From: Arachidicoccus sp.
Lineage (GTDB): Bacteria > Bacteroidota > Bacteroidia > Chitinophagales > Chitinophagaceae
DNA: 64,000 nucleotides
Direction: 5' to 3'
Assembly: GCA_028283605.1 (NCBI GenBank)
Contig: JAPWKH010000032.1
Location: 62,001 to 126,000, forward strand
The position numbers and the translations under genes were made by a program. The first letter of the stretch is position 1, and the number at the start of each line of letters is the position of its first letter. Under the pieces are notes generated by a model. It worked only from the letters and a program-made list of their open reading frames with translations. It made no database searches and was not told the DNA's origin. Below are positions 1 to 64,000 of this stretch, in pieces.

Positions 1-438
1 TCGAAACTTACGCAAATGAAATCGAGGTTAGATGGTTATAAGCAAGCTATCAATGCCGCAGGCTTAAAGACTTATATCAAACAAATTATCTTTGACCAAA
101 ATGAAGATAAAATGGTAACCCAGATAGTTGATTTTTTGAAAAAGAATAAAAATTTAGAAGCAATCCTTTTCGGTGCATTGCAGGCAGGAACAAACGGATT
201 AAAAGCGTTACAACAATTAGGCTTTAATATCCCCAATGATATGGCCGTAATTTCTTTTGACGATTGCGATGTTTTCCGTCTTTATTCTCCATCAATAACT
301 GCTATTTCCCAACCTATAAATCAAATTGCAGAATCTGCAATTAACCTGCTATTAAAACGCTTAAATTCTTCAGCACAAAAGCAACAAAAGATAATCATCA
401 AAACAAGTGCGGTTTATAGGCAGTCTGTTGAAAAATAA
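1..438 (+). CDS. LacI-family transcriptional regulator, C-terminal part (cut by window start)
   Basis: The reading frame is open from base 1, so the protein starts before the window; only about the last 145 residues are present. They match the second half of the periplasmic-binding-protein-like effector domain of LacI/GalR regulators: a GTNGLKALQQLGFNIPNDMA stretch, then AVISFDD, then the ISQPINQIAESAINLLLKRL helix and the short C-terminal tail with an IIIKTSAVYRQS strand. The DNA-binding helix-turn-helix lies outside. Such regulators usually sense a sugar and control a nearby carbohydrate locus, but no such locus is visible here because transposon remnants follow directly. Family call is firm; the target is unknown. 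Confidence 0.85.
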   Translation, partial: SKLTQMKSRLDGYKQAINAAGLKTYIKQIIFDQNEDKMVTQIVDFLKKNKNLEAILFGALQAGTNGLKALQQLGFNIPNDMAVISFDDCDVFRLYSPSITAISQPINQIAESAINLLLKRLNSSAQKQQKIIIKTSAVYRQSVEK

Positions 439-755
439 ATTTGCTTAGTAGTTAGAATACTTAAGAGAGAATAAAGAATCAAAGACAAAAGTAGATCTGG
501 AAAGTAGAACTGATCATCCATAATGTATTAAAACCTGATTTCTCCGATAGTTACGGCAGCTACATTCCCTGCCTACTGAAAAGAAAAGGAAAAGGTTGGA
601 TCTATAAAGGAATTGCTTAAAACAGTTTAAATTTTATTGCATAAAGTTGAACTATTGGATATTTAAATAAAGTTGATAGTAACCATTTATTTTAGCCGTT
701 ATAACGTTTACAATAAAATTTAATTTATTTATAATAACGTGAGTTTTGTGTCAAA
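439..755. other. Gene-free stretch between lacI-type gene and IS remnant
   Basis: No convincing gene. One short open frame (about 494-622, +) of some 42 codons reads like coding sequence (LKPDFSDSYGSYIPCLLK) but I do not recognise it and it lacks a start; it may be a gene relic. Positions 640-720 are very A+T-rich with two ATAAAGTTGA repeats (about 640 and 669). Confidence 0.4.
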
Positions 756-1439
756 TCAGATAAAAACAGAAGGTAATCTGTCTAGAAAAGAATAAGCACA
801 AAGTCCTGCGAAAATATTCAATACAGCATTAATGGGACTGCGATGTCTTGTGTGTTCAATATCGCAAACTGTTTTAAGGATGTCGTTGACAGATTCGATC
901 ATACCACGTTTTTTAAGCAATAATTTTTGAGTCATATTCATCAGTTTATTTTTCATATTACTCCTAATACCTGTAATGAGCTGTAACCCTTTTTGAAAGA
1001 GTTGTTCGAATGCTTTTTGATTGATAAAACCTTTATCTGCAAACACCCAACCTTGCAGTTTATCAAACAGTTTGAGCAGGCGGTTCATATTGTTGTCCGC
1101 TTCATTGCCGGGTGTAAAAGCAACGCGCACAATCTGCCCGAAGGCATTGACGACAAGAAAGAGTTTGAAACCAAAGAACCAACCGGTTGAGCTCTTGCCG
1201 CGAGCGGCTTTACCACGAAAAACCTTATGACTGTGAATACGTCTGTTATTACAAACGCAGATGCTTGTGGAATCGGCATAATACACGCCGCATAAACAAC
1301 CCAAACGGCAGCAATGCAAAAACAAAATCATCAGCGTAACAATGCGTGGCTTCAGTTGTACGAACCTGTTGTAACTTGGCGCATCGGGAAAATAGCTGTG
1401 TAAACTGCCCTGCATTACTTCTTGTTCGTTGTGCGTATC
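756..1439 (-). pseudogene. IS982-family transposase, 5'-truncated relic
   Basis: The translation carries the catalytic core of IS982 transposases: YFPDAPSYNRFV, then DSTSICVCNNRRIHSHKVF with the first acidic residue, the GKSSTGWFFGFKLFLVVN block, FADKGFINQ and the C-terminal KKRGMIESVNDILKTVCDIEHTRHRS motif. Family members are about 290-300 residues; here about 219 to 228 remain, because the 5' end runs into the left terminal repeat of the IS481-family element at 1440. Upstream of the internal methionine the frame stays open to that junction (residues SDTHNEQEV), which shows the gene was cut rather than starting there. Not expected to be active. Confidence 0.8.
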
Positions 1440-1466
1440 AGAACTAAGGTTGACTTTGCGAATATA

Positions 1467-1519
1467 AATTTTTTCCCTGACCCTCTTTTAAATGGGGTAG
1501 AGGGCTCAGGGAAAAAATT
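1467..1519 (-). terminator. Stem-loop after IS481 transposase
   Basis: A long inverted repeat lies directly after the transposase stop codon: arms 1467-1485 and 1500-1519 share AATTTTTTCCCTGA and CCCTC, with a loop near 1486-1499. The T-rich end makes it a plausible bidirectional terminator inside the IS element that shields it from outside transcription. Confidence 0.6.
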
Positions 1520-2429
1520 ATTTTGGGGTTAATTTTTCTTTTAGAACTTCATAGGGTGTTTTTCCGTTTAATGCGCCATTGGGTCGATACGAATTATAAA
1601 ATATTTCCCACTCTTCCAATTTCTTTGAGATATCAATATCGTCCTTATATTCCAATAATTGGTAAAACTCGCGCTGGTCTGTAAGATGAGATCTTTCTAC
1701 TTTGCCATTGAGGTGAGGGCTTGCTTTTCTAATATAAACATGTCTGATACCCAAATCTTCACAGTGCCAATGAAATAAGGCTTGAAACTCATGACCATTA
1801 TCGGTCTGGATAGTGTGAATGCGAAAAGGAAAACGAGAACAAACATAATCGACAAACTCAATAGCACATTGTTGATTGTGCTTATCAAATATCTTTAATG
1901 CGCGAGCCCTTGTGGCATCATCTATGGCGGTATATTGGTAGCGTTTAATTTCTTTTCCACTTTGTTTATCTGTGAATGAAAGAAACTTTACATCAATTTG
2001 AATTCGATGACCAGGTACTTGTTTTTCGTATCGCTTAAACTGTTTCATAGAGCGTTTTCGCTGGTTTTGAGGAAGCCGGTTTAACCCGTTTCGTTTCAAT
2101 ACATACCAAATACAAGAGGCAGAAACTTTTATATCGTGATAGCGCTTTAAATACCAAGAAATACGCATTTGACCCAGATGATAAGTCTTTCGCAAATAAA
2201 GAATTTTCTCTTCAATTTCAGCCGCTATCCGAAGCTTTGGATTTTGAGGACAAGGTTTACTATTGATTAAACCAACCTCGCCCTTCTGCTCGTAATTTCT
2301 TTTCCATTGATAATAGGTTTCTCGCGATATACCAAAAAATCGACAAGTCTTTGAAATATTGCCATTATTCTTTCCATGCTGAAGAACCCTTAATTTTCTT
2401 CGTATATCTGATTGTTCTTTAATTGTCAT
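1518..2429 (-). CDS. IS481-family transposase (DDE integrase core)
   Basis: The 303-residue protein has an N-terminal helix-turn-helix (residues about 20-50, KTCRFFGISRETYYQWK), a linker, and an rve integrase-core domain. The likely catalytic triad is D146 (HRIQIDVKFLSF), D210 (IQTDNGHEF) and E245 (HLNGKVERSH), with D210 and E245 spaced about 35 residues apart as in DDE transposases. The C-terminal YNSYRPNGALNGKTPYEVL motif is typical of IS3/IS481-like enzymes. It is intact and its element still has both terminal repeats, so it may be able to move. It cuts and pastes the element through DNA strand transfer. Confidence 0.9.
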   Translation of the reverse strand: MTIKEQSDIRRKLRVLQHGKNNGNISKTCRFFGISRETYYQWKRNYEQKGEVGLINSKPCPQNPKLRIAAEIEEKILYLRKTYHLGQMRISWYLKRYHDIKVSASCIWYVLKRNGLNRLPQNQRKRSMKQFKRYEKQVPGHRIQIDVKFLSFTDKQSGKEIKRYQYTAIDDATRARALKIFDKHNQQCAIEFVDYVCSRFPFRIHTIQTDNGHEFQALFHWHCEDLGIRHVYIRKASPHLNGKVERSHLTDQREFYQLLEYKDDIDISKKLEEWEIFYNSYRPNGALNGKTPYEVLKEKLTPK

Positions 2430-2474
2430 GTTTTAGAATTTTGATTAACAAGTTAAACATTGTCAACCAAAGTC

Positions 2475-3704
2475 CTAATTTTCATAAGTTCGAAAACCAT
2501 TATCTAATTGAACAGTTGCGAGATAGCCGCTATCAGAAGCAACTCGTGAAATATAATTCAACCTTCCTTTTACAAAACCGGTTTCTTCATATGGATAAGC
2601 ATCAAACCGAAGCTGCACCTGCATTCCCGTATCAATTTTTCCTAAATTGCTTTGAGGAAGATATATCTGTGCGTAGAATTTACTGTCGGAAGGATTGATA
2701 TAACCCAATAATTTTCCTTGTTCAATAAATTGGTTTTGCTGAATCGGTTGGTTAAAGAATACTGTCCCGTCTATTGGAGAAGTAAGCACGTATTGATGCT
2801 CCCAGTCATCTACATTGCTTTTAAGCGTTTGCAAGGCTTGTTCAAAAGTTATTTTCTGTTGATTGACATCATGGTCTAATTGTTCTAATTCTTTTAGTTT
2901 ATCTCTTTGTTGATTTTGATTGGAAAGAATACTTGAATTAATTTGCGGAATAGCCATTTGTTTATTCAACAGCTTGCTTTGTTCTTGTCGGTATTCTTCC
3001 GCGGAAATGACTTTTTCTTGGAAAAGCTTTTCATTCATTTGATAGGTCTGCTTGGAAAGGTCATTGTCTTTTTCTGTCAATTCTTTTTGTTGTGCCAATG
3101 CAGTATTCATTTGATTGATGGAAGACATATCGTTCAAAATCATTTCTTTTTGTCTTGCATAAAAACCATTAACCAAATAATCGTTGAATTGCTGCAATGC
3201 GGTAACATAAGTTTGATAGGAAGATTGCAGCGTACCTATGTTTTGAAAATGTTCGGTAAACAATGCGGAAACTTTACCTGCTTTTCCTTGTGCAAGCAAA
3301 CTGACACTACTGTCTAATTGAGTGGATAGTTTTAGAACTTCATCGGGATTAGCAGTACTTTCAATCCAGCCAAGCATATCGCCTTGTTTTACCTGTTGAC
3401 CGTTTTGGACAAATAGCTTGATTAATCTCCCTGTTTGCAGAGGCATGATTTCTTTGGGGCCGTTATCGGCAGAGAGCGTTGCTCTTGCTTGTATAATATC
3501 CGGATAACGAATAAACCAAGTACCTGCAAATAGTAACAGCAATATTCCAAAAAACAGGTACAAAGCCCATTTCTCTATGAAATCAGGCTTGCGGCTGATG
3601 ATTTCCTGCGCTGCTTCGGAGTGACTTTGAAAATTGGCAACAGAAACTTTCTTTAAAGAATTTGCTTCAATAATCGTAGCTTCATCAACTGTTCTTTTTG
3701 GCAT
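2475..3704 (-). CDS. HlyD-family secretion membrane-fusion protein, 3' end removed by IS481
   Basis: Membrane-fusion partner of a peptide exporter. A cytoplasmic N-terminus (residues 1-48) is followed by one membrane helix (about 48-68, WALYLFFGILLLLFAGTWF), a first biotinyl-lipoyl half (IMPLQTGRLIKLFVQNGQQV), a long coiled-coil hairpin (about 120-280) and the second half plus beta-barrel (TSPIDGTVFFNQPIQQNQF). Relatives run some 20-30 residues further; here native sequence stops at DNGFRTYEN and a TAG formed at the IS481 junction ends the protein at 409 residues. It lies downstream of the C39-ABC exporter and precursor P0 and would complete that export system across the periplasm. The missing C-terminal strand may impair it. 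Confidence 0.85.
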   Translation of the reverse strand: MPKRTVDEATIIEANSLKKVSVANFQSHSEAAQEIISRKPDFIEKWALYLFFGILLLLFAGTWFIRYPDIIQARATLSADNGPKEIMPLQTGRLIKLFVQNGQQVKQGDMLGWIESTANPDEVLKLSTQLDSSVSLLAQGKAGKVSALFTEHFQNIGTLQSSYQTYVTALQQFNDYLVNGFYARQKEMILNDMSSINQMNTALAQQKELTEKDNDLSKQTYQMNEKLFQEKVISAEEYRQEQSKLLNKQMAIPQINSSILSNQNQQRDKLKELEQLDHDVNQQKITFEQALQTLKSNVDDWEHQYVLTSPIDGTVFFNQPIQQNQFIEQGKLLGYINPSDSKFYAQIYLPQSNLGKIDTGMQVQLRFDAYPYEETGFVKGRLNYISRVASDSGYLATVQLDNGFRTYEN

Positions 3705-3773
3705 CTGCTGAATTTTACTTATTAATGATTGCCAAATTTAATTCCTGTTTACGGCACTATAATGAACTATCAT

Positions 3774-4919
3774 TTACCTCAAATTTTGTGTTAAAAATTT
3801 TTGCAGTTCAAAAGGGGGTATAGCTTTTTGTACTATTTCCCCTTTATTATTTAAAAGGAAATTAGTAGGGTACCTGAAAATATTCAGCCTGTTAGCAGCT
3901 TCTATTCCATTTACATCCAAATAATTTTTCCAGTTGAGCTTTTGTTTTCTCATAACCAACTTCCAATTATCTTCATCTTCTTTATCGTCGGTTGAAACAC
4001 CTATTATTTCGAATTCAGTTGGTTTATATTCAGAAACGATATTTTTAAGCTCAGGAAATTGCCTCAAACAAGGTGTACAATGGCTAAACCAAAAATCAAC
4101 AAGAATAAACTTCGCTTTTAAGATTGAAGTGTCTAAAATGATTTGATTGCTGTCTGAATCAATTAAATTTATTTGTGGAAAGTGTCTTCCCATGGCAATA
4201 TTCTGCTTTGATATAGTCAATCGTTTATACAATATTTGTCCTGTATAAGAATTTCTGATTTTGTCAGACAGGGTCTTAAAATACAAATCATAGATCCCCG
4301 GCTAATGATGAATATACTCATGATTATTTAAAACTAATGCAGAAAAGTGATGCAGAAACTGATACCTGGGTTGGTCATATGCAGGATGCCCGGCAACTAT
4401 ACGGCAATAAAATTCCCGATTCAATAAAAATAGCTAATGATGATGAAAAGAAAAAGATATTGGATGAAAGGGATAGTCTTTTTCTTTCTTATGTCAGAAA
4501 TAATAACAACTCTTTTGTAAGTTTATGGATGTTGGCATACAGGTTTGATGTTAATGGCTATTCTCCAATCTGGTAAGATTTAATTTAATGTTGCTCTTAA
4601 AAGAATCTATTTTCACAAATTGATTTCCTTTTTGCAAAAAGAAAAGTAGTGAAAAAGTGTCATTTATTTTCAACATAACAAGATGCGGATATTGTATCGT
4701 TCCTTTAAAAGCAAAGCTGCCATTTATAATATTTGCAGAGTCTTTGGGATAAAACGAGCACTCCTCTCTATTTGAATATCGAAAACTTCCTGCACACAAC
4801 AAATATACTTTGCAGCTAGGGGTATTTACCTTTCCATCGAATTCAAAATAATTCTTTTGTGCGAAAAGAAACGAATTGCAACTAATGAGAACAACTATTA
4901 AAAATATTATTTTTTTCAT
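3774..4919 (-). pseudogene. TlpA-like thioredoxin with DUF4369-type N-terminus (TlpA0), broken by an internal inversion
   Basis: Three parts of one gene are present but the middle is backwards. The 5' part (4919-4572, -) has a signal peptide (MKKIIFLIVVLISCNSFLFA) and a DUF4369-like domain; the 3' part (4292-3774, -) has the thioredoxin domain with the redox motif HCTPC in DFWFSHCTPCLRQFPEL; the middle (4292-4570) is coded on the plus strand (SPANDEYTHDYLKLM to NSFVSLWMLAYRFDVNGYSPI). Flipping 4292-4571 at the AGAT/ATCT tetranucleotides restores one 381-residue frame across both junctions, a normal length for this family. Start chosen at 4919 because it gives the signal peptide. Such proteins are periplasmic thiol-disulfide reductases. 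The gene follows precursor P0, as the sister genes follow P1-P3. Confidence 0.85.
4292..4571. other. Inverted segment inside TlpA0 gene
   Basis: The segment is bounded by AGAT at 4292-4295 and ATCT at 4568-4571. Coding sense is on the plus strand inside and on the minus strand outside. Reading through the restored joints gives NLTR-SPAND on one side and GYSPI-YDLYFKTL on the other, in frame on both. A partial AAATC is also shared just outside the tetranucleotides, at slightly different distances. No recombinase gene is adjacent. Confidence 0.85.
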
Positions 4920-4934
4920 ATTAATTTGTTTGAA

Positions 4935-4964
4935 GAGTCTGTTTTCAACATAGAAAACAGACTC
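4935..4964 (-). terminator. Stem-loop between precursor P0 and TlpA0
   Basis: A perfect 12-bp stem (GAGTCTGTTTTC with GAAAACAGACTC) around a 6-nt loop lies 26 bp after the P0 stop codon. In peptide-antibiotic operons such hairpins act as attenuators or stabilise the precursor mRNA so that peptide is made in excess over downstream genes. Equivalent hairpins follow P1, P2 and P3. Confidence 0.65.
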
Positions 4965-4989
4965 TACCATTTTACTTTTAATAAAAAAA

Positions 4990-5178
4990 CTATGCCGAAG
5001 CTACCACACAGACTTTTGTATCAGATACAGTAGTTAAGCAAAAGCAATTGTCTGCGCATGGACATGCTCCACTACAACTAGCACTTCCAAAACCACCCCC
5101 CATTACTTTTTTCAATTGCTCTCTCGTGAGTACTTCAACACCATCGAGGTGTTGGATGTTTAATTTGAGCTTTTTCAT
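4990..5178 (-). CDS. RiPP precursor peptide P0, GG-leader, Cys-rich core
   Basis: A 62-residue peptide with a leader typical of Bacteroidota GG-type natural product precursors (MKKLKLNIQHLDGVEVL, then TREQLKKVMGG) and a core after the GG site containing six Cys and several Ser/Thr (SASCSGACPCADNCFC, then LTTVSDTKVCVVASA). The leader would be cut after Gly-Gly by the C39 domain of the ABC exporter encoded next upstream (start of P0 is 177 bp from the exporter stop). The mature product may be a disulfide- or thioether-bridged peptide. This is the only precursor in the locus whose frame is intact. Its 5' region (minus strand, 5185-5240) resembles that of P1: a TTAAGAACAAA block and an A/T inverted repeat. 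Confidence 0.85.
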   Translation of the reverse strand: MKKLKLNIQHLDGVEVLTREQLKKVMGGGFGSASCSGACPCADNCFCLTTVSDTKVCVVASA

Positions 5179-5354
5179 AACTCTAAGATTTAATTTTTAA
5201 AAAATAATAATCACCTGTGTTTGTTCTTAACACGAGGTATTCTCTTTGGGCTTTTAGTTGGAATATCTTTCTGCCTTTTTCAGAAAGATTTTGCACGGTT
5301 AAAAAATAATTTACATAAACAAGTAGTCGTTTTGAAATTGGAAAAAGGGCTTGT

Positions 5355-7579
5355 TCATACTCCCAATTCCAATTGGTTTTTGACTAACTCATAATATTTT
5401 CCTTTAATGGAAGTCAGATATTCATGCGTTCCTTCTTCGGCGATTTTTCCTTTGTGTAATACCACAATCTTATCGGCATTTTTTACGGTGCTTAAACGAT
5501 GCGCCACTACAATTACCGTTTTGCCTTGAAAGAACTGTTCTAAATTTTCTACAATATCTTTTTCGTTGTTGGCATCTAAAGAGTTCGTAGCTTCATCAAA
5601 AATAAATATTCCGGATTTTTATAAACGGTTCGTGCGATGAGTAATCTTTGTTTTTGTCCTTGACTCAACCCTATTCCTTCCGAACCAAGCTGTGTGTAGA
5701 AACCGTTAGATAAAGATTCGATAAAAGAATAAATATTGGCAACCCTGCAACTTTGAATCAATCTTTCATATTCAATATCTTCCTGTCCTACGGCGATGTT
5801 TTTAGCGATGGTATCGTTAAAAATATAACCATCCTGCATTACAGCGCCACATATCTGTCGCCAATAACTATGACTTAGATAATCGAAACGAATGCCACTT
5901 TCTGCTTTGTCGCTATTGCTTTTATCAACACCTGAACCAATACGAATTTCTCCATCATATTGTTCATATACTTTCAAAAGAATCTTTAATAGGGTTGTTT
6001 TGCCACTTCCACTTGCACCAACGATTGCTGTTATCTTTCCTTGTGGAATAACCAGACGAATATTTTCCAAGACAGGGTCGTTATCCGCGCCGGGATAAGC
6101 GAAAGAGAGGTTATTAATAGCAATACTTTTGTTATCTAATAACTGCGTAATGTACATTCTATCCGCGTCTTCTTCATCGGGAAGTTGATGGATTTCATTT
6201 AAACGTTCCATACTGATTTTTGCATCCTGCGCACTTTGTACAAAACCCACCCATTGTGCGATAGGTCCGCTTAATTGCCCGATAATATACTGCACAGCCA
6301 ACATTGCTCCTAAGGTCAATTGTCCATCTATGACCAATTTCGCTACAATAAAACTAATGGCGATATTTTGTATTTGATTAATCAATGTTGCCCCAGCTGA
6401 TTGCCATTGGCTGTAATTAAGTGTTTTGAAATTCAGTTTAAATACCGATGCCTGTATATTCTCCCAATCCCAGCGCTTTTGTTTTTCCGCATTGTTGAGG
6501 CGGATTTCCTGCATTCCTTGAACCAATTGTAAAGTGGCGTTGTTTTCTTTGGAAGAGAGATGAAAAGTTTGATAGTTTATTTTACGTCTGATACGCAAAA
6601 AGATTTGTACCCATGCAAAATAAACAATGCTGCCAATCATAAAAACAAAGAACAATTCTATATTGTACATCATCAGCACGATTGCATAAACCACAAAATT
6701 AAACGTAGAAAAAAGCGTGCTTAATGCAGAACCTGTAAGGAAATTTTGTATTTGTCGATTGTCACCTATGCGTTGCAAAGTATCACCTGTATGATGCACA
6801 TCGAAATATGAAACGGGAAGTTTGGTAAGTTTTATCCAAAAGTCAGATAGTATTTGCAGGTTCAATATATTAGATATTCTTAAGAGCAATCTGCTTTGTA
6901 TAAATCCTACAACGGTTTGACTGAAAGTAAGCATGAGTTGTGCAATCAATATGATAATCACGAATTGTAGGTTCTGTGTATTAATGCCTATGCCCACAAT
7001 GCTTTGCGTTAAGAACGGGACGACGAGCTGCATTAGGGATGTGATGATGAGTGCAATAAACACCTGTGCAATCTGTTCTTTGCTTTGCGCTAAATATTGC
7101 AATACTAACCGCCAGCTTAGCTTGTGTTCCTTCTCGCCGTCAGAGTCATAGAAATTAGGCGTTGGTTCCATCAGTAAAGCAATGCCGATCTGCATACCGT
7201 CTTCCGTTTCAGATGAAATCCAATGGTTAAGAAATTCATTTTTAGAATAAACAATAATGCCTTTGCCCGGGTCGGCTATCTTTACTTTGCTTTTGGAAAT
7301 ATCTATCAGAACCACAAAATGATTTTGCTCCCAATGAAGAATGCAAGGAAGTGTTATATCCAACAATTGAAAATAACTGACTTTTACGCCTCTTGTTCTG
7401 AATCCAACCCTTTCTGCCGTATCGCTGATACCAAGCATAGATACACCGGATTTACTAAAACCAGCTCTCTGCCGCAGTGTATCTGCATTGTAATGCCGCC
7501 CGTAATATTTTGCCACCATGCGTAGACAGGTGGGTCCGCAGTCCATCGCGTTTAATTGTTTATAGTAGGGAAAAGACAT
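5355..7579 (-). CDS. Peptidase C39-containing ABC exporter (bacteriocin type), one frameshift in Walker B
   Basis: Cuts GG leaders and exports the peptides. Domains: C39 peptidase (residues 1-130) with Cys14 in MDCGPTC, His87 in NHFVVL and Asp103 in DPGKG; six-helix membrane domain (about 160-430); ATPase with Walker A GASGSGKTT and signature LSQGQKQRLLIAR. The frame breaks within the Walker B strand: after EYLFL the sequence reads MKLRTL-stop, but one extra T in the run at 5598-5602 (minus strand T5 to T6) restores FDEATNSLDA and continues through the switch histidine region VVAHRLST to a stop at 5355. The corrected protein is about 741 residues, the normal size. Without correction the ATPase lacks Walker B and cannot work. 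Start 7579 follows LanC by 24 bp, so the two are probably co-transcribed. Confidence 0.9.
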
Positions 7580-7603
7580 AGGTAAAAAGCTGTGCTGAAA
7601 AAT

Positions 7604-8623
7604 TTATTGTAATAAAAGCAACGAAATAGCTGTGTCGAAATTTATTTTATATTGGAGTGTCAATTGCTGAATAAGTTGTTTGCCATGATAATTTGTTAAT
7701 GTAAATGAACCTAACCTTTTAATTTCTGACACAGGCTCATTTAATATCAAGTCTGCGAGAATAATGAAGTTATCCTCTAATGCCCCCTTCAAATGTGTTG
7801 TCAAATAAAAATTCCTAAAAGTATTGATGTATTTTAGTCCTTTATCCTGCCAAATATTCAATTGGTGTTTTCTACCCGCCAAGTAAAAACAACAAGCTAA
7901 AAATAAATTTATTCTTATGTTTTGGCTATTTGGTCTATTAATGTTGTCAACATCCTCTCCTAATCGTCTATCCAGAAAATCCATGCAATCGTAAAGTCCC
8001 TTTTCTACAGCCTGTTCGTTTACTTTCGTCCAAAGAAATTCGCCGAAAAAATATATTACGTGTCCGATATTTATCAAATCTTCATTCGACAAGTTTTCTT
8101 TAAAAAGAAGACCTTCATCTCCGCTAATTTTTTCTTGCAAATCGTCCGTTAATAACACTAAACATTCTTCGTGAAAAATGCTTTTCAATCTATGTGTATT
8201 AGGGTTCTTGCTTTTGTATCGGCTTGAAAAGAAGAGAATTTTTCCTAATATCCCTTTTGATAGAGAGATATTTTTGTCTGAAGAATATACGACCGATTTA
8301 TAAAGCGTATCGTCAATCTCTTCTAATATCTCATCAGTATTCATTTCAAGAAAACCATTTTGGGCCACCCATTCAACCATCCATCCAATTCCGGCAAGTC
8401 CTTTTGCAAAACCCAAACTTTCAATGGAAGCAATATTTTCGGCTATTTCATCTAAATTCTTTAAGGCTTGTTCTTTATATCGGTCCTTGTCACTATTTGT
8501 TGATAGAAGATAGAATAGAATTGCCCTTCCTGCTTTTCCGTTAAAAAGCCCGTAGCATTTCGTTTCGGAATTCGCCGAGTTGTGCATAATATCTGATTGA
8601 TTGGAACGATCAGCTGCTTGCAT
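7604..8623 (-). CDS. LanC-like protein (lanthionine synthetase C family) lacking visible zinc ligands
   Basis: A 339-residue protein with two LanC-type helix-hairpin repeats: GLFNGKAGRAILFYLL (residues about 26-41) and GFAKGLAGIGWMVEWV (about 72-87). The zinc motifs of true cyclases, WCYG in the third quarter and CHG near the end, are not present; the only CYG is at the N-terminus, in the wrong place. It is also shorter than the usual ~400 residues. It may bind precursor or act as a scaffold rather than form thioethers, or it may be decayed. It overlaps the preceding glycosyltransferase by 14 bp and is followed by the exporter, so it belongs to the modification operon. Confidence 0.7.
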   Translation of the reverse strand: MQAADRSNQSDIMHNSANSETKCYGLFNGKAGRAILFYLLSTNSDKDRYKEQALKNLDEIAENIASIESLGFAKGLAGIGWMVEWVAQNGFLEMNTDEILEEIDDTLYKSVVYSSDKNISLSKGILGKILFFSSRYKSKNPNTHRLKSIFHEECLVLLTDDLQEKISGDEGLLFKENLSNEDLINIGHVIYFFGEFLWTKVNEQAVEKGLYDCMDFLDRRLGEDVDNINRPNSQNIRINLFLACCFYLAGRKHQLNIWQDKGLKYINTFRNFYLTTHLKGALEDNFIILADLILNEPVSEIKRLGSFTLTNYHGKQLIQQLTLQYKINFDTAISLLLLQ

Positions 8624-9518
8624 ATATGTTATTTTTATTTGCCCAAGGCCATGTTTGAATGTATTTTTCTAATTCTGTTTTTTGCATACTGCATATCTTT
8701 AGATATTCTTCCATATACCTAATTCGGTGCTCGGAACTTTCATAAAATGAATTGTCCAATCGGTCATGAGGTAAATGAAACAAACTGCCTTCTATTCTCT
8801 TTACTTTATATCCCAAATTCTTCATACGTTTTTGTCGTTCAATATCTTCTGGTCCCCAACTTGCAAAGAATTCATTCTCCATCCCGGCATTGATATATTT
8901 TTCCCGATGAATAAGCACACTTCCTCCATAAGAACGCTTTACCCCAGTCAGAAATTTATTTTCATTCAATAAGAATAAATCCGAATCTAAAATTTTCCCG
9001 AACATTTCTTTGGATAAACTGTCCACGCTCGTGAAGGAACCATCATAAGGATAAACCATATCATATTTATTTTCTCTTAATACATTAACAGCTTGCAGGA
9101 TTTGTTGTACGGGAACGATTACATCCGTATCCTGAATAATAATGAATTTTGTTGTGGCTTTTTTAATGAGCAGGTTATTAATTTTTGTGTGCTCAAACAG
9201 TGGATTTGAATCATATAAAAAATTATATGTGCAATTTATTGGCAGTAATAAAATATCTACTTTTTGTTCTTTATCGTCTTCAATAATAAGAGTATTGGTC
9301 GTAAAATATTTATCTAAATAATTTGTCAGATAGTATATGTTTTGCAGTCTGCTTTCAGAATCTATTCGGACGGGAATTAAAAAAGTTATGTCCGTTAATT
9401 CAATTCTTTTTTTATCAAAATTTTTTTTATAAGATTCGATTAATTGTACAAGCGGAAAGCTGCAACTGTCCTTTCGAATCTCTTGTAATTGTGTGTCATG
9501 ATAAGGGGAATATTTCAT
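8610..9518 (-). CDS. Glycosyltransferase, GT2/GT7C-like second domain
   Basis: Residues carry a GT-A fold pattern: FLIPVRIDSESR, an acidic IIIQDTDVIVPV motif that would bind nucleotide-sugar and metal, and a galactosyltransferase-like C-terminal block GGSVLIHREKYINAGMENE, FASWGPEDIERQKRMKNLGY and LFHLPHDR. The start at 9518 is backed by an AAAGGGG ribosome site and an ATGA overlap with the upstream glycosyltransferase. However, the 20 residues that precede this start in frame (HYSGNIDKENKQYFRKGNY) look like the C-terminus of that upstream enzyme, so the two may have been one protein (see 9515-10378). It probably sugars the peptide, as seen in glycosylated RiPPs. Confidence 0.75.
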   Translation of the reverse strand: MKYSPYHDTQLQEIRKDSCSFPLVQLIESYKKNFDKKRIELTDITFLIPVRIDSESRLQNIYYLTNYLDKYFTTNTLIIEDDKEQKVDILLLPINCTYNFLYDSNPLFEHTKINNLLIKKATTKFIIIQDTDVIVPVQQILQAVNVLRENKYDMVYPYDGSFTSVDSLSKEMFGKILDSDLFLLNENKFLTGVKRSYGGSVLIHREKYINAGMENEFFASWGPEDIERQKRMKNLGYKVKRIEGSLFHLPHDRLDNSFYESSEHRIRYMEEYLKICSMQKTELEKYIQTWPWANKNNIYASS

Positions 9519-10378
9519 ATAATTCCCCTTTCTGAAATATTGTTTATTTTCTTTGTCAATGTTACCGGAATAATGCAATATTTTCTTGCTTTCCCATTTT
9601 CAATGGAATCCATTGACCAACAAAAATCTAATTCTTCATGAATTTTTACATCAAATCCGAATAGCCACGCATTCCACAAAATCGCCCACATTTCGGCACA
9701 CCATGACTGAATACCACGATAAGAGCTTCTTTTCTTTCCGGTTTTAATATATTCATTTTCTGCCCGCAAATAATTATGTGATTGCATCAAATCATGAAGT
9801 AGTCCGCAATCATTTTCTATCTTTTCCCATAAAGAAATAGGTGCCTTCTTTATGAGGTATTGTGCGCCGCCGCAATGCGCGTCATTATTTTCTACAAGTG
9901 TTGGTTCTATGCCGACGGTTGCACACATTTCTTGAAATAAATCATTTCCACCTATATTTTTAATGTAACAACTGTCTAAATAGTTTCTCGTGTCGGATAC
10001 ATACCAAGATGCTCCTTTCTGCATCGTGTCAAAATCGGGCAGTTCTCGAAAAATAATATCTGTATCACAATAAAAAATCGTTTCGTGCTCAATATATGGG
10101 TGAGCTTTTATGTGTTGTTGTATAAGATGCGGACGGATAGATGGGGCATAATTTCTCTTTTTCCTGTTATCTTGGTAAGTATAAAAATGTGCTTTATTCT
10201 GTTGTGTTTCTATAAGTTCTGTAAAGTAATGCCGTAATCCTCTTTGTTCATCATAAGCTATCAATACGTGTATATCTTCTTTCCTAATCCCTAAGTGATT
10301 GAAATTATACAATTGAATCTCTAATTGCCATGTGAAATAATAATCATCAGGTATTGTAATTAAAAATATCATTATCAA
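9515..10378 (-). CDS. Glycosyltransferase with DxD motif, frameshifted near its C-terminus
   Basis: A 287-residue ORF starting FLITIPDDYYFTWQLEIQ with a metal/nucleotide-sugar motif YCDTDIIF (about residues 101-108) and a conserved GGAQYLIK block. The last 30 residues (NGKARKYCIIPVTLTKK) are out of frame: with one more A in the run at 9597-9600 the sequence becomes IEKWESKKILHYSGNIDKEN and runs on into the next gene, giving a fused two-domain glycosyltransferase of about 589 residues. It could equally be two coupled genes, as the ATGA overlap suggests. Lies between TlpA1 and the LanC-like gene in the RiPP operon; a peptide or cell-surface acceptor is inferred. Confidence 0.7.
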   Translation of the reverse strand: MIMIFLITIPDDYYFTWQLEIQLYNFNHLGIRKEDIHVLIAYDEQRGLRHYFTELIETQQNKAHFYTYQDNRKKRNYAPSIRPHLIQQHIKAHPYIEHETIFYCDTDIIFRELPDFDTMQKGASWYVSDTRNYLDSCYIKNIGGNDLFQEMCATVGIEPTLVENNDAHCGGAQYLIKKAPISLWEKIENDCGLLHDLMQSHNYLRAENEYIKTGKKRSSYRGIQSWCAEMWAILWNAWLFGFDVKIHEELDFCWSMDSIENGKARKYCIIPVTLTKKINNISERGII

Positions 10379-10502
10379 AAGTCTTTCTTTAAATTTTTCT
10401 TAATACCATTAAATCTATAACTCTCGCTTTCATTTTAATAAATTTTGAATAGTTCATTATTTATTTTGAATCGGTTGCGAAAATCTATATATCTTTAAAT
10501 TG

Positions 10503-12089
10503 TTAAGAAGGAGGAAGTTGTGGACGCTTCAATTCTTCGCTTTTATTAATCGAATCTAATTTTAATTGTAATAATGAAACAGCATAAGCATCGAAGATTA
10601 TTCCATTTTGATTGAAGATAAAATGATGAGGAAATTCTTGTCCCCAAAAAAATAATTTTGAGAAAGAATTCTGAATGAGTTGGTTGTCTTTTACTAAAAA
10701 ACAATCTTTTCTTGGAAGACTATATTTTTCAATAATTTTTAACCAATCCTTGTTATTATTTTCAAAGAAAAACCAAAGTGGTCTTAACCGGTTAGAGGTA
10801 TCATAAATTCTTTTCGATTTGCTATATTCCTGTATTTCCTGAATACAAGGTGCACACCAAGAGCCACAAAAATCTATATATAAGTAAGGCTGTGTTGTCT
10901 CTTTAAATATTGTTGATAAAGTTTTTATATGAAAGTTTATATCGTAAAAATGAGCGGTATCAACATCATTCTTTGAAAGTTTTCCTAAAGTACTCTTATT
11001 TAAAAATTTATATAGGTCTGTTTTAAATACCGGATAAGACACATTGTTTGCAAGCCCAGCTATATTGGAAGAATCTGCATTAAGTGAAATCATTGATTTA
11101 ATTGCTTGTAACAGCATATATTGTTGTGTAACTGAATCATAACCGGTAAGGCTTTCTTTAATTTTATCTAATGAAAATTTATTTTGTTTAAACAAAGGGT
11201 AGAAGGCATATTCATACAATTTTTTCATAGAAAACCAATACTTATAATCTTGGTCTTTGTATTGGGCTTTGCTCGCAATATTTTTGGAATAATTGATAAC
11301 AACGCTATCTCGATATTTTTTTAAATTGTTATTTAGTGGGATAGCTGAGTTATAAAGTTTATTTATTAAATTGATAAAAAACTCTTCTCGAATATATTCT
11401 TCCAAAAATTGCCTCAAATTAAGCGAGGTGTCAGAATTTGGATATAATAAATTATATCTTTTCTCCGCATTCAACACGAGCTTTTGCTGCCATACCGGTG
11501 CCAAGAAAGTAGATAATTCATTTATATTAATTAATCGATTAAAAGCATAATCTGGAAATAAAATATATAGTTTTGACTGATTGTATGTTATCAAGCATTT
11601 GCCCTTTTTTATCGAAATACTATCTTTAAATGTTGTTTTTGATTTTTCTAAAATGGAATATTCAAGGTAAATATTTTCAGTTGGATATACATATATCTCA
11701 TTAAAACCTAGCAGAAAAACTGACGGTTTATCAAGATGAAATCTAATCGTTTGTGTATTTTGTGTATTTGTTATCTTACAATAAGGAGGTGGAATAATAC
11801 CGTAGCTATTTAATCTGTATAAGTCATATTGTTGAAAAGGTAGCGTTGCTCTATCGCCACTGTCCTTTATGAAATGAATAGTAATTGAAGTGTTTAAATT
11901 GTCGTCAGATTTTTCTGTCTTCACTCCACTTGTTAGGATATTTGGAGAAGTTCTTATAAGAAGACAAATAGATATAATAAATATAACAATATATACAAAC
12001 GTTATATACAATCTCTTTTTTGCCATTAAAAACATATGTATATCTTCAACATTATTTAAGTGTTGAAGATTTAATTTGAGTTTGTTCAT
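10503..12089 (-). CDS. TlpA-like thioredoxin fused to a RiPP leader sequence (TlpA1)
   Basis: A 528-residue protein. Residues 1-15 (MNKLKLNLQHLNNVE) are almost the leader of precursor P0 (MKKLKLNIQHLDGVE); then comes a basic stretch and a membrane helix (about 27-46, FVYIVIFIISICLL), a long extracytoplasmic helical region, and a thioredoxin domain with the redox pair in SWCAPC (residues 410-415). Upstream DNA also resembles precursor 5' regions (a GGCTGTTATTT block and an A/T-rich inverted repeat at 12090-12130). I infer an in-frame deletion that joined a lost precursor to its downstream thioredoxin gene. Unfused translation could still start at Met20 or Met23. Role: periplasmic thiol-disulfide exchange on the secreted peptides or their disulfides. 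Confidence 0.8.
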   Translation of the reverse strand: MNKLKLNLQHLNNVEDIHMFLMAKKRLYITFVYIVIFIISICLLIRTSPNILTSGVKTEKSDDNLNTSITIHFIKDSGDRATLPFQQYDLYRLNSYGIIPPPYCKITNTQNTQTIRFHLDKPSVFLLGFNEIYVYPTENIYLEYSILEKSKTTFKDSISIKKGKCLITYNQSKLYILFPDYAFNRLININELSTFLAPVWQQKLVLNAEKRYNLLYPNSDTSLNLRQFLEEYIREEFFINLINKLYNSAIPLNNNLKKYRDSVVINYSKNIASKAQYKDQDYKYWFSMKKLYEYAFYPLFKQNKFSLDKIKESLTGYDSVTQQYMLLQAIKSMISLNADSSNIAGLANNVSYPVFKTDLYKFLNKSTLGKLSKNDVDTAHFYDINFHIKTLSTIFKETTQPYLYIDFCGSWCAPCIQEIQEYSKSKRIYDTSNRLRPLWFFFENNNKDWLKIIEKYSLPRKDCFLVKDNQLIQNSFSKLFFWGQEFPHHFIFNQNGIIFDAYAVSLLQLKLDSINKSEELKRPQLPPS

Positions 12090-12203
12090 TTTTTTAATTT
12101 AAAATTTAATAAATAACAGCCTACCATTTTAATAAAGCCAATTTTCTTTCTGTTCATAGTTGTCGTTAAACGGAATTACAAATTCCGAAGAGTAGGATGT
12201 TCC

Positions 12204-12475
12204 TTATTGCTTTTTCAAATAATTTAAGATTGTACTCTCAAAATTTCCGATACTCGGTCTTTGTATGTCCTCGTTGATAACATTCCCTTCATTGTCGAAA
12301 ACAATATATCGGGGAATAGTATTTATTTGCAATAAATCGATCAATGACGAACTGCTGTATTTATCCATTCGAAACTGAAACAAATCATTATACAATCCCT
12401 GTTTTTTTGAAACAGCTACCCATTTATCTTCATCCTCCTGATGATCAATACTTACTCCTGGTGTTTTAACCGGTT
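12204..12475 (-). pseudogene. TlpA-like C-terminal remnant
   Basis: The frame from about 12475 to the stop at 12204 encodes the last part of a TlpA protein: GVSIDHQEDEDKWVAVSKKQ, then INTIPRYIVFDNEGNVINED and NFESTILNYLKKQ, with the cis-proline IPRY motif seen in TlpA3 and TlpA4. There is no start and no CxxC; a stop lies directly upstream. It is the tail of a further copy in this tandem array, closest in style to TlpA3. Confidence 0.8.
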
Positions 12476-12488
12476 AGAAAAGTTTTAA

Positions 12489-13928
12489 TTATAAATTCTT
12501 TTCAATCAATTCTTGCAATGCTTTATCGCTTGGGCGCGGTGCATCAGAAGAAATTATTTTTCCGTCTTTGCCGATGAGGATAAAACGAGGGACAAAACCT
12601 ATGTAAAATTTTTTTGCGAAAGAAGCATTGTTTTCATTGAGCAAAAGATAACTATTAGAATCTACTAATGAATATCGGTAGATAGCATCTCGCCAATCAT
12701 CAACTTTTGCATCAACCGATATGGAATAGAAAGCAATTTTATTTTGAGGATATTTTTTTTCGATTTCTTTTAAGTGCGGAATTTCTGCAATGCAAGGTCC
12801 GCACCAACTAGCCCAAAAATCAAGCAAAATCATTTTATCTTTATTTTCCGAAAATATCTTTTGCAAAGTTTTTGTTGTTTTCAAATCTGACGAGAGAAGA
12901 TTATTATCTTTTCCAGAATCGGAAACTGTTATTTGATTGTTTAATTTTTTATACAACAATTGTTTATATGCATTCGAAGTGCATACAGAATCGTATAGTT
13001 TGAAAGTTTCATTAGGAACACGTACATGATAAACTATAATTGCTTTAGCTATTTGCGAAGACAATAAAAAATTCCTTTGCTCTCCTTCAAATGTTTTTAC
13101 AATGAAATCTAACCTTTTTTTGAGATCATTTAAGTCTTTCAATTCCGAAGCGGAATACTTATCAATTGGCATAATCGCAGCGCTACTCAATACATAATAA
13201 CACATATAGTTTGCAGAAAAAGGAAGCTCTTTGATATTGTCAAGTAGACTATCGAACGATATTTGAAATTTATTATTTTGTATAAGCATCCTTTGATTGA
13301 GCGCCAATGCAACTATTTTATTGTAGAGGGCGGTATATTTAATTACACTTACCGCAATGTTGAAAAATGAATCACTCAGAGATTTGTTTTTATGCAAGGA
13401 ATCTAAAATTTGTAATCTTCCTCTTTCTTTCTCGTCGGTCGCTTTATAGAATGTTTGCAATGCGTATAGATTATTAACATTATTTGGGATACTTGTACGG
13501 TTAAATAAATTGAATAATATCCCTGTTCTCTTAATTAATAGTGGGAAAAAAGCGAATTCATTGCTTCTCTGTTCATTGCCTTTTATGTAAAAATATAAAG
13601 AACCATTCTTGTCAACATCTAATTGAATAGTATCGCCAGGATACATCAAATATGGGGTTTGTAAACTATCTGCATGAATAAGAAAAATCGGTTCAGTCGT
13701 TTTTACCCTTACAGTATCAAAACCTAAATAAGCCGGACCACCCAAGAATAAAGAATCCTGAAAATAAAAATCGAAAATAGCTTTTTGAGTTGTTTTAGCA
13801 GTATTATTGAAAATAACAATTATGCTGTCGTTATTATTTCTTATTTGGCTTGAAGTCGAATGTTTATTTTTACAAGCAAGTAAGAAAAGGATTAAAAGAA
13901 GTAAAATTAATGAGCTTGTTTTTTGCAT
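12489..13928 (-). CDS. TlpA-like thioredoxin lipoprotein (TlpA2)
   Basis: 479 residues: signal peptide with lipobox (LILLLLILFLLACKNK, Cys about residue 19, so probably a lipoprotein), a DUF4369-like beta domain, a long helical middle, then a thioredoxin fold with SWCGPC (Cys376 and Cys379), YSISVD and the cis-proline VPRF. The last 25 residues (KDGKIISSDAPRPSDKALQE) are nearly identical to those of TlpA4, evidence of tandem duplication. It follows precursor P1 with a stem-loop between. Likely a membrane-anchored disulfide reductase or isomerase acting on the Cys-rich peptide after export. Confidence 0.85.
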   Translation of the reverse strand: MQKTSSLILLLLILFLLACKNKHSTSSQIRNNNDSIIVIFNNTAKTTQKAIFDFYFQDSLFLGGPAYLGFDTVRVKTTEPIFLIHADSLQTPYLMYPGDTIQLDVDKNGSLYFYIKGNEQRSNEFAFFPLLIKRTGILFNLFNRTSIPNNVNNLYALQTFYKATDEKERGRLQILDSLHKNKSLSDSFFNIAVSVIKYTALYNKIVALALNQRMLIQNNKFQISFDSLLDNIKELPFSANYMCYYVLSSAAIMPIDKYSASELKDLNDLKKRLDFIVKTFEGEQRNFLLSSQIAKAIIVYHVRVPNETFKLYDSVCTSNAYKQLLYKKLNNQITVSDSGKDNNLLSSDLKTTKTLQKIFSENKDKMILLDFWASWCGPCIAEIPHLKEIEKKYPQNKIAFYSISVDAKVDDWRDAIYRYSLVDSNSYLLLNENNASFAKKFYIGFVPRFILIGKDGKIISSDAPRPSDKALQELIEKNL

Positions 13929-13947
13929 AATTTGATTGATTGAAAAA

Positions 13948-13978
13948 GTTCATCCTAAAATTAATGCTTAGGATGAAC
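13948..13978 (-). terminator. Stem-loop between precursor P1 and TlpA2
   Basis: A 10-bp perfect stem (GTTCATCCTA with TAGGATGAAC) and 11-nt loop, 20 bp before the TlpA2 start. A second, weaker hairpin (ACTTCCT with AGGAAGT, about 14030-14061) lies nearer P1. Position matches the hairpins after P0, P2 and P3. Confidence 0.55.
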
Positions 13979-14071
13979 TGGTAATTGAACATCTGGTCTC
14001 TGATTAATTCGCAGAATGTTGATTAAATAACTTCCTTAACATTTATTCTAAATCAGGAAGTCGTTTTCTTT

Positions 14072-14337
14072 TCAACTAAGCTGGTTTTGCGTACAGCCAC
14101 AGCAATAATACACGTGCGTGCCATAGCTTGCCCACTGTTCAGCTAGATTGTCAGCTGCACTGTGTGCTGCGCTTTCACTAGAGTATGAACAATTGCTATA
14201 GCTCCAATCCTTTGTATGGGCGCAACAGCCACCACCCCCACTAGGTGCAGCCATTCCTCCTACTATATTTTCATTTGTTCTCTTGAGAGAACTGTGCCGC
14301 CTGCAAAATCGTGCAGGCTAAATTTTTTTGTTTGCAT
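14072..14337 (-). CDS. RiPP precursor peptide P1 (leader frameshifted)
   Basis: Leader MQTKKFSLHDFAGG then TVLSREQMK, followed by a frame break: the run at 14268-14271 has four A (minus strand) where five would give KNIVGG as in P2 and P3. Downstream, the core MAAPSGGGGCCAHTKDWSYS continues with many Ser, Cys and Tyr and ends in GTHVYYCCGCTQNQLS. A start at the internal Met (14254) would make a leaderless core. The core has seven Cys. It is followed by TlpA2. If the run length is real, the peptide is off; if variable, it could be switched. Confidence 0.75.
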
Positions 14338-14477
14338 TTCGTAAAATTTAATTTTTTAAAAAATAACGACAGCCTTATTTGTTCTTAATACGACTGACTT
14401 TCTTTTCCATTATTACTCGAGTTTAAACAGAAAGAAAATATTTTAAATCAGTTTTTTTTAATAAACCCTCTTCTTTA

Positions 14478-14585
14478 TCATAGCGTATCAGCATTGTAGT
14501 GTCTCCCGTAATACTTCACAACCATCCTTAAACAAGTTGGCCCACAATCCATAGCGTTGAGTTGTTTGTAGTAAGGGAAGGACAT
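14478..14585 (-). pseudogene. Remnant of a second C39-ABC exporter (residues 1-35)
   Basis: The frame starting at 14585 reads MSFPYYKQLNAMDCGPTC, LRMVVKYYGRHYNADTL and then stops. It is nearly identical to residues 1-35 of the exporter at 5355-7579, including the catalytic Cys, but ends at once in unrelated sequence. It lies 19 bp after the TlpA3 stop. A relic of a duplicated exporter gene. Confidence 0.85.
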
Positions 14586-14603
14586 TATTAGATTACAAGA
14601 AAA

Positions 14604-16121
14604 CTACTTATTTATTAATTGCGTTAATTTCAATTCAAAATTATCGTCTTGCGGATGAGCAAAATCCTCATCAACGATATTTCCTTTTTTATCAATCACA
14701 ATATATCTCGGAATAGAATTAATGTTGAAAAATTTTGCTATGTGCGAATTGAAGGAACTGTCAATAATAAAATTGTTTGGTTTATCATAATTCCCTAATT
14801 GCTTAGTTTTATTAATCCATTGTTGCATATTTGGCTTTACATCCATGCTAATACTGATAAATTTTATAGATGCGTTTTTATATCTGTCTTCATATTTTTT
14901 CAAGTGCGGATAATCGCTCACGCATGGTACACACCAGCTTGCCCAAAAATCTATAAAAAAGTATTTATAGTTTGCAGTATCACGAAATAGTTCTTGTTTA
15001 AATGTTGTTGTACTATTATCAAACTTGTACACTGTTTCATCCGCAGTCATCGAAATATTTCGAGGTTCATGATTAGGCCTGTTGTCTTCTGCGAAAAGAA
15101 AAATATATTTTCCGTTATCAAACGACTGTAAATCCTGTTTTGCTTTATTGTAATTCGTATATGTGCTTAATAATATTTTCGAAAGTTTTGTAAGAGAATC
15201 AATTAGTGAGGTACGAATTGGGTTGTTTTGTAATTTCAAATGAACTGAATCTAATAAATTAAATTGATTAATAAATTCATTACCCAAATTCCAAAACGCA
15301 AATTTTGTATATGCCATTGAGTTTTGAGTGTTTGTATCTACTTTTAGAAAACATTCCCAAATATTTGAGCTTTTGATGCTGCTTTTAGACGCTGTCCTAA
15401 TAATGTTCTCATAGATTATTCCATTGACAAATTGAGAATTGATAATTGATATTATAGGAATATCTTTTTTCAATTCATTGGAGATACTATCTGAAATAGA
15501 TTTTTGAATTTTGATTGTATCACTCAAAAATTTAGAGAGTTGAATATCTTTGATTAGCAAGTTGAAAACATACAACATTTTTCTTTGCTTATCACTAATA
15601 TTGAGAGAAGTTATTTCTTTATGATTGCGCAAATACTGGCTGCTTACATATTCCAATTGCTTCCTGGTCGCAGATGAGTTGATGTTTAGTCCATTTGTTT
15701 TCGAGTTGTATATATTATCAGGGATAGAGATTAAACTGTCTATGTATTTTGGGTAGCCATTTGAAAATGATATTTTGAAATTTTCATCAAGAAACACACT
15801 ATCTCCGGGAAGAAGGAGTAAATTTTCCTGAAATAATTTGGCTCCACTTTTAGAAATTATATATCGTCCCCAAAAAAGGTGTATAGCAGAATCTTCCATA
15901 AATGGGATTTCAATTTTTACAATCGTATCTTTATTAGTTGAGTTCTTGGCTGAAATAGTCTTGTTTAATGCGTTATTTAATATTATTGAACTATTTGGTT
16001 TTAATGCGATATATACAACAGCATTAGAAAACTGATGATTCAAATCACTCCTTGTTAACTTTACCGATTGCCCGTTACAACTACAAAAAATAAGAAAAAA
16101 GAAAATAAATAAATATCTCAT
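14604..16121 (-). CDS. TlpA-like thioredoxin (TlpA3)
   Basis: 505 residues with a lipoprotein signal (YLFIFFFLIFCSCNG), a beta-rich DUF4369-like N-terminal domain, a helical middle (about 130-340) and a thioredoxin domain with SWCVPC (Cys397 and Cys400), FISISMD and cis-proline IPRYIV. It follows precursor P2 by about 70 bp with a stem-loop between, and a fragment of a second exporter gene follows it. Same inferred role as TlpA2: extracytoplasmic thiol chemistry on the peptide product. Confidence 0.85.
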   Translation of the reverse strand: MRYLFIFFFLIFCSCNGQSVKLTRSDLNHQFSNAVVYIALKPNSSIILNNALNKTISAKNSTNKDTIVKIEIPFMEDSAIHLFWGRYIISKSGAKLFQENLLLLPGDSVFLDENFKISFSNGYPKYIDSLISIPDNIYNSKTNGLNINSSATRKQLEYVSSQYLRNHKEITSLNISDKQRKMLYVFNLLIKDIQLSKFLSDTIKIQKSISDSISNELKKDIPIISIINSQFVNGIIYENIIRTASKSSIKSSNIWECFLKVDTNTQNSMAYTKFAFWNLGNEFINQFNLLDSVHLKLQNNPIRTSLIDSLTKLSKILLSTYTNYNKAKQDLQSFDNGKYIFLFAEDNRPNHEPRNISMTADETVYKFDNSTTTFKQELFRDTANYKYFFIDFWASWCVPCVSDYPHLKKYEDRYKNASIKFISISMDVKPNMQQWINKTKQLGNYDKPNNFIIDSSFNSHIAKFFNINSIPRYIVIDKKGNIVDEDFAHPQDDNFELKLTQLINK

Positions 16122-16141
16122 AAAAACTTTTTTTGTTAAAT

Positions 16142-16176
16142 GTGTCCAGGTTAAGATTATTTCTCAGTCTGGACAC
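16142..16176 (-). terminator. Stem-loop between precursor P2 and TlpA3
   Basis: Perfect 8-bp stem GTGTCCAG with CTGGACAC around a 19-nt loop, between the P2 stop and the TlpA3 start. Not followed by a long U run, so more likely an mRNA-stabilising or attenuating hairpin than a full terminator. Confidence 0.55.
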
Positions 16177-16193
16177 TAAAAATCTAATTAACC

Positions 16194-16506
16194 CTAATTT
16201 GCAACAGGAGTGCCTGCGCAAGCTGGACAGGTAAATGTTGTTCTACCACCATTTTGCGACTGTATGTTGTCTGCAGTTTGAGAAATACCATTGGGATTAC
16301 TCAATGTTTCAACACTGCTACAAGTCCAAGAAGAGTCATAAGTAACGCTGTAAGTGGTGGTTACTTGAAGTATTCGTATTTGTGACAGAACAACTAATGC
16401 CACTTCCGCCGCTTGGTGCCATACCGCCTTTTACATTTTTCATTTCTTCTCTTGAGAGTTGTGTACCGCCTGCAAAATCGTGCAGGCTGAATTTTTTTGT
16501 TTGCAT
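16194..16506 (-). CDS. RiPP precursor peptide P2 (core frameshifted)
   Basis: Leader MQTKKFSLHDFAGG, TQLSREEMKNVKGG is in frame and continues MAPSGGSGISCSVTNTNTS, then hits a stop soon after. One base fewer near 16355-16375 joins it to the open frame VTTTYSVTYDSSWTCSSVET, which continues through GRTTFTCPACAGTPVAN to the stop at 16194. The joined core has four Cys and is very rich in Ser/Thr, as expected of a dehydratase or disulfide substrate. Leader is nearly identical to P1 and P3. Followed by TlpA3. Confidence 0.75.
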
Positions 16507-16537
16507 TTTAATGAAATTTAATTTATAAAAATTAAAT

Positions 16538-16629
16538 CTATTCTTTTACCATTTTGGCAGGTATCGCCTCAAATATTGCGACAAGTGTGGCAATGTTTGA
16601 AAATGTATTTATTGACTTTTATTTTTCAT
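16538..16629 (-). other. Short ORF-like block upstream of P2, copy A
   Basis: A strong Shine-Dalgarno (AAGGAGG on the minus strand) precedes an ATG at 16629. The frame that ends at 16538 encodes FSNIATLVAIFEAIPAK then MVKE, matching copy B upstream of P3 (18756-18847). In this copy a TAA and a frame change separate it from the ATG. May be a decayed leader peptide or small protein. Confidence 0.4.
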
Positions 16630-16690
16630 TACCTCCTTTTTTTAAGTTTTAAACGGAAAGAAAATATATTTCCGGTATGTTGAATATTAT
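16538..16690. repeat. Direct duplication, copy A (with 18756-18900)
   Basis: About 130 bp is nearly identical to 18756-18900, including GGCAGGTATCGCCTCAAATA and the block TTTTAAACGGAAAGAAAATAT. The duplicated unit sits upstream of P2 and P3 respectively and ends at, or runs into, the next gene's 3' end. Marks the unit boundary of the tandem precursor-TlpA cassette. Confidence 0.85.
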
Positions 16691-16793
16691 ATACAAAAAG
16701 TTGTTTGTATTCTATAACTACACCTCTCGTTCTGAACCCTATCTTCTCGGCTGTTCTACTGATGCCGAGTAATATAAGGAATGCTTGTTGCGG
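16684..16793 (-). pseudogene. Remnant of a second C39-ABC exporter (residues about 47-80)
   Basis: The minus frame directly after the TlpA4 stop encodes LILLGISRTAEKIGFRTRG then VVIEYKQLFVYNIQ, matching residues about 47-75 of the C39 domain of the exporter at 5355-7579 (SMLGISDTAERVGFRTRG). There is no start and the sequence dissolves after about 35 codons. Together with 14478-14585 it shows that a second exporter copy was broken up between cassettes. Confidence 0.8.
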
Positions 16794-18230
16794 TTATAAA
16801 TTCTTTTCAATCAACTCTTGCAATGCTTTATCGCTTGGGTGCGGCGCATCGGCAGAAATTACTTTGCCGTCTTTGCCGATGAGTATATATCGCGGAATTG
16901 TATTTATTTTAAATTTTTTCGCGAATGAAGATTGGTCGGGCGAACCGACAAGATAATTATAGCGACTTTTTTCCAATTTCTCTTCCTGCACGGCTCGTTT
17001 CCAATCATCAATGTTTTTGTCGATGGATAGATACATAAAAACAATACTGCTATTTGCAAAATGATTTTCTAATTCTCTTTCCTTTGGTATATTTGCACGA
17101 CAAGGCGCACACCAGCTTGCCCAACAATCAATGTAAATAAGCTTTCCTATATTAGCTTTTAATATGGAAGATATATTTTGCGTATATAAATTTAAATCGA
17201 GCACCGAATCTCTATTTGCTTGAGTTAATTTTTCATTTTGAAAAACCATATTATTGATGTAATCAAGGTATTCTTTCTTCTTGCAATCAGTCAGAAATTT
17301 CCGAATCATTGAAGATGACTTATCCATCCCTATTTTTGATATCTGCGAATTAATAATCGATAATAATACTGCATCTTTTGTAATACTATCTTTTAGCGTT
17401 TTATTAGTCAAATCATACATATTTTCAAAGCTGATTTTATTATAATCATATTCATTTGCATTGTGCAATGTTTGATAATACATATATGAATAAGCAAGAC
17501 TGGTAAAATATTCATCGCTATTATCGGTATAATGAGATGAGTTAAAGAGGGAATCTAAAGAATCTTGCACTTGCGTGGTTATATTGGTTTTTGCGTTTAA
17601 TGCAGAACCGATTTGAGAATTAAGCATCGTGCATTTTATGAAGTTATTTAAATCCTTTTCAAAGCCGCGTGATATTGTCTTGTTTTGTTTATAAGTGTTG
17701 ATAAAATCGGAAATATCATGCGTGTATTTGTCGAATATTTCGCTACTATATTGTTTCGTTTTATTGTTAAATGCTTCATTTATAAGGCTGCCGAACGATT
17801 CTTTAAGTGTAAGATTTGCCTGCCGCATCAGGTCCAATTCATTATCTCGAATCGAATCCTTTGTAATTGTTTTGAATATAAAATTGCCTGAAGAATCTTC
17901 TCGTATTTTCAGTCTGTCATTCGGATAAACAACATAAAAATTTTGATTTTTGTCTGGCTGAAAAATAAATTGCTTTCTGTAAGATTCAATAACAATCGAA
18001 TCATTGGGATTCATGAAAATCTGTTGCAGCCCTTGCGGGCAATCGTTGTAATAGATGCTCTCACGCTTTAGAAGCGAACTGAACAAATAAATTGAATCCT
18101 TTTTTTTAACATCAACTAAATCTTTTTCATAATGAACTTGGGAGGCACATGAATAATTGTCTGAAAAGATTATAAAACCCAATATTAAAATCAAAAAATA
18201 TGTACTTACAGATTTTTTTTTATTCCTCAT
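16794..18230 (-). CDS. TlpA-like thioredoxin (TlpA4)
   Basis: 478 residues: N-terminal signal or membrane helix (VSTYFLILILGFIIFSDNY), DUF4369-like region with FYVVYPNDRLKI, a helical middle and a thioredoxin domain with SWCAPC (Cys374 and Cys377), MYLSIDKN and IPRYILIG. The C-terminus (SDKALQELIEKNL) is identical to TlpA2. It follows precursor P3. It is the first of the thioredoxin genes in the transcription order after the VKOR fusion, which could re-oxidise or reduce it across the membrane. Confidence 0.85.
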   Translation of the reverse strand: MRNKKKSVSTYFLILILGFIIFSDNYSCASQVHYEKDLVDVKKKDSIYLFSSLLKRESIYYNDCPQGLQQIFMNPNDSIVIESYRKQFIFQPDKNQNFYVVYPNDRLKIREDSSGNFIFKTITKDSIRDNELDLMRQANLTLKESFGSLINEAFNNKTKQYSSEIFDKYTHDISDFINTYKQNKTISRGFEKDLNNFIKCTMLNSQIGSALNAKTNITTQVQDSLDSLFNSSHYTDNSDEYFTSLAYSYMYYQTLHNANEYDYNKISFENMYDLTNKTLKDSITKDAVLLSIINSQISKIGMDKSSSMIRKFLTDCKKKEYLDYINNMVFQNEKLTQANRDSVLDLNLYTQNISSILKANIGKLIYIDCWASWCAPCRANIPKERELENHFANSSIVFMYLSIDKNIDDWKRAVQEEKLEKSRYNYLVGSPDQSSFAKKFKINTIPRYILIGKDGKVISADAPHPSDKALQELIEKNL

Positions 18231-18385
18231 GTTATATGTATTTAAATAATAATATTAAGTCTGCTCTTTCTTCGTTAACTGAGATATTTTTCGTTTCGCC
18301 ATCGATTGGTAATTTTGGTAGCAGATACAACAACATAAAAACTTTTAATATGACTTTATAACAATAATTGAAATGAATATTAAAG

Positions 18386-18417
18386 AGGGGCAAAAACGAT
18401 TATTAATTTTTACCCCT
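18386..18417 (-). terminator. Stem-loop between precursor P3 and TlpA4
   Basis: AGGGG with CCCCT extended by AAAAA/TTTTT around an A/T-rich loop, some 24 bp after the P3 stop. The distance to TlpA4 (about 155 bp) is longer than in the other cassettes. Confidence 0.5.
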
Positions 18418-18440
18418 TCAATTTAACTTGTGATGTCGAG

Positions 18441-18723
18441 CTAAGAAGCTGTCGAACAACCACTATGGTCAGCCCAAGTAGCAGTACAACAACTATCACA
18501 GCACCAATGGGTGTATCCACCAGTAGATGCGTCATTAGAGGATAGTCCTGTCGTTATAAATCCTGTTCCAGAAGGTTGACCGGGAATCGTTGTTAAGCCT
18601 TGGCAAGTACCACCACCACTACCACCAGAAGGAGCCACACCTCCCAACACATTTTTCATCTCTTCTCTTGAGAGTTCTCGTCCGCCTGCGAAGTCGTGCA
18701 GGCTAAATTTTTTTTGTTTGCAT
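18441..18723 (-). CDS. RiPP precursor peptide P3 (leader frameshifted at poly-A)
   Basis: From the ATG at 18723 the poly-A tract (18708-18715) has eight A, where P1 and P2 have seven; this gives MQTKKI-stop. With seven A the leader reads MQTKKFSLHDFAGGRELSR then EEMKNVLGG, and the core VAPSGGSGGGTCQGLTTIPG runs on to a Cys-rich end (GYTHWCCDSCCTATW, ADHSGCSTAS). A start at the internal ATG (18659) would leave only MKNVLGG as leader. The tract sits right after the fifth codon, a classic place for slippage switching. Six Cys in the core. Confidence 0.75.
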
Positions 18724-18755
18724 TTTAATGAAATTTAATTTGTAAAAAATGAAAT

Positions 18756-18847
18756 TTATTCTTTTACCACTTTGGCAGGTATCGCCTCAAATATTGCGAC
18801 AAGCGTGGCAATGTTTGAAAAGGTATTTATTGACTTTAATTTTTCAT
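18756..18847 (-). other. Short ORF-like block upstream of P3, copy B
   Basis: AAGGAGG then ATG at 18847. The frame ending at 18756 would read MKKLKSINTFSNIATLVAIF, EAIPAKVVKE if the A5 run after the ATG had six A; as given it stops at codon 4. Hydrophobic centre, about 30 residues. Might be a small leader or membrane peptide translated ahead of P3. Same sequence as copy A upstream of P2. Confidence 0.4.
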
Positions 18848-18900
18848 TACCTCCTTTTTCTTTTTTTAAGTTTTAAACGGAAAGAAAATATTTTAAATCG
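18756..18900. repeat. Direct duplication, copy B (with 16538-16690)
   Basis: Second copy of the about 130-bp block upstream of a precursor gene; overlaps the 3' end of the VKOR-thioredoxin gene, so the block may have originated from this junction and been duplicated with the cassette. Confidence 0.8.
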
Positions 18901-20495
18901 GCTACCGTGTATATTTCTGGAAGCTGATAACCATTCACAAAAAATGTAGGTGTAAAAGCTATTTCAGTTTTGCTGCACCATTCAGCCATCGCTTTTAAAG
19001 CCTCCCTTTGTCCCTCCAAAGGAGGGATATTTGGGTATTTAGCAGCAAAAACTTCATAGTCTTTTTTATCTGCCAAATACCAATCGTCCAATGCTTGTTT
19101 TGTTTGGATCTCATTTTCTTTTTCTGCAATTGCCAATAAATGTTTTGTAGGCTCGGCATCAGAAGTAAAAATTATCTGCACTTGCACATCAGGATTATTC
19201 TCCAATAATTCTTCTATCGTAGGATGTGCTTTAGCACAAGGCCCACAATAAGGATTGCAAACTTTTAGCAATTTATATTTGGCATCTGGATTGCCAATGA
19301 ATATACCTAAACCATCAGTAGGTTCTGTAATGGCTTTCTGTTTGGCAAGCAAAGCATCAAATATTTGTGGATTGTGTTTTAAGCGTTGCAGTTCATTTTT
19401 GTTTTGCTTGCTTTCTTTTGCTTTACGAAGCGCAGGCAGTAAAAGGCTTACTACTAGAAAAGGAATCACGAATGAAAAGGAGATTGCAAGCAAGGTGGAA
19501 AATTGAACAGAAGCTATATCAATCGCTGTGTGAAAGCCGCCGAAAAATGCCGCAATAAATTGTACAGCCAAAACAGCTTGCACAGCCAAACACATCGGAC
19601 ACCATTGTTTGGCGATCCTTGCCTGATAATAGATAGAAAAAGCAATGTATGGCAATGCGAATACATTCAGCCAAGAAAGGATAAACAAAACAGGCAAATT
19701 ATAAATGCCCGAAACAAGCAAACTGATGAGGCTTCCTGCAAAATAAGTAAAGCCGATAGCGCTCCAACTAATACCGAATATTTTTGAAGCATCGGAACTA
19801 AGAATGGCATTGCAATTGGTTTTCTTTCCACCTGAACATATTTGTTGTAATGCTGGGTTATATTTATCTACTTCGTACCAAAGCAACAGCGTACCTACGA
19901 GTGTTCCGGAAAATGTAAGAAGCGTATATGTGACTGCTGCAATAGAGGCTGTACCTGAATGAATTAATGTAAGCAAGCAGGCGACTAATACGAAAACAGG
20001 AATAATAACTGCTGTCAAAATTTTGGTAAGTAAAATTCGTTTTTCTTCTTTTAGATGAGTTGAAAAATCTCTTTCACCTGAATTGTTGGTTGCTTCGGCT
20101 AACAATACAAATCCCGTAAAAAGGCTTGAAAATTCATTAAATGAATTCTGAACTTTTTCACCACTTACAGGATGGATATAATTAACTGTCATATCATTTA
20201 ATTCTGAAATAACAGTAAAATATTTTTCATTATTAATGTTTACTTGAACTAACATAGGAAAAAAGAATTCCTGTAATTGTGCCGCTGTTGTTTTAAATGA
20301 TATATTTTCAATGCCACAATTTTTTAAAACATCGCTTACGGCTAACAGGCTTGGATAATCGGGATGCGCTTCAAATTGTTTTTGAAGGTTTGTTCTAGTT
20401 ACCTTTATATTCAGCAGCTTACACAGCTGCAGGGTAACAGCTTCGCAGTTTTCCAACGGAGTGAATAACTTCTGAAATAATTGTTTTAATTTCAT
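18873..20495 (-). CDS. C39-like / vitamin K epoxide reductase / thioredoxin fusion protein
   Basis: 540 residues. N-terminal C39-like fold without a catalytic Cys at the usual place (residues 1-130, HPDYPSLLAVSDVLKNCGI), then about five to six membrane helices forming a VKOR domain with the paired Cys of CSGGKKTNCNAILSS and the active QWCPMC motif, then a thioredoxin/DsbA-like domain with CNPYCGPCAKAHP and cis-proline FTPTFFVNG. VKOR domains make disulfides using quinone and pass them to the thioredoxin partner; here it could oxidise Cys in the exported peptides, with the TlpA proteins as reductants or isomerases. It is the first gene of the minus-strand RiPP operon, and a palindrome resembling the LuxR-site candidates lies about 60 bp upstream. 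Confidence 0.9.
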   Translation of the reverse strand: MKLKQLFQKLFTPLENCEAVTLQLCKLLNIKVTRTNLQKQFEAHPDYPSLLAVSDVLKNCGIENISFKTTAAQLQEFFFPMLVQVNINNEKYFTVISELNDMTVNYIHPVSGEKVQNSFNEFSSLFTGFVLLAEATNNSGERDFSTHLKEEKRILLTKILTAVIIPVFVLVACLLTLIHSGTASIAAVTYTLLTFSGTLVGTLLLWYEVDKYNPALQQICSGGKKTNCNAILSSDASKIFGISWSAIGFTYFAGSLISLLVSGIYNLPVLFILSWLNVFALPYIAFSIYYQARIAKQWCPMCLAVQAVLAVQFIAAFFGGFHTAIDIASVQFSTLLAISFSFVIPFLVVSLLLPALRKAKESKQNKNELQRLKHNPQIFDALLAKQKAITEPTDGLGIFIGNPDAKYKLLKVCNPYCGPCAKAHPTIEELLENNPDVQVQIIFTSDAEPTKHLLAIAEKENEIQTKQALDDWYLADKKDYEVFAAKYPNIPPLEGQREALKAMAEWCSKTEIAFTPTFFVNGYQLPEIYTVADLKYFLSV

Positions 20496-20550
20496 TTTTT
20501 ATTCCTTTAATCGATAATAAAAATATTTTTCATGTGGTTGCAATAAGGGT

Positions 20551-20576
20551 ATAGTTTACCAAAAGGGTAAATACTA
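20551..20576. promoter_or_regulatory. Palindrome A, candidate regulator site before the RiPP operon
   Basis: AGTTTACC-AAAA-GGGTAAAT, followed by ACTA. It shares the core TA-x-CC-N4-GG-x-TA arrangement and the 4-nt spacer with sites B and C, but the outer bases differ. It lies 56-80 bp upstream of the VKOR-fusion start (minus strand). Confidence 0.4.
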
Positions 20577-20675
20577 ATTTGGAGAAATACTTTTATGTTA
20601 ATTGCACCATAATTATTTATTACCAACTTACGCCGATTACCTGTTTCTTTTATGCAGAAAGGCAAAAAATTATAT

Positions 20676-20700
20676 AAAAACTATACTTTTGGATAGTATT
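20676..20700. promoter_or_regulatory. Palindrome B, lux-box-like site before thiF-type gene
   Basis: AAAAACTATACTTTTGGATA then GTATT. It matches site C (22331-22355) at 22 of 25 positions. It ends about 20 bp before the start of the ThiF-like gene, near where a promoter would be. Confidence 0.6.
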
Positions 20701-20722
20701 ATATAAAAAAATGAATTAGTTG

Positions 20723-21478
20723 GTGAATCATTACAAAAGAAATCGTATATACATCACTGAATCCGAACAGATAAAATTGAAAGATTATAAGGTCTTAATT
20801 GCCGGCTCCGGCATTGGTAGCGTGATTGCTGAATGTGCGCTACGGCTGGGCTTTGAGAATATCACAATCGTTGATGGGGATATAGTTGAACTAACCAACT
20901 TAAATCGACAGAATTATGTTTACAAGGACATTGGCAAGACAAAAACAGAGAGCATTGCCATGCGATTAAGAAGCATTAACCCAAATGCGAACATTAAAGT
21001 TCATGACCAATTCATAACTACCGATAATGTCTCATCTTTTATTGAGCAACATGATGTAGCTGTCAATGCGCTTGACTTTACTTCTGAAGTTCCGTTTACG
21101 TTTGATGAAATCTGCCAATCCAAGAATATACCGGTATTGCATCCTTACAATATCGGCTGGGTCGGATTAGTATTCGTTGTTATGCCCGATGGAAAAAATC
21201 TTTCTTTTTTGTCAGACGATTATTATCAGTTTGAAAAAGCTGTTGTCGGCTTTGTTTTACAAAAACTTGCCGATAGCCCTTCACATACAAAAGAATGGAT
21301 TAGCAATGTTCTGCTTGAATATGGAAATGAAAACGGGAAATTACCACCTCCTCAACTCTCTGTTGGTTCTTATTTATTAGCGGGCGGGTGCGCTCATTTA
21401 CTTTACAAATTGGCGCTTAATTTATCTGTAAGGAAGTTGCCTGAATTTTATCTCTATGGCTTAGAAGACACAATATAA
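20723..21478 (+). CDS. ThiF/MoeB/HesA-family E1-like adenylyltransferase
   Basis: About 251 residues with the Rossmann glycine motif AGSGIGSVIAECALR (residues about 28-42) and the ATP/adenylate motif DGDIVELTNLNRQNYV, diagnostic of ThiF-fold E1-like enzymes. No CxxC zinc pairs are seen. Such enzymes adenylate a C-terminal carboxylate; in MccB-like cases they modify peptides. The start is GTG at 20723 (TTG at 20720 is equally possible; no ATG fits). It stands divergent to the RiPP operon and faces the LuxR gene. I infer a role in signal or peptide tailoring, but substrate is unknown. Confidence 0.8.
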   Translation: MNHYKRNRIYITESEQIKLKDYKVLIAGSGIGSVIAECALRLGFENITIVDGDIVELTNLNRQNYVYKDIGKTKTESIAMRLRSINPNANIKVHDQFITTDNVSSFIEQHDVAVNALDFTSEVPFTFDEICQSKNIPVLHPYNIGWVGLVFVVMPDGKNLSFLSDDYYQFEKAVVGFVLQKLADSPSHTKEWISNVLLEYGNENGKLPPPQLSVGSYLLAGGCAHLLYKLALNLSVRKLPEFYLYGLEDTI

Positions 21479-21526
21479 ACTTATAAAACATCTTGTATAA
21501 CTAAATATTAAATCACAAAACTATAA

Positions 21527-22282
21527 TTATATTAATTTATAGTTTGCGGCGCAAGCAATCGCTTCTCCGATATTTTTCACACGTAATTTTTCAAAGATTT
21601 TAATACGATGAAACTTAATTGTGGTAAGAGACAAATACATTTTTTCCGCAATATCTTTCATTGTCAATCCTTGACTACTTAACAGTAATACTTCTTTTTC
21701 AATCGATGTAAGCTTAACGCCGGGTTGAAGTTTCCAAAGTTTTTTAACGGTATCATATTGAAACACTCTATTGCTGTTCAATTTCTGAATAATGATGTTT
21801 CCGGGCGTATCATTCGACGAAGTTGAAACGATGCATAATGCCAACCATATATTTGATGATTTGTCCAAAATATAAGGAACAAGTTTATGGTTAATCAACA
21901 TTAAATGATTATTCGGTTGCTTTATCCGAAAATCATAAGATATAATATAATCCAGACGTTCTTCAATAGGTAATTCATTGTAAAACGCAAAGCCTGCTTG
22001 GTTAATCTCCAATAGTAATTCTAAGTCCTCTTTGGGTACATAATTATAATAAAAAAGATACCCCATTTTCTGTACGTGAGAAGCCGTGTTGCCACATAAG
22101 AAAAGCGGATTGTCCGACACGTAAACGAAACTCTGCTTATAATAATCGATTATATAAACGCTTTGGTAAGTAGCATGAGATATTACTCTTACGGCATCAA
22201 TATATGGCTGAACAGCAAAATATTCTTCGGCATTCGGCTTATTCGTTAATTTCATCGGTTTGAAAAAATCATCTAAAGCCAT
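21527..22282 (-). CDS. PAS-LuxR type transcriptional regulator
   Basis: 251 residues: an N-terminal PAS-like sensor region (about 35-165, with VYIIDYYKQSFVYVSDNPLF) and a C-terminal LuxR/GerE helix-turn-helix (about 190-251: LTSIEKEVLLLSSQGLTMKD then TTIKFHRIKIFEKLRVKNI). It converges on the ThiF-like gene and diverges from the acyltransferase, with a large palindrome between the two starts. I infer that it reads a small acyl signal and binds palindromes A-C to control the signalling block and the RiPP operon. Confidence 0.88.
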   Translation of the reverse strand: MALDDFFKPMKLTNKPNAEEYFAVQPYIDAVRVISHATYQSVYIIDYYKQSFVYVSDNPLFLCGNTASHVQKMGYLFYYNYVPKEDLELLLEINQAGFAFYNELPIEERLDYIISYDFRIKQPNNHLMLINHKLVPYILDKSSNIWLALCIVSTSSNDTPGNIIIQKLNSNRVFQYDTVKKLWKLQPGVKLTSIEKEVLLLSSQGLTMKDIAEKMYLSLTTIKFHRIKIFEKLRVKNIGEAIACAANYKLI

Positions 22283-22320
22283 TATACAACATTTAATAGT
22301 ACAAAAATCACTTTCTTAAT

Positions 22321-22366
22321 TTTTATAGTCAAAAACTATCCATTTGGATAGTTTTTGACTATAAAA
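22321..22366. promoter_or_regulatory. Palindrome C, 46-bp perfect inverted repeat (lux-box-like)
   Basis: Arms 22321-22341 and 22346-22366 are perfectly complementary (21 bp) around ATTT; the centre AAAAACTATCCATTTGGATA repeats site B. It lies in the divergent intergenic region between the LuxR gene (39 bp away) and the acyltransferase start. Could serve both promoters; the length also allows an RNA hairpin. Confidence 0.65.
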
Positions 22367-22428
22367 TTCTTAAACAAATGTAAAAAAATATTTCAGCATT
22401 TTAAATTCCGTCATAAAAATTATATAAT

Positions 22429-23044
22429 ATGACAAAGATTACAAAACTAAAAAAAACAACTCTACGAATTAGCAAAATTCATCGTTCGGGAAAATCACAC
22501 ACACCACATTTCAGAACCTTACAGAGAAACTGACTTTTTAGATGAGATAGTGTCGCTCTATGAAGAAGATTTATCTGTCTTTGAAAACTCTGTATTCTAT
22601 GTTGCTAAAGACAATTCAGAAATTGTCGGTTCCGTAAAAGTTACTTTATGGGATAGAAAAACAATTCTGCCTCTTGAAAAATTGTTCGGCTTAAATGCCA
22701 ATAACGTTTTTCAAAACAATAGCTTGAATAACATCTGGCACGTTGGTCGCTTCGCTATTAGCAAGAGTAACGGGATGTTGCTATTAAAGAAATTACTTGT
22801 TATGGCAATTTCAACCATATGCAGCGAAACAAATAGTTTGATGATTGCCGAATGCGATAAAAAATTTGTCAAGGTGTTAAACCTATTAGGAATAAAAACA
22901 GAAGTACTTGCACCTTCTGTTTTTTATTTAGGGTCAGAAACGCTACCGATTTTCTCCATTTATGAATGGTTGTACAGTTTTTTAAACTTAGCTATTCCCG
23001 CATTGCCTTTAGCAGATACAATAAGTTTATTGCAAACAGTATAG
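22429..23044 (+). CDS. FeeM/LuxI-like N-acyl amino acid synthase (GNAT fold), frameshift in poly-A
   Basis: From an ATG at 22429 the protein starts MTKITKLKK, then an A8 tract (22449-22456) shifts the frame; with A7 it continues QLYELAKFIVRENHTHHISE and into the long frame (GTG at 22550 onward). The body has the hallmarks of FeeM-type acyltransferases: VAKDNSEIVGSVKVTLWD, the HVGRFAIS motif, LLKKLLVMAIS and AECDKKFVKVLNLLGI ... YLGSETLPI. The restored length is about 205 residues. Relatives join fatty acyl groups from acyl-ACP to amino acids, giving hydrophobic signals. Next to a LuxR gene and a lux-box-like palindrome it looks like a signal synthase. Confidence 0.7.
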
Positions 23045-23206
23045 TCAGTTTATAAATTTCAATTTTCATGATTACCTAACCATTATCCATATTAATCCCT
23101 GTAGAATATTTAACCATGAAGAATCATTTGTTTTAGATTTCAAATATTTTTCGTAGAGCCAGTATATTTTAATTAAAGAATCGCTTTGTATATTACAGAT
23201 TTAGTC

Positions 23207-23530
23207 TTTCAAAAAAGTAGTTGATAATAGCGGATGAAATTTGGAAAGCGAATCCAATAATTCTCGTTGTTTTTTTGATGAAATAGAAACTGAATTAAAA
23301 ATATTGTTTTTAATTTCCTGTTTGTCTAAAAATGGCAATGTGTTTGTATTATAATACTTACTAAAAACAGTATATCGGATATTTTATTGAATAACCGATT
23401 AACATGAAATTCATTATTTCTGTAATTGTTGCTTAGCTGCAGAATAAGTTAAATCCCCTATTATCTTATTTTTTTCAACAATAACTTTATCGTCGGGATA
23501 CGATATATAAAAATTATCAGGCTATCGTGT
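23207..23530 (-). pseudogene. Decayed TlpA/DUF4369-type gene fragment
   Basis: The minus strand carries overlapping coding-like pieces in different frames: DNFYISYPDDKVIVEKNKII, GDLTYSAAKQQLQK, then NNEFHVNRLFNKISDILF, then SKYYNTNTLPFLDKQEIK and KKQRELLDSLSKFHPLLS to a stop at 23207. FYISYPDDKVIVE resembles FYVVYPNDRLKIRE of TlpA4. At least two frame breaks, no start, no thioredoxin domain. A further relic of the thioredoxin array, now beyond the signalling block. Confidence 0.55.
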
Positions 23531-23670
23531 GATGCAAATAAAGATGTATCAGCAGAAAAGCTGATAGAATCTTAGGGGATTTGCATGAAAGGGCAATTAT
23601 GCATAGAAAAAACGAAAAAAATAAAATCTTTGCATATATATACGCATATTTCTACAACAAATAATTATTA

Positions 23671-23702
23671 AAGCAAGGATTACAAAGCTGTAAGCCTTGC
23701 TT
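23671..23702. terminator. Strong stem-loop in gene-poor stretch
   Basis: AAGCAAGG ... CCTTGCTT with an inner TTAC/GTAA helix closing on AAAGCT. No clear U run, so terminator or structured RNA remnant. The rest of 23045-23880 holds only the decayed gene at 23207-23530 and A/T-rich DNA. Confidence 0.5.
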
Positions 23703-23892
23703 GCTATTCAATATTAACAAACTGTAGTTGTAATACGAAAAAACAATTTCTCCGGACGCCGGTGTATCTTCTTATAACCTCAATTTCTCTACTTCCCTGA
23801 CTTTGTCTGTCTTAGAATTTATTGTACATTTGGGAACCATTCTTTAATCCTCATAACTGCCTCCACTTTTTTAACTTTTATAATTGGGAAAT

Positions 23893-26802
23893 ATGAGGAA
23901 ATTTTTACTTTTTTCAATACTCTTATTTTGTGTTTTGCTAAGCAATGGCCAGCAAACATATTACTGGTCTGTTTCTTCCGGCAATTTTGATAATGCAAAC
24001 TCATGGACACCGTCACGCTCCTCACCCGCAGCCAATGATATATTGATATTTGACGGATCATTTGTTTCGAATGCAATTGTTACCGACTTTAATCCACGAG
24101 AAAGCATAGGTCAGTTATCAATACAAAGCAACTGTGCGGTAACTTTTTCCGGAGCTAGTAATGTGACCGGCGCAGGTACGGTTACTAGAGCCGGCAATAT
24201 AGTAACGGGCAGTGGAACTTCCTTTACTACCGATTTCGTGCCTGGTGATATTATCAATATAGGAGGAATACCGGACGAAGTTGCTTCTGTAATTTCTGCT
24301 ACAAGTTTAACCACTACCGGCACAGGAGATATTAGTGTAGGTACAACATACACAACAAATGCACGCCTCAATATTACAGGAGGTTCCACAGCATTGTATA
24401 TACAGGCAGGATGTTCATTACAACTCACGGCAACTTCCCCTATTGCAATTTATATCAGCAGTGGGACCGGAGTAATTTTAGGTAATTTAATTTTTTCAGG
24501 TGAGGCACACAGGTTGAATTCTGCTGATGCTAATGCAATTACTTTCAATTCAGGAAGTACTTTTACTCAATCTACAGGATTTACAGGTTACGCATTCACA
24601 AGTACAGGAGTAGCAAATGCTGTTACATTTACTTCAGGATCAACTTGTTTAGTAAATGCAGGATCCCCTCCATTTGGATTACTTAATCCGTCATCTAAAG
24701 TTGTTTTCAACAGTGGAAGTATCTACAAGCAAACTACAGGAACACCCGATTTTTCCGGTCGTATCTATTCAGATGTAGAGTTGGCAAACTCTTCAACTGA
24801 TACCGGCGCTTATGCAGTTTCTATTGATAATTTTACTATTTCCGGTAATTCTACCATAAATTGGAATATGACAAGTACCCCGGGACATGCCATTAAAGGA
24901 AATATTAACGTAGGTGAGAACTGTACATTTAATATAAACGGCGCAGGAACACTTAATTTAAACGGATCTTCTTTGCAAACTATATCCGGTAAAGGTACTA
25001 TAACAATTGGCTCAGGCGCTACTGTTATCAACGGAAACACAAATGGTATTAATATTGCGCCGGGCACATCTTTGAGCAGTATTGCCGGTACACTTAACCT
25101 TAATGGCCGACCTCTTACCTTAAAAAGCGATATAACAGGAACTGCTTCTGTCGGTAAAATTACGGGGTCTGTAACAAATGGCAATAAGGTAACTGTAGAA
25201 AATTATATAGCTGCTCGTCCCGTTAAAACATATGCTATGGTTGGCTTTAGTTCGTTTGCCTCTTCTATTTATAATAGTTGGCAGGAAGCCGGCGCGTCCA
25301 CTTCTAATTATGGTACACAAATATCAGGGACTTACACAGGCGATGGTTTTGATTTTACAGACACTGCACCTATGACAAGCATTTATAGTTATGATGATGC
25401 AGATTATCCGCCCGGCAGCAAATGGCAAGGTTTATTCTATACAAATAATACTTTTCCTATGCCCGACGGACAAGGTTATTTACTTTTGATAAGAGGCGAC
25501 AGAAGCGTGGGTTCCGATGATGGACCTTCGACAGCAACCACATTACGCTCAACCGGAACATTAGCAATAGGAACGATTGGCGGCATATACTTATCCGGAG
25601 GTACGAATATATTTAATTTAGTTGCCAATCCATATCCTTGCCCAATTAAATGGAGTACGCTTACAAAACAGAATCTTAATGGATCATTTACCGTGTTTGA
25701 TCCAAGCCTTCAAACGTTTGCAACTTCTAACGGAACTCTTGTTTCGCCGAGCGTAAGTCAGCAGACTGCTAATAAAATACAAACAGGTCAGGCGTTTCTT
25801 GTGCAAAATGATGCAAGTAATAATACACCTGATTTAGAAATGAATGAAACTGATAAAATAATTGGCAACACTAACGACATCACTTCCTCAACGCAAGAGT
25901 TAAATGTAAATTTTTATAGAGCGGACAATAGTTTCGCCGACGGCGCCGTTGCCGTTTTTGGGGACAATAATATTAATGCATTAAAATTTCCGAATTTGAA
26001 TGAAAGTATTTCTTTTCTTGAGAATGGACAAAATTATAGCATCGATGTAAAGAACATACCTACAGGCGGCGATACTTTAAACATTGATATGAAACAAATG
26101 AAATTAAATCAAACATATACAATTGCTATTGATGCTTCCAATTTTAATTCGGGAAATGCACAAATTGTAAAACTGATAGATAATGTAGCCGGTACACAAC
26201 AAGTATTAGACCTCACTACGCAGAACACATACAGCTTTACTACAACTGCTGCAGACGAATCCGGCAGACTGCAGATTGCATTTAGCAATAATATTGCCAC
26301 TCCGATTATCTTAAAAGATTTTTCAGGCAGTATTAATAATGATATTGCCACGCTAAATTGGCAAACGGAGACAGAAGAAAATTTTAACCGGTTTGAAATA
26401 GAGAAAAGCGCAGATGCAAAAGCTTATTCGCTTATTGCAAGCGTTACACCTAAAGGGAACAACAATAATTATAGTTATAATACTTCTCAGGCAGAAAAAA
26501 TCGCATTTTACAGATTAAAGATGATAGATAATGACAAAAATCTCAGTTATAGCAAAATAGTTCGCTTGTCTCAAAACAACAGCGAAATAATTATATATCC
26601 AAACCCGGCAACAAACGAAATACATATGAACGCGAATGAAGCTTCTCTATTTAGCATATACAATGCTTCCGGTGTTTTGGTTAAGACTGTGAAACTAAAC
26701 GAAGGTTTCAATACTATAAATATTCAATCTTTAAGCAAAGGAGCTTATTTCGGTAAATCAAACAAAGGAAATTATTTTATTATCAAATTTACGAAAGAAT
26801 AG
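23893..26802 (+). CDS. Large secreted surface protein with T9SS type A C-terminal sorting domain
   Basis: About 969 residues. ATG at 23893 chosen over the upstream TTG because it gives a clean signal peptide (MRKFLLFSILLFCVLLSNGQ). The N-terminal half is a repetitive beta-helix-like region rich in Gly, Ser, Thr and Asn (about 20-420); then a beta-sandwich region, a FNRFEIEKSADAKAYSLIA motif region, and a C-terminal T9SS sorting domain beginning IIIYPNPATNEI and ending YFIIKFTKE. Type IX cargo is moved across the outer membrane and anchored or released. The last 20 residues contain a small KGAYFGKSNKGNYF duplication. Likely adhesin or surface-layer component; exact role unknown. Confidence 0.88.
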   Translation: MRKFLLFSILLFCVLLSNGQQTYYWSVSSGNFDNANSWTPSRSSPAANDILIFDGSFVSNAIVTDFNPRESIGQLSIQSNCAVTFSGASNVTGAGTVTRAGNIVTGSGTSFTTDFVPGDIINIGGIPDEVASVISATSLTTTGTGDISVGTTYTTNARLNITGGSTALYIQAGCSLQLTATSPIAIYISSGTGVILGNLIFSGEAHRLNSADANAITFNSGSTFTQSTGFTGYAFTSTGVANAVTFTSGSTCLVNAGSPPFGLLNPSSKVVFNSGSIYKQTTGTPDFSGRIYSDVELANSSTDTGAYAVSIDNFTISGNSTINWNMTSTPGHAIKGNINVGENCTFNINGAGTLNLNGSSLQTISGKGTITIGSGATVINGNTNGINIAPGTSLSSIAGTLNLNGRPLTLKSDITGTASVGKITGSVTNGNKVTVENYIAARPVKTYAMVGFSSFASSIYNSWQEAGASTSNYGTQISGTYTGDGFDFTDTAPMTSIYSYDDADYPPGSKWQGLFYTNNTFPMPDGQGYLLLIRGDRSVGSDDGPSTATTLRSTGTLAIGTIGGIYLSGGTNIFNLVANPYPCPIKWSTLTKQNLNGSFTVFDPSLQTFATSNGTLVSPSVSQQTANKIQTGQAFLVQNDASNNTPDLEMNETDKIIGNTNDITSSTQELNVNFYRADNSFADGAVAVFGDNNINALKFPNLNESISFLENGQNYSIDVKNIPTGGDTLNIDMKQMKLNQTYTIAIDASNFNSGNAQIVKLIDNVAGTQQVLDLTTQNTYSFTTTAADESGRLQIAFSNNIATPIILKDFSGSINNDIATLNWQTETEENFNRFEIEKSADAKAYSLIASVTPKGNNNNYSYNTSQAEKIAFYRLKMIDNDKNLSYSKIVRLSQNNSEIIIYPNPATNEIHMNANEASLFSIYNASGVLVKTVKLNEGFNTINIQSLSKGAYFGKSNKGNYFIIKFTKE

Positions 26803-26930
26803 AGCGGCAAGCCTGTATAAAAATGCTTGTTGAAAGAATCTTTTCAATCATATTAGGCAGAAAAGGGTGCAGCAACTTTCAACGAAATCAAAAATCTGTT
26901 CCTATCTTTGAAAAAACATCATTAACAGAA

Positions 26931-28022
26931 ATGTCAAATAACAATAAAGCTCATATTTACATTTTATCAGGTGGTATCGGAAGCCGCTTTTGGCCAAAAA
27001 GCAGAAAACAATATCCTAAGCAATTCATTGACATTTTGGGTTTGGGAAAATCTCTTCTTCAGCTTACAGCAGAAAGATTCACAAAAATATTTGGCAATGA
27101 AAATATTTATTTCATTACACATAAAGATTATAAGCCGCTAATCCGACAACAAATAGCCGATATACCCGAAGCAAATATACTTTGCGAACCGGCGCGCAGA
27201 AATACAGCGCCTTGTATTGCTTATGCAGCTTTTAAGTTGTGTCAGCAAGACCCGGAAGGCATTATGATAATTGTTCCTTCGGATCATCTGATTCTAAAAG
27301 AAGAGGAATACATCAGCAAAATATCGGAAGCCATAGAATTTGTAAAAAATAACGAATCGCTCCTTACGCTGGGAATTAAACCTACGCGGCCGGATACAGG
27401 ATATGGTTATATTCATTATACACAATCCGCAGATGCGGACATTTATCCTGTGGTTTCATTTACGGAAAAGCCCGATAAAGATACTGCACAGAAATATGTA
27501 AATAGCGGCGAATACTTATGGAACGCCGGAATGTTTATCTGGAAAGCTAAAGATATTGTAGATGCTTTCCGGAATTATGAACCCGAGATATACAATATTT
27601 TTGAAAAAGGAAATGATGTATATAATACGGAAGATGAAGCCGCATATATAGATGCCGTTTACCAAAATAGCCCGGATATTTCTATAGATTATGCAATACT
27701 TGAAAAAGCCGGAAACGTATATACGCTGCCTGTTGATATAGGTTGGAGCGATTTGGGCACATGGAACTCACTACATGATATTTATGAAAGTAAAGATCAG
27801 GATAAAAATGCGCTTATTGCAAAACATATTTATATTACAGATTCAGAAAACTGTATGGTAAGCGCGCCTAAAAATAAATTAATGGTTATCAAAGGCCTTA
27901 AAGATTACATTGTAGTTGATGATGATGATGTACTGCTGATTTATCCTAAGAAAGAAGAACAGGAAATTAAATCCGTACTGAAAACGCTAAATGGCAAAAC
28001 AGAATTAGAACATTTTTTATAG
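26931..28022 (+). CDS. manC: Mannose-1-phosphate guanylyltransferase
   Basis: Makes GDP-mannose from GTP and mannose-1-phosphate. ATG at 26931 chosen because the next residues lead straight into the nucleotidyltransferase fold: IYILSGGIGSRFWPKSRKQY (GxGxRxWPxSR signature), then EPARRNTAPCIAYAA, VPSDHLI, FTEKPD, WNAGMFIWKA and DIGWSDLGTWNSL. Length about 363 residues is normal for the single-domain Bacteroidota enzyme without an isomerase half. Followed by an ABC exporter; the pair suggests surface polysaccharide or glycan supply, perhaps including sugars for the upstream glycosyltransferases (inference). Confidence 0.92.
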   Translation: MSNNNKAHIYILSGGIGSRFWPKSRKQYPKQFIDILGLGKSLLQLTAERFTKIFGNENIYFITHKDYKPLIRQQIADIPEANILCEPARRNTAPCIAYAAFKLCQQDPEGIMIIVPSDHLILKEEEYISKISEAIEFVKNNESLLTLGIKPTRPDTGYGYIHYTQSADADIYPVVSFTEKPDKDTAQKYVNSGEYLWNAGMFIWKAKDIVDAFRNYEPEIYNIFEKGNDVYNTEDEAAYIDAVYQNSPDISIDYAILEKAGNVYTLPVDIGWSDLGTWNSLHDIYESKDQDKNALIAKHIYITDSENCMVSAPKNKLMVIKGLKDYIVVDDDDVLLIYPKKEEQEIKSVLKTLNGKTELEHFL

Positions 28023-28072
28023 ATAAATAATTTTATAAAATTCGGATATAGGTAGAACTTTTCTGTAATTGT

Positions 28073-29875
28073 TTGTATGTGCAAAAATCAAAAAGATTCA
28101 TTAAAAAATACTTTCAGAATTTTATCTTTTTCTACAAAAGATTAGGGTATCGCATTTTTATACGCATTTTTCTGAGCTTGGGAGTTGGCCTCATGGATGG
28201 CTTCGGGTTGGCTATGTTTTTACCATTATTGCAAATGGTTGATAATTCCAATGCCGAGCAAGCTCAAAATATGGGCAGCTTATCTTTTTTAATTTCTGCC
28301 ATAAAAAAATTAGGCATCCCTTTACATCTTGCAAGTGTACTTATCATCATCTCCTTGTTTTTTATATTAAAGGGATTAGCCATGTATATAAATAACATTT
28401 ATGACGTGAATGTCAGAATGGGATTTATACGGCATATTCGTGAATCGTTTACAAACGATTTTGCTTTATTATCTTACAAATCGTTCTCTATGTCCGATTC
28501 GGGGAAAATACAGAATACACTTTCCGGAGAAGTTGAAAGAGTTTCACAAGCATACACCTATTACTTCAATGCATTTCAGCAATTTTCTTTAGTGCTTATG
28601 TATATGGTTTTTGCATTTTTTGTAAATGCGCAGTTTGCAACATTGATAACGATAGGCGGCATTCTTACCAATTCAATTTTTAAAGCCATTTATAAAAAAA
28701 CTAAAAAAGCTTCCGGAAAGCTTACACACGGAACCAATCAATATCAAGGTTTAATCATACAATATGTAGCCAACTTCAAATATTTAAAAGCAAGCGCATC
28801 CTTAAAAAAATACAATGAAAAATTATTGAATACAATCGATGATATTCAATATAATAATGAACGTATAGGCGCATTGAATGCCATTGTGCTTGCCGTAAGA
28901 GAGCCTTTGCTGATAATTGTTGTATGCGCTGTAATATTTTTACAAGTTACTTTTTTTGAAGGCACATTAGCAGCTATATTGATCAGCCTGTTATTTTTTT
29001 ACAGAGCGCTCAATGCTTTGATATTAATGCAAACTTATTACAACAGCTTTTTATCGGTTACAGGATCTTTGGACAATATGGAACAATTTGATAATGAATT
29101 AAAACAAAATGCTGAACATACAGGAAATACAAATATTGATACTTTTAAAAATAATATAGAATTAAAAAATGCAACTTTTTTTTACGGAAAGAAAAAAATA
29201 CTGGATAATATTAATCTGAATATTCGGAAAAATGAATCTGTTGCATTTGTAGGAGAAAGCGGAAGCGGCAAAACCACACTAATTAATTTATTGGTTGGAC
29301 TGATGCCTTTAGACGAGGGGCAATTTTATATTGACGGTATCACCAGAGATCAATTGAACATAGAATCGTATCAGCAACGTATAGGTTATATAACGCAGGA
29401 AGCCGTTGTATTTAACGATACGATTTTTAATAATATTACTTTCTGGGATAAACCTGCTCCCCAAAATATAGAAAGATTTTATAACGTACTTAAAAAAGCT
29501 GCGCTGCACGATTTTGTGCAGTTATTGCCAAAAAAAGAAAATGAATTGCTTGGCAATAACGGCGTCAATTTAAGCGGTGGCCAGCGTCAGCGAATTTCCA
29601 TAGCACGCGAGCTGTATAAAGATATTGATATCCTTGTATTGGACGAAGCCACATCATCTTTAGATTCCGAAACCGAAAAATCTATTCAGGATAATATAGA
29701 TTCTTTAAAAGGCGAATACACATTATTGATTGTTGCCCATAGATTATCCACTGTAAAATATGCGGACCGAATTTTCTTATTGGAAGATGGGAAAATAGAC
29801 AACTTCGGCTCGTATGCAGAACTTTACAACAAATCAGACAAGTTCAGGAAAATGGTAATGTTACAGGAAGTATAA
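28073..29875 (+). CDS. ABC exporter, fused membrane and ATPase domains (MsbA-like)
   Basis: About 600 residues: six membrane helices (about 30-320, first VGLMDGFGLAMFLPLLQM), then an ATPase with Walker A GESGSGKTTL, signature LSGGQRQRISIAR, Walker B DILVLDEATSSLD and switch VAHRLSTV. Similar to half-size exporters for lipids, glycans or peptides; no C39 domain. The start is uncertain: no in-frame ATG near the beginning, TTG at 28073 or GTG at 28079 are available. Lies 50 bp after the GDP-mannose gene, so transport of a glycolipid or polysaccharide unit is a fair guess. Confidence 0.85.
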   Translation: MYVQKSKRFIKKYFQNFIFFYKRLGYRIFIRIFLSLGVGLMDGFGLAMFLPLLQMVDNSNAEQAQNMGSLSFLISAIKKLGIPLHLASVLIIISLFFILKGLAMYINNIYDVNVRMGFIRHIRESFTNDFALLSYKSFSMSDSGKIQNTLSGEVERVSQAYTYYFNAFQQFSLVLMYMVFAFFVNAQFATLITIGGILTNSIFKAIYKKTKKASGKLTHGTNQYQGLIIQYVANFKYLKASASLKKYNEKLLNTIDDIQYNNERIGALNAIVLAVREPLLIIVVCAVIFLQVTFFEGTLAAILISLLFFYRALNALILMQTYYNSFLSVTGSLDNMEQFDNELKQNAEHTGNTNIDTFKNNIELKNATFFYGKKKILDNINLNIRKNESVAFVGESGSGKTTLINLLVGLMPLDEGQFYIDGITRDQLNIESYQQRIGYITQEAVVFNDTIFNNITFWDKPAPQNIERFYNVLKKAALHDFVQLLPKKENELLGNNGVNLSGGQRQRISIARELYKDIDILVLDEATSSLDSETEKSIQDNIDSLKGEYTLLIVAHRLSTVKYADRIFLLEDGKIDNFGSYAELYNKSDKFRKMVMLQEV

Positions 29876-30036
29876 TTTATTCTATTTTCGGTTTGTATTA
29901 TAGAAAAGAGTTTGAGAAATCTTCACTTCATCAAAACAAAAAAAACGCCTCATTTTCGGAAAGCTACAAAATTTAAAATTGGCTAAATAAATATTTCATT
30001 TTCTGAAATTAATTTTGAATAATTAAATTTGCATAA

Positions 30037-30333
30037 ATGGTAGTTGTTACCAAAACAAGATTGAACGAATTTAGCCGGTTACATTCAGCAGCAGCAGAGC
30101 CGTTGAATTATTGGTATAGCATAGTTTCAAAAGCGGATTAGGCAAACATTGCGGATGTAAAGAAAGATTTTAATAACGTGGATTATGTGGGCAACGACAG
30201 ATTTGTTTTTAATATAAAAGGCAATTCGTTTAGATTGGTTGCAATGATACATTTTGATAAACGTACAATTTACATTCGATTTATAGACACACACGCGGAA
30301 TATGACAAATTAAAGAACATTGATAAAGTTTAG
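30037..30333 (+). pseudogene. higB: HigB-type toxin with in-frame stop codon
   Basis: The 99-codon frame reads MVVVTKTRLNEFSRLHSAAA ... WYSIVSKAD, then TAG at 30139-30141, then ANIADVKKDFNNVDYVGNDR, FVFNIKGNSFRLVAMIHFDK and IYIRFIDTHAEYDKL. This is the HigB/RelE-like mRNA interferase of type II toxin-antitoxin modules; at the stop position relatives have Trp (ADW), so TGG changed to TAG. Not seen by simple ORF calling because of the stop. The antitoxin follows 3 bp after. The toxin is presumably dead while its antitoxin remains. Confidence 0.85.
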
Positions 30334-30336
30334 TTT

Positions 30337-30723
30337 ATGATAGATAAAATAAGAACCGATAAACAATATAAGCAAGTAATGGCAATGATTGAATCATACA
30401 TTGCCAAAGCCACAGATGGCGGCGGTTTCAGCAGTTTAAGCAAAAAAGAATCGGACGAACTTAATAAACTTTCTTTACTTGCCGAGAAATACGAAGACGA
30501 AGTATTGCAAATAATGCCATTGCCCGTAACGGTAGAAAATATCGTAAATGTAAAAATGCAGGAAATGCATATTACACAAGCCAAACTTGCCGAAATACTC
30601 AATATCGGTACTGCAAAACTTTCTCAAATACTCAACGGCAAGCGCAAACCCGATGTTCCTTTTCTGAAAGCGGTACATGAAAAACTAAATGTAGACGGTA
30701 ATTTATTATTGGAAAAAGTGTAA
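30337..30723 (+). CDS. higA: HigA-type antitoxin, XRE family
   Basis: 128 residues: an N-terminal helical arm and a C-terminal Cro/C1 helix-turn-helix (about 72-120: ITQAKLAEILNIGTAKLSQI then LNGKRKPDVPFLKAVHEKL). Starts 3 bp after the HigB frame, as in HigBA operons. It would neutralise HigB and repress its own promoter. Intact although its toxin partner has a stop codon. Confidence 0.88.
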   Translation: MIDKIRTDKQYKQVMAMIESYIAKATDGGGFSSLSKKESDELNKLSLLAEKYEDEVLQIMPLPVTVENIVNVKMQEMHITQAKLAEILNIGTAKLSQILNGKRKPDVPFLKAVHEKLNVDGNLLLEKV

Positions 30724-30816
30724 CCACAATAATAGTTCTACACAAATAATTCCTTTTTTCGGAAAGAGAGCTTTATTAGATTTGCTGTTTACCATTAAAA
30801 CTGTTTTCTCTATAAA

Positions 30817-30933
30817 ATGGATTTAAAGCTCGAAAATTTATCATACCAAAATGCCGCCATTCAATCGGTAATTCAAGTATTTGAATATGCAGAGAAAGGA
30901 GAAAATTATCAAATTTTTACTACCAATCAAAAC
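30817..30933 (+). pseudogene. Short remnant resembling the N-terminus of a type III restriction (Res) subunit
   Basis: MDLKLENLSYQNAAIQSVIQ then VFEYAEKGENYQIF is like the start of Res-type helicase-nucleases (LxYQxxAIxxVxxxFE). After about 40 codons it runs into the terminator and tRNA-like RNA of the opposite strand, where the apparent C-terminus VGVGVEPTRGN is only antisense T-arm sequence. Weak call. Confidence 0.3.
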
Positions 30934-30968
30934 AAAAAAACGCCTAAATTCCTAAAAACAAAGGCGTT
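30934..30968 (-). terminator. Rho-independent terminator for the minus-strand tRNA-like RNA
   Basis: On the minus strand AACGCCT ... AGGCGTT forms a 7-bp stem followed by seven U. It lies 12 nt beyond the tRNA-like 3' end, so it marks a real transcription unit on this strand. Confidence 0.75.
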
Positions 30969-30980
30969 AATTTTTAAAGC

Positions 30981-31145
30981 TGCTGTAGGGGTAGGAGTCG
31001 AACCTACACGAGGCAATTAGCAGCAATACAAAGTTTTAGTGGTCAATCCTGGTCGGCCTGACGGTCGGCTCTATACTGTGTTTATCCTGTTATCCTCACC
31101 CCCGAGACGAGAGGGCATGTCTGCCAAAAGTTTCATCACCCCACA
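30981..31145 (-). ncRNA. Structured RNA with tRNA-like ends, about 165 nt
   Basis: The 3' end has a perfect T-arm (GTAGG-TTCGACT-CCTAC) and the acceptor strand CCCTACA-GCA; the 5' end TGTGGGG at 31145-31139 pairs with it over 7 bp (one G-U). The next part, TGATGAAA ... TTGGCAGACATGCC, resembles a tRNA-Leu D-arm. Between lie about 80 extra nucleotides with GC-rich hairpins (CCTC/GAGG) and direct repeats GCCGACC and AGGATAA. Too long for a normal tRNA, too short for tmRNA and without a tag frame ending in Ala-Ala. Candidates: interrupted tRNA-Leu pseudogene, tRNA-derived regulatory RNA, or an unknown RNA class. No CCA-coded end. Confidence 0.5.
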
Positions 31146-31288
31146 ATTTTTAAGAACTTCATTATTACTAATGTTGCACAAAGATAAAACACCTGCCTGT
31201 TTATTACAAATATTTCAATACTTTTTTATAATATTTAGAAAATATCCAAATTGTTTAATTTATATTTGAATAATAATTAATAATAAGT

Positions 31289-31774
31289 ATGAATAACGTC
31301 AAAAAATTAAATTTAGACAATCTCGATTATCAGATCATTGATTATATGACTGAAAATTCCGAAATCTCTTATGCCGATTTGGGGAAAAAATTATTCGTAT
31401 CAGGCGGCACTATTCATGTACGTATAAAAAAATTGCAGGAGTTAGGTATTATTACGGGTTCAAAACTTACGGTAAACATCAAAGAATTAGGTTATGATGT
31501 TATTTCCTTTGTTGGCATTTATTTGCAAAAAAGCTCTATGTACGAAGATGTAGCCAAAGAATTAAAAAAAATTCCTCAGATTGTAAGGCTCAATTATACC
31601 ACAGGAACTTACAGCATGTTTGCCGAGATTGTTTGCAGGGATATTCAGCAACTCAAGCAAGTACTGCACGACAAATTGCAATATATAAAAGGAATCGAAC
31701 GCACCGAAACACTCATTTCCCTTGAAGAAAGTTTCAATCGCAACATACAAATAATGAACGATGCAATCGTGTAA
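31289..31774 (+). CDS. Lrp/AsnC-family transcriptional regulator
   Basis: 161 residues: N-terminal helix-turn-helix (about 10-55: LDNLDYQIIDYMTENSEISY then VSGGTIHVRIKKLQELGII) and a C-terminal RAM ligand/oligomer domain (about 70-150). Typical size. Family members respond to amino acids and act as octamers on local or global targets. It precedes a DUF2157 membrane protein by 35 bp, so the two may be co-transcribed. Confidence 0.9.
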   Translation: MNNVKKLNLDNLDYQIIDYMTENSEISYADLGKKLFVSGGTIHVRIKKLQELGIITGSKLTVNIKELGYDVISFVGIYLQKSSMYEDVAKELKKIPQIVRLNYTTGTYSMFAEIVCRDIQQLKQVLHDKLQYIKGIERTETLISLEESFNRNIQIMNDAIV

Positions 31775-31808
31775 TGAATAAAATTATTCAACGAAGAAAT
31801 TACTTGTT

Positions 31809-32846
31809 ATGCAAATCAATAAATCCCAAGCCGGATTTTTATCATCGGTGATTGCAGCTTGGAAAGAAGACAACATCATTTCCGAAGAGAAAGCTACTGA
31901 GCTTGAAAATAGTTTTTCGATAAGAGAATTTGACTGGAAAAATCTTGCAAAATACGCTTTCATATTTGCCATCATTTGCGGCATCATCGCTGTTGCATCC
32001 GTATTTGCCGACAGAAAACTCATCAATCTTTTCAATGTCATCATAGAAAAAATATTCAATGCATCCAATCTTATATTAGGTGTCCTCTGCGCTGTCATAT
32101 CATTTGTATTTTTTTATCTGGGACAAAAACAAAAACATGATCTGCCGGATAACTTCTTTACCAACGAAGGCTTTATTCTCATGGGTTCGGCATTTGCGGC
32201 ATTTGCATCCGCCAACTTTGCCAATCTTTCAGGCAAAGGAGATGCATACTATATTACTACTTTTTTAATAGCAACCATAGTTTATTGCATTATTTCATTT
32301 ATTATAAAAAGCCAGATTACATGGCTGCTTACGCTTATTGCACTTACATGCTGGATATGCGTTCAAACAGCATCTTTCAACAATTGGCAGCCGTATTTAT
32401 TAGGCATGAATTTCGTGTTGCGGTTTTGGCTGTTCAGCATTTTATTTTTAGCGGCAATCATTTTATCTCGAAACCAGAAAATCATTCGCGCGTTCTATTC
32501 ATTAAGTCTTTATTATGCGCTCAGTTTATTTTTTGCATCCTTGTGGGTATTATCAATCAGCGGCAATACAGATACTTGGGAGACCTGGAACAAAACGCCA
32601 CAAATACATTTTTGGATATGGGCTTTATTAGCCATTGTAATATCCGCAGCCGCAATATATTACGGCTATACAAAACGAAACTCACTCGTTCAAAACTTTG
32701 GCGTTACCTTTTTCCTGTTAAATATCTACACGCGCTACTTCGAATACTTCTGGAACGGAAGTTATAAATCGATATTCTTCATCATACTCGCGCTCTCCTT
32801 CTGGTTTATAGGAAGAAGTGCGGAAAAATTATGGAATAAAAAATAA
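31809..32846 (+). CDS. DUF2157-type integral membrane protein
   Basis: 345 residues with an N-terminal cytoplasmic segment typical of DUF2157 (KEDNIISEEKATELENSF) and about nine or ten hydrophobic helices (KYAFIFAIICGIIAVASVF, NLILGVLCAVISFVFFYL and others). Function in this family is not known. Ends 16 bp before a REP-like palindrome that starts the RHS island. Confidence 0.8.
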   Translation: MQINKSQAGFLSSVIAAWKEDNIISEEKATELENSFSIREFDWKNLAKYAFIFAIICGIIAVASVFADRKLINLFNVIIEKIFNASNLILGVLCAVISFVFFYLGQKQKHDLPDNFFTNEGFILMGSAFAAFASANFANLSGKGDAYYITTFLIATIVYCIISFIIKSQITWLLTLIALTCWICVQTASFNNWQPYLLGMNFVLRFWLFSILFLAAIILSRNQKIIRAFYSLSLYYALSLFFASLWVLSISGNTDTWETWNKTPQIHFWIWALLAIVISAAAIYYGYTKRNSLVQNFGVTFFLLNIYTRYFEYFWNGSYKSIFFIILALSFWFIGRSAEKLWNKK

Positions 32847-32861
32847 AGTTATGCAGTAAAA

Positions 32862-32890
32862 ACTCGCTATTCGACATTTGTAATGTCGAA
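32862..32890 (+). repeat. REP-like palindromic repeat, left copy
   Basis: ACTCGCTATTCGACATTTGT followed by AATGTCGAA; contains the palindrome TTCGACATT-TGT-AATGTCGAA. The reverse complement of 36061-36090 matches it at about 26 of 29 positions. The two copies bracket the RHS island. Confidence 0.75.
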
Positions 32891-32942
32891 TCTGTATCTG
32901 AAGATTTGTAATCCGTAAGTTGTTTCTTATCTGTTTTCCCGG

Positions 32943-34258
32943 TTTATGATGCCAACGGCAATTTGACACAGGATTTGAATAAAAATATTTCCTTTACAAC
33001 ATATAACTACTTAAATTTATCCAAGGTTATTACGGTAGCAGATAAAGGCGTTATCAGGTATGTTTACGATGCAGCAGGTAATAAGTTACAGAAAAGAACT
33101 TTTGACCAGGTCACAAATGGAACAACAGTAACAACTTATGTTGGAGGTTTGGTATATCAGAACAGTTCTTTGAATGGTGTGCAAGTGGCAGACACCTTAC
33201 AGTTCTTTGGCACGACAGAAGGCAGAGCAAGGATTAACAATGGCGGCTTTGTGTACGATTATTTCCTGAAGGATCATCTCGGCAATACCCGTGTTGTGCT
33301 GACCGATGATTACAATGTGGCTAGTCCTATACTCGAGGCAACAAGTTATTATCCGTTCGGACTCCAACAAAAGGGAATAGGGCTACAACAGGAAACTAAT
33401 CCGCTGCACAATAAGTACACTTATAACGGTAAGGAACTTCAAGAAGACTTAGGTCTTGACCAATACGATTACGGCGCAAGGTTCCAAGATCCGCAATTAG
33501 GAGTTTGGCATAATATAGACCCGTTGGCTGATAAATCCCGTAGATGGTCGCCGTATAGCTATGCTTATGATAATCCTTTAAGGTTTATCGACAAAGATGG
33601 TATGTGGAGTACAGATGCAATGGGGAATTCGTTTACTGATAATACTCAAGATATAGCTGCTTTTATGCAACAACAATCTTCACAACAACAGGCTAATAAC
33701 AAACCTCCCGATGACTATCAATTAACGAAAGATGGCAGGGTTCAATTGACAAAACAAACAAATGATAAGTTTGATAATTTTTTTGATGAGAATGGAAAAC
33801 TAATAGCTAAAGTTGATCAAAAAGCATCGGAAAACAAAAGTATGACACCCGACCAAGCTTGGAAACTTAATGATATTTCTTTGGCATTAAGTAGAGAGCC
33901 GGCTCTCTTTGATCAAATGCAAAATAGAGCTGTTGCTACAGGATGGGATATGTCAAAAGGTATAAATGCTTTAAAAACAATGGCTGCTCATAGCAAAGGC
34001 GTTTTCTACAGCGACGCAATGATAGGATCTTCTCAAAATTGGAGAGAGGGGAAGCCTCAAGGTCTATTTGATATTTTTCTCCAAAAAATTGGCTTAGATA
34101 AAGTAGGAGACTGGTATCATGCTGTTACTGGTGGTAGAGAATTAAGTAATATAGTAAATGATATCAAAAATGCACCTCAACCTACTCAAACTATTTATGA
34201 AATCCAAGCATATAATTCTACAACTTATGATTGGAATTTGAATGGTATGCATAACTAA
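32943..34258 (+). pseudogene. RHS repeat-associated core domain protein, C-terminal fragment with toxin-like tail
   Basis: The frame is open from about 32943 ([14 protein letters not shown]) with no real start, so the N-terminal RHS barrel is missing. It has YD repeats, then the conserved core: [68 protein letters not shown] and [15 protein letters not shown]. After this junction a tail of about 220 residues follows, in the place where RHS toxins carry variable effector domains; I do not recognise its fold. The next gene, a lipoprotein with MORN repeats, would suit an immunity protein. As a fragment it is probably an RHS cassette tip used in recombination, not an expressed toxin. Confidence 0.75.
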
Positions 34259-34265
34259 TAGTAAA

Positions 34266-35075
34266 ATGTATAACATTAAATATAACATACTTTTAATGCC
34301 TCTGTTTTTATTAATAGAATTAGGATGTAGCAATAAAAACAGAGGGCAAGCAGTTCTTCCTAAGAATAGCAATATTATAGATACGATTAAAACCTTTTAT
34401 GATAGTGGAAGAACAAGTATTGCAAGTTTAACTCCCTTGGAAAACGGAAAGAAGAATGGCTTATATGTTGCGTTTTATCCAAATGGAGACACTGCCAGTT
34501 TGGTGATATACAAAAACGATAAGATTATAGATTCTGTTATTAATTTTTATCATAACAAAAACTTCAGTTCTATTTTGTACTATGATTCTTTAGGCAACCT
34601 ACTTCATCTGGCAAAAATTTTTTATGATAATGGAGAATTAAAACAATATGTTAGTGCTGATGGAGAGGAAATGAATTTCTTCTATAGAGATGGCGCGCTT
34701 CAACTTAAAAGCCATTATCATAATAATAAAAAAAACGGCAAATGGATATATTATGCGCCTGATAGTACGATTCTAAAAATTGAAAAATATAAAAATGACT
34801 CTTTGATAGATTTTCCATTAATTGGAGATACTAGCGTGAGAGTTCACATGAATGGATGGCTAAGAATTTACAATGATGATAACACTGCATTAATTTCAGA
34901 GTCTTATTATAAAAAGGGCATGAAAGATGGCACGTCTATCGATTATTATGAAGATGGCAATATTAAAAAAATTTCTTTTTATAAAAATGGTATTTTGAAT
35001 GGAAAGCAAATATTATTGAGCAATGATGGACAAGTTGAGAGTCAAATCTTTTATAAAAACGGGAACCCTAATTAG
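34266..35075 (+). CDS. MORN-repeat (YwqK-like) lipoprotein, possible immunity protein of the RHS tip
   Basis: Start at 34266 chosen because it yields a lipoprotein signal (MYNIKYNILLMPLFLLIELG then Cys-SNKNRG). The body consists of about eight MORN-like repeats of the YxNGxxxGxxxxYY type (FYDNGELKQYVSADGE, YKKGMKDGTSIDYYEDGNIK, FYKNGILNGKQILLSNDG), as in YwqK-family antitoxins. It starts 8 bp after the RHS tip frame ends. Outer-membrane or periplasmic location fits protection against an incoming RHS effector. Immunity is inferred from position only. Confidence 0.7.
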   Translation: MYNIKYNILLMPLFLLIELGCSNKNRGQAVLPKNSNIIDTIKTFYDSGRTSIASLTPLENGKKNGLYVAFYPNGDTASLVIYKNDKIIDSVINFYHNKNFSSILYYDSLGNLLHLAKIFYDNGELKQYVSADGEEMNFFYRDGALQLKSHYHNNKKNGKWIYYAPDSTILKIEKYKNDSLIDFPLIGDTSVRVHMNGWLRIYNDDNTALISESYYKKGMKDGTSIDYYEDGNIKKISFYKNGILNGKQILLSNDGQVESQIFYKNGNPN

Positions 35076-35079
35076 GTAA

Positions 35080-35145
35080 CCTGTAAGTGCAGATTCCGAA
35101 TAAATTGATCAGTGTATTCCGAATAAAAGTGACCACCAAAAATAA
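35080..35145. mobile_element. IS21-type end remnant
   Basis: Two direct repeats ATTCCGAATAAATTGATCA and ATTCCGAATAAAAGTGACCA next to TGTAAGTGCAG resemble the multiple terminal repeats of IS21-family elements. No istA/istB is present, so only an end remains. Confidence 0.5.
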
Positions 35146-35305
35146 AGTTGAGTAAGCGGTCTGAAAATTATTTTTCAAGGTACAAGTTATGCGGTGATTA
35201 ATTGTTTTTTCGTTGTATGTTTATTTTGATTTTTAGTGATTGCCGCGCAACCTCTATGAACTTTCTATAATAAAGTGTTCGGATATTCGACAAAAACATA
35301 TAAGC

Positions 35306-35328
35306 AAAGCCGCTCATTGAGCGGCTTT
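35306..35328. terminator. Perfect GC-rich hairpin
   Basis: AAAGCCGCTCA and TGAGCGGCTTT form an 11-bp stem with a minimal loop. Resembles a terminator, in a region otherwise made of IS debris (35146-35418). Confidence 0.6.
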
Positions 35329-35418
35329 ACTGTTTTACGAAGCATACACCTTTCGTGCTTAGCATCTCGTAATACCATTATAATATCTATATGGCATAAT
35401 ATTTAATATATTGTAGCC

Positions 35419-35520
35419 ATGAGAACAACATTAATATTACCAATAAAAGAAAGTGGAGAAGAATTAAAGCAACTGCATAAAAATCCACCCCGCACTTACA
35501 AAAGCGAATCAAGATGTTGC
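35419..35520 (+). pseudogene. N-terminal transposase fragment (IS630-like)
   Basis: MRTTLILPIKESGEELKQLH then KNPPRTYKSESRCC looks like the start of an IS630-type transposase (helical ELKQLHKN segment) and then changes into RHS-adjacent DNA of higher G+C. Too short for a firm family call. Confidence 0.35.
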
Positions 35521-35574
35521 AGTATGTTCCAACTGGCGCGGGTCTGGGGCGTTGGGAATGTGTGATAGCCGACC

Positions 35575-36045
35575 TGTGCCGGGCTGTCACGCAATATTAC
35601 CGGTATGGTGTGGAAAGATGCGAACGACAAAAACGTAAGGATATATAATTTCACTTATGACAATGTGAACAGGCTGACCGCCGCCAACTTCGGGCAATAC
35701 GCGTCGGGCGGGTTCAGCAGTTCCAACGTAAATTATACCGTCGGAAGCTTGACATACGACAACAACGGTAATATCAAAACCATGAACCAGTATGGTTTAA
35801 AGACAGGCAGCACATCGGGACTGATAGACCAATTGACGTATAGCTACAGCAATACCAACCTCAGCAATAAATTACTGAATGTAGCGGACAACGCCAATGA
35901 CCCGAACAGCACATTAGGGGATTTTCATTACCCGGCAGCTACGAAGTCTGCGACAACGGCGGATTATGCCTATGATAACAACGGCAATTTGGTTACCGAT
36001 GCCAATAAAAAGATTTCTTCAATCGTTTACAACTACTTAATTAAA
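35575..36045 (+). pseudogene. RHS/YD-repeat protein, internal fragment
   Basis: Frame enters as GLSRNITGMVWKDANDKNVR and holds YD repeats: IYNFTYDNVNRLTAANFGQY, SLTYDNNGNIKTM, DYAYDNNGNLVTDANKKI, then dissolves at the right REP-like palindrome. Codon use is more G+C-rich than in the RHS fragment at 32943, so it comes from another RHS gene or cassette. No start or end of its own. Confidence 0.8.
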
Positions 36046-36060
36046 AATTTGCTGATAGGG

Positions 36061-36090
36061 CTTCGACATTGCAAATGTCAAAGAGCGAGT
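36061..36090 (-). repeat. REP-like palindromic repeat, right copy (inverted)
   Basis: Inverted partner of 32862-32890; contains the hairpin TTCGACATT-GCA-AATGTCAAA. It lies 46 bp before the stop of the RND gene. Confidence 0.7.
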
Positions 36091-36135
36091 ACACGTCTGC
36101 ACGCTCACATTTATCGCATATATTATCGCACGCTC

Positions 36136-39100
36136 CTACCCTTCCTTATCTTCTGCCAACCGTTGCAAGTACAATGCTTTCGCGCGGCGGTAACGCAGGC
36201 TTCTGTTTACTTTCAGCTCTCTTTCCAAAATAAAATAAAACAAAATCCATGATGCTAAAAACACCATTGCACCGATGGCTGCATTAGCTTTATTCCCCAA
36301 TAAAGTGACGGCCGAGAACGTATTGAGTACAGCAATCAGAAAAGATAAAAGGAACGGCGCTACCAGTTTTCTTTCCATAAATTTATCCACGATATAATAA
36401 ACCGTAGGCACCACAACCAAAGTGAGCAACAAGGAACTTGTAAGCCCGCCGATGATAACCCAAGCCATGCCTGATTTCACTTCCGAGCCCGAACCTTTTG
36501 CTAATGCAATCGGTAACATACCTGTAATCATTGCCAGCGTTGTCATCATTATCGGGCGAAAACGCTCGCGGCCTGCTTCGATCAATGCTTCTTTCAATGA
36601 TCTTCCTTGTGTTTTTAAATGATTGGTAAAATCTACCAACAGAATACCGTTTTTTGCCACCAGCCCCATAAGCATGATTAATCCGATCATTGCAAAAATG
36701 GATAATTCATTTTGCGTAAGCGCCAGTGCAAGAAAAGCGCCGATCATTGCCAAAGGCAATGCAAACAACACCACGAAAGGATAAACCGCATTTTCGTATA
36801 AAGCCACCATGATAAAATATACCAGCAATATTCCTATGCCTAATGCAAGCAATAGGCTCGACATAGAATCCTGTAAATTCTTTTGATCCCCCAAAAAGCT
36901 GTAACTCACACCGGGCGGAAATTTGTATCTGCCGAATTTTGCAGTAAGGCTGTCTCCTACCGTTCCGTTTGATACGCCAAGTACAGTTGCATTGATAGTT
37001 ATGGATGGCAGCCTGTCTGTTCGCTGCAACACAGATTCTCCCATTACTTCATTGACCGAAGCGAATTGAGACAATTGGAATGTTTGTCCGTTAGCGCCTA
37101 TAAAAGTGAGTTTTTTTAATTCATCAATACTACTTCTGTTATAACCGGAAAACTCTACCATGATGTCGTATTCATTACCATTGTATTTATATTTCGCATT
37201 GTTGTTTCCTCTAAATGCTACGGAAATTGCATTGCCTATATCGGAAGGATTCACACCGAACACAGCCATCTTTTCTCTGTCTAATGTTACATCATATTCC
37301 GGCTTAGGGTTTTTAGTTGAAAATTCAACATAGTTTGTTCCGGATGTAGCTTCCACCATTTTACGTAAAGTATCTGCAACTTGTTTTACAACTTCATGCG
37401 TAGGGCCTTTAACGGCTATCTGAATATCGGGCTGTGCTGCATTTCCCGTAATATCCACTTGCGCAACGGATGCTTTTACGCCGGGGATTTGAGATATGCT
37501 GTCTACCATTCTCGAACCGAAATAATCTGCAGTATAAGTACGTTTGTTCTTATCGGTCAGTTTTACGTTTATCTCCGCAAGGTTACTGTTATTCGTAGTT
37601 CCCAAACCCGTGCTTGAATAACCGATATTCGAAAATACATTTACTACATCTTTTTGCCTGAGAATAATTTGCTCTGCTTTTTCGGTAATCATATTGGTTT
37701 GATACAAAGAAGTCTGCGGCGCTAATTCCAATTTTATTACAAGCTGTCCCTGATCCCCTTTGCTTACGAATGCCGCACCGATAAATCCTCCTTTGAAAAT
37801 TAATACTGTCAAGAATAACAGTACAACGATAGCGCCCAATACAAACATTTTTGTCCATCTGTTTTTCAAACACCAAGTCAAAATACGGCTGTAGCCATCG
37901 CGCATATTATCCAATAATTTTTCGAACCAAAGATTAATTCTTCCCCAAACAGATTTTTTTGAAAGATGTACTACACGCCCGAAACGTGAAGCCAGCAAAG
38001 GCGTCAATGTAAAGCAAACGAATAAACTCATCAATGTAGAACAAACTACGACCAAAGCAAACTCTCTTAATATAGAACCGATTAATCCGCCTGTTAAAGC
38101 CATAGGTAAAAACACCACCACATCTACCATTGTGATTGCCATTGCAGTAAATCCTATCTCACTTCGTCCGTTAATGGTTGCCGTTTTTTTATTTTCGCCG
38201 GCTTCCATGTGGCGCATAATATTTTCCAGAATTACAATCGAATCATCTACCAGGATGCCCACTACAAGAGACAATGCCATCAACGTCATTAAATTCAGCG
38301 ACATACCGAATATGTGCATGAATATAAATGTAGGTATCATAGAGGAAGGCAATGCAACCAATACGAATAATGAACTGCGAATGCTGTGCAAAAAGAAAAG
38401 CATTACTACCGACACAATAATTACGGCAAAAAATAAATCTTCCATCACCGCATCGGCAGATTGCAATGTATAAGTCGATTGATCCGTTGCAATATCAAAA
38501 CCCAAGTGAATATCTTTGTATTGAACTTCCAGTTCTTTTAATCTTGACTGTACTTTTTTGCTTACATCAACTGCATTTGCATCAGTTTGTTTTTGTACCT
38601 GAATTCCAATGGAAGGTTTGCCGTTCATGTGATTCAATTGCACAGCTTCTTCGGAACCGTCTACTACGTCTGCAACATCGCTTAAATAAACTTTACCGCC
38701 TGAGGAAGTTTGCATAATTACCATCTTGCGCACGGCATCCACATTGGTAAACTTTGCGTCGAACTTAATGGTATAATCACTTGCATTTGTTTTGATTTCT
38801 CCTGCCGGTATTGATAAACTTGAAGCATTGACAATCTGTGCCAATTGCCCGATACTTAAGCCATAACTTTTTAATTTATCCTGATTTACATTTACACGAA
38901 TCTGCCTTTCCGAGCCGCCAATTACCGTTACTTGCCCCACGCCGGGAACATTGGCTATCTGCGGTTTTATTTGCTGATCGATAATATCATACAAAGAACG
39001 TTCATCGCTTGTTGAAGTAACGCTCATCGTTAAAATAGGAATATCATCTGTAGAAAATTTATTCAAAACAGGTTTGTCCACATCATCGGGAAGCTGTGAA

Positions 39101-39450
39101 ATAATGCCGTCTATTTTTCGCTGTGCATCGCTGATGGCTTTGTCCACGTTTACGCCGTTCAACAACTGAATAGTAACAATTGATGCGCCTTCCAGACTCG
39201 AAGAAGTGATTTGATCAATACCTTCAACAGATGATACCGCATCTTCGATTTTCTTGGTTACATTGTTTTCTATTTCATCTGCAGAAGCGCCGCGATAAGT
39301 TGTATTGATACTTAAAACATTCGCATTAAACTTCGGCAGCAAATTATAATCAAGACTGTTATAAGACATAATGCCGAACAATATCAATACCGTGAATATT
39401 ACTAAAATAAGCAACGGCCTGTGTATGGCTAATTCGGTTAATTTTTTCAT
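36136..39450 (-). CDS. RND efflux pump, inner-membrane transporter (AcrB/HAE1 type)
   Basis: 1104 residues with the twelve-helix RND plan: first helix LLILVIFTVLILFGIMSYNS, first porter domain (GASADEIENNVTKKIEDAVS), helices 2-6 with GILVDDSIVILENIMRHME carrying the proton-relay Asp pair, second porter domain, helices 8-12 (LPLAMIGAFLALALTQNELS, GLVAKNGILLVDFTNH). The last about 90 residues add two extra hydrophobic segments (LVAPFLLSFLIAVLNTFSAV, AAIGAMVFLASWILFYFIL), an extension over the usual 1030-1050. Uses proton force to expel drugs or other toxic molecules. Last gene of the marR-tolC-MFP-RND operon. Confidence 0.93.
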   Translation of the reverse strand: MKKLTELAIHRPLLILVIFTVLILFGIMSYNSLDYNLLPKFNANVLSINTTYRGASADEIENNVTKKIEDAVSSVEGIDQITSSSLEGASIVTIQLLNGVNVDKAISDAQRKIDGIISQLPDDVDKPVLNKFSTDDIPILTMSVTSTSDERSLYDIIDQQIKPQIANVPGVGQVTVIGGSERQIRVNVNQDKLKSYGLSIGQLAQIVNASSLSIPAGEIKTNASDYTIKFDAKFTNVDAVRKMVIMQTSSGGKVYLSDVADVVDGSEEAVQLNHMNGKPSIGIQVQKQTDANAVDVSKKVQSRLKELEVQYKDIHLGFDIATDQSTYTLQSADAVMEDLFFAVIIVSVVMLFFLHSIRSSLFVLVALPSSMIPTFIFMHIFGMSLNLMTLMALSLVVGILVDDSIVILENIMRHMEAGENKKTATINGRSEIGFTAMAITMVDVVVFLPMALTGGLIGSILREFALVVVCSTLMSLFVCFTLTPLLASRFGRVVHLSKKSVWGRINLWFEKLLDNMRDGYSRILTWCLKNRWTKMFVLGAIVVLLFLTVLIFKGGFIGAAFVSKGDQGQLVIKLELAPQTSLYQTNMITEKAEQIILRQKDVVNVFSNIGYSSTGLGTTNNSNLAEINVKLTDKNKRTYTADYFGSRMVDSISQIPGVKASVAQVDITGNAAQPDIQIAVKGPTHEVVKQVADTLRKMVEATSGTNYVEFSTKNPKPEYDVTLDREKMAVFGVNPSDIGNAISVAFRGNNNAKYKYNGNEYDIMVEFSGYNRSSIDELKKLTFIGANGQTFQLSQFASVNEVMGESVLQRTDRLPSITINATVLGVSNGTVGDSLTAKFGRYKFPPGVSYSFLGDQKNLQDSMSSLLLALGIGILLVYFIMVALYENAVYPFVVLFALPLAMIGAFLALALTQNELSIFAMIGLIMLMGLVAKNGILLVDFTNHLKTQGRSLKEALIEAGRERFRPIMMTTLAMITGMLPIALAKGSGSEVKSGMAWVIIGGLTSSLLLTLVVVPTVYYIVDKFMERKLVAPFLLSFLIAVLNTFSAVTLLGNKANAAIGAMVFLASWILFYFILERELKVNRSLRYRRAKALYLQRLAEDKEG

Positions 39451-39489
39451 CGTAATAATTTTACATTATTCATCTTGCAGAATAAGGAT

Positions 39490-40566
39490 TTATTTCTTGT
39501 CAGTACTATCAATAATTTCTCTCACGGTTGTTCCTTCTTTCAAATTAATTTGCCCGTTGGTAATTACTTTATCGCCTTCTTTCAAACCATCTCTCACTTC
39601 AATCATATCGCCTGCTTCTTTGCCAGTTACAATATTTTTCAAAACAGATTTTCCGTTTTCAACGATATATACTTTTGGCGATTGCATTCCCTCCAATAAT
39701 GAAGAACGAGGAATCAGAATAGCTTTGTCTGAAGATTTTCTTTCAAAATTTACATAAGCAAATGTCCCTGCTTTCAAAGGATGTGCAGCGCTATTCTGCA
39801 ATGTAATTTCTACCTGATAATTATGTGCCGCATCGCCTTTGTTACTGATGAAACTTATATGCCCTGTAAAATAAGTATTAGGATAAATGTCCGTAGACAC
39901 TTTCACTTCCTGGCCGTTTTTTAAAGAATAAACATCTGCTTCATTGACAGATACATCTGCTTTTAATCTTGACAAATCCACGATATGCCCGAGCGCTGCG
40001 CCGATTGCCACATATTCTCCCGCTTCTTTAAATTTTGATACGATCTGCCCGCTGATAGGCGCTTTGATATGGCTGTCTTCAATTTGTTTGTTGATAATTT
40101 GAATTTGATTTACTGTATTATCATAATTAAGCTTGGTGTTTTGCACATCTTGCAAAGTAGTTGCATTGCCTGCATACAAAGTATCGCTTCGCTTCACGTC
40201 TTTCTCCGCTTTGTTTTTGTTTAAAAGGGCTTGCTGAAGATTCAGATGAAGTTGTTTATTATCAATATCTGCAACTGTTTCTCCTTCGGAAACCATCGTT
40301 CCTAAATTAAAATGTACGGATATTAATTGGCCGCCGGCAACTGCATTGATGTCTGCCTCTTTGAAGGGAATTAACGAACCGATTTTTATAAGGCTGTCGT
40401 TATAATCCGATTTGGAAACCATATATGTATTTACCGGAATTTCAATGTTTGTAACAGGCTGAACTGCATTTTTTTTGTCGATATTTTTTTTATTAGATGC
40501 AAGCCTGAATACTATCGCGCCCAACAGCAACACAACCACTAAGACCAATAAAATTCTCCTTATCAT
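39490..40566 (-). CDS. RND efflux periplasmic adaptor (membrane-fusion protein)
   Basis: 358 residues: N-terminal anchor (ILLVLVVVLLLGAIVFRLA), lipoyl halves (GGQLISVHFNLGTMVSEGET and IKAPISGQIVSKFKEAGEYV), a short coiled-coil hairpin and beta-barrel/proximal domains ending DGLKEGDKVITNGQINLKEG. Bridges the inner-membrane pump and the TolC-like channel. 26 bp from the tolC stop and 39 bp ahead of the RND start, so one operon. Confidence 0.92.
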   Translation of the reverse strand: MIRRILLVLVVVLLLGAIVFRLASNKKNIDKKNAVQPVTNIEIPVNTYMVSKSDYNDSLIKIGSLIPFKEADINAVAGGQLISVHFNLGTMVSEGETVADIDNKQLHLNLQQALLNKNKAEKDVKRSDTLYAGNATTLQDVQNTKLNYDNTVNQIQIINKQIEDSHIKAPISGQIVSKFKEAGEYVAIGAALGHIVDLSRLKADVSVNEADVYSLKNGQEVKVSTDIYPNTYFTGHISFISNKGDAAHNYQVEITLQNSAAHPLKAGTFAYVNFERKSSDKAILIPRSSLLEGMQSPKVYIVENGKSVLKNIVTGKEAGDMIEVRDGLKEGDKVITNGQINLKEGTTVREIIDSTDKK

Positions 40567-40592
40567 AAAACAGATTTTTTAAACTGAAAAAA

Positions 40593-41954
40593 TTATAATT
40601 CGTCGAAATATTTTTTTAATGCACCTGCAGATTTATTTAAATCCAACTGCGCTTTGTAATAATCCAGCAACGATTGCAAATAATTATTTTGCGCATCGCG
40701 ATAGGAATTTTCTGCATTTAACAGCGCGCTTAAATCGGCAGTTCCTTGCTGATAAGCCAGTTGATTATTGCTATAAACTTCTCGCGCCAATTCCATATTA
40801 TCTCTGTTCACAGAAATGGCAGAATCGGTTCGCTGCAGCGATACAATCGAATTTTGAAACTGCAAGCTTTGATTGCTTTCGTTTAATTTTAAATTGTTGA
40901 TTGCATTTTCATAATCAATGCTCGCTTCTTTGTATTGTGCGCTGCGCTTGAGTCCGGTAAAAATATTCCAATTCAGTTTCAATCCTATTGCAGAATAATC
41001 ATAAAACTTTCCGAACGCATCACCGAAGTTGCTGCCAAAACCGTTTGCGCCATATCTCGCATAAAAAGATAGCGAAGGAAGTGCGCCAGCTTTAATATTT
41101 TTTCTATTGAAATCGTACAAAGAAATCTGCGCCTGCTGTTGCAGATATGTTGTTGTATTGGAATAATTGTATTGGGGAATGTAGGGATTCGGCTCCGGTG
41201 TAAATTGCAGCCACCTTGCCGTATCAGACAATGTGAGACTTGCCGATTGCGGAAGCCCCATATAATTTTTTAAAACATTATAGCTGTATGAAAGATTATT
41301 TTCTGTTGTTGCTATTTGAGAAATAACATTGTTTAAATTTACCTGAACCTGCATCAGATCAGACTTTTTTGCCACTCCCTGATTAAAGCGCAATTGCGAA
41401 ATATCCAGCAGTTTTTTATACCGTTCTCTTTCATCTGTTTGCAGTTCCAATTGTTTTTGCAGAACAATCACTTGAAAATAAGTAGCCGTAATATTATATA
41501 TCAGTGACTCATCATTTTGCGCTTTATTCATTTGAGACAACTGCTTATTGGGTTCGGAAGCTTTAATGCCTACAAGTTTCGCCTGATCGTAAATCGTTTG
41601 ATTCAATTCTCCTGTAATGCCTGCTGCATAAGGCGTACCCATTTTAATAATCAAATCTCCGCCGGCCGGAAAACCGGGAATTGCAGAACCGTCTGCCGAA
41701 GTCATGCTTAGTACGTTAGACTGAACTTTAAGATTTCTGTCTACACTTCCGTTGATGCTTACTTGCGGCAAATAACTGGATAATGATTCTGTAGCCTTCT
41801 GTTTTGATTGCTCAATATTATTATTATAAATTCTTACGGAAATATGATTTTTTAATCCGTATGCAATACAGTCTTTTAAACTTAATGCTTGTTGTGCACA
41901 TACTTCTGTAAAAAAAGAAGCCAATAAAAAAATGCTAAATAATGATTTATTCAT
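40593..41954 (-). CDS. TolC-family outer-membrane efflux protein
   Basis: 453 residues: signal peptide (SIFLLASFFTEVCAQ), then the internally duplicated OEP pattern (ALSLKDCIAYGLKNHISVRI early; GVAKKSDLMQVQVNLNNV and AYQQGTADLSALLNAENSYR). Forms the trimeric outer-membrane exit duct for the RND pump encoded downstream. Confidence 0.92.
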   Translation of the reverse strand: MNKSLFSIFLLASFFTEVCAQQALSLKDCIAYGLKNHISVRIYNNNIEQSKQKATESLSSYLPQVSINGSVDRNLKVQSNVLSMTSADGSAIPGFPAGGDLIIKMGTPYAAGITGELNQTIYDQAKLVGIKASEPNKQLSQMNKAQNDESLIYNITATYFQVIVLQKQLELQTDERERYKKLLDISQLRFNQGVAKKSDLMQVQVNLNNVISQIATTENNLSYSYNVLKNYMGLPQSASLTLSDTARWLQFTPEPNPYIPQYNYSNTTTYLQQQAQISLYDFNRKNIKAGALPSLSFYARYGANGFGSNFGDAFGKFYDYSAIGLKLNWNIFTGLKRSAQYKEASIDYENAINNLKLNESNQSLQFQNSIVSLQRTDSAISVNRDNMELAREVYSNNQLAYQQGTADLSALLNAENSYRDAQNNYLQSLLDYYKAQLDLNKSAGALKKYFDEL

Positions 41955-42211
41955 CCGTTAATTTTTATTGTTTTTCAATTGTCAATGAACGCCTTTAATG
42001 ATTATCGCTTTGCGTATAAAAAACCTATAGGCATTTCATGCATAATATTTTTTAAAGTGTTTCTTTTGGAATAATTAATAAAGCAAAAACTTAATCGAAA
42101 CTACATTCAGATGAAGAATTTTTTTTATAATTATTCGTTGAATGGAGAGATTTTGTCGGTTAATAATTATTTTAAAGGCCAAATTAGTAGATAGAACAAC
42201 TTTATTATTAA

Positions 42212-42676
42212 TCAGCATTCGTTTTCCGAAATTCTCTCTGAAATATCCTTCAATGTTTCCAATAATTCTTTTCTTGTTTTTTTAGACAGAAAAGAAAAAA
42301 TTTCTGCTTCTGCTTCGTACATCATTTGTTTAACCTGCTCTGCAATAAAAATTCCAGTTGTAGTTGGCTTTATGATAGTTTTTCGTGCATCTTCCGGATG
42401 TTTTGATATTTCTATCAACCCTTTCTTCTGAAACACAGAAAGTGTACGATTTACAGAAGATTTATCCCTGTTTACAAATGTAGCTACTTCTTGCTGTGAT
42501 AAATTTTCTTCGAGAAAAACGCATATCAATACAGGCAACTGATCAAGATCCAAAGGCATTCTTTTTTCCTTCATCATCTTTGCGCCAAGTTCATTTATCC
42601 TCTTTCCAATAATGTGAACATGCAGCATTATCATTTCATTCAGTTCTTCCAAATAGGGATTATCGATCTTTTTCAA
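42212..42676 (-). CDS. MarR-family transcriptional regulator of the efflux operon
   Basis: 154 residues with winged helix-turn-helix: LDQLPVLICVFLEENLSQQE, VATFVNRDKSSVNRTLSVFQ and the wing SKHPEDARKTIIKPT. Starts with TTG at 42676; no ATG fits. A perfect 24-bp palindrome lies 28-51 bp upstream and is the obvious operator. Likely represses the operon until a ligand binds. Confidence 0.88.
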   Translation of the reverse strand: MKKIDNPYLEELNEMIMLHVHIIGKRINELGAKMMKEKRMPLDLDQLPVLICVFLEENLSQQEVATFVNRDKSSVNRTLSVFQKKGLIEISKHPEDARKTIIKPTTTGIFIAEQVKQMMYEAEAEIFSFLSKKTRKELLETLKDISERISENEC

Positions 42677-42703
42677 ATCATAAATATTTGCATGAAGATA
42701 GAA

Positions 42704-42727
42704 TTATTGTTGATATATCAACAATAA
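42704..42727. promoter_or_regulatory. 24-bp perfect palindrome, likely MarR operator
   Basis: Half-sites TTATTGTTGA and TCAACAATAA around TATA, placed directly upstream of the marR-type gene. MarR dimers bind palindromes of this size. Confidence 0.7.
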
Positions 42728-43173
42728 ATGTCGTAACATTTTTTTCTCGGGCATATTACTTTCGTTTCAACGATTTAAAAAGATGGGCAAAGGGAAATTA
42801 TATGAATATTGGAACTGTATTAGGCGTAAAAGCAAATAATGCGTAATGCGGAAAAAAACTAACTATTGCCCCTTGAGGACATGTAACCTACAAGTATGCA
42901 CAGGTACAAAATGGCAGGAAGGAGATATGTATTATTTAGAGCCTATACCTTTGCAAGAGTTTTTAAAAAATCAAAATTGGAACAAAATCCCAGTTGGCCA
43001 AAGAAATAGAACTAACTTAAAATGAAAGGGATTGTCGACTGGCACTTTTATCTTTTAAGATTCCTAACGGGAAAACAAGGGTCAAGATTAGTATTTTTTT
43101 AGTATATACCATGCTTTGCACCTATTGTGCAGATTAATATATTTTGATAAAACCAATATCCACATTTGAGCCT
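42728..43173. other. Gene-free stretch between marR-type gene and histidine kinase
   Basis: No supported gene. A 47-codon open frame at about 42883-43023 (+), TKWQEGDMYYLEPIPLQEFL, looks like coding sequence but has no start and no family I recognise; perhaps a relic. Confidence 0.4.
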
Positions 43174-44916
43174 TTATTCCCTAAGAGAAAGAGGTAATCG
43201 AATCGTAAACCTACTCCCCTTTCCATATTCACTATCTACCTCAATACTTCCTTTTTGCGCTTCGATAAATTCTTTACTGATGCTCAATCCTAATCCCGTT
43301 CCTTCTTTTTTCGTTCCGGGTATTCTGAAATAACGGTCGAAAATTTTTGGAATGTATTCAGGTATAATGCCTTGTCCAGTGTCGGTTACAGAGATTTTCG
43401 TTTGAGTATTTTCTTTCGTAGCATCTATTGTTATTATTGAATTTTCATAAGAATATCTTATTGCATTGGATATTATATTGTTCAAAACCCAAGCAGTTTT
43501 TTCGGTGTCGGCAAATACACTCAATGACTGAGAAGGCATATTGATTTGCAGTTTGATATTTTTTTGTTCGGCAGCGTTTTTATTGGCGCTTACAGCGTAT
43601 TCAATAATTTCCGAAACGTTTGCAGGAACTACATTTAACTGTACGCTTCCGCTTTCAACTTGTGTTACATTCAACAGTTCGCCTGTAATTTTCAACAACC
43701 TGTTGCTATCGTCCTTGATGCTTTCGATAAGATTTTTTTGTTCTTCGTTCAACAAACCAATACGTTCGTTTTCCAACAGCTGCACACTCATTTTTATAGA
43801 AGAAATAGGCGTTTTAAATTCGTGCGAAACAGTCGCAATGAAATTTGTTTTTGCAAAATCTAGTTCTTTGTACTCTGTAATATTTTTCAATAAAATCACA
43901 TTGCCAATTTGTTTTTCTTCTTTTTCCCCTGTGGGAATAATCTTTATAGGAATAATTTCTTTTTCAAAATAACTTTCTTTATTGTCCGCATAAATTTTCA
44001 TTGGGGCCGCTTGCGCCACAGGTTTCACACTGCTTTGAATAAACAAATCTTGTATTAATGTACGCAGCAGATCGTTATGTACTGAAATGTCCTGGACTTG
44101 TTTTCCCAATACATTTTCCAATTTAAGTCCTGTAATTTTTAGAGCATTATCGTTGAAGAAAATAATTTTATTGTCGCCATCCAAACCAATAACCGGTTCG
44201 TGCATATTGTTGATAAGCGTATCAATACGCTTCTTTTCTGTGAGCATTTTTTCTATATTTCCGGCTTTATATTCTTCCAGTTTTTCTGCCATTGTGTTGA
44301 ACGATTTTGCGAGTTCTCCAAACTCATCATGACTTTCAAAATGCACTCTCTGTGAATAATTTTGCGCCGCAATTTGCTTGATACTATTAGTAAGTTGTTT
44401 AATAGGGTTGGCAATATTTCCTGGAAGATTGAATAACAAGATACAACTCACTACAAAACATATTGTACCAATAATTGCTATCCAAAATACTGCGCTCTCA
44501 GCCGTTTTTTGCGCCACATTGCTTTTGCGTTGAATGGCTTGCATATTGAGTAACATGATGTCTGCAATATCTGAACGAACGGCTTTCAGTAATGACGAAT
44601 CGTTCATTGAATTTTTTAATGACTGATAATCTGCAATAAGTTTATAGGTCAAAGATTGCTCGCCTACTTCCGTTACATTTTGTTGTTGTTTGTGCAAATT
44701 ATTTTCAAAAAATTGTTCTTGCTCAGACTCGACAATGCCTTTATTTAAAGCAATCGTCATGTTGCGCGAATATTCGATTGTATTGTAGTTTGCAACCAAA
44801 ATATTTTTGGTATCGTTAGACAATTTACTGATAAACACAGAACTGATTACCGTAAGCAATGTTATCATTACAAACAGCAAACCTATGCCTAATACGAGTT
44901 TTGTTTTTATTTTCAC
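43174..44916 (-). CDS. Membrane sensor histidine kinase (HAMP-PAS-HisKA-HATPase) of the kdp locus
   Basis: 580 residues: membrane helix (KLVLGIGLLFVMITLLTVIS), extracytoplasmic helical sensor, second helix (about 143-165), HAMP (NPIKQLTNSIKQIAAQNYSQ), PAS (INNMHEPVIGLDGDNKIIFF), HisKA with phospho-His in ATVSHEFKTPISS, and an ATPase domain (NIISNAIRYSYEN, DTGQGIIPEYIPKIF, GTGLGLSISKEF). It replaces the C-terminal kinase half that KdpD has in proteobacteria; the KdpD sensor half is the next gene upstream (22 bp). Probably phosphorylates the response regulator at 52026-53366. Confidence 0.9.
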   Translation of the reverse strand: MKIKTKLVLGIGLLFVMITLLTVISSVFISKLSNDTKNILVANYNTIEYSRNMTIALNKGIVESEQEQFFENNLHKQQQNVTEVGEQSLTYKLIADYQSLKNSMNDSSLLKAVRSDIADIMLLNMQAIQRKSNVAQKTAESAVFWIAIIGTICFVVSCILLFNLPGNIANPIKQLTNSIKQIAAQNYSQRVHFESHDEFGELAKSFNTMAEKLEEYKAGNIEKMLTEKKRIDTLINNMHEPVIGLDGDNKIIFFNDNALKITGLKLENVLGKQVQDISVHNDLLRTLIQDLFIQSSVKPVAQAAPMKIYADNKESYFEKEIIPIKIIPTGEKEEKQIGNVILLKNITEYKELDFAKTNFIATVSHEFKTPISSIKMSVQLLENERIGLLNEEQKNLIESIKDDSNRLLKITGELLNVTQVESGSVQLNVVPANVSEIIEYAVSANKNAAEQKNIKLQINMPSQSLSVFADTEKTAWVLNNIISNAIRYSYENSIITIDATKENTQTKISVTDTGQGIIPEYIPKIFDRYFRIPGTKKEGTGLGLSISKEFIEAQKGSIEVDSEYGKGSRFTIRLPLSLRE

Positions 44917-44938
44917 TTATGTAAATTGATAATCGCTT

Positions 44939-46063
44939 TTAACTAAGAATTACCAGATCAATATTACTGCTTGAAAGTTTCTTCAGTAATTCATTAAATA
45001 CATTTGTTGACAAAATTATTTTAATAATACTAAAATGCGGCTTGCCGATACAAATTGTTGTAACCTTTCTATCTTCGGCTTGTCGCAATATAGATTTTAC
45101 CACATTATCATTCTCCGTTTTAATAATTTCTGCGCCCAGTTCTGTTGCGAGTTTGAAATTGTTGATGAGAAAACGTTGTTTATCCAACGCAATTTTATCA
45201 AGGCTTTCTTTACTCGTTTGCACATATAAAACATACCATTTGCTGTTGTAATAATTTGCCAGTCGTGCAGTCTTGCGAATAACATTTTTTGCCGTTTGTT
45301 CGTTGCTGCTGATGCACGCCAAGAAACGTTCTCGTTGTCCTGTTTTTACTTTCGTAATTTCTGTTTCAACCTTTCGTTCCACCTGCGATGCCACTTCTTT
45401 TAAAGCAAGTTCACGAAGCTGCAAAATATGTTCTGACTGAAAGAAATTTTTCAGTGCAATTTCTATTTTACTCGGATGATAAATTTTCCCTTCTTTCAGT
45501 CTTGTAATCAATTCATCGGCGGTCAAATCAATATTCACAACTTCATCTGCCTGAGCAATCATACTATCGGGAATACGCTCTTTTACTTCAACGCCTGTAA
45601 TGGCTTTCACATCATCGTTCAGGCTTTCGATATGTTGAATGTTGACGGCAGAAATTACATTGATTCCTGCATCAAGAATGTCTGTCACATCTTGCCAACG
45701 CTTTGCATTTTTACTGCCCTCAACGTTGGTATGTGCAAGTTCATCAATCACAACAATTTCGGGACGAAGATTGATGATTGCCGATAAATCCATTTCTTCC
45801 AATTCCTTTCCTTTATAAAAAATTTTTCTTGGCGGAATAATCGGAAGTCCGTCAAGTAATGCGTGTGTTTCTTGTCTGCCGTGCGTTTCAATGAAACCAA
45901 TCTTCACATCAACACCGCTGCGCAAAAGAGAATGCGCTTCCTGCAGCATGCGAAACGTTTTGCCCACACCCGCGCTCATGCCGATATAGACTTTAAATTT
46001 TCCCCGCCTCGACTTTTGGATCAGGTCTAAAAAATCCTGTGCCGATTTTTTTGAATCTTCCAT
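44939..46063 (-). CDS. kdpD: KdpD-type sensor domain protein (KdpD N-terminus plus USP domain, no kinase)
   Basis: 374 residues. N-terminal KdpD domain with an ATP-binding loop (KVYIGMSAGVGKTFRMLQEA), IGFIETHGRQETHALLDGL, VVIDELAHTNVEGSKNAKRW and TAVNIQHIESLNDDV-like region; then a universal stress protein domain (about 245-374). It ends where the four-helix membrane and kinase parts of classic KdpD would begin, so sensing is split between two proteins. Stop and start overlap by one base with the porin gene, within the kdp operon. Confidence 0.9.
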   Translation of the reverse strand: MEDSKKSAQDFLDLIQKSRRGKFKVYIGMSAGVGKTFRMLQEAHSLLRSGVDVKIGFIETHGRQETHALLDGLPIIPPRKIFYKGKELEEMDLSAIINLRPEIVVIDELAHTNVEGSKNAKRWQDVTDILDAGINVISAVNIQHIESLNDDVKAITGVEVKERIPDSMIAQADEVVNIDLTADELITRLKEGKIYHPSKIEIALKNFFQSEHILQLRELALKEVASQVERKVETEITKVKTGQRERFLACISSNEQTAKNVIRKTARLANYYNSKWYVLYVQTSKESLDKIALDKQRFLINNFKLATELGAEIIKTENDNVVKSILRQAEDRKVTTICIGKPHFSIIKIILSTNVFNELLKKLSSSNIDLVILS

Positions 46064-47163
46064 TAAAAAGAAACAGATAATGATGTTGTAAAAAACAAAT
46101 CGTTTTTCTTAGGAGTTGTGTTATCCAAAAATATCTTGTCTTTGCTTGTTAATTCTCTTGCTTCGATTCGCCACAAAACATTGCTATTTATTTTCAAATC
46201 GTAATTGAAAGAATACCCAAAGGTCTGAAATCCGTTTGGTGTTGCAGTGTTAATTATTACGCTGTTTTTATCGCGGTAATATTCCGCACGAAAGGCTATA
46301 GCCGACTTATCGCTTATATTAATTTTACCCACAATTATCGGTGAATACCAACAATTGTAACTGCTGCTCCCTTTTGATTTTTGCTGTGCGCCAATATCAA
46401 ATCCTGCAATAAATCCCCAAATTTTAGACATTTGGTATTGAATATAAAAATCGTGGAAGAAACGCCATTGGCGAGCACTGTCGGGCTTGTCGTTGCCAAT
46501 GAAAGAACTACTGTTCAATGTTAATTTTTCATTCGGTTTAAAAGTAATCTGATGCCCGAAAGATGGCGTATTATTTCCATCTGTCATTTCTATTCTTTGC
46601 CATCCGTTTAATAATAAAACCGAAATGTACCATTCGGTATTTTTTGACGTGTAAGAAATTCTTGTGCCCGTCTCAAAGTAAGGTGAATTGTCAGCTAGCA
46701 TACTGCGCGATAAATTCCAATTATCTTTGCCTACGGCGCTTTCAAAGCCTATATGCGAAGGCATTACGCCTGCATCTATCCACAAATTATTTTTCTTGGA
46801 AATTTTTATGCCTGCATCTGCTTCAAGAACATTTTTGAAAACACTTGATTCTGCTGCATAATTAGCACTCATGTATGTACCTGTTGCAAACGCAAGATTT
46901 GCACGTACATTTTCTGTTTGATAAGATGCTTTAACATACCCCAAGTTAATTGCAAACTCATCTGCTTTATTATACGAATAAATGAAGCCGGGCGCGGTGT
47001 GCGCTTCAGGTCTGTTGATGTTGTAAGAATAATACCCTTCAATATAACCGCTGAATGATAAAGGTAATTTTGAGCTGTCGGTTTGTGCATTTGCTGAATT
47101 GATAATTAATAATTGACAGTTGATAATTATTAATATCGCTATGTATTTAAAATTGAATTTCAT
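46063..47163 (-). CDS. Outer-membrane beta-barrel porin of the kdp operon
   Basis: Start at 47163 gives a signal peptide (MKFNFKYIAILIIINCQLLI then INSANAQ). The mature part shows alternating beta strands (LSFSGYIEGYYSYNINRP, AFATGTYMSANYAAE, GWQRIEMTDGNNTPSFGHQI) and ends in an aromatic-type strand (DLFFTTSLSVSF), as in porin-2-like OmpL barrels. It is placed between kdpC and kdpD in Bacteroidota loci and may let potassium pass the outer membrane (inference). Confidence 0.85.
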   Translation of the reverse strand: MKFNFKYIAILIIINCQLLIINSANAQTDSSKLPLSFSGYIEGYYSYNINRPEAHTAPGFIYSYNKADEFAINLGYVKASYQTENVRANLAFATGTYMSANYAAESSVFKNVLEADAGIKISKKNNLWIDAGVMPSHIGFESAVGKDNWNLSRSMLADNSPYFETGTRISYTSKNTEWYISVLLLNGWQRIEMTDGNNTPSFGHQITFKPNEKLTLNSSSFIGNDKPDSARQWRFFHDFYIQYQMSKIWGFIAGFDIGAQQKSKGSSSYNCWYSPIIVGKINISDKSAIAFRAEYYRDKNSVIINTATPNGFQTFGYSFNYDLKINSNVLWRIEARELTSKDKIFLDNTTPKKNDLFFTTSLSVSF

Positions 47164-47215
47164 AGTTATCTTGCTTTGTTTTGACAATTGTTCATTGTCA
47201 ATTTTCAATTCTTCA

Positions 47216-47776
47216 TTATTTCAAATTGTCCAACGCCAGATTTAGTTTCAGTACATTTATTTTTTCAGGTCCGAATAATCCAAAGAATGGTTTGTCCGTA
47301 TTGGAGATAATTAATTGTTCAAGATTTTCAGGTGCTATTCCACGAATTTTGACGATACGTTTTATCTGAACTTCTGCTGCCTGAACAGAAATATCAGGGT
47401 CTAATCCGCTGCCGCTTGACGTAACCAAATCGGACGGAATATCTGCTTTATTTACATCGGGATTATGTATTAAGAAAGTATCAATTCTATCTTGAATGGT
47501 TTTTAAATAATCAGGATTCGTCGTTCCTTTGTTGCTCGCGCCGCTTGCTGCTGCATTATAATCGACAGCCGATGGTCGTGAATAAAAATATTTATCATCT
47601 GTAAATTTTTGCCCGATATTGCTATAATATGTCTTTCCGTTTTGAGTAATAATGTCGCCTTTGCCTTTATTGGGAGTAAGCTGTGCAATGGCATACACAA
47701 CGGCTGAATAAATACCAACGAAAAATATCATACAAAATATTGTAAGACGAATGGCAGGAAATATGTGTAATTTCAT
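47216..47776 (-). CDS. kdpC: Potassium-transporting ATPase subunit C
   Basis: 186 residues: one N-terminal membrane helix (RLTIFCMIFFVGIYSAVVYA), then the periplasmic domain with FYSRPSAVDYNAAASGASN, LVTSSGSGLDPDIS and VQIKRIVKIRGIAPENL, all KdpC hallmarks. It stabilises the KdpAB complex and affects ATP use. 15 bp after kdpB. Confidence 0.95.
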   Translation of the reverse strand: MKLHIFPAIRLTIFCMIFFVGIYSAVVYAIAQLTPNKGKGDIITQNGKTYYSNIGQKFTDDKYFYSRPSAVDYNAAASGASNKGTTNPDYLKTIQDRIDTFLIHNPDVNKADIPSDLVTSSGSGLDPDISVQAAEVQIKRIVKIRGIAPENLEQLIISNTDKPFFGLFGPEKINVLKLNLALDNLK

Positions 47777-47791
47777 TGTTGTAAATTTTGA

Positions 47792-49831
47792 TTAGATAAA
47801 TAACGATACCAAAATGTCAATCAATTTTATTCCGATAAACGGAACCAGAATGCCCCCTAAACCATAGATGAATAAGTTTCTTCGAAGTAATGCGCTTGCC
47901 CCAATCGGTTTGTATGGAACACCTCTTAACGCCAATGGAATCAAGGCGGGAATAATGATTGCATTAAAAATGACAGCCGATAAAATAGCACTTTGCGGAC
48001 TGTACAAGTGCATAATATTTAATGCTCTCAAAGATGGAATTGCTACGATAAACAGAGCAGGAATGATTGCGAAATACTTGGCTACATCATTGGCTATACT
48101 GAAAGTTGTAAGCGTTCCTCTGGTCATCAGTAGCTGCTTGCCAATTTCCACCACTTCAATCAGCTTGGTTGGGTCGTTATCCAAATCCACCATATTGCCT
48201 GCTTCTTTCGCAGCTTGGGTACCACTGTTCATCGCAACTCCAACATCTGCCTGTGCAAGCGCAGGCGCATCATTTGTTCCGTCTCCCATCATCGCAACCA
48301 AGCGACCTTGGGATTGTTCTTTCTTGATGTAATTCATTTTGTCTTCCGGCTTGGCTTCTGCAATAAAATCATCAACGCCTGCTTTTTCAGCAATGTATTT
48401 TGCAGTTAAAGGATTATCGCCTGTAACCATTACGGTTTTGATACCCATTTTTCTTAATCTCTCAAAACGCTCACTGATGCCCGTTTTGACAATATCTTGC
48501 AATTCAATCACACCGATTACTTTTTCATTTTCTGCAACCACCAAAGGCGTTCCGCCATTACTCGAAATATCTGTTACGTGTTTCTCAATTTCTTCGGGAA
48601 AAACATTGCCTGCTTTTTCCGTAAGTGTACGAATAGCATCCGATGCACCTTTGCGGATCCTTGTATTGACAAAATCAATTCCGGAACTTCTTGTTTCAGC
48701 TGTAAATTTGATGTAGCGAGGATTTTGAATATTATAACTCAAAGGATTGATACCTGCGAGTTCAATAATAGATTTTCCTTCGGGGGTTTCATCTGCCATT
48801 GAGCTTAACACGACAGATTTTACAAAGTCTTTTTCATCCACATTTTTTGCGGGATAAAATTTGGTTGCTTTACGATTGCCTATTGTTATCGTTCCTGTTT
48901 TATCCAACAACAAAACATCAATATCACCTGCAGTTTCCACAGCTTTTCCGCTTTTGGTGATTACGTTTGCACGTAGCGCTCTGTCCATTCCCGCGATGCC
49001 GATGGCTGATAATAATCCGCCGATAGTTGTAGGAATTAAACAAACAAACAACGATATAAATGCTGCGATAGTAATCGGTGTATTGGCATAATCCGCGAAC
49101 GGTTTGAGCGTAACTGTAACAATGATGAACACCAAGGTAAAGCCTGCCAACAAAATGGTTAAGGCAATTTCATTAGGTGTTTTTTGACGAGAAGCGCCCT
49201 CGACTAAAGCTATCATTTTGTCGAGAAAACTTTCGCCTTGCTCTGTGGTAACTTTCACCTTTATCTTGTCTGACAACACTTTTGTGCCGCCGGTTACAGA
49301 ACTTTTGTCGCCGCCCGCTTCACGGATTACCGGCGCACTTTCGCCAGTAATTGCACTCTCATCAATTGTCGCCAATCCTTCAATAATTTCTCCGTCGGAG
49401 GGAATTATATCGCCCGTTTCACATACAAACAAATCGCCTTTGCGCAATGTAGATGAAGGCACAATATGAATTTCATTTACGAAAATATCGCCGAGAATTT
49501 CAACCTTTTTTGCCGGCGTTTCTTCACGTGTTTTCCGAAGCGAATCGGCTTGCGCTTTGCCTCTTGCTTCTGCAATAGCTTCTGCAAAATTTGCGAATAA
49601 TAAAGTGATAAAAAGAATAATGAAAACTGAAAAATTGTACGCAAAACCTCCCTGCGATTTTTCCCCCGCTAATATCCATATACAAACAGAAAGCATTACT
49701 ATTGTTCCGATTTCTACCGTAAACATTACTGGATTGCGGAACATGATTTTAGGATTTAATTTTATGAAAGACTGTCTGAAAGCCTCACCTATCAAGTCTT
49801 TCTGAAACAATGAATTATTTTTAGTTGTCAT
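47792..49831 (-). CDS. kdpB: Potassium-transporting ATPase subunit B (P-type ATPase)
   Basis: 679 residues of a P1A-type ATPase: [20 protein letters not shown] actuator motif, phosphorylation site [13 protein letters not shown], nucleotide-binding KGASDAIR, hinge [20 protein letters not shown] and [18 protein letters not shown]. It couples ATP hydrolysis to potassium entry through KdpA. Complete, with seven to eight membrane helices in expected positions. Confidence 0.96.
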
Positions 49832-49840
49832 TTTTAAAAA

Positions 49841-51541
49841 TTATTTTATTGAAAGATGTTCTGCAATTGGTCCCAATGATAATGCTGGAAAGAAAGATAA
49901 TGCCGCTACAATCGTAATGACTGCAAAGACCATTAAACCAAATGTTCCTGTATCTGTTTTAAGTGTTCCTGCACTTTCGGGAACATATTTTTTGTTTGCT
50001 AAGATGCCTGCAATAGCAATTGGCCCAATAATCGGCAAATATCTTCCAAGCAACATCACGATACCGCAAGCGATATTCCAAAAATGTGTATTGTCTCCAA
50101 GACCTTCAAAACCACTGCCATTATTGGCACTTGATGAAGTAAACTCATACAACATTTCACTGAAACCATGAAAGCCGGGATTATTCAGCCACGCTGCATA
50201 ATTTGCAGGATTGCCTGTATAAACATGACTTGCAATTGCCGTTCCTACCAAAATCAAAAACGGATGCAGCAGCGCAATTATCATCGCAATTTTCATTTCT
50301 TTGGCTTCTACTTTTTTGCCCAAAAATTCCGGCGTTCTTCCAACCATCAATCCACTAATAAAAACGGCAAGGATAATGAAAATGTAAAAGTTTAAAAACC
50401 CAACTCCCACCCCGCCAAAGAAAGCGTTGACCATCATGCCAAGCATGGCGCACAATCCTGAAATTGGTGTAAGACTATCGTGCATCGCATTTACAGATCC
50501 ATTGCTTGTAACGGTAGTATAAATCGCCCAATTTGCTGAAGCCGCCGAGCCGAAACGTACTTCTTTGCCTTCCATGCTGCCCATGTTTTGCTCAATCCCC
50601 ATCTTAGCAATCGCAGGATTACCGTGCATTTCACTAATTATTGTTGGGATAAGAAGGCATAGCATTCCGACAATCATCACAGCGAAAATTGTCCAAGCCA
50701 ATCGCTTTCTTTTTAAAACATATCCCAAAGAAAAAATTATTGCAATCGGTATAAGAATGATAGCAATATTTTCTACAATGTTTGTGAAGTAAGTCGGGTT
50801 TTCAAAAGGATGTGCAGAGTTTACGCCAAAGAATCCGCCGCCGTTTGTTCCGATTTGTTTTATCGCCGTAAAGGCTGCCGCAGGTCCGCGACTTACCTGA
50901 ACCGTATCGCCTTGCAGTGTTATCATTGTATCTTTTCCTTTAAAAGTCATCGGCGTTCCGCTGAAGGCTAAAATCACAGCCACAATTAAAGAGAGTGGCA
51001 ATAAAATACGTGTGCAACTTCTTACAAAGAATGAATAAAAATTACCCAGTTCAGAAGTCGTTTTATTCTTCATGGCAACAAATACAACTCCCGCTGCTGC
51101 AATGCCGCAACCCGCGCTGATAAACTGAAACAGCATCACAACCAATTGTCCCAAATAGGACATTCCTGTTTCGCCCGAATAGTGCTGCAAATTGGTGTTG
51201 GAAATAAAACTGATAGTAGTATTAAACGCCAAATCGCCGCTCATGGACGGATTGTGATCGGGATTAAGCGGCAGCCAACTCATATTGGTCAGCACAAACA
51301 TGGATAATAAAAACCATATAAAATTGATAGTTAATAGCGCAACAAGATGCTGTTTCCAATTCATTTGTTTATTGGCATCAATACCACCGAATTTGAAGAA
51401 CAACTTATCTAACGGGTTAAATATTTTGTCTAACCATGTTTTTTCATAATTAAATATTTTGCCGATGTATTTGCCCAACGGTATTGCGAGTAATATCGTA
51501 AGAACAAATATGGCAATGATGCCTAATATTTCTGTGTTCAT
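49841..51541 (-). CDS. kdpA: Potassium-transporting ATPase subunit A (channel-like)
   Basis: 566 residues, about ten membrane helices. Four selectivity-loop regions are visible, including NTNLQHYSGETGMSYLGQ, QIGTNGGGFFGVNSAHPFEN, SVNAMHDSLTPISGLCAMLG and SANNGSGFEGLGDNT. High-affinity potassium binding and translocation subunit of the Kdp pump. Ten bases separate it from kdpB. Confidence 0.96.
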   Translation of the reverse strand: MNTEILGIIAIFVLTILLAIPLGKYIGKIFNYEKTWLDKIFNPLDKLFFKFGGIDANKQMNWKQHLVALLTINFIWFLLSMFVLTNMSWLPLNPDHNPSMSGDLAFNTTISFISNTNLQHYSGETGMSYLGQLVVMLFQFISAGCGIAAAGVVFVAMKNKTTSELGNFYSFFVRSCTRILLPLSLIVAVILAFSGTPMTFKGKDTMITLQGDTVQVSRGPAAAFTAIKQIGTNGGGFFGVNSAHPFENPTYFTNIVENIAIILIPIAIIFSLGYVLKRKRLAWTIFAVMIVGMLCLLIPTIISEMHGNPAIAKMGIEQNMGSMEGKEVRFGSAASANWAIYTTVTSNGSVNAMHDSLTPISGLCAMLGMMVNAFFGGVGVGFLNFYIFIILAVFISGLMVGRTPEFLGKKVEAKEMKIAMIIALLHPFLILVGTAIASHVYTGNPANYAAWLNNPGFHGFSEMLYEFTSSSANNGSGFEGLGDNTHFWNIACGIVMLLGRYLPIIGPIAIAGILANKKYVPESAGTLKTDTGTFGLMVFAVITIVAALSFFPALSLGPIAEHLSIK

Positions 51542-51550
51542 TTTTTTTAA

Positions 51551-51628
51551 TTAAAATTTTTCAGGTTTTAAAAGCACATAACAGACATATGCGAATACGC
51601 AAATTGCGATGATAAATAAAAGTGTCAT
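51551..51628 (-). CDS. kdpF: KdpF small membrane subunit, 25 residues
   Basis: MTLLFIIAICVFAYVCYVLL then KPEKF is a single membrane helix ending in KPEKF, the typical KdpF tail. It lies 9 bp ahead of kdpA and is too short for ordinary gene calling. Thought to stabilise the Kdp complex. Confidence 0.85.
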   Translation of the reverse strand: MTLLFIIAICVFAYVCYVLLKPEKF

Positions 51629-51640
51629 GTTGGAATTGAT

Positions 51641-51724
51641 TTATATTTTTTCAAAAAAATTGATCGATTTAAAAAATATTACAAATCCCATGCAGCCTGC
51701 AAGCGTTAAAATAAGTGTGAGCAT
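51641..51724 (-). CDS. 27-residue membrane peptide upstream of kdpF
   Basis: MLTLILTLAGCMGFVIFFKS then INFFEKI: one hydrophobic helix and a short charged tail. It sits 12 bp before kdpF in the same direction and looks like a second small Kdp-associated subunit. No named family that I can cite; call rests on position, composition and tight spacing. Confidence 0.6.
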   Translation of the reverse strand: MLTLILTLAGCMGFVIFFKSINFFEKI

Positions 51725-51864
51725 TTTATTGGTTTTAATTGGTTAACAAATAATCTGTGAACAATTCGGATGATGGGAATCAGTCCGAAAAGCGATAGTA
51801 AAATGTTATATGGCGTAAAATGCCTTTCTAGGTTTATAAGTTTCCTTAATTGTTGCTGTTTCAT
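51706..51864 (-). CDS. Possible 52-residue protein at the head of the kdp operon
   Basis: From ATG 51864: MKQQQLRKLINLERHFTPYN then ILLSLFGLIPIIRIVHRLFV, a basic N-terminus and one hydrophobic helix. It overlaps the 27-residue gene by 19 bp. The frame is open further up to 51993, but that part crosses the terminator at 51977-52003 so a later start is more sensible. Could be a leader or a small membrane protein; uncertain. Confidence 0.35.
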   Translation of the reverse strand: MKQQQLRKLINLERHFTPYNILLSLFGLIPIIRIVHRLFVNQLKPIKCSHLF

Positions 51865-51976
51865 TTTGATGAATGATATGGTTGCATTCCGTTGTGCCAA
51901 AAGCATTCCGAATTTTTCTTCATGCTCTGAAATACAGATGAACAAAGGGTTTAAAAAATTCAGCGTTTTTGATACA

Positions 51977-52003
51977 CAAAAAAAGCCTATCAAAATGATA
52001 GGC
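51977..52003 (-). terminator. Rho-independent terminator after the sigma-54-type regulator
   Basis: On the minus strand GCCTATCA-TTT-TGATAGGC is followed by eight pyrimidine-rich bases with a T run (T7). It lies 23 bp after the stop codon at 52026 and separates the regulator from the kdp genes. Confidence 0.88.
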
Positions 52004-52025
52004 TCATTATCAAAACGAAAGGATA

Positions 52026-53366
52026 TTATTGAATTTTATATTCTTCTATTTTTCGATAAAGAGTAGCAATGCCTATTTCAAGCAATCGTGCGGCTTCGGC
52101 TTTGTTGCCTTGTGTATAATTGAGCACCTTTTGAATGTGTAGTTTCTCTGCACTGTTCAACGAAAATGCAGATAATGATTTTTGAGAAGCAGTATTGGTG
52201 TATTGAAATTCAAACGGCACATTATCAATTGTCAATTCTTCATTATCACTCAACAATATACTTCGTTCAATCACATTTTTCAATTCGCGAATATTGCCTT
52301 TCCATGCATGATTTTCCAAGGCCAGCAAATATTCCTTTGATAATTTTATGGAACGCTTGTTGCTTTTGGTAGCAAAGATTTGCGCAAAATTATTTGCCAA
52401 CAAAGGAATATCCTGCTTTCTTTCGCGAAGCGCAGGCAACGAAATCGTAAAGGCCGAAAGTCGATAATATAAATCGCTTCTGAAATTGCCCTGTTCGATT
52501 TCCTTTTCCAAATCTCGGTTGGTTGCGGCAATGACTCGCACACTTACTTTGGTTGGCGTGGTTTCGCCTATTTTTATAAATTCGCCGGATTCCAATACAC
52601 GCAAGAGTTTAGCCTGCAAGTCGGAAGCCATTTCCCCGATTTCGTCTAAAAAAATTGTTCCATTATCGGCTTCTTCAAACAAACCTTTTTTGTCTTTTGA
52701 AGCACCTGTAAAAGAACCTGCTTTGTGTCCGAACAATTCACTTTCCAACAATTCTTTGCTGAATGCTGAACAGTTCAATGCAACGAAAGATTTCGTATTT
52801 CTTTTACTGGCAAAATGTATGGCTTGTGCAAAAACTTCTTTTCCTGTTCCCGTTTCTCCGAGCAACAAAACAGTTGTATCGGTTTGCGCAACTTTTTTTG
52901 CCAAATCAATCGCTTGCAAAATACTTTTTGATTTACCGATGATATTTTCAAAAGAATATTTTTTTCCGACCTGCCGTTCTAATTGAAATAAACGTTTTGT
53001 GAGATTGACTTTTTCAACAGCTTTATACAACAACGGAATAATTTTATTGTTGTCATCGCCTTTGGTGATATAATCAAACGCACCGTTCTTAATGGCTTGC
53101 ACACTGTCAGGAATATTTCCATAAGCCGTAAGAAGAATAATTTCTATTGCAGGATATTTTTCTTTTAGCTCTTTGGATAATTCTATGCCGTTGGTATCAG
53201 GCAATTTTATATCGCAAATAACAATATCAATTTCCTGTTGCGCCATCTTTTTTCTGGCAGTTTTTGCATCATTGGCTTGTATCACGTCAAATCCTTCTAA
53301 GGAAATAATACGCGCCATTAAGGTTCGCAACTTTTCTTCATCGTCAATCAACAATATTGCGCTCAT
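52026..53366 (-). CDS. NtrC-type sigma-54-dependent response regulator
   Basis: 446 residues: receiver domain with phospho-Asp in IDIVICDIKLPDTNGIEL (about Asp53), AAA+ domain with Walker A GETGTGKEVFAQ, the sigma-54 contact loop ELFGHKAGSFTGA (GSFTGA in place of the usual GAFTGA), Walker B GTIFLDEIGEM and a C-terminal Fis-type helix-turn-helix (NKAEAARLLEIGIATLYRKI). Upstream of kdp in the same direction with a terminator between. Classic kdp loci use an OmpR-type KdpE, so control by an enhancer-binding protein is a different wiring. Likely partner of the kinase at 43174-44916. Confidence 0.92.
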   Translation of the reverse strand: MSAILLIDDEEKLRTLMARIISLEGFDVIQANDAKTARKKMAQQEIDIVICDIKLPDTNGIELSKELKEKYPAIEIILLTAYGNIPDSVQAIKNGAFDYITKGDDNNKIIPLLYKAVEKVNLTKRLFQLERQVGKKYSFENIIGKSKSILQAIDLAKKVAQTDTTVLLLGETGTGKEVFAQAIHFASKRNTKSFVALNCSAFSKELLESELFGHKAGSFTGASKDKKGLFEEADNGTIFLDEIGEMASDLQAKLLRVLESGEFIKIGETTPTKVSVRVIAATNRDLEKEIEQGNFRSDLYYRLSAFTISLPALRERKQDIPLLANNFAQIFATKSNKRSIKLSKEYLLALENHAWKGNIRELKNVIERSILLSDNEELTIDNVPFEFQYTNTASQKSLSAFSLNSAEKLHIQKVLNYTQGNKAEAARLLEIGIATLYRKIEEYKIQ

Positions 53367-53670
53367 TATCTCAAATTTAAGAACAAAAGTAGAAATTAAT
53401 TTTAAGGTTCATTTTCCAATATTGTTTTTCCGATGATAATTATTTATTATTTTACGATAAGTTGTCATCCATTTCGTATCTTATCAAAATATGTCAGAAA
53501 ATACCAATAAATATAACATTCCCGCGAGTTCAAAAACAAGCCGTTTTCTAAACTCACAGATTTTATACTATTTTTTGATAGAGATGAAAAAGCTCGTCTT
53601 TACTGCATTTCGACGAGTTTTGATAAACTTTGTCTTGTCAAGTTGTTTTATAAACAACATCGCATAGTTA
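53367..53670. other. Gene-free stretch after the response regulator start
   Basis: A/T-rich promoter-side DNA of the regulator gene; no open frame with coding character and no strong hairpin seen. Confidence 0.5.
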
Positions 53671-53815
53671 TTAGAAGCAACCACTGCCGTCTATAATCTC
53701 GATGTCGTTTACTTGTCTTCTACAATCTTCTGTATGTCCAATTCTTTTTAAGATATCATCTATTAAACAAAATATTCCTATAATTTTATCCTTGCAAAGA
53801 ATCGGAGCTTTTTTT
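53671..53815 (-). pseudogene. IS982-family transposase, N-terminal remnant
   Basis: CKDKIIGIFCLIDDILKRIG then HTEDCRRQVNDIEII matches the start of IS982 transposases (KIxxIFCxIDDxxK, RxxSDSEVI) and then ends in a stop. No catalytic region and no terminal repeats found. Confidence 0.75.
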
Positions 53816-53901
53816 TATTATAATTCAATAGTAACAAAACATGCTTTGCTTTTATAAGTTATAGAACTGGCAACTTGAATTATAATAATTAATTCTCAAA
53901 A

Positions 53902-54804
53902 ATGAAAAATTTAAACATAGTTGAAAGAAGAAAATTTATTTCTTTCGTAAATAAATACGCAACAATAATTTTCTTATTCTTATTATTGGGTGTAAGAGAG
54001 ACTATCGCGCAGGAAAATGTGCCACTATGGAAAACACTGCCTGAAGTACCTGTTTTACCAAAAGCAGACGATTCCGGTTTTGCATCTGTCAATAATATTC
54101 AAATGTATTATGCGGTTTTTAATGAGAAAGGCAGTGATCCGGTGCTATTATTACATGGTGGATTGGTGAGTTCTGATGTATGGGGTTTTGAAGTACCTCT
54201 TTTAATCAAAAAACATAAAGTAATTATCGCTGACAGCCGTGGACATGGGCGTAGCACTATGTCCGGGCAGCCTTTAAGTTATAATCTTATGGCATCAGAT
54301 GTTCTGCAATTAATGAACAATTTGAATATAAAAAAAGCATCGATTGTCGGCTGGAGTGACGGAGGTATTATCGGATTAATTCTGGCTATAAAACACCCTG
54401 AAAAAATTAATAAACTTTTTGTGTTCGGAACAAATTTTAATAGTTCAGGAGATAAGGATGAACCGGTAGATAGTGCGATGTCGGCACATTTTATGGCACA
54501 AGCGCAGGCGAATTATAGATTACATTCTCCTACACCTGATAGCTTTTTTGTACTTCGCAAAAAGTTAGGAGCAATGTACAACAAGGAACCGGATCTGAAA
54601 CCAGAAGAAATAAAAACTATTACAGCTCCCACAGTAATTTCGGGCGGAGAGTATGATCAATTTATTAAACGCGAGCATTTTGAAAAACTGGCACAACTCA
54701 TACCCAATGCAACTTTAGAAATTATACCCAATGTAAGCCATGGCGGTTTGCTGCAAGATCCGTTGGCATTTCATAAATTGGTGGAAACATTCCTTGATAG
54801 GTAA
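53902..54804 (+). CDS. Alpha/beta hydrolase, probably exported
   Basis: 300 residues: N-terminal hydrophobic segment (KYATIIFLFLLLGVRETIAQ) as signal peptide; alpha/beta-hydrolase core with oxyanion region PVLLLHGGLVSSDVW, DSRGHGRSTM, nucleophile elbow GWSDGG (Ser), acid near GGEYDQF and catalytic His in PNVSHGGLL. Similar to esterases or peptidases of the proline-iminopeptidase type; substrate unknown. Single gene with its own terminator. Confidence 0.88.
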   Translation: MKNLNIVERRKFISFVNKYATIIFLFLLLGVRETIAQENVPLWKTLPEVPVLPKADDSGFASVNNIQMYYAVFNEKGSDPVLLLHGGLVSSDVWGFEVPLLIKKHKVIIADSRGHGRSTMSGQPLSYNLMASDVLQLMNNLNIKKASIVGWSDGGIIGLILAIKHPEKINKLFVFGTNFNSSGDKDEPVDSAMSAHFMAQAQANYRLHSPTPDSFFVLRKKLGAMYNKEPDLKPEEIKTITAPTVISGGEYDQFIKREHFEKLAQLIPNATLEIIPNVSHGGLLQDPLAFHKLVETFLDR

Positions 54805-54833
54805 CATTCAAGAGCATGATTAATAAAAACCTT

Positions 54834-54870
54834 ATGGTTCACAAACATTTAATTTTTGTGAACCATTTTT
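54834..54870 (+). terminator. Rho-independent terminator after the hydrolase gene
   Basis: ATGGTTCACAAA and TTTGTGAACCAT form a 12-bp stem followed by TTTT, 30 bp after the stop codon. Confidence 0.88.
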
Positions 54871-54943
54871 CTAATTTTAAATAATCTAATGTAAAGAATA
54901 TTTAATCTGCTGTTAATAATGATTGATTATAAAAAATTTACAA

Positions 54944-55003
54944 ATGAAAAAAACAATACTCTTTTTATTCACAAGCATTTTTATTGTCGCATACATTGAT
55001 TGA
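54944..55003 (+). pseudogene. Truncated signal-peptide ORF
   Basis: MKKTILFLFTSIFIVAYID followed by TGA: a start codon and most of a signal peptide, then unrelated IS110-side DNA. The body of the gene was lost. Confidence 0.55.
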
Positions 55004-55088
55004 GCAAAATAAGCTATTTAAAATCTTTGTTGACTTGCGACAGTTAAGACTGTACTTACCCCAATAAATCGGAGACAGATTTAAACAT

Positions 55089-55547
55089 TTAAAAAATTAA
55101 ATTTGTTTCAAATGATGTGGGAAATATATTCATATCCACCTCAATCTCTGATAAAATGATAGCGGCAGCTATGGACTTAATGCCGGGAATGGTTTGCAAT
55201 AATTCATATTGTTGATAGTAAGGCGTGACTTCTTTTAATATCTCATTGTCAAGGGAAAGGATAATCGTAAAATTCTCTCCGAGGATATTGATGACCGGCA
55301 TCCAATAAATGCCTGTGCTTTCCATAGGCACTTGTGTAATGGATTCACTTTGTAATCATGGCTTTATTTGGAGCAGTTCGGAGGTTATCGTGCTGGAAGT
55401 CCTTATCTGACGAGGATAACCATGACGCAAAATGCATCCTGTAACGGAAGCTTGATGTACGTCAAGACCACAGCCCTTGAGTGTAAATGTTCTTCCATGA
55501 GCTTTTTATGTAAAGTTAATCAAGGACTGATCTTGGAACATTTTCAT
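55089..55547 (-). pseudogene. IS110-family transposase relic
   Basis: Reading from an ATG at 55547: MKMFQDQSLINFT, stop, KAHGRTFTLKGCGLDVHQAS (the conserved GLDVH start of the DEDD RuvC-like domain), VTGCILRHGYPRQIR, ELLQIKP, a TGA at the place of Trp, LQSESITQVPMESTGIYWM, then a jump to the second domain (LLQTIPGIKSIAAAIILSEI, DMNIFPTS) and the end. About 130-150 residues in the middle and the C-terminus are missing. Dead element marking the join to the G+C-richer region. Confidence 0.8.
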
Positions 55548-55725
55548 CTCTATGAGTGGGCAGTGCTCATGGTAATTTCAATAGCAAAATAAATGTTTCC
55601 AACTTATTGGGTAAAGTTCAATGGACGCATCCTGACGCAGACAAAAACAAATGGGACAAAAGGGCGGGAAAAGAAAGCTTTTTTTAAGCTCCGGCTAACG
55701 GCAAAGGATAAGGTGAGGTGTTTTT

Positions 55726-58554
55726 ATGGAAAAGCAAACGTGTCCCAACAACGAACAGTCCCTTATTTATGCCCTGATGTACTCTTTCGTGCACCTGCAT
55801 TTTCAGTGCAGGCTTCGTTGGATGCCGTCTTCAGACGGCTAAAAGCCGCCATCCGGCTGTCCTCCCCGGATTTTTATGCCATCATTGAGGATTTGCAAAC
55901 GGAAGACCTCAAAAACCGGCCGGAAAAGGTAAAGTTCACGATATGGAAGTATTTCAACCGGGCAAGGTTCCGGGCCACTCCGTATGGGCTGTTTGCAGCG
56001 GTGGGCATGGGAACATTGGGCTATGACCGGGATGCGGGCATTGTGCTGTCGGACAATACGGAAGTTAAAAGTTTTATCGACTGGCCCTTTAAAGATACCG
56101 AAGCCCTGTCCTACACCTTTGAGGATTTGATCCGGGATAATAAAAAGGTATTTGCCAACGGCAGTTATTACAGGAGTTCGGCTGATATTCGTTATCTCTC
56201 TTTTACGGAAGGCAAGTTTGAACTGTCGGATGTCGGATATTCCAATTTTTTAGAAACCGTCTGCGTTACTGCGCAAAACCGGTTCCGGTGCAGGATGTCA
56301 TCGCCATATGAAAAGCCGGTCTTTTCCCTTATTGTCCGGCAGCATCCCGGAGTTACTGGAAGAGCTGATCGTATTACAGATGCTGTTCACTGAAAAGGAT
56401 GCCAATGTCATTGGTGCGGATTATTTTGAACGCAGGGGGATTGAACATACGCCGGACAAGCCACCGTACCTCATTCCGGTACGGAAGTCTGTTACGGGTA
56501 CTATCCCCGAGGCTGCATTGAAGCATTTACCAGAGCTGGCCGGCAAGCTGGCAAGGCTGAACGGTATTGCCGAACCGGAGGATTTAAAGGGCTTTAAAAC
56601 AAGGTTTAAACACAAATTTGAGGGACGGGAAGTGCCGCTGATGGTGGCCCTCGACCCGGAGCTGGGTGTCGGCTATGGCAATTTAGAGCAGATGGCAGAA
56701 AGCGACGACCTGACAGAAAAGTTATTGATTCCGCTGAATACACCGGAAAAAGAGCCGGAGGCAAAACGATTCCTGTTGGAAAAAGCAGACAACAATTGTT
56801 TCAACGGTATCAAAGAGATTGATTTGGAAGACTTGTTCCGGAAGCTGCCGGACAATGAAAGGGTCCGCTTGCCGAACAGCTTTCCCGCCCTCCTCAAAAT
56901 CGTGGACGATAAGGTTATTTTGGAACAAATGGGTGGAGCAACAGCCAACAGTCTGCTGGGCAGGTTTTCTCTCGCAGATACAGCCATAGAAAGCCATTGC
57001 AGCCAAATTGCGGAACTGGAAACAAAGGCCAATCCAGATGTTTTGTTTTTTGACGTGGCGTATATGTCCGAAGCCAAGGTGGACAACATCAACCGCCGCA
57101 AACAGCTTTATCCGTTACAGCTTTCCATTTTACAATATGACACATCCGCAGAGCCGCTGGCATTGGACGATATTCGGGTAAGCATCAAAGGCGACCACAT
57201 TCTCCTGCGCTCGGTAAGCCGCAACCAAAGACTCGTCCCCCGCATTGCCTCGGCGTACAACCATACCCGTTCTGACCTCTCGTTGTTCCGGTTCCTCTGT
57301 GACCTTCAAGCCCAGGGACTGGACACCCGGCTGGGCTTTGCACCGGAAACGTATTTCCCAAAGCAACGCTATTATCCCAGGATAACCTATAAAAATATCA
57401 TTGTCAGCCCTGCCCAGTGGGCAGTCAAAGAGGATTTCCTGAAAAGTAAAACATTGTCGGATTATCTGGACGAGATACAGGTTTCTCGTTATTTCACTGT
57501 GGGCAACGCCGACCAGACCTTACTTTTTGACCGGGAAAATGAAGATGACCTGCAGATGCTGGCCTTTGAGCTGGGGAAAAAGAAAAAGCTGTTTTTAAAG
57601 GAAGCGTTCCTGCCGGAAAATCCCATCATCAAAGACCGCCAGGGAAATGGCTATAATGGGGAACTGGTGGTAACGCTGTACCATGAAAACCGGATTTATG
57701 AGCCGTTCCGTATGAACATGGCGAAAGAGGTTTCCAGTGTTTCTTTATCGGCAATCATTCCACCCGGCCATGACTGGCTGTACTGGGAGCTTTTCTGCCA
57801 TCCGGCAAGGGCCAACAAAATACTGAGGGATAAAATTGCCCCGTTCCTTCAGAAGTATGGTACCTCAATTTCGTCATGGTTCTTTATACGGTACAATGAG
57901 GGCGGTCCCCATATCCGGTTACGCATCCAGCTCAAAGACAGGCAGGATTATTACAGACTGGAAGGTGCTTTTTCGGAAAGTCTTGCCCCGAAGTTACAGT
58001 CCGGCGTCGTAACGGACTTACGCATCTGCACCTACAAAAGGGAAACCGAGCGGTACGGTGCCGACCTGATAACTTCAGCAGAGCAACATTTTCATAAGGG
58101 CAGCGAGTATGTTTTGTCCCTGTTGGATGCCATCCTGGACGACCGGGAACTGTACCGCTTTTGTTCCGAAACCGTGCATATGCTGATGGCTGAGAATATT
58201 TTTCCTGTTGAAACGTGGGAAAAACTGATTGCAGAAGGCTTTGAGGCTTTCCGGCAGGAGCATAAGTTAACGCCTGCGGAAATCAAACTGCTGAATACCG
58301 AGTTCCCGCATTACCGGAATATGGTGCTTACTAAGTTGAACGGAGCACAATCCGATAAGCAACAGCTTTTTCGGCAGTCGTTCCGTGACATCCTACTTCA
58401 ATGCCCGGAGACAAGGCGTGCACAACTGTTCCGTGACCTGCTGCACATGCACGTTAACCGGCTGTTCCCGGAAAATCCGAGGACCCATGAGCTCGTATTG
58501 TACTATCTGCTGGACCGTGAATTGAAAATGCAAAAACACCTGCAGCAACTATAA
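55726..58554 (+). CDS. lanB: Full-length lantibiotic dehydratase (LanB), frameshifted in two places
   Basis: Class I LanB enzymes glutamylate Ser/Thr with Glu-tRNA and eliminate to dehydroamino acids. The N-terminal domain is plain (TVPYLCPDVLFRAPAFSVQA, WKYFNRARFRATPYGLFAAV), followed in another frame from about 56300 by IPELLEELIVLQMLF, HTRSDLSLFRFLCDLQ and the C-terminal thiopeptide-type elimination domain (DWLYWELFCHPARANKILRD, SSWFFIRYNEGGPHIRLRIQ). A frame change lies within about 56255-56310. At the 5' end the best start is ATG 55726 behind AAGGTGAGGTG, but it too is out of frame with the domain (MEKQTCPNN), needing another change near 55736-55760. Corrected length about 940 residues, near normal. 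No precursor or LanC lies beside it; the upstream side was replaced by IS110 debris. Confidence 0.82.
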
Positions 58555-58577
58555 ATTTTTAATCATAAAAAATAAAT

Positions 58578-59882
58578 ATGTTCCATAAAATCATTTTTTC
58601 CCTGTTCCTTACGATTTCGCTCCTTTCCTGTCTTCATGCCCAGACGGCGCAAAAAGACACGTCTAAGTACCTCCACATTGGCGATACCATACCTGATTTT
58701 GAATTTCAGATAAGTGGCTATAAGACTACAACGGCAAAGATGTCGGACTTCCGGGGCAAGCCAGTCATTTTGGATTTGTGGGGTGTCTTTTGCAGTAGTT
58801 GCATTGAAGGAATGCCGCACATGGAGGATTTGCAAAAGCAGTTTGGGGATTCCATTCAGATCATTCTGGTAACAAGGGATGCACCGCAAAAGGTGGCCGC
58901 ATTGAAAAAACGCTCCGAAATCCTGAAAACGGTACAATTACCCTTTATAGTGGGGGACAACACGCCGGCGAAATATTTCGACTATACATTTGTGCCGCAA
59001 CATATATGGATAGACAAAAACGGGGTTGTCAAGGCCATTGCCAATGCGGAGGAAGCCAATAGAGCCAATATAAGTAAATTCATAAATCAGGGTTCTACGG
59101 ATGTACGGGTAAAAAAAGACCTGTTGGTCAATCATGAGGTTCCGCTGATCAATTTCTGGTACCCGTATTATAAAACCATAGGCGTTTACAGCTATCTTAC
59201 CCCTCAACAACAGGAATATTCAACCGGAACCTTATCCATGAGGCATTTGCGATCCGATTATGGCCATCGTACCCGGATCAGTAATGATGCCATTACAATT
59301 CCTAATCTTTACATTCAATCCTATCTGCCCTTTACGGAAACAAAAGATGAACATTCCTTTCCCAATGAACGTATAATCTGTAAAATGTCCGGCAAACGGA
59401 AATACTATTTCCAGGATAGCAGTAAAGCTTTGTTTACCTATGATTTGATCGCAGACAGCAGCATTTCCCCAAAGCAGGTGTACCGGTATATGCAGGGGCA
59501 ACTGGATCTCTTCCTGAATGCACGTTCACACCTGGAAAATATATCTACTCCTTGTTTGGTAATCCATGCCGATATTTCTAAAATACAATTGGGAAGTGCA
59601 ACCATAAAACCGTTTACAGAGGTCAACCAAAGGTTGTATTCCGCGCAGAGTGTCGGCTGGCAGTGGATAAAGGCAACTATTTCCAATAAGTGCTATTCTC
59701 CCCATCAGGTTATTGACGAAACCGGAATAGCAGGTAACACCAAAATGGATCTGGTATTTAACCTGAACCATTGGGAGAACCTGCCCTTGCTCAACAAGGA
59801 ACTGGAACCTTACGGGTTGTCTGTTACCTTGGAGGACAGGATGCTGGATTGTATCGTGATAGAGGATGCAAAGGAGGAATGA
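58578..59882 (+). CDS. TlpA-like thioredoxin fused to a DUF3738-type (TIGR03435) domain
   Basis: 434 residues: signal peptide (KIIFSLFLTISLLSCLHAQ), thioredoxin domain (about 30-165) with redox pair Cys72/Cys75 in WGVFCSSCIEGMPHME and cis-proline FVPQHIW, then a C-terminal domain (about 200-434) that ends LSVTLEDRMLDCIVIEDAKE, as in TIGR03435/DUF3738 proteins. 23 bp after the LanB stop and same direction, so probably one operon. Periplasmic thiol chemistry beside a lantibiotic dehydratase repeats the theme of the other RiPP locus. Confidence 0.85.
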   Translation: MFHKIIFSLFLTISLLSCLHAQTAQKDTSKYLHIGDTIPDFEFQISGYKTTTAKMSDFRGKPVILDLWGVFCSSCIEGMPHMEDLQKQFGDSIQIILVTRDAPQKVAALKKRSEILKTVQLPFIVGDNTPAKYFDYTFVPQHIWIDKNGVVKAIANAEEANRANISKFINQGSTDVRVKKDLLVNHEVPLINFWYPYYKTIGVYSYLTPQQQEYSTGTLSMRHLRSDYGHRTRISNDAITIPNLYIQSYLPFTETKDEHSFPNERIICKMSGKRKYYFQDSSKALFTYDLIADSSISPKQVYRYMQGQLDLFLNARSHLENISTPCLVIHADISKIQLGSATIKPFTEVNQRLYSAQSVGWQWIKATISNKCYSPHQVIDETGIAGNTKMDLVFNLNHWENLPLLNKELEPYGLSVTLEDRMLDCIVIEDAKEE

Positions 59883-59980
59883 CCGGCACTTAGTCAAGGG
59901 TTTCCCTTTCCTCTCTGCTGCGCACCCCGGTTTATGATACTTTAAAGCAATTGCCTATATTTACGGATAATTCTATAACT

Positions 59981-60406
59981 ATGGCAAGAACGACCCTGAA
60001 AAAGGCGGCAACAGCTGTCAAAACGGTATCGGAGAAACCTTCCAAAGACGATCTTCTGGCAGCGGTCCGCAACGGTATCACGGTGTCCGGGTTTAAAGAA
60101 AAATACGGTCTCAGCGGCCCGACGTATTACTACTACAGGCGGCAGCTGAAAGCCGCGCCGGGCACGGAGGAAATGGAGGAAAAAAGCCCGGAAGTGCCGG
60201 AAACCGCCGTGAAAACCGGGAAAACCAAAAAGGAAAAGAGAGGGGCGACGGAGAAAGCCGCCAAGGATAAACCGGGACCGGATGTGTATGCCCAAAAGGA
60301 CGATAAGGAAATATCCCTCAAAATCAACGGCATTGCCATCGTCATAGAAAAGGACGGCATCCGACAGATCCGTATCGGTAAAAAGTTCCTGCACGTGGAT
60401 TTTTAG
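59981..60406 (+). CDS. Small basic protein with helix-turn-helix-like segment
   Basis: About 141 residues from ATG 59981 (MARTTLKKAATAVKTVS); an upstream in-frame ATG at 59951 is possible but poorer. A segment LLAAVRNGITVSGFKEKYGL then SGPTYYYYRRQLK looks like a transposase- or regulator-type helix-turn-helix; then a Lys/Glu-rich linker and a beta tail (ISLKINGIAIVIEKDGIRQI). I do not recognise a named family. Lies before an HU gene in the same direction. Confidence 0.65.
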   Translation: MARTTLKKAATAVKTVSEKPSKDDLLAAVRNGITVSGFKEKYGLSGPTYYYYRRQLKAAPGTEEMEEKSPEVPETAVKTGKTKKEKRGATEKAAKDKPGPDVYAQKDDKEISLKINGIAIVIEKDGIRQIRIGKKFLHVDF

Positions 60407-60472
60407 GGCCCCGTTATTTTATTCTTTGGCGGAAAGGTTATAATTTTCCTGTTTCAACCAAAAGATTACATC

Positions 60473-60772
60473 ATGAACAAAGGAGAACTCATAGACGTGC
60501 TTTCCGACAAGGCAGGCACGACGAAGGCGGATGCCGCAAAACTGCTGGATGCCTTTACCGCAACCGTAATTGAAACCCTGGGCAAGGGGGACGACATTGC
60601 CCTGGTGGGATTTGGCACTTTCAGCGTGGCCGAGCGTGCCGCACGTGACGGTCGCAATCCGCAAACGGGTGAAACGATTAAAATCAAGGCCAGCAAAGTA
60701 GCGAAGTTCAAGGCCGGAAAAGCCCTCAGCGAGGCCGTGAACACCAAAGCCAAAAAGAAGGCAAAGAAATAA
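60473..60772 (+). CDS. HU-family DNA-binding protein
   Basis: 99 residues: [40 protein letters not shown] and [20 protein letters not shown] are classic HU/IHF motifs, with the DNA-binding arm at RNPQTGE. A Lys-rich tail (TKAKKKAKK) follows. Nucleoid-bending protein. Ends at a bidirectional terminator. Confidence 0.95.
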
Positions 60773-60784
60773 CAAGTATTGTGC

Positions 60785-60830
60785 AAAATCAAAACACCCT
60801 GACTTTAAACGGTCAGGGTGTTTTGATTTT
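60785..60830. terminator. Bidirectional terminator between HU and Fic genes
   Basis: A 19-bp perfect inverted repeat (arms 60785-60803 and 60812-60830, core ACACCCTGAC/GTCAGGGTGT) flanked by A and T runs on each side, between convergent genes. Confidence 0.92.
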
Positions 60831-60857
60831 AGGTTTATCGCATACGCGCGGAATTAT

Positions 60858-62417
60858 TTACCTCTCCTGTTTTAAAACGGCTTCGGGATGGCCTTCCAAT
60901 CCTTTTCTGACCAGATCGGCAATGAATTTTGCAAACGGGCCTATGTTCTGTCCGACACTGGCCTGTTCAAGGGTCTTCATGTACTGTGCCCGTTTTTCCA
61001 CGGGTATTACCGTCCATGGATAACCACCGGATGCCAGCATGGCGTTCATCAGGAAACGGGCCATCCTCCCGTTTCCGTCCATATAGGGATGGATGAAAAC
61101 AAAGATAAAATGTCCGAGCACGGCCCTTACACCGGCATGGGGTTCCCGTTGCAGCAGTTCCATCAGTACGGGCATCGCATCCCGGAGCGCATCGGTATTC
61201 AGTGGTACGTGCTGGGAATTGCCGATATATACCTGGTGGGTACGGTAACCGGCCAGGTCAGAGGCTTTCAGCAGTCCTACGGCTACGCTTGGGGCAAACA
61301 GGCGGCGGTACCATGCCCCGTGGTCTGCATCCACCACTTTACCGGCATTTTCCCTGTCAAGTATCTTTTTCACACTTTCCGATACCGACTGGAATGCCTC
61401 CCAGTAACCCCTTGCCGCCATGGCGTCCCTGGCGTTGCGGTCCTCCACTTTGTTTTTCCCGTCCCATTTCCCTGACCGTACCCGCTCTATAAGTTCCGGG
61501 GTGACCTGGTACCGCTCTATGGACAGCGAATGGTAGGCATCGGTGGCATATATGGCTTCCACCTTACTCATGTAGTCTTTTCTGTTTTGGGGAATGCCAG
61601 GCGCTTGTGGAAAGACTTCGACAATGCTTTTCCTCATAGCCTCCCACATCAGCCGGATACGGATGCAGTAAGGAGAACTTTCATGCGGGGCCAGCGTCAG
61701 TGACATTTTCTCCCCAAAGGGATCTGTTTCCCGCACGTCGTAGCCCGCATCCCGCATGGTAGCCAATAGGGTATCCGCGATCCGGTTTTTCCCTACGTTC
61801 CTGAATGCCCCCGCCAACCTTCCGGCTACCGTGCTCTGCCCTCCGTCAAGCAAGGGTGCCAGTATTTCAGATGCGTCCTTGATCTGCAATAGTGCGGTGC
61901 GGATATCCACGGTGTCCCGGAGATAGGCATTGGGGGATGCCTGTATCAATGCAGGCACCAGGCCATAAAGATGAATGCCCCGGTACTCGGTCCTGTTTTC
62001 AGAAGGCGGCAATTCCGCTTTTATCAAAAAAAGTGAAGTATGAAAAGGCAACTCCACGATATAATTGGTATTTGATTTTGTGCGAACGATCATCTGGCCA
62101 GGAATAGACCTGTTGCCGGCATGCAGCAGCAGGGACTGCTCAGGGGATACAATCCAATCACTGCCAAAGCGGATACGAAGGTACTGCGCGCAAAAATCCC
62201 AGTATGATGCGTACCATCCGGTACTATCCCCGTCTTTTTGTTCCGGCGATGAAAGTAAAAACCATCCTTTAATGACTTCCTTCAGAAACCCGTTTTTCAA
62301 TAGTCTTTCCCGATGCGTCCGGGACAGGTCCCCCGCTCGGATAGCGACTTTCCCCGCATCCTGTAATCTCTTTAGTTCATCCAGCGAAACAGCCAGATTC
62401 TCTGCTATTGTTGCCAA
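60858..62417 (-). CDS. Fic-domain protein with N-terminal AbiEi-like/winged-helix antitoxin domain
   Basis: 519 residues. N-terminal part (about 1-180) has LAVSLDELKRLQDAGKVAIR, LSRTHRERLLKNGFLKEVIK and WIVSPEQSLLLHAGNRSIPG, in the style of AbiEi-type antitoxin or transcription-regulator domains. The C-terminal part is a Fic domain with HPYMDGNGRMARFLMNAML (HxFx-D/E-GNGR, Phe to Tyr), so the AMP-transfer catalytic loop is intact. A switch segment between them is likely. Such proteins modify target proteins with AMP and regulate toxicity themselves or through the fused domain. Stands alone, convergent with HU, downstream of a repeat array. Confidence 0.88.
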   Translation of the reverse strand: MATIAENLAVSLDELKRLQDAGKVAIRAGDLSRTHRERLLKNGFLKEVIKGWFLLSSPEQKDGDSTGWYASYWDFCAQYLRIRFGSDWIVSPEQSLLLHAGNRSIPGQMIVRTKSNTNYIVELPFHTSLFLIKAELPPSENRTEYRGIHLYGLVPALIQASPNAYLRDTVDIRTALLQIKDASEILAPLLDGGQSTVAGRLAGAFRNVGKNRIADTLLATMRDAGYDVRETDPFGEKMSLTLAPHESSPYCIRIRLMWEAMRKSIVEVFPQAPGIPQNRKDYMSKVEAIYATDAYHSLSIERYQVTPELIERVRSGKWDGKNKVEDRNARDAMAARGYWEAFQSVSESVKKILDRENAGKVVDADHGAWYRRLFAPSVAVGLLKASDLAGYRTHQVYIGNSQHVPLNTDALRDAMPVLMELLQREPHAGVRAVLGHFIFVFIHPYMDGNGRMARFLMNAMLASGGYPWTVIPVEKRAQYMKTLEQASVGQNIGPFAKFIADLVRKGLEGHPEAVLKQER

Positions 62418-62465
62418 TGTATATGTTTTGTATGAATTCTAACAAAGGTAGTGTTATGTCATTAC

Positions 62466-62657
62466 GTTAGTTTTGTTTCTTGTGTTAAAATTAGGTTTTA
62501 GCGTTGTTTTATTATTAGGTTTTTCTGCTATACTATGTTTAGCTTTTTGTGTTGTTTCCTTATTAGGTTTTTATGCTGTTTGTTCATTAGGTGTTTCTCC
62601 GGTACCTAATTTGTTTCCTTGCGTAGTTTTGTAATTATGTTTTTGCGTAGTTTTAAT
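62466..62657. repeat. Degenerate 24-bp tandem repeat array, about eight units
   Basis: Units begin at 62466, 62490, 62514, 62538, 62562, 62586, 62610 and 62634 with consensus ATTAGGTTTTTxxGTTGTTT then xxTT. ATTAGGT is exact in units at 62490, 62514, 62562 and 62586, spaced 24, 48 and 24 bp. The array fills the space between the sigma factor stop and the Fic start. Read on the minus strand in one frame it gives octapeptide-like repeats (KPNKETTQ, KPNNKTTL) with one stop. Confidence 0.75.
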
Positions 62658-63301
62658 CATACTACCACATACATTCCCGCACCCGCCATCAATAATAAGA
62701 ACAAATGGTAATCCAGTTTTTCCTTTAATATACGCAGTGCCTTTCGCATGTGCTGCTCCACGGTATTGACGGAGATACCCAGTGTTTCGGCTATTTCTTT
62801 GTTGGACAGATTCTCATAGCGGCGGAGCTGGAACACGCGTCGGCACTGCTCCGGCAGATGTTGTAGCTGGGCGTGCAGCAGGTGTTCCTGCTCCTTCAGC
62901 AACGTGCGGTTAGCCGTATCGTCAATATGGTCTTCCATGCCATTAGCATATACCTGTTGTCGGTCGTGGTAGCGTTGCTCAGTACGTATCTGGTTCAGCA
63001 CCTGGTTACGCACCATGATGAAAAGATAATTTTTAACGTTCAGGCCTGCATCCAGTTGGTCCCTGTGTTGGTAGAAGCGGAACATGGCCTCCTGCAGGGT
63101 ATCTTCCGCAAGCACCCGGTTACCATTGAGCCTGCCCACCGCCAGTTCGAGCAGCCATACGGCATGTCTTTTATACAGGGCATCAAAAGCCCGGTTGTTT
63201 CCCTGCTGCCATTTTTCTAACAGGTCATTGTCCGTATCGTGGGTAAAATGGTCGATGAAAAAAATACCTCCTTGCTCAAAACTAAACAATTGCAAGCACA
63301 A
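62657..63301 (-). CDS. ECF-type RNA polymerase sigma factor
   Basis: 214 residues: sigma-70 region 2 (WQQGNNRAFDALYKRHAVWL, LAEDTLQEAMFRFYQHRDQL, VKNYLFIMVRNQVLNQIR) and region 4 (LQHLPEQCRRVFQLRRYENL, SNKEIAETLGISVNTVEQHM), then a short hydrophobic tail (YHLFLLLMAGAGMYVVV). The call begins at TTG 63301; a true start nearer residue 15-20 is possible. Pairs with a divergent FecR gene; such sets usually control a SusC/D-type outer-membrane uptake system, which would lie beyond the window. Confidence 0.9.
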   Translation of the reverse strand: MCLQLFSFEQGGIFFIDHFTHDTDNDLLEKWQQGNNRAFDALYKRHAVWLLELAVGRLNGNRVLAEDTLQEAMFRFYQHRDQLDAGLNVKNYLFIMVRNQVLNQIRTEQRYHDRQQVYANGMEDHIDDTANRTLLKEQEHLLHAQLQHLPEQCRRVFQLRRYENLSNKEIAETLGISVNTVEQHMRKALRILKEKLDYHLFLLLMAGAGMYVVV

Positions 63302-63505
63302 TGTTTTTAATTATTTAGCTTAAAATAATTAAAATAATATTTCATCTTTTTGCCTAACGGGAGGTGCCGGTTTGCGGTGTTTTTAATATAGCGGTTTTTT
63401 GCTTTTTGCCGTATATCGCTTTTCTGTAAAAATATCCGTCACCGGATAACGGTAACAATGCAATAGCGGTGTCTTTATAGTAACAGTGTCTTTAAACTCT
63501 AATCA

Positions 63506-64000
63506 ATGACGCAGGAACGATTATTATACCTGATACAACAATGGGAAAAGGGTCAGCTGGCGGAAGCAGAAGACCGGGAGCTTAACGAATGGTTCGGGTC
63601 GGGATATACGGAGCTCTTCCACGGAGAAGAACGGGATGCCGTCGGCGAAGCGTTATTGCAAAGTTACCTGAAGCAGCATCCGCATGAAGAACCTGCGGAA
63701 ACGCCCGCCCGCAGGTTACATCCCTGGCGCTGGGTGGCTGCAGCATCCGTGTTGCTGGTGCTTTTAGCCGGGGGCTGGCATTTCCTTTCAGAACGGAAAC
63801 CCGTGCAACCAGTGTTGGTGGCCCATGATGCACTTCCCGGCGGTAACCATGCCATGCTTACGCTGGCGGACGGGCGGCAAATAATACTGGATAGTACCGG
63901 AAACGGCAATGTAGCCAGCCAGAACGGTGTACAGGTCATCAAGCTTGACAGCGGTAAGCTGGCCTATAAGGGCAACGGTGCCGCCGTAGCCTACAATACG
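63506..64000 (+). CDS. FecR-type anti-sigma factor, N-terminal part (cut by window end)
   Basis: The frame from ATG 63506 is open for 165 codons to the last base. Residues 1-70 are the cytoplasmic sigma-binding helices (LLYLIQQWEKGQLAEAEDRE), residues about 75-93 a membrane helix (RWVAAASVLLVLLAGGWHF), then the FecR beta domain begins (ALPGGNHAMLTLADGRQIIL). It would hold the divergent ECF sigma factor until a TonB-linked receptor signals. Divergent rather than co-directional with its sigma gene. Confidence 0.9.
   Translation, partial: MTQERLLYLIQQWEKGQLAEAEDRELNEWFGSGYTELFHGEERDAVGEALLQSYLKQHPHEEPAETPARRLHPWRWVAAASVLLVLLAGGWHFLSERKPVQPVLVAHDALPGGNHAMLTLADGRQIILDSTGNGNVASQNGVQVIKLDSGKLAYKGNGAAVAYNT

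Follow-up and report, generated by a model that had tools for sequence, protein, structure and literature searches.

The locus analysed here raises the question of whether a Bacteroidota genome, that of Arachidicoccus sp., carries a signalling circuit of the LuxI/LuxR kind with operators of its own, and whether such a circuit controls the peptide operon next to it. To our knowledge, signal-making enzymes of the FeeM/LuxI kind are little known in Bacteroidota. The features of the window (the whole 64,000-nt stretch of DNA that was analysed) on which the argument depends are as follows, with palindromes given without strand.

18441–18723, minus strand: GG-leader precursor, with an A8 tract between its ATG and the body, which are in different frames
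18873–20495, minus strand: C39 peptidase–VKOR–thioredoxin fusion (Pfam), first gene of a RiPP-like operon
20551–20576: palindrome A, an imperfect inverted repeat 5′ of the C39-VKOR gene, outside the box class
20676–20700: palindrome B, a box with core 20680–20697, ending 22 nt (TTG start) or 25 nt (GTG start) 5′ of thiF
20720–21478, plus strand: thiF-like gene (Pfam ThiF) for an E1/MoeB-fold adenylyltransferase of 252 aa, with start TTG 20720 or GTG 20723
21527–22282, minus strand: luxR-like gene, 251 aa, with a PAS-like sensor domain and a GerE helix-turn-helix (Pfam GerE, structure model and fold matches)
22321–22366: palindrome C, a box with core 22335–22352 between the divergent luxR and feeM
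22429–22448, plus strand: ATG and six codons (MTKITKL) in a frame other than that of feeM
22449–22456, plus strand: A8 tract where the two frames meet, varying from A6 to A8 among seven loci
22451–23044, plus strand: main frame of the feeM-like acyltransferase, 197 aa, LuxI/FeeM-like fold, with an in-frame TAA immediately 5′

The gene set and its palindromic boxes

The acyltransferase was predicted to be FeeM/LuxI-like by a sequence-only reading of the window, and this description holds for the structure model but not for the sequence family. The Pfam match to FeeM (PF21926; E = 3.4e-4, 20.9 bits) is below the gathering cut-off of 27, and no autoinducer-synthase sequence family was found at E ≤ 1, where FeeM was the only match in Pfam and NCBIfam gave none. 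Structure comparison placed first the AHL synthase BjaI, with TM 0.59 by query and an E-value of about 1e-6, and FeeM 2G0B, whose chains aligned with TM 0.58–0.71 (0.58–0.65 by query length) at E-values of 1.5e-6 to 1.3e-5, and BjaI, TofI, LasI and EsaI were all within the best 20. Ordinary GNAT acetyltransferases also fit the model in the fold search, at E-values of 1e-5 to 1e-4.

The luxR product contained a GerE domain (PF00196, E = 4.6e-13) and its structure was modelled at pLDDT 91. The top fold matches were 3CLO from Bacteroides and then the quorum receptor VqmA, which is consistent with the PAS-GerE architecture read from the sequence before; the listed VqmA entries superposed at TM 0.31–0.39 with an rmsd of about 15–17, so that the domain order is alike and the whole shape is not. 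An autoinducer-binding domain was absent from the Pfam matches of the regulator at E ≤ 1, and a PAS-like fold stands in its place. The thiF product was likewise confirmed as ThiF-like (PF00899, 1e-36). Residues G29, G31, G33, D52, D54, R63, Q64, K75 and D119, which have a role in adenylation, were invariant across the 15 aligned proteins. Assignment to PRTRC ThiF (TIGR03736) was rejected, at 23.4 bits against an NCBIfam cut-off of 144.75.

For comparison, 24 acyltransferase loci were assembled, including the weak acyltransferase relatives L031, L058 and L061, which have no LuxR, after removal of L021 and L022 as duplicates of L026 and L029; L064, a later find, is not counted here. LuxR was present in 19 of the 24 loci, ThiF in 16 (one only 27% identical) and both in 14. 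The predicted acyltransferase/LuxR pair, often with ThiF, recurs in Bacteroidota. Searches for the module on plasmids or viruses gave no match in PLSDB and none confirmed in IMG/VR.

Palindrome C consists of two 22-nt arms in perfect inverted repeat around a 2-nt spacer, and its agreement with B at 22 of 25 positions was confirmed. B and C are the only exact sites of the core ACTATNCNNNNGNATAGT in the 3.59-Mb genome. Allowing one mismatch added six genome sites, every one outside the locus, and at up to two mismatches there was no genome-wide excess, the reversed pattern giving more sites (225) than the forward one (130).

In the 17 genomes scanned, the box consensus ACTAYNC-N4-GNRTAGT had 26 exact sites, and 17 of these lay no more than 2.5 kb from feeM; 12 genomes had exact boxes and five had none. 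A genome-wide box regulon was not detected, as the reversed-pattern control gave 28 sites, and only the clustering at the locus is unusual. The nine exact boxes off the locus were in G673, G886, G206, G279 (two), G865, G760 and G116 (two). In G673 and G886 the neighbouring gene is HxlR-like on our reading, and the boxes in G206, G279, G865 and G760 are inside or beside unrelated genes. Of the two G116 boxes, at 19 and 23 kb from feeM, one precedes the gene for a 2131-aa secreted protein by 232 nt.

A leave-one-locus-out matrix gave 47 matches, of which 21 were upstream of feeM, eight upstream of thiF, 15 after feeM and three elsewhere, so that 44 of 47 fell at one of the three recurrent positions; reversed sequences gave five. 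Both the box pattern and the matrix were designed with some of these loci already known, and regions preselected for holding exact sites were excluded as a control for the matrix. A feeM-upstream box scored above the threshold in 16 of the 19 loci with LuxR (exceptions L023, L024 and L029), and a thiF box was found in half of the 16 loci with ThiF. Boxes at these positions therefore recur in homologous loci; in the window, the matrix found no box 3′ of feeM.

The motif TAnnTTTG, with a background frequency of 0.00064 per nt, was found 30–31 nt from the box centre for 14 of 47 boxes scored for it, at 67–68 nt for 12 and at 57 nt for one, and 20 boxes had none. In many relatives, the proximal box thus lies at an activator-like distance from a promoter-like element of the Bacteroidota −7 type. 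No TAnnTTTG was present within 75 nt of B or C in the window. Taken together, the conserved gene pair, the conserved boxes and the fixed promoter-element distance in many relatives give good comparative support for a circuit of LuxI/FeeM-like and LuxR-like proteins, with predicted palindromic operators of its own, in a Bacteroidota genome, as the sequence-only reading had envisaged.

Reading frame of the acyltransferase gene

The start of the acyltransferase had been placed at 22550. This was not retained, as an open and conserved frame already runs from 22451, GTG 22550 being its codon 34 and its first ATG, GTG or TTG. A frame offset at this position was found in seven loci (the window and L025 to L030). 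In six of them an upstream ATG with one shared offset precedes the feeM frame by 22 or 28 nt; in L029 the distance is 23 nt and the offset is the other one. Sequencing error is an unlikely cause, since the junction recurs in seven genomes from six genera, including one in a single contig. Searches by genus in 4 + 4 genomes gave no further frame-offset relatives beyond those known.

In the window, L025 and L030, the main frame has no start codon (ATG, GTG or TTG) for at least 33 codons. Over codons 1–33 of feeM, the window and L025 differ by 14.5 synonymous and 4.5 non-synonymous changes; this segment is under purifying selection, suggesting recoding. When the first 24 codons were compared in 15 pairs, dN/dS was lowest for the main frame in 12, with synonymous sites saturated. 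We consider that in the clade of the window feeM is probably translated from the upstream ATG and enters the main frame by recoding at the A-tract. An RNA structure at the junction, a stimulatory element that is not always needed, was sought and gave no consensus pairs, and an Rfam search of 16000–24500 gave no match.

Other causes of the offset may be decay of the gene, phase variation of the A-tract, or initiation at an internal or unusual start codon. Slippage is classically associated with A8 tracts, and such a tract also separates the ATG of the GG-leader precursor in the window from a body in another frame. TTG is codon 7 in L026, L027 and L028 (L026 also has ATG at codon 9) and codon 4 in L029, where the frame is open upstream as far as a TTG at −162. 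The truncated feeM of L030 and the luxR remnant of L028 indicate partial decay. Against these explanations, six of the seven loci keep the same offset although identity between the proteins falls to about 50%, and the tract changes by substitution (A8, A7C, A6CG) with the offset retained; the long stretch free of start codons in the window, L025 and L030 and the selection on codons 1–33 between the window and L025 also count against them. Moreover, feeM shows higher conservation in the latter pair than the other two genes (85, 75 and 61%). The internal TTG in four of seven loci and the open upstream frame of L029 led us to give recoding less weight and these explanations more, and we regard them as a real, though lesser, possibility. 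A common main-frame start was rejected, as the codon 7 TTG of L026, L027 and L028 is replaced by CTG in L029 and by TTA in the other three loci. In L030, a main-frame ATG lies 21 nt upstream, but it reads directly into TAA.

The neighbouring RiPP-like operon

Direct control of the C39-VKOR operon by the circuit through palindromes A and B had also been proposed. Palindrome B does sit in the divergent intergenic region common to thiF and the operon, and boxes precede peptide gene runs in some relatives. Palindrome A, however, proved not to be akin to B and C. Its best matrix score in 60 surrounding positions was −10.8, which was matched or exceeded at 166 positions in 24 kb; both flanks, to about 100 nt, contained no exact TAnnTTTG; and there was no box in the 7.5 kb around a paralogue of the operon. 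Palindrome B lies about 185 nt from the first start codon of the operon and is accounted for by thiF, as it corresponds to the thiF box of seven other loci, none of which adjoins a C39-VKOR operon. The C39-VKOR gene type was present in 19 of 117 family genomes, of which only the genome of the window and G040 were acyltransferase-positive (in G040, on other contigs), and it was not found at the other 23 acyltransferase loci. With B assigned to thiF, A outside the box class and an operon type that mostly occurs without the circuit, control of the neighbouring operon is not supported; we consider it unlikely, and the C39-VKOR gene is probably independent of the circuit.

The proposed circuit and related systems

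The account that best explains the locus as a whole, and which we hold to be fairly likely, is an autoregulated quorum-type signalling module with a recoded feeM in the clade of the window. The FeeM/LuxI-fold acyltransferase would make an acylated small signal, perhaps the N-acyl amino acid proposed earlier, and the ThiF/E1-like enzyme would probably activate the carboxyl of the FeeM product, for example for cyclisation, a step that must be optional since several loci have no thiF. The PAS-GerE LuxR would sense the product and bind the boxes in the feeM and thiF promoters, creating positive feedback, and in some relatives it would also bind boxes before a natural-product gene run. In the window clade, synthesis of the enzyme would begin at the upstream ATG and shift at the A-tract into the main frame; if so, a recoding-gated signal synthase would be an unusual way of setting a quorum-sensing threshold.

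Alternatively, there may be no intercellular signalling, the FeeM acyl amino acid or lipid being intracellular or structural, and the PAS-LuxR sensing redox or another cue and co-regulating the operon. The receptor is PAS-like and has no LuxR autoinducer domain. Stieleriacines, the proposed products of an N-acyl amino acid synthase in a planctomycete, affected the biofilm of another species largely without involvement of that species' LuxR (PMC7293339). The box on the synthase itself in most loci with LuxR, implying a positive loop, and the existence of a PAS-GerE quorum receptor, VqmA, speak against this alternative, which we judge rather improbable.

The quorum-type module shares with the LuxI/LuxR (AHL) systems of Proteobacteria a GNAT-like acyl synthase of LuxI-like fold adjoining a GerE regulator, a palindromic box of about 18–20 bp upstream of the synthase, and links to natural-product clusters, luxR-linked biosynthetic clusters being described in PMC5872303. 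It differs in its PAS-like sensor, a synthase nearer to FeeM by Pfam, a ThiF/E1-like third gene, another box, the Bacteroidota −7 type element and the synthase frame offset in one clade. With FeeM N-acyl amino acid synthases it shares the fold (2G0B) and the weak Pfam match, whereas the enzyme of the window has about 10% identity to that solved structure, scores below the cut-off and is coupled to LuxR and boxes. The regulator shares the PAS and GerE architecture of the VqmA/DPO receptor but superposes poorly overall. VqmA binds a pyrazinone that is not known to come from an acyl synthase encoded next to it. In Dyadobacter, a Bacteroidota LuxR solo is also proposed to work with an adjoining signal-making cluster, in that case the dialkylresorcinol (dar)/flexirubin pathway, and a LuxI or FeeM synthase is not named in the portion of the article available (PMC9606717). 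A metagenome study describes Bacteroidetes LuxR genes without a synthase of a known family and leaves an unknown synthase family possible (PMC6000730). The module offers a concrete synthase, receptor, operator and promoter geometry, all predicted, as candidates for Bacteroidota LuxR signalling. No published account of it was found in open PMC text among the matches listed.

The earlier idea that a signal controls peptide production stood as a general reading, while its specific RiPP wiring in the window did not. In eight of the 24 loci, boxes also lie 5′ of the gene run following feeM, some of these runs being peptide or natural-product clusters, and on our reading the autoregulated circuit appears to front lanthipeptide and NRPS genes in relatives. 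It may thus provide a handle for switching on silent natural-product clusters. The wider proposal, that a transferable Bacteroidota module drives lanthipeptide, NHLP and NRPS clusters and that one clade, probably Chitinophagaceae, needs obligatory A-tract recoding whose efficiency sets signal output, is offered tentatively. In L049, an NHLP/LanM cluster, boxes are at feeM alone. The boxes are followed by a TonB-type gene and class I lanthipeptide genes in L055, by an UpxY antiterminator and an NRPS in L054, and by MauE and a DUF6520-like peptide in L025.

Signalling genes and their distribution

The FeeM-like, LuxR-like and ThiF-like genes named in the sequence-only reading were present in the window, in a genome of 3.59 Mb, between the two bordering genes of the following set.

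18873-20495, minus strand: fusion of C39 peptidase, VKOR and thioredoxin (C39-VKOR), one border
20720-21478, plus strand: thiF-like gene
21527-22282, minus strand: luxR-like gene
22451-23044, plus strand: feeM-like acyltransferase frame
Start at 23884: large gene, the other border

In a fold search, the predicted model of the acyltransferase (pLDDT 88) matched AHL synthase BjaI and FeeM first; further AHL synthases and ordinary GNAT enzymes ranked below them. By sequence, its match to FeeM was sub-threshold, and no significant relative was found among solved structures. The regulator consists of a PAS-like sensor and GerE; its nearest relative by both sequence and fold was 3CLO from Bacteroides, and the next by fold was VqmA, with poor overall superposition. 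The glycine motif, D52, D54, R63, Q64, K75 and D119 of the ThiF protein were kept in all 15 aligned sequences, and this enzyme would act on the acyl product of the acyltransferase.

Among family genomes, the acyltransferase was detected in 8 of 294, and in 8 of 394 at a more stringent cut-off; wider sets yielded it in 4 of 396 genomes of the order and in 12 of 395 of the phylum. All four counts include the window's own genome, and a few of the matches are weak. Among 24 acyltransferase loci, 19 carried LuxR, 16 ThiF and 14 both. As judged from these sequences, the module is real and conserved, and it varies the LuxI/LuxR type of circuit without forming a kind apart; a search of the open PMC literature retrieved no description of it. 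In locus L059, feeM (around 8845-9042) is apparently truncated or decayed while thiF, luxR and both boxes (see below) are still there, and this locus is possibly a non-producing listener.

Palindromic boxes

Palindromes B (20676-20700, before thiF) and C (22321-22366, between luxR and feeM) were identical at 22 of 25 positions, as previously read, and C is a perfect 22-nt inverted repeat. The exact core ACTATNCNNNNGNATAGT occurred in the whole genome at B and C only. Exact ACTAYNCNNNNGNRTAGT sites numbered 26 across 17 genomes (17 of the 26 within 2.5 kb of feeM, and none in five of the genomes); the reversed pattern gave 28 sites in the same genomes. Because the ACTAYNCNNNNGNRTAGT pattern had been broadened after some loci had been seen, a leave-one-locus-out matrix scan (score > 12; 401,686 nt) was performed. 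It returned 47 matches, against 5 in the same sequences read backwards. Seventeen loci contributed 21 matches upstream of feeM, eight loci contributed one each upstream of thiF, and another 15 fell after feeM in eight loci; the remaining 3 were elsewhere. Box pairs separated by 38 nt were found in several loci.

Scanning with the full matrix at threshold 9 gave a related set, also of 47 boxes. Among them, the promoter-like element TAnnTTTG started 30-31 nt from the box centre in 14, 67-68 nt in 12 and 57 nt in one; it was absent within 75 nt of 20 boxes, including B and C. In our reading, this spacing would place one box near -42 and a second upstream. A site at about -42 with a second upstream is the usual activator position.

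An exact box in genome G116 (L081, 10141) lies 232 nt before the gene of a 2131-aa secreted protein, which we read as SpvB/RHS-like, 19 kb from the feeM of that genome. The box was absent upstream of feeM in two Bacteroidales relatives (L023 and L024). By eye, that region holds two inverted copies of a different palindrome, TTGGGC...GCCCAA, perhaps the operator of their own LuxR.

Frame offset at the start of feeM

An A-tract (A6 to A8) precedes the acyltransferase frame in the window and six relatives. In all of these seven loci except L029, a TAA lies in frame directly 5′ of the conserved (main) frame, and an ATG lies 22 or 28 nt upstream in another frame with identical offset; tract length differs by substitution, leaving the offset unchanged. 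L029 differs: its ATG lies 23 nt upstream and has the opposite offset, and its main frame stays open upstream as far as a TTG at -162. In a tree of 20 acyltransferases, the frame-offset sequences clustered together (support 81); the tree included the six that have a full-length feeM, the gene being truncated in L030. Fourteen other loci (L023, L024, L048 to L057, L060 and L064) carry an upstream ATG in frame with feeM.

Between the window and L025, codons 1-33 carried 14.5 synonymous and 4.5 non-synonymous changes in the main frame; the other two frames had 2 synonymous changes, compared with 17 and 12 non-synonymous ones. Over the first 24 codons, dN/dS was lowest in the main frame in 12 of 15 pairs, with synonymous saturation. 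No ATG, GTG or TTG was found ahead of codon 34 in the window, or in the 36 main-frame codons checked in L025 and L030. This lack of an early start codon strongly suggests, at the level of sequence, that recoding of feeM is obligatory in these three loci. Recoding is only an option in L026, L027 and L028 (TTG at codon 7, with an additional ATG at codon 9 in L026) and in L029 (TTG at codon 4). We favour entry into the main frame by recoding, which would proceed by transcriptional slippage or ribosomal frameshifting. In insect endosymbionts, reading frames are described as being corrected by slippage within long poly(A) stretches (PMC5009743). No supporting RNA structure was found at the frame junction, and the offset may instead reflect phase variation, decay or unusual initiation.

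The C39-VKOR operon and other flanking genes

The circuit had been proposed to control the neighbouring RiPP-like operon through palindromes A (20551-20576) and B. Through the shared intergenic region, such control is possible but not supported. A failed as a box of the B/C class, and B belongs to the set of eight boxes upstream of thiF. The C39-VKOR gene type occurred in 19 of 117 family genomes, and only the window's own genome and G040, where the two genes are on different contigs, also ranked acyltransferase-positive in the family sets of 294 and 394. This gene type did not turn up in the other 23 acyltransferase loci, nor did a box in 7.5 kb around the C39-VKOR paralogue of the own genome. 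A single precursor comes after this second gene (G000:C3, L092), and its leader and body share a frame.

Downstream of the fusion gene (10503-18230, minus strand), three secreted Pfam-thioredoxin proteins and a fourth, weakly similar secreted protein are interleaved with precursors. In the first GG-leader precursor (18441-18723, minus strand), an A8 tract separates the ATG from a body in a different frame, attributable to slippage, phase variation or decay; its sister (16336-16506) is in frame with an A7 tract. The leader and body frames of a third (14072-14337, minus strand) differ, with stops between, and it has probably decayed.

The neighbours of the module vary between loci. L025 is flanked by MauE and a DUF6520-like peptide (under the Pfam cut-off), and on the opposite side by what looks like a mobile element. 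In L055, class I lanthipeptide genes come after a TonB-type gene, and L049 has NHLP precursors together with the N-terminal half of a LanM, an NHLP exporter and an adaptor. An UpxY antiterminator and NRPS flank the module in L054. Loci L050, L053 and L060 combine short secreted peptides with genes of the TonB and ABC types, L053 and L060 being assigned by similarity to L050.
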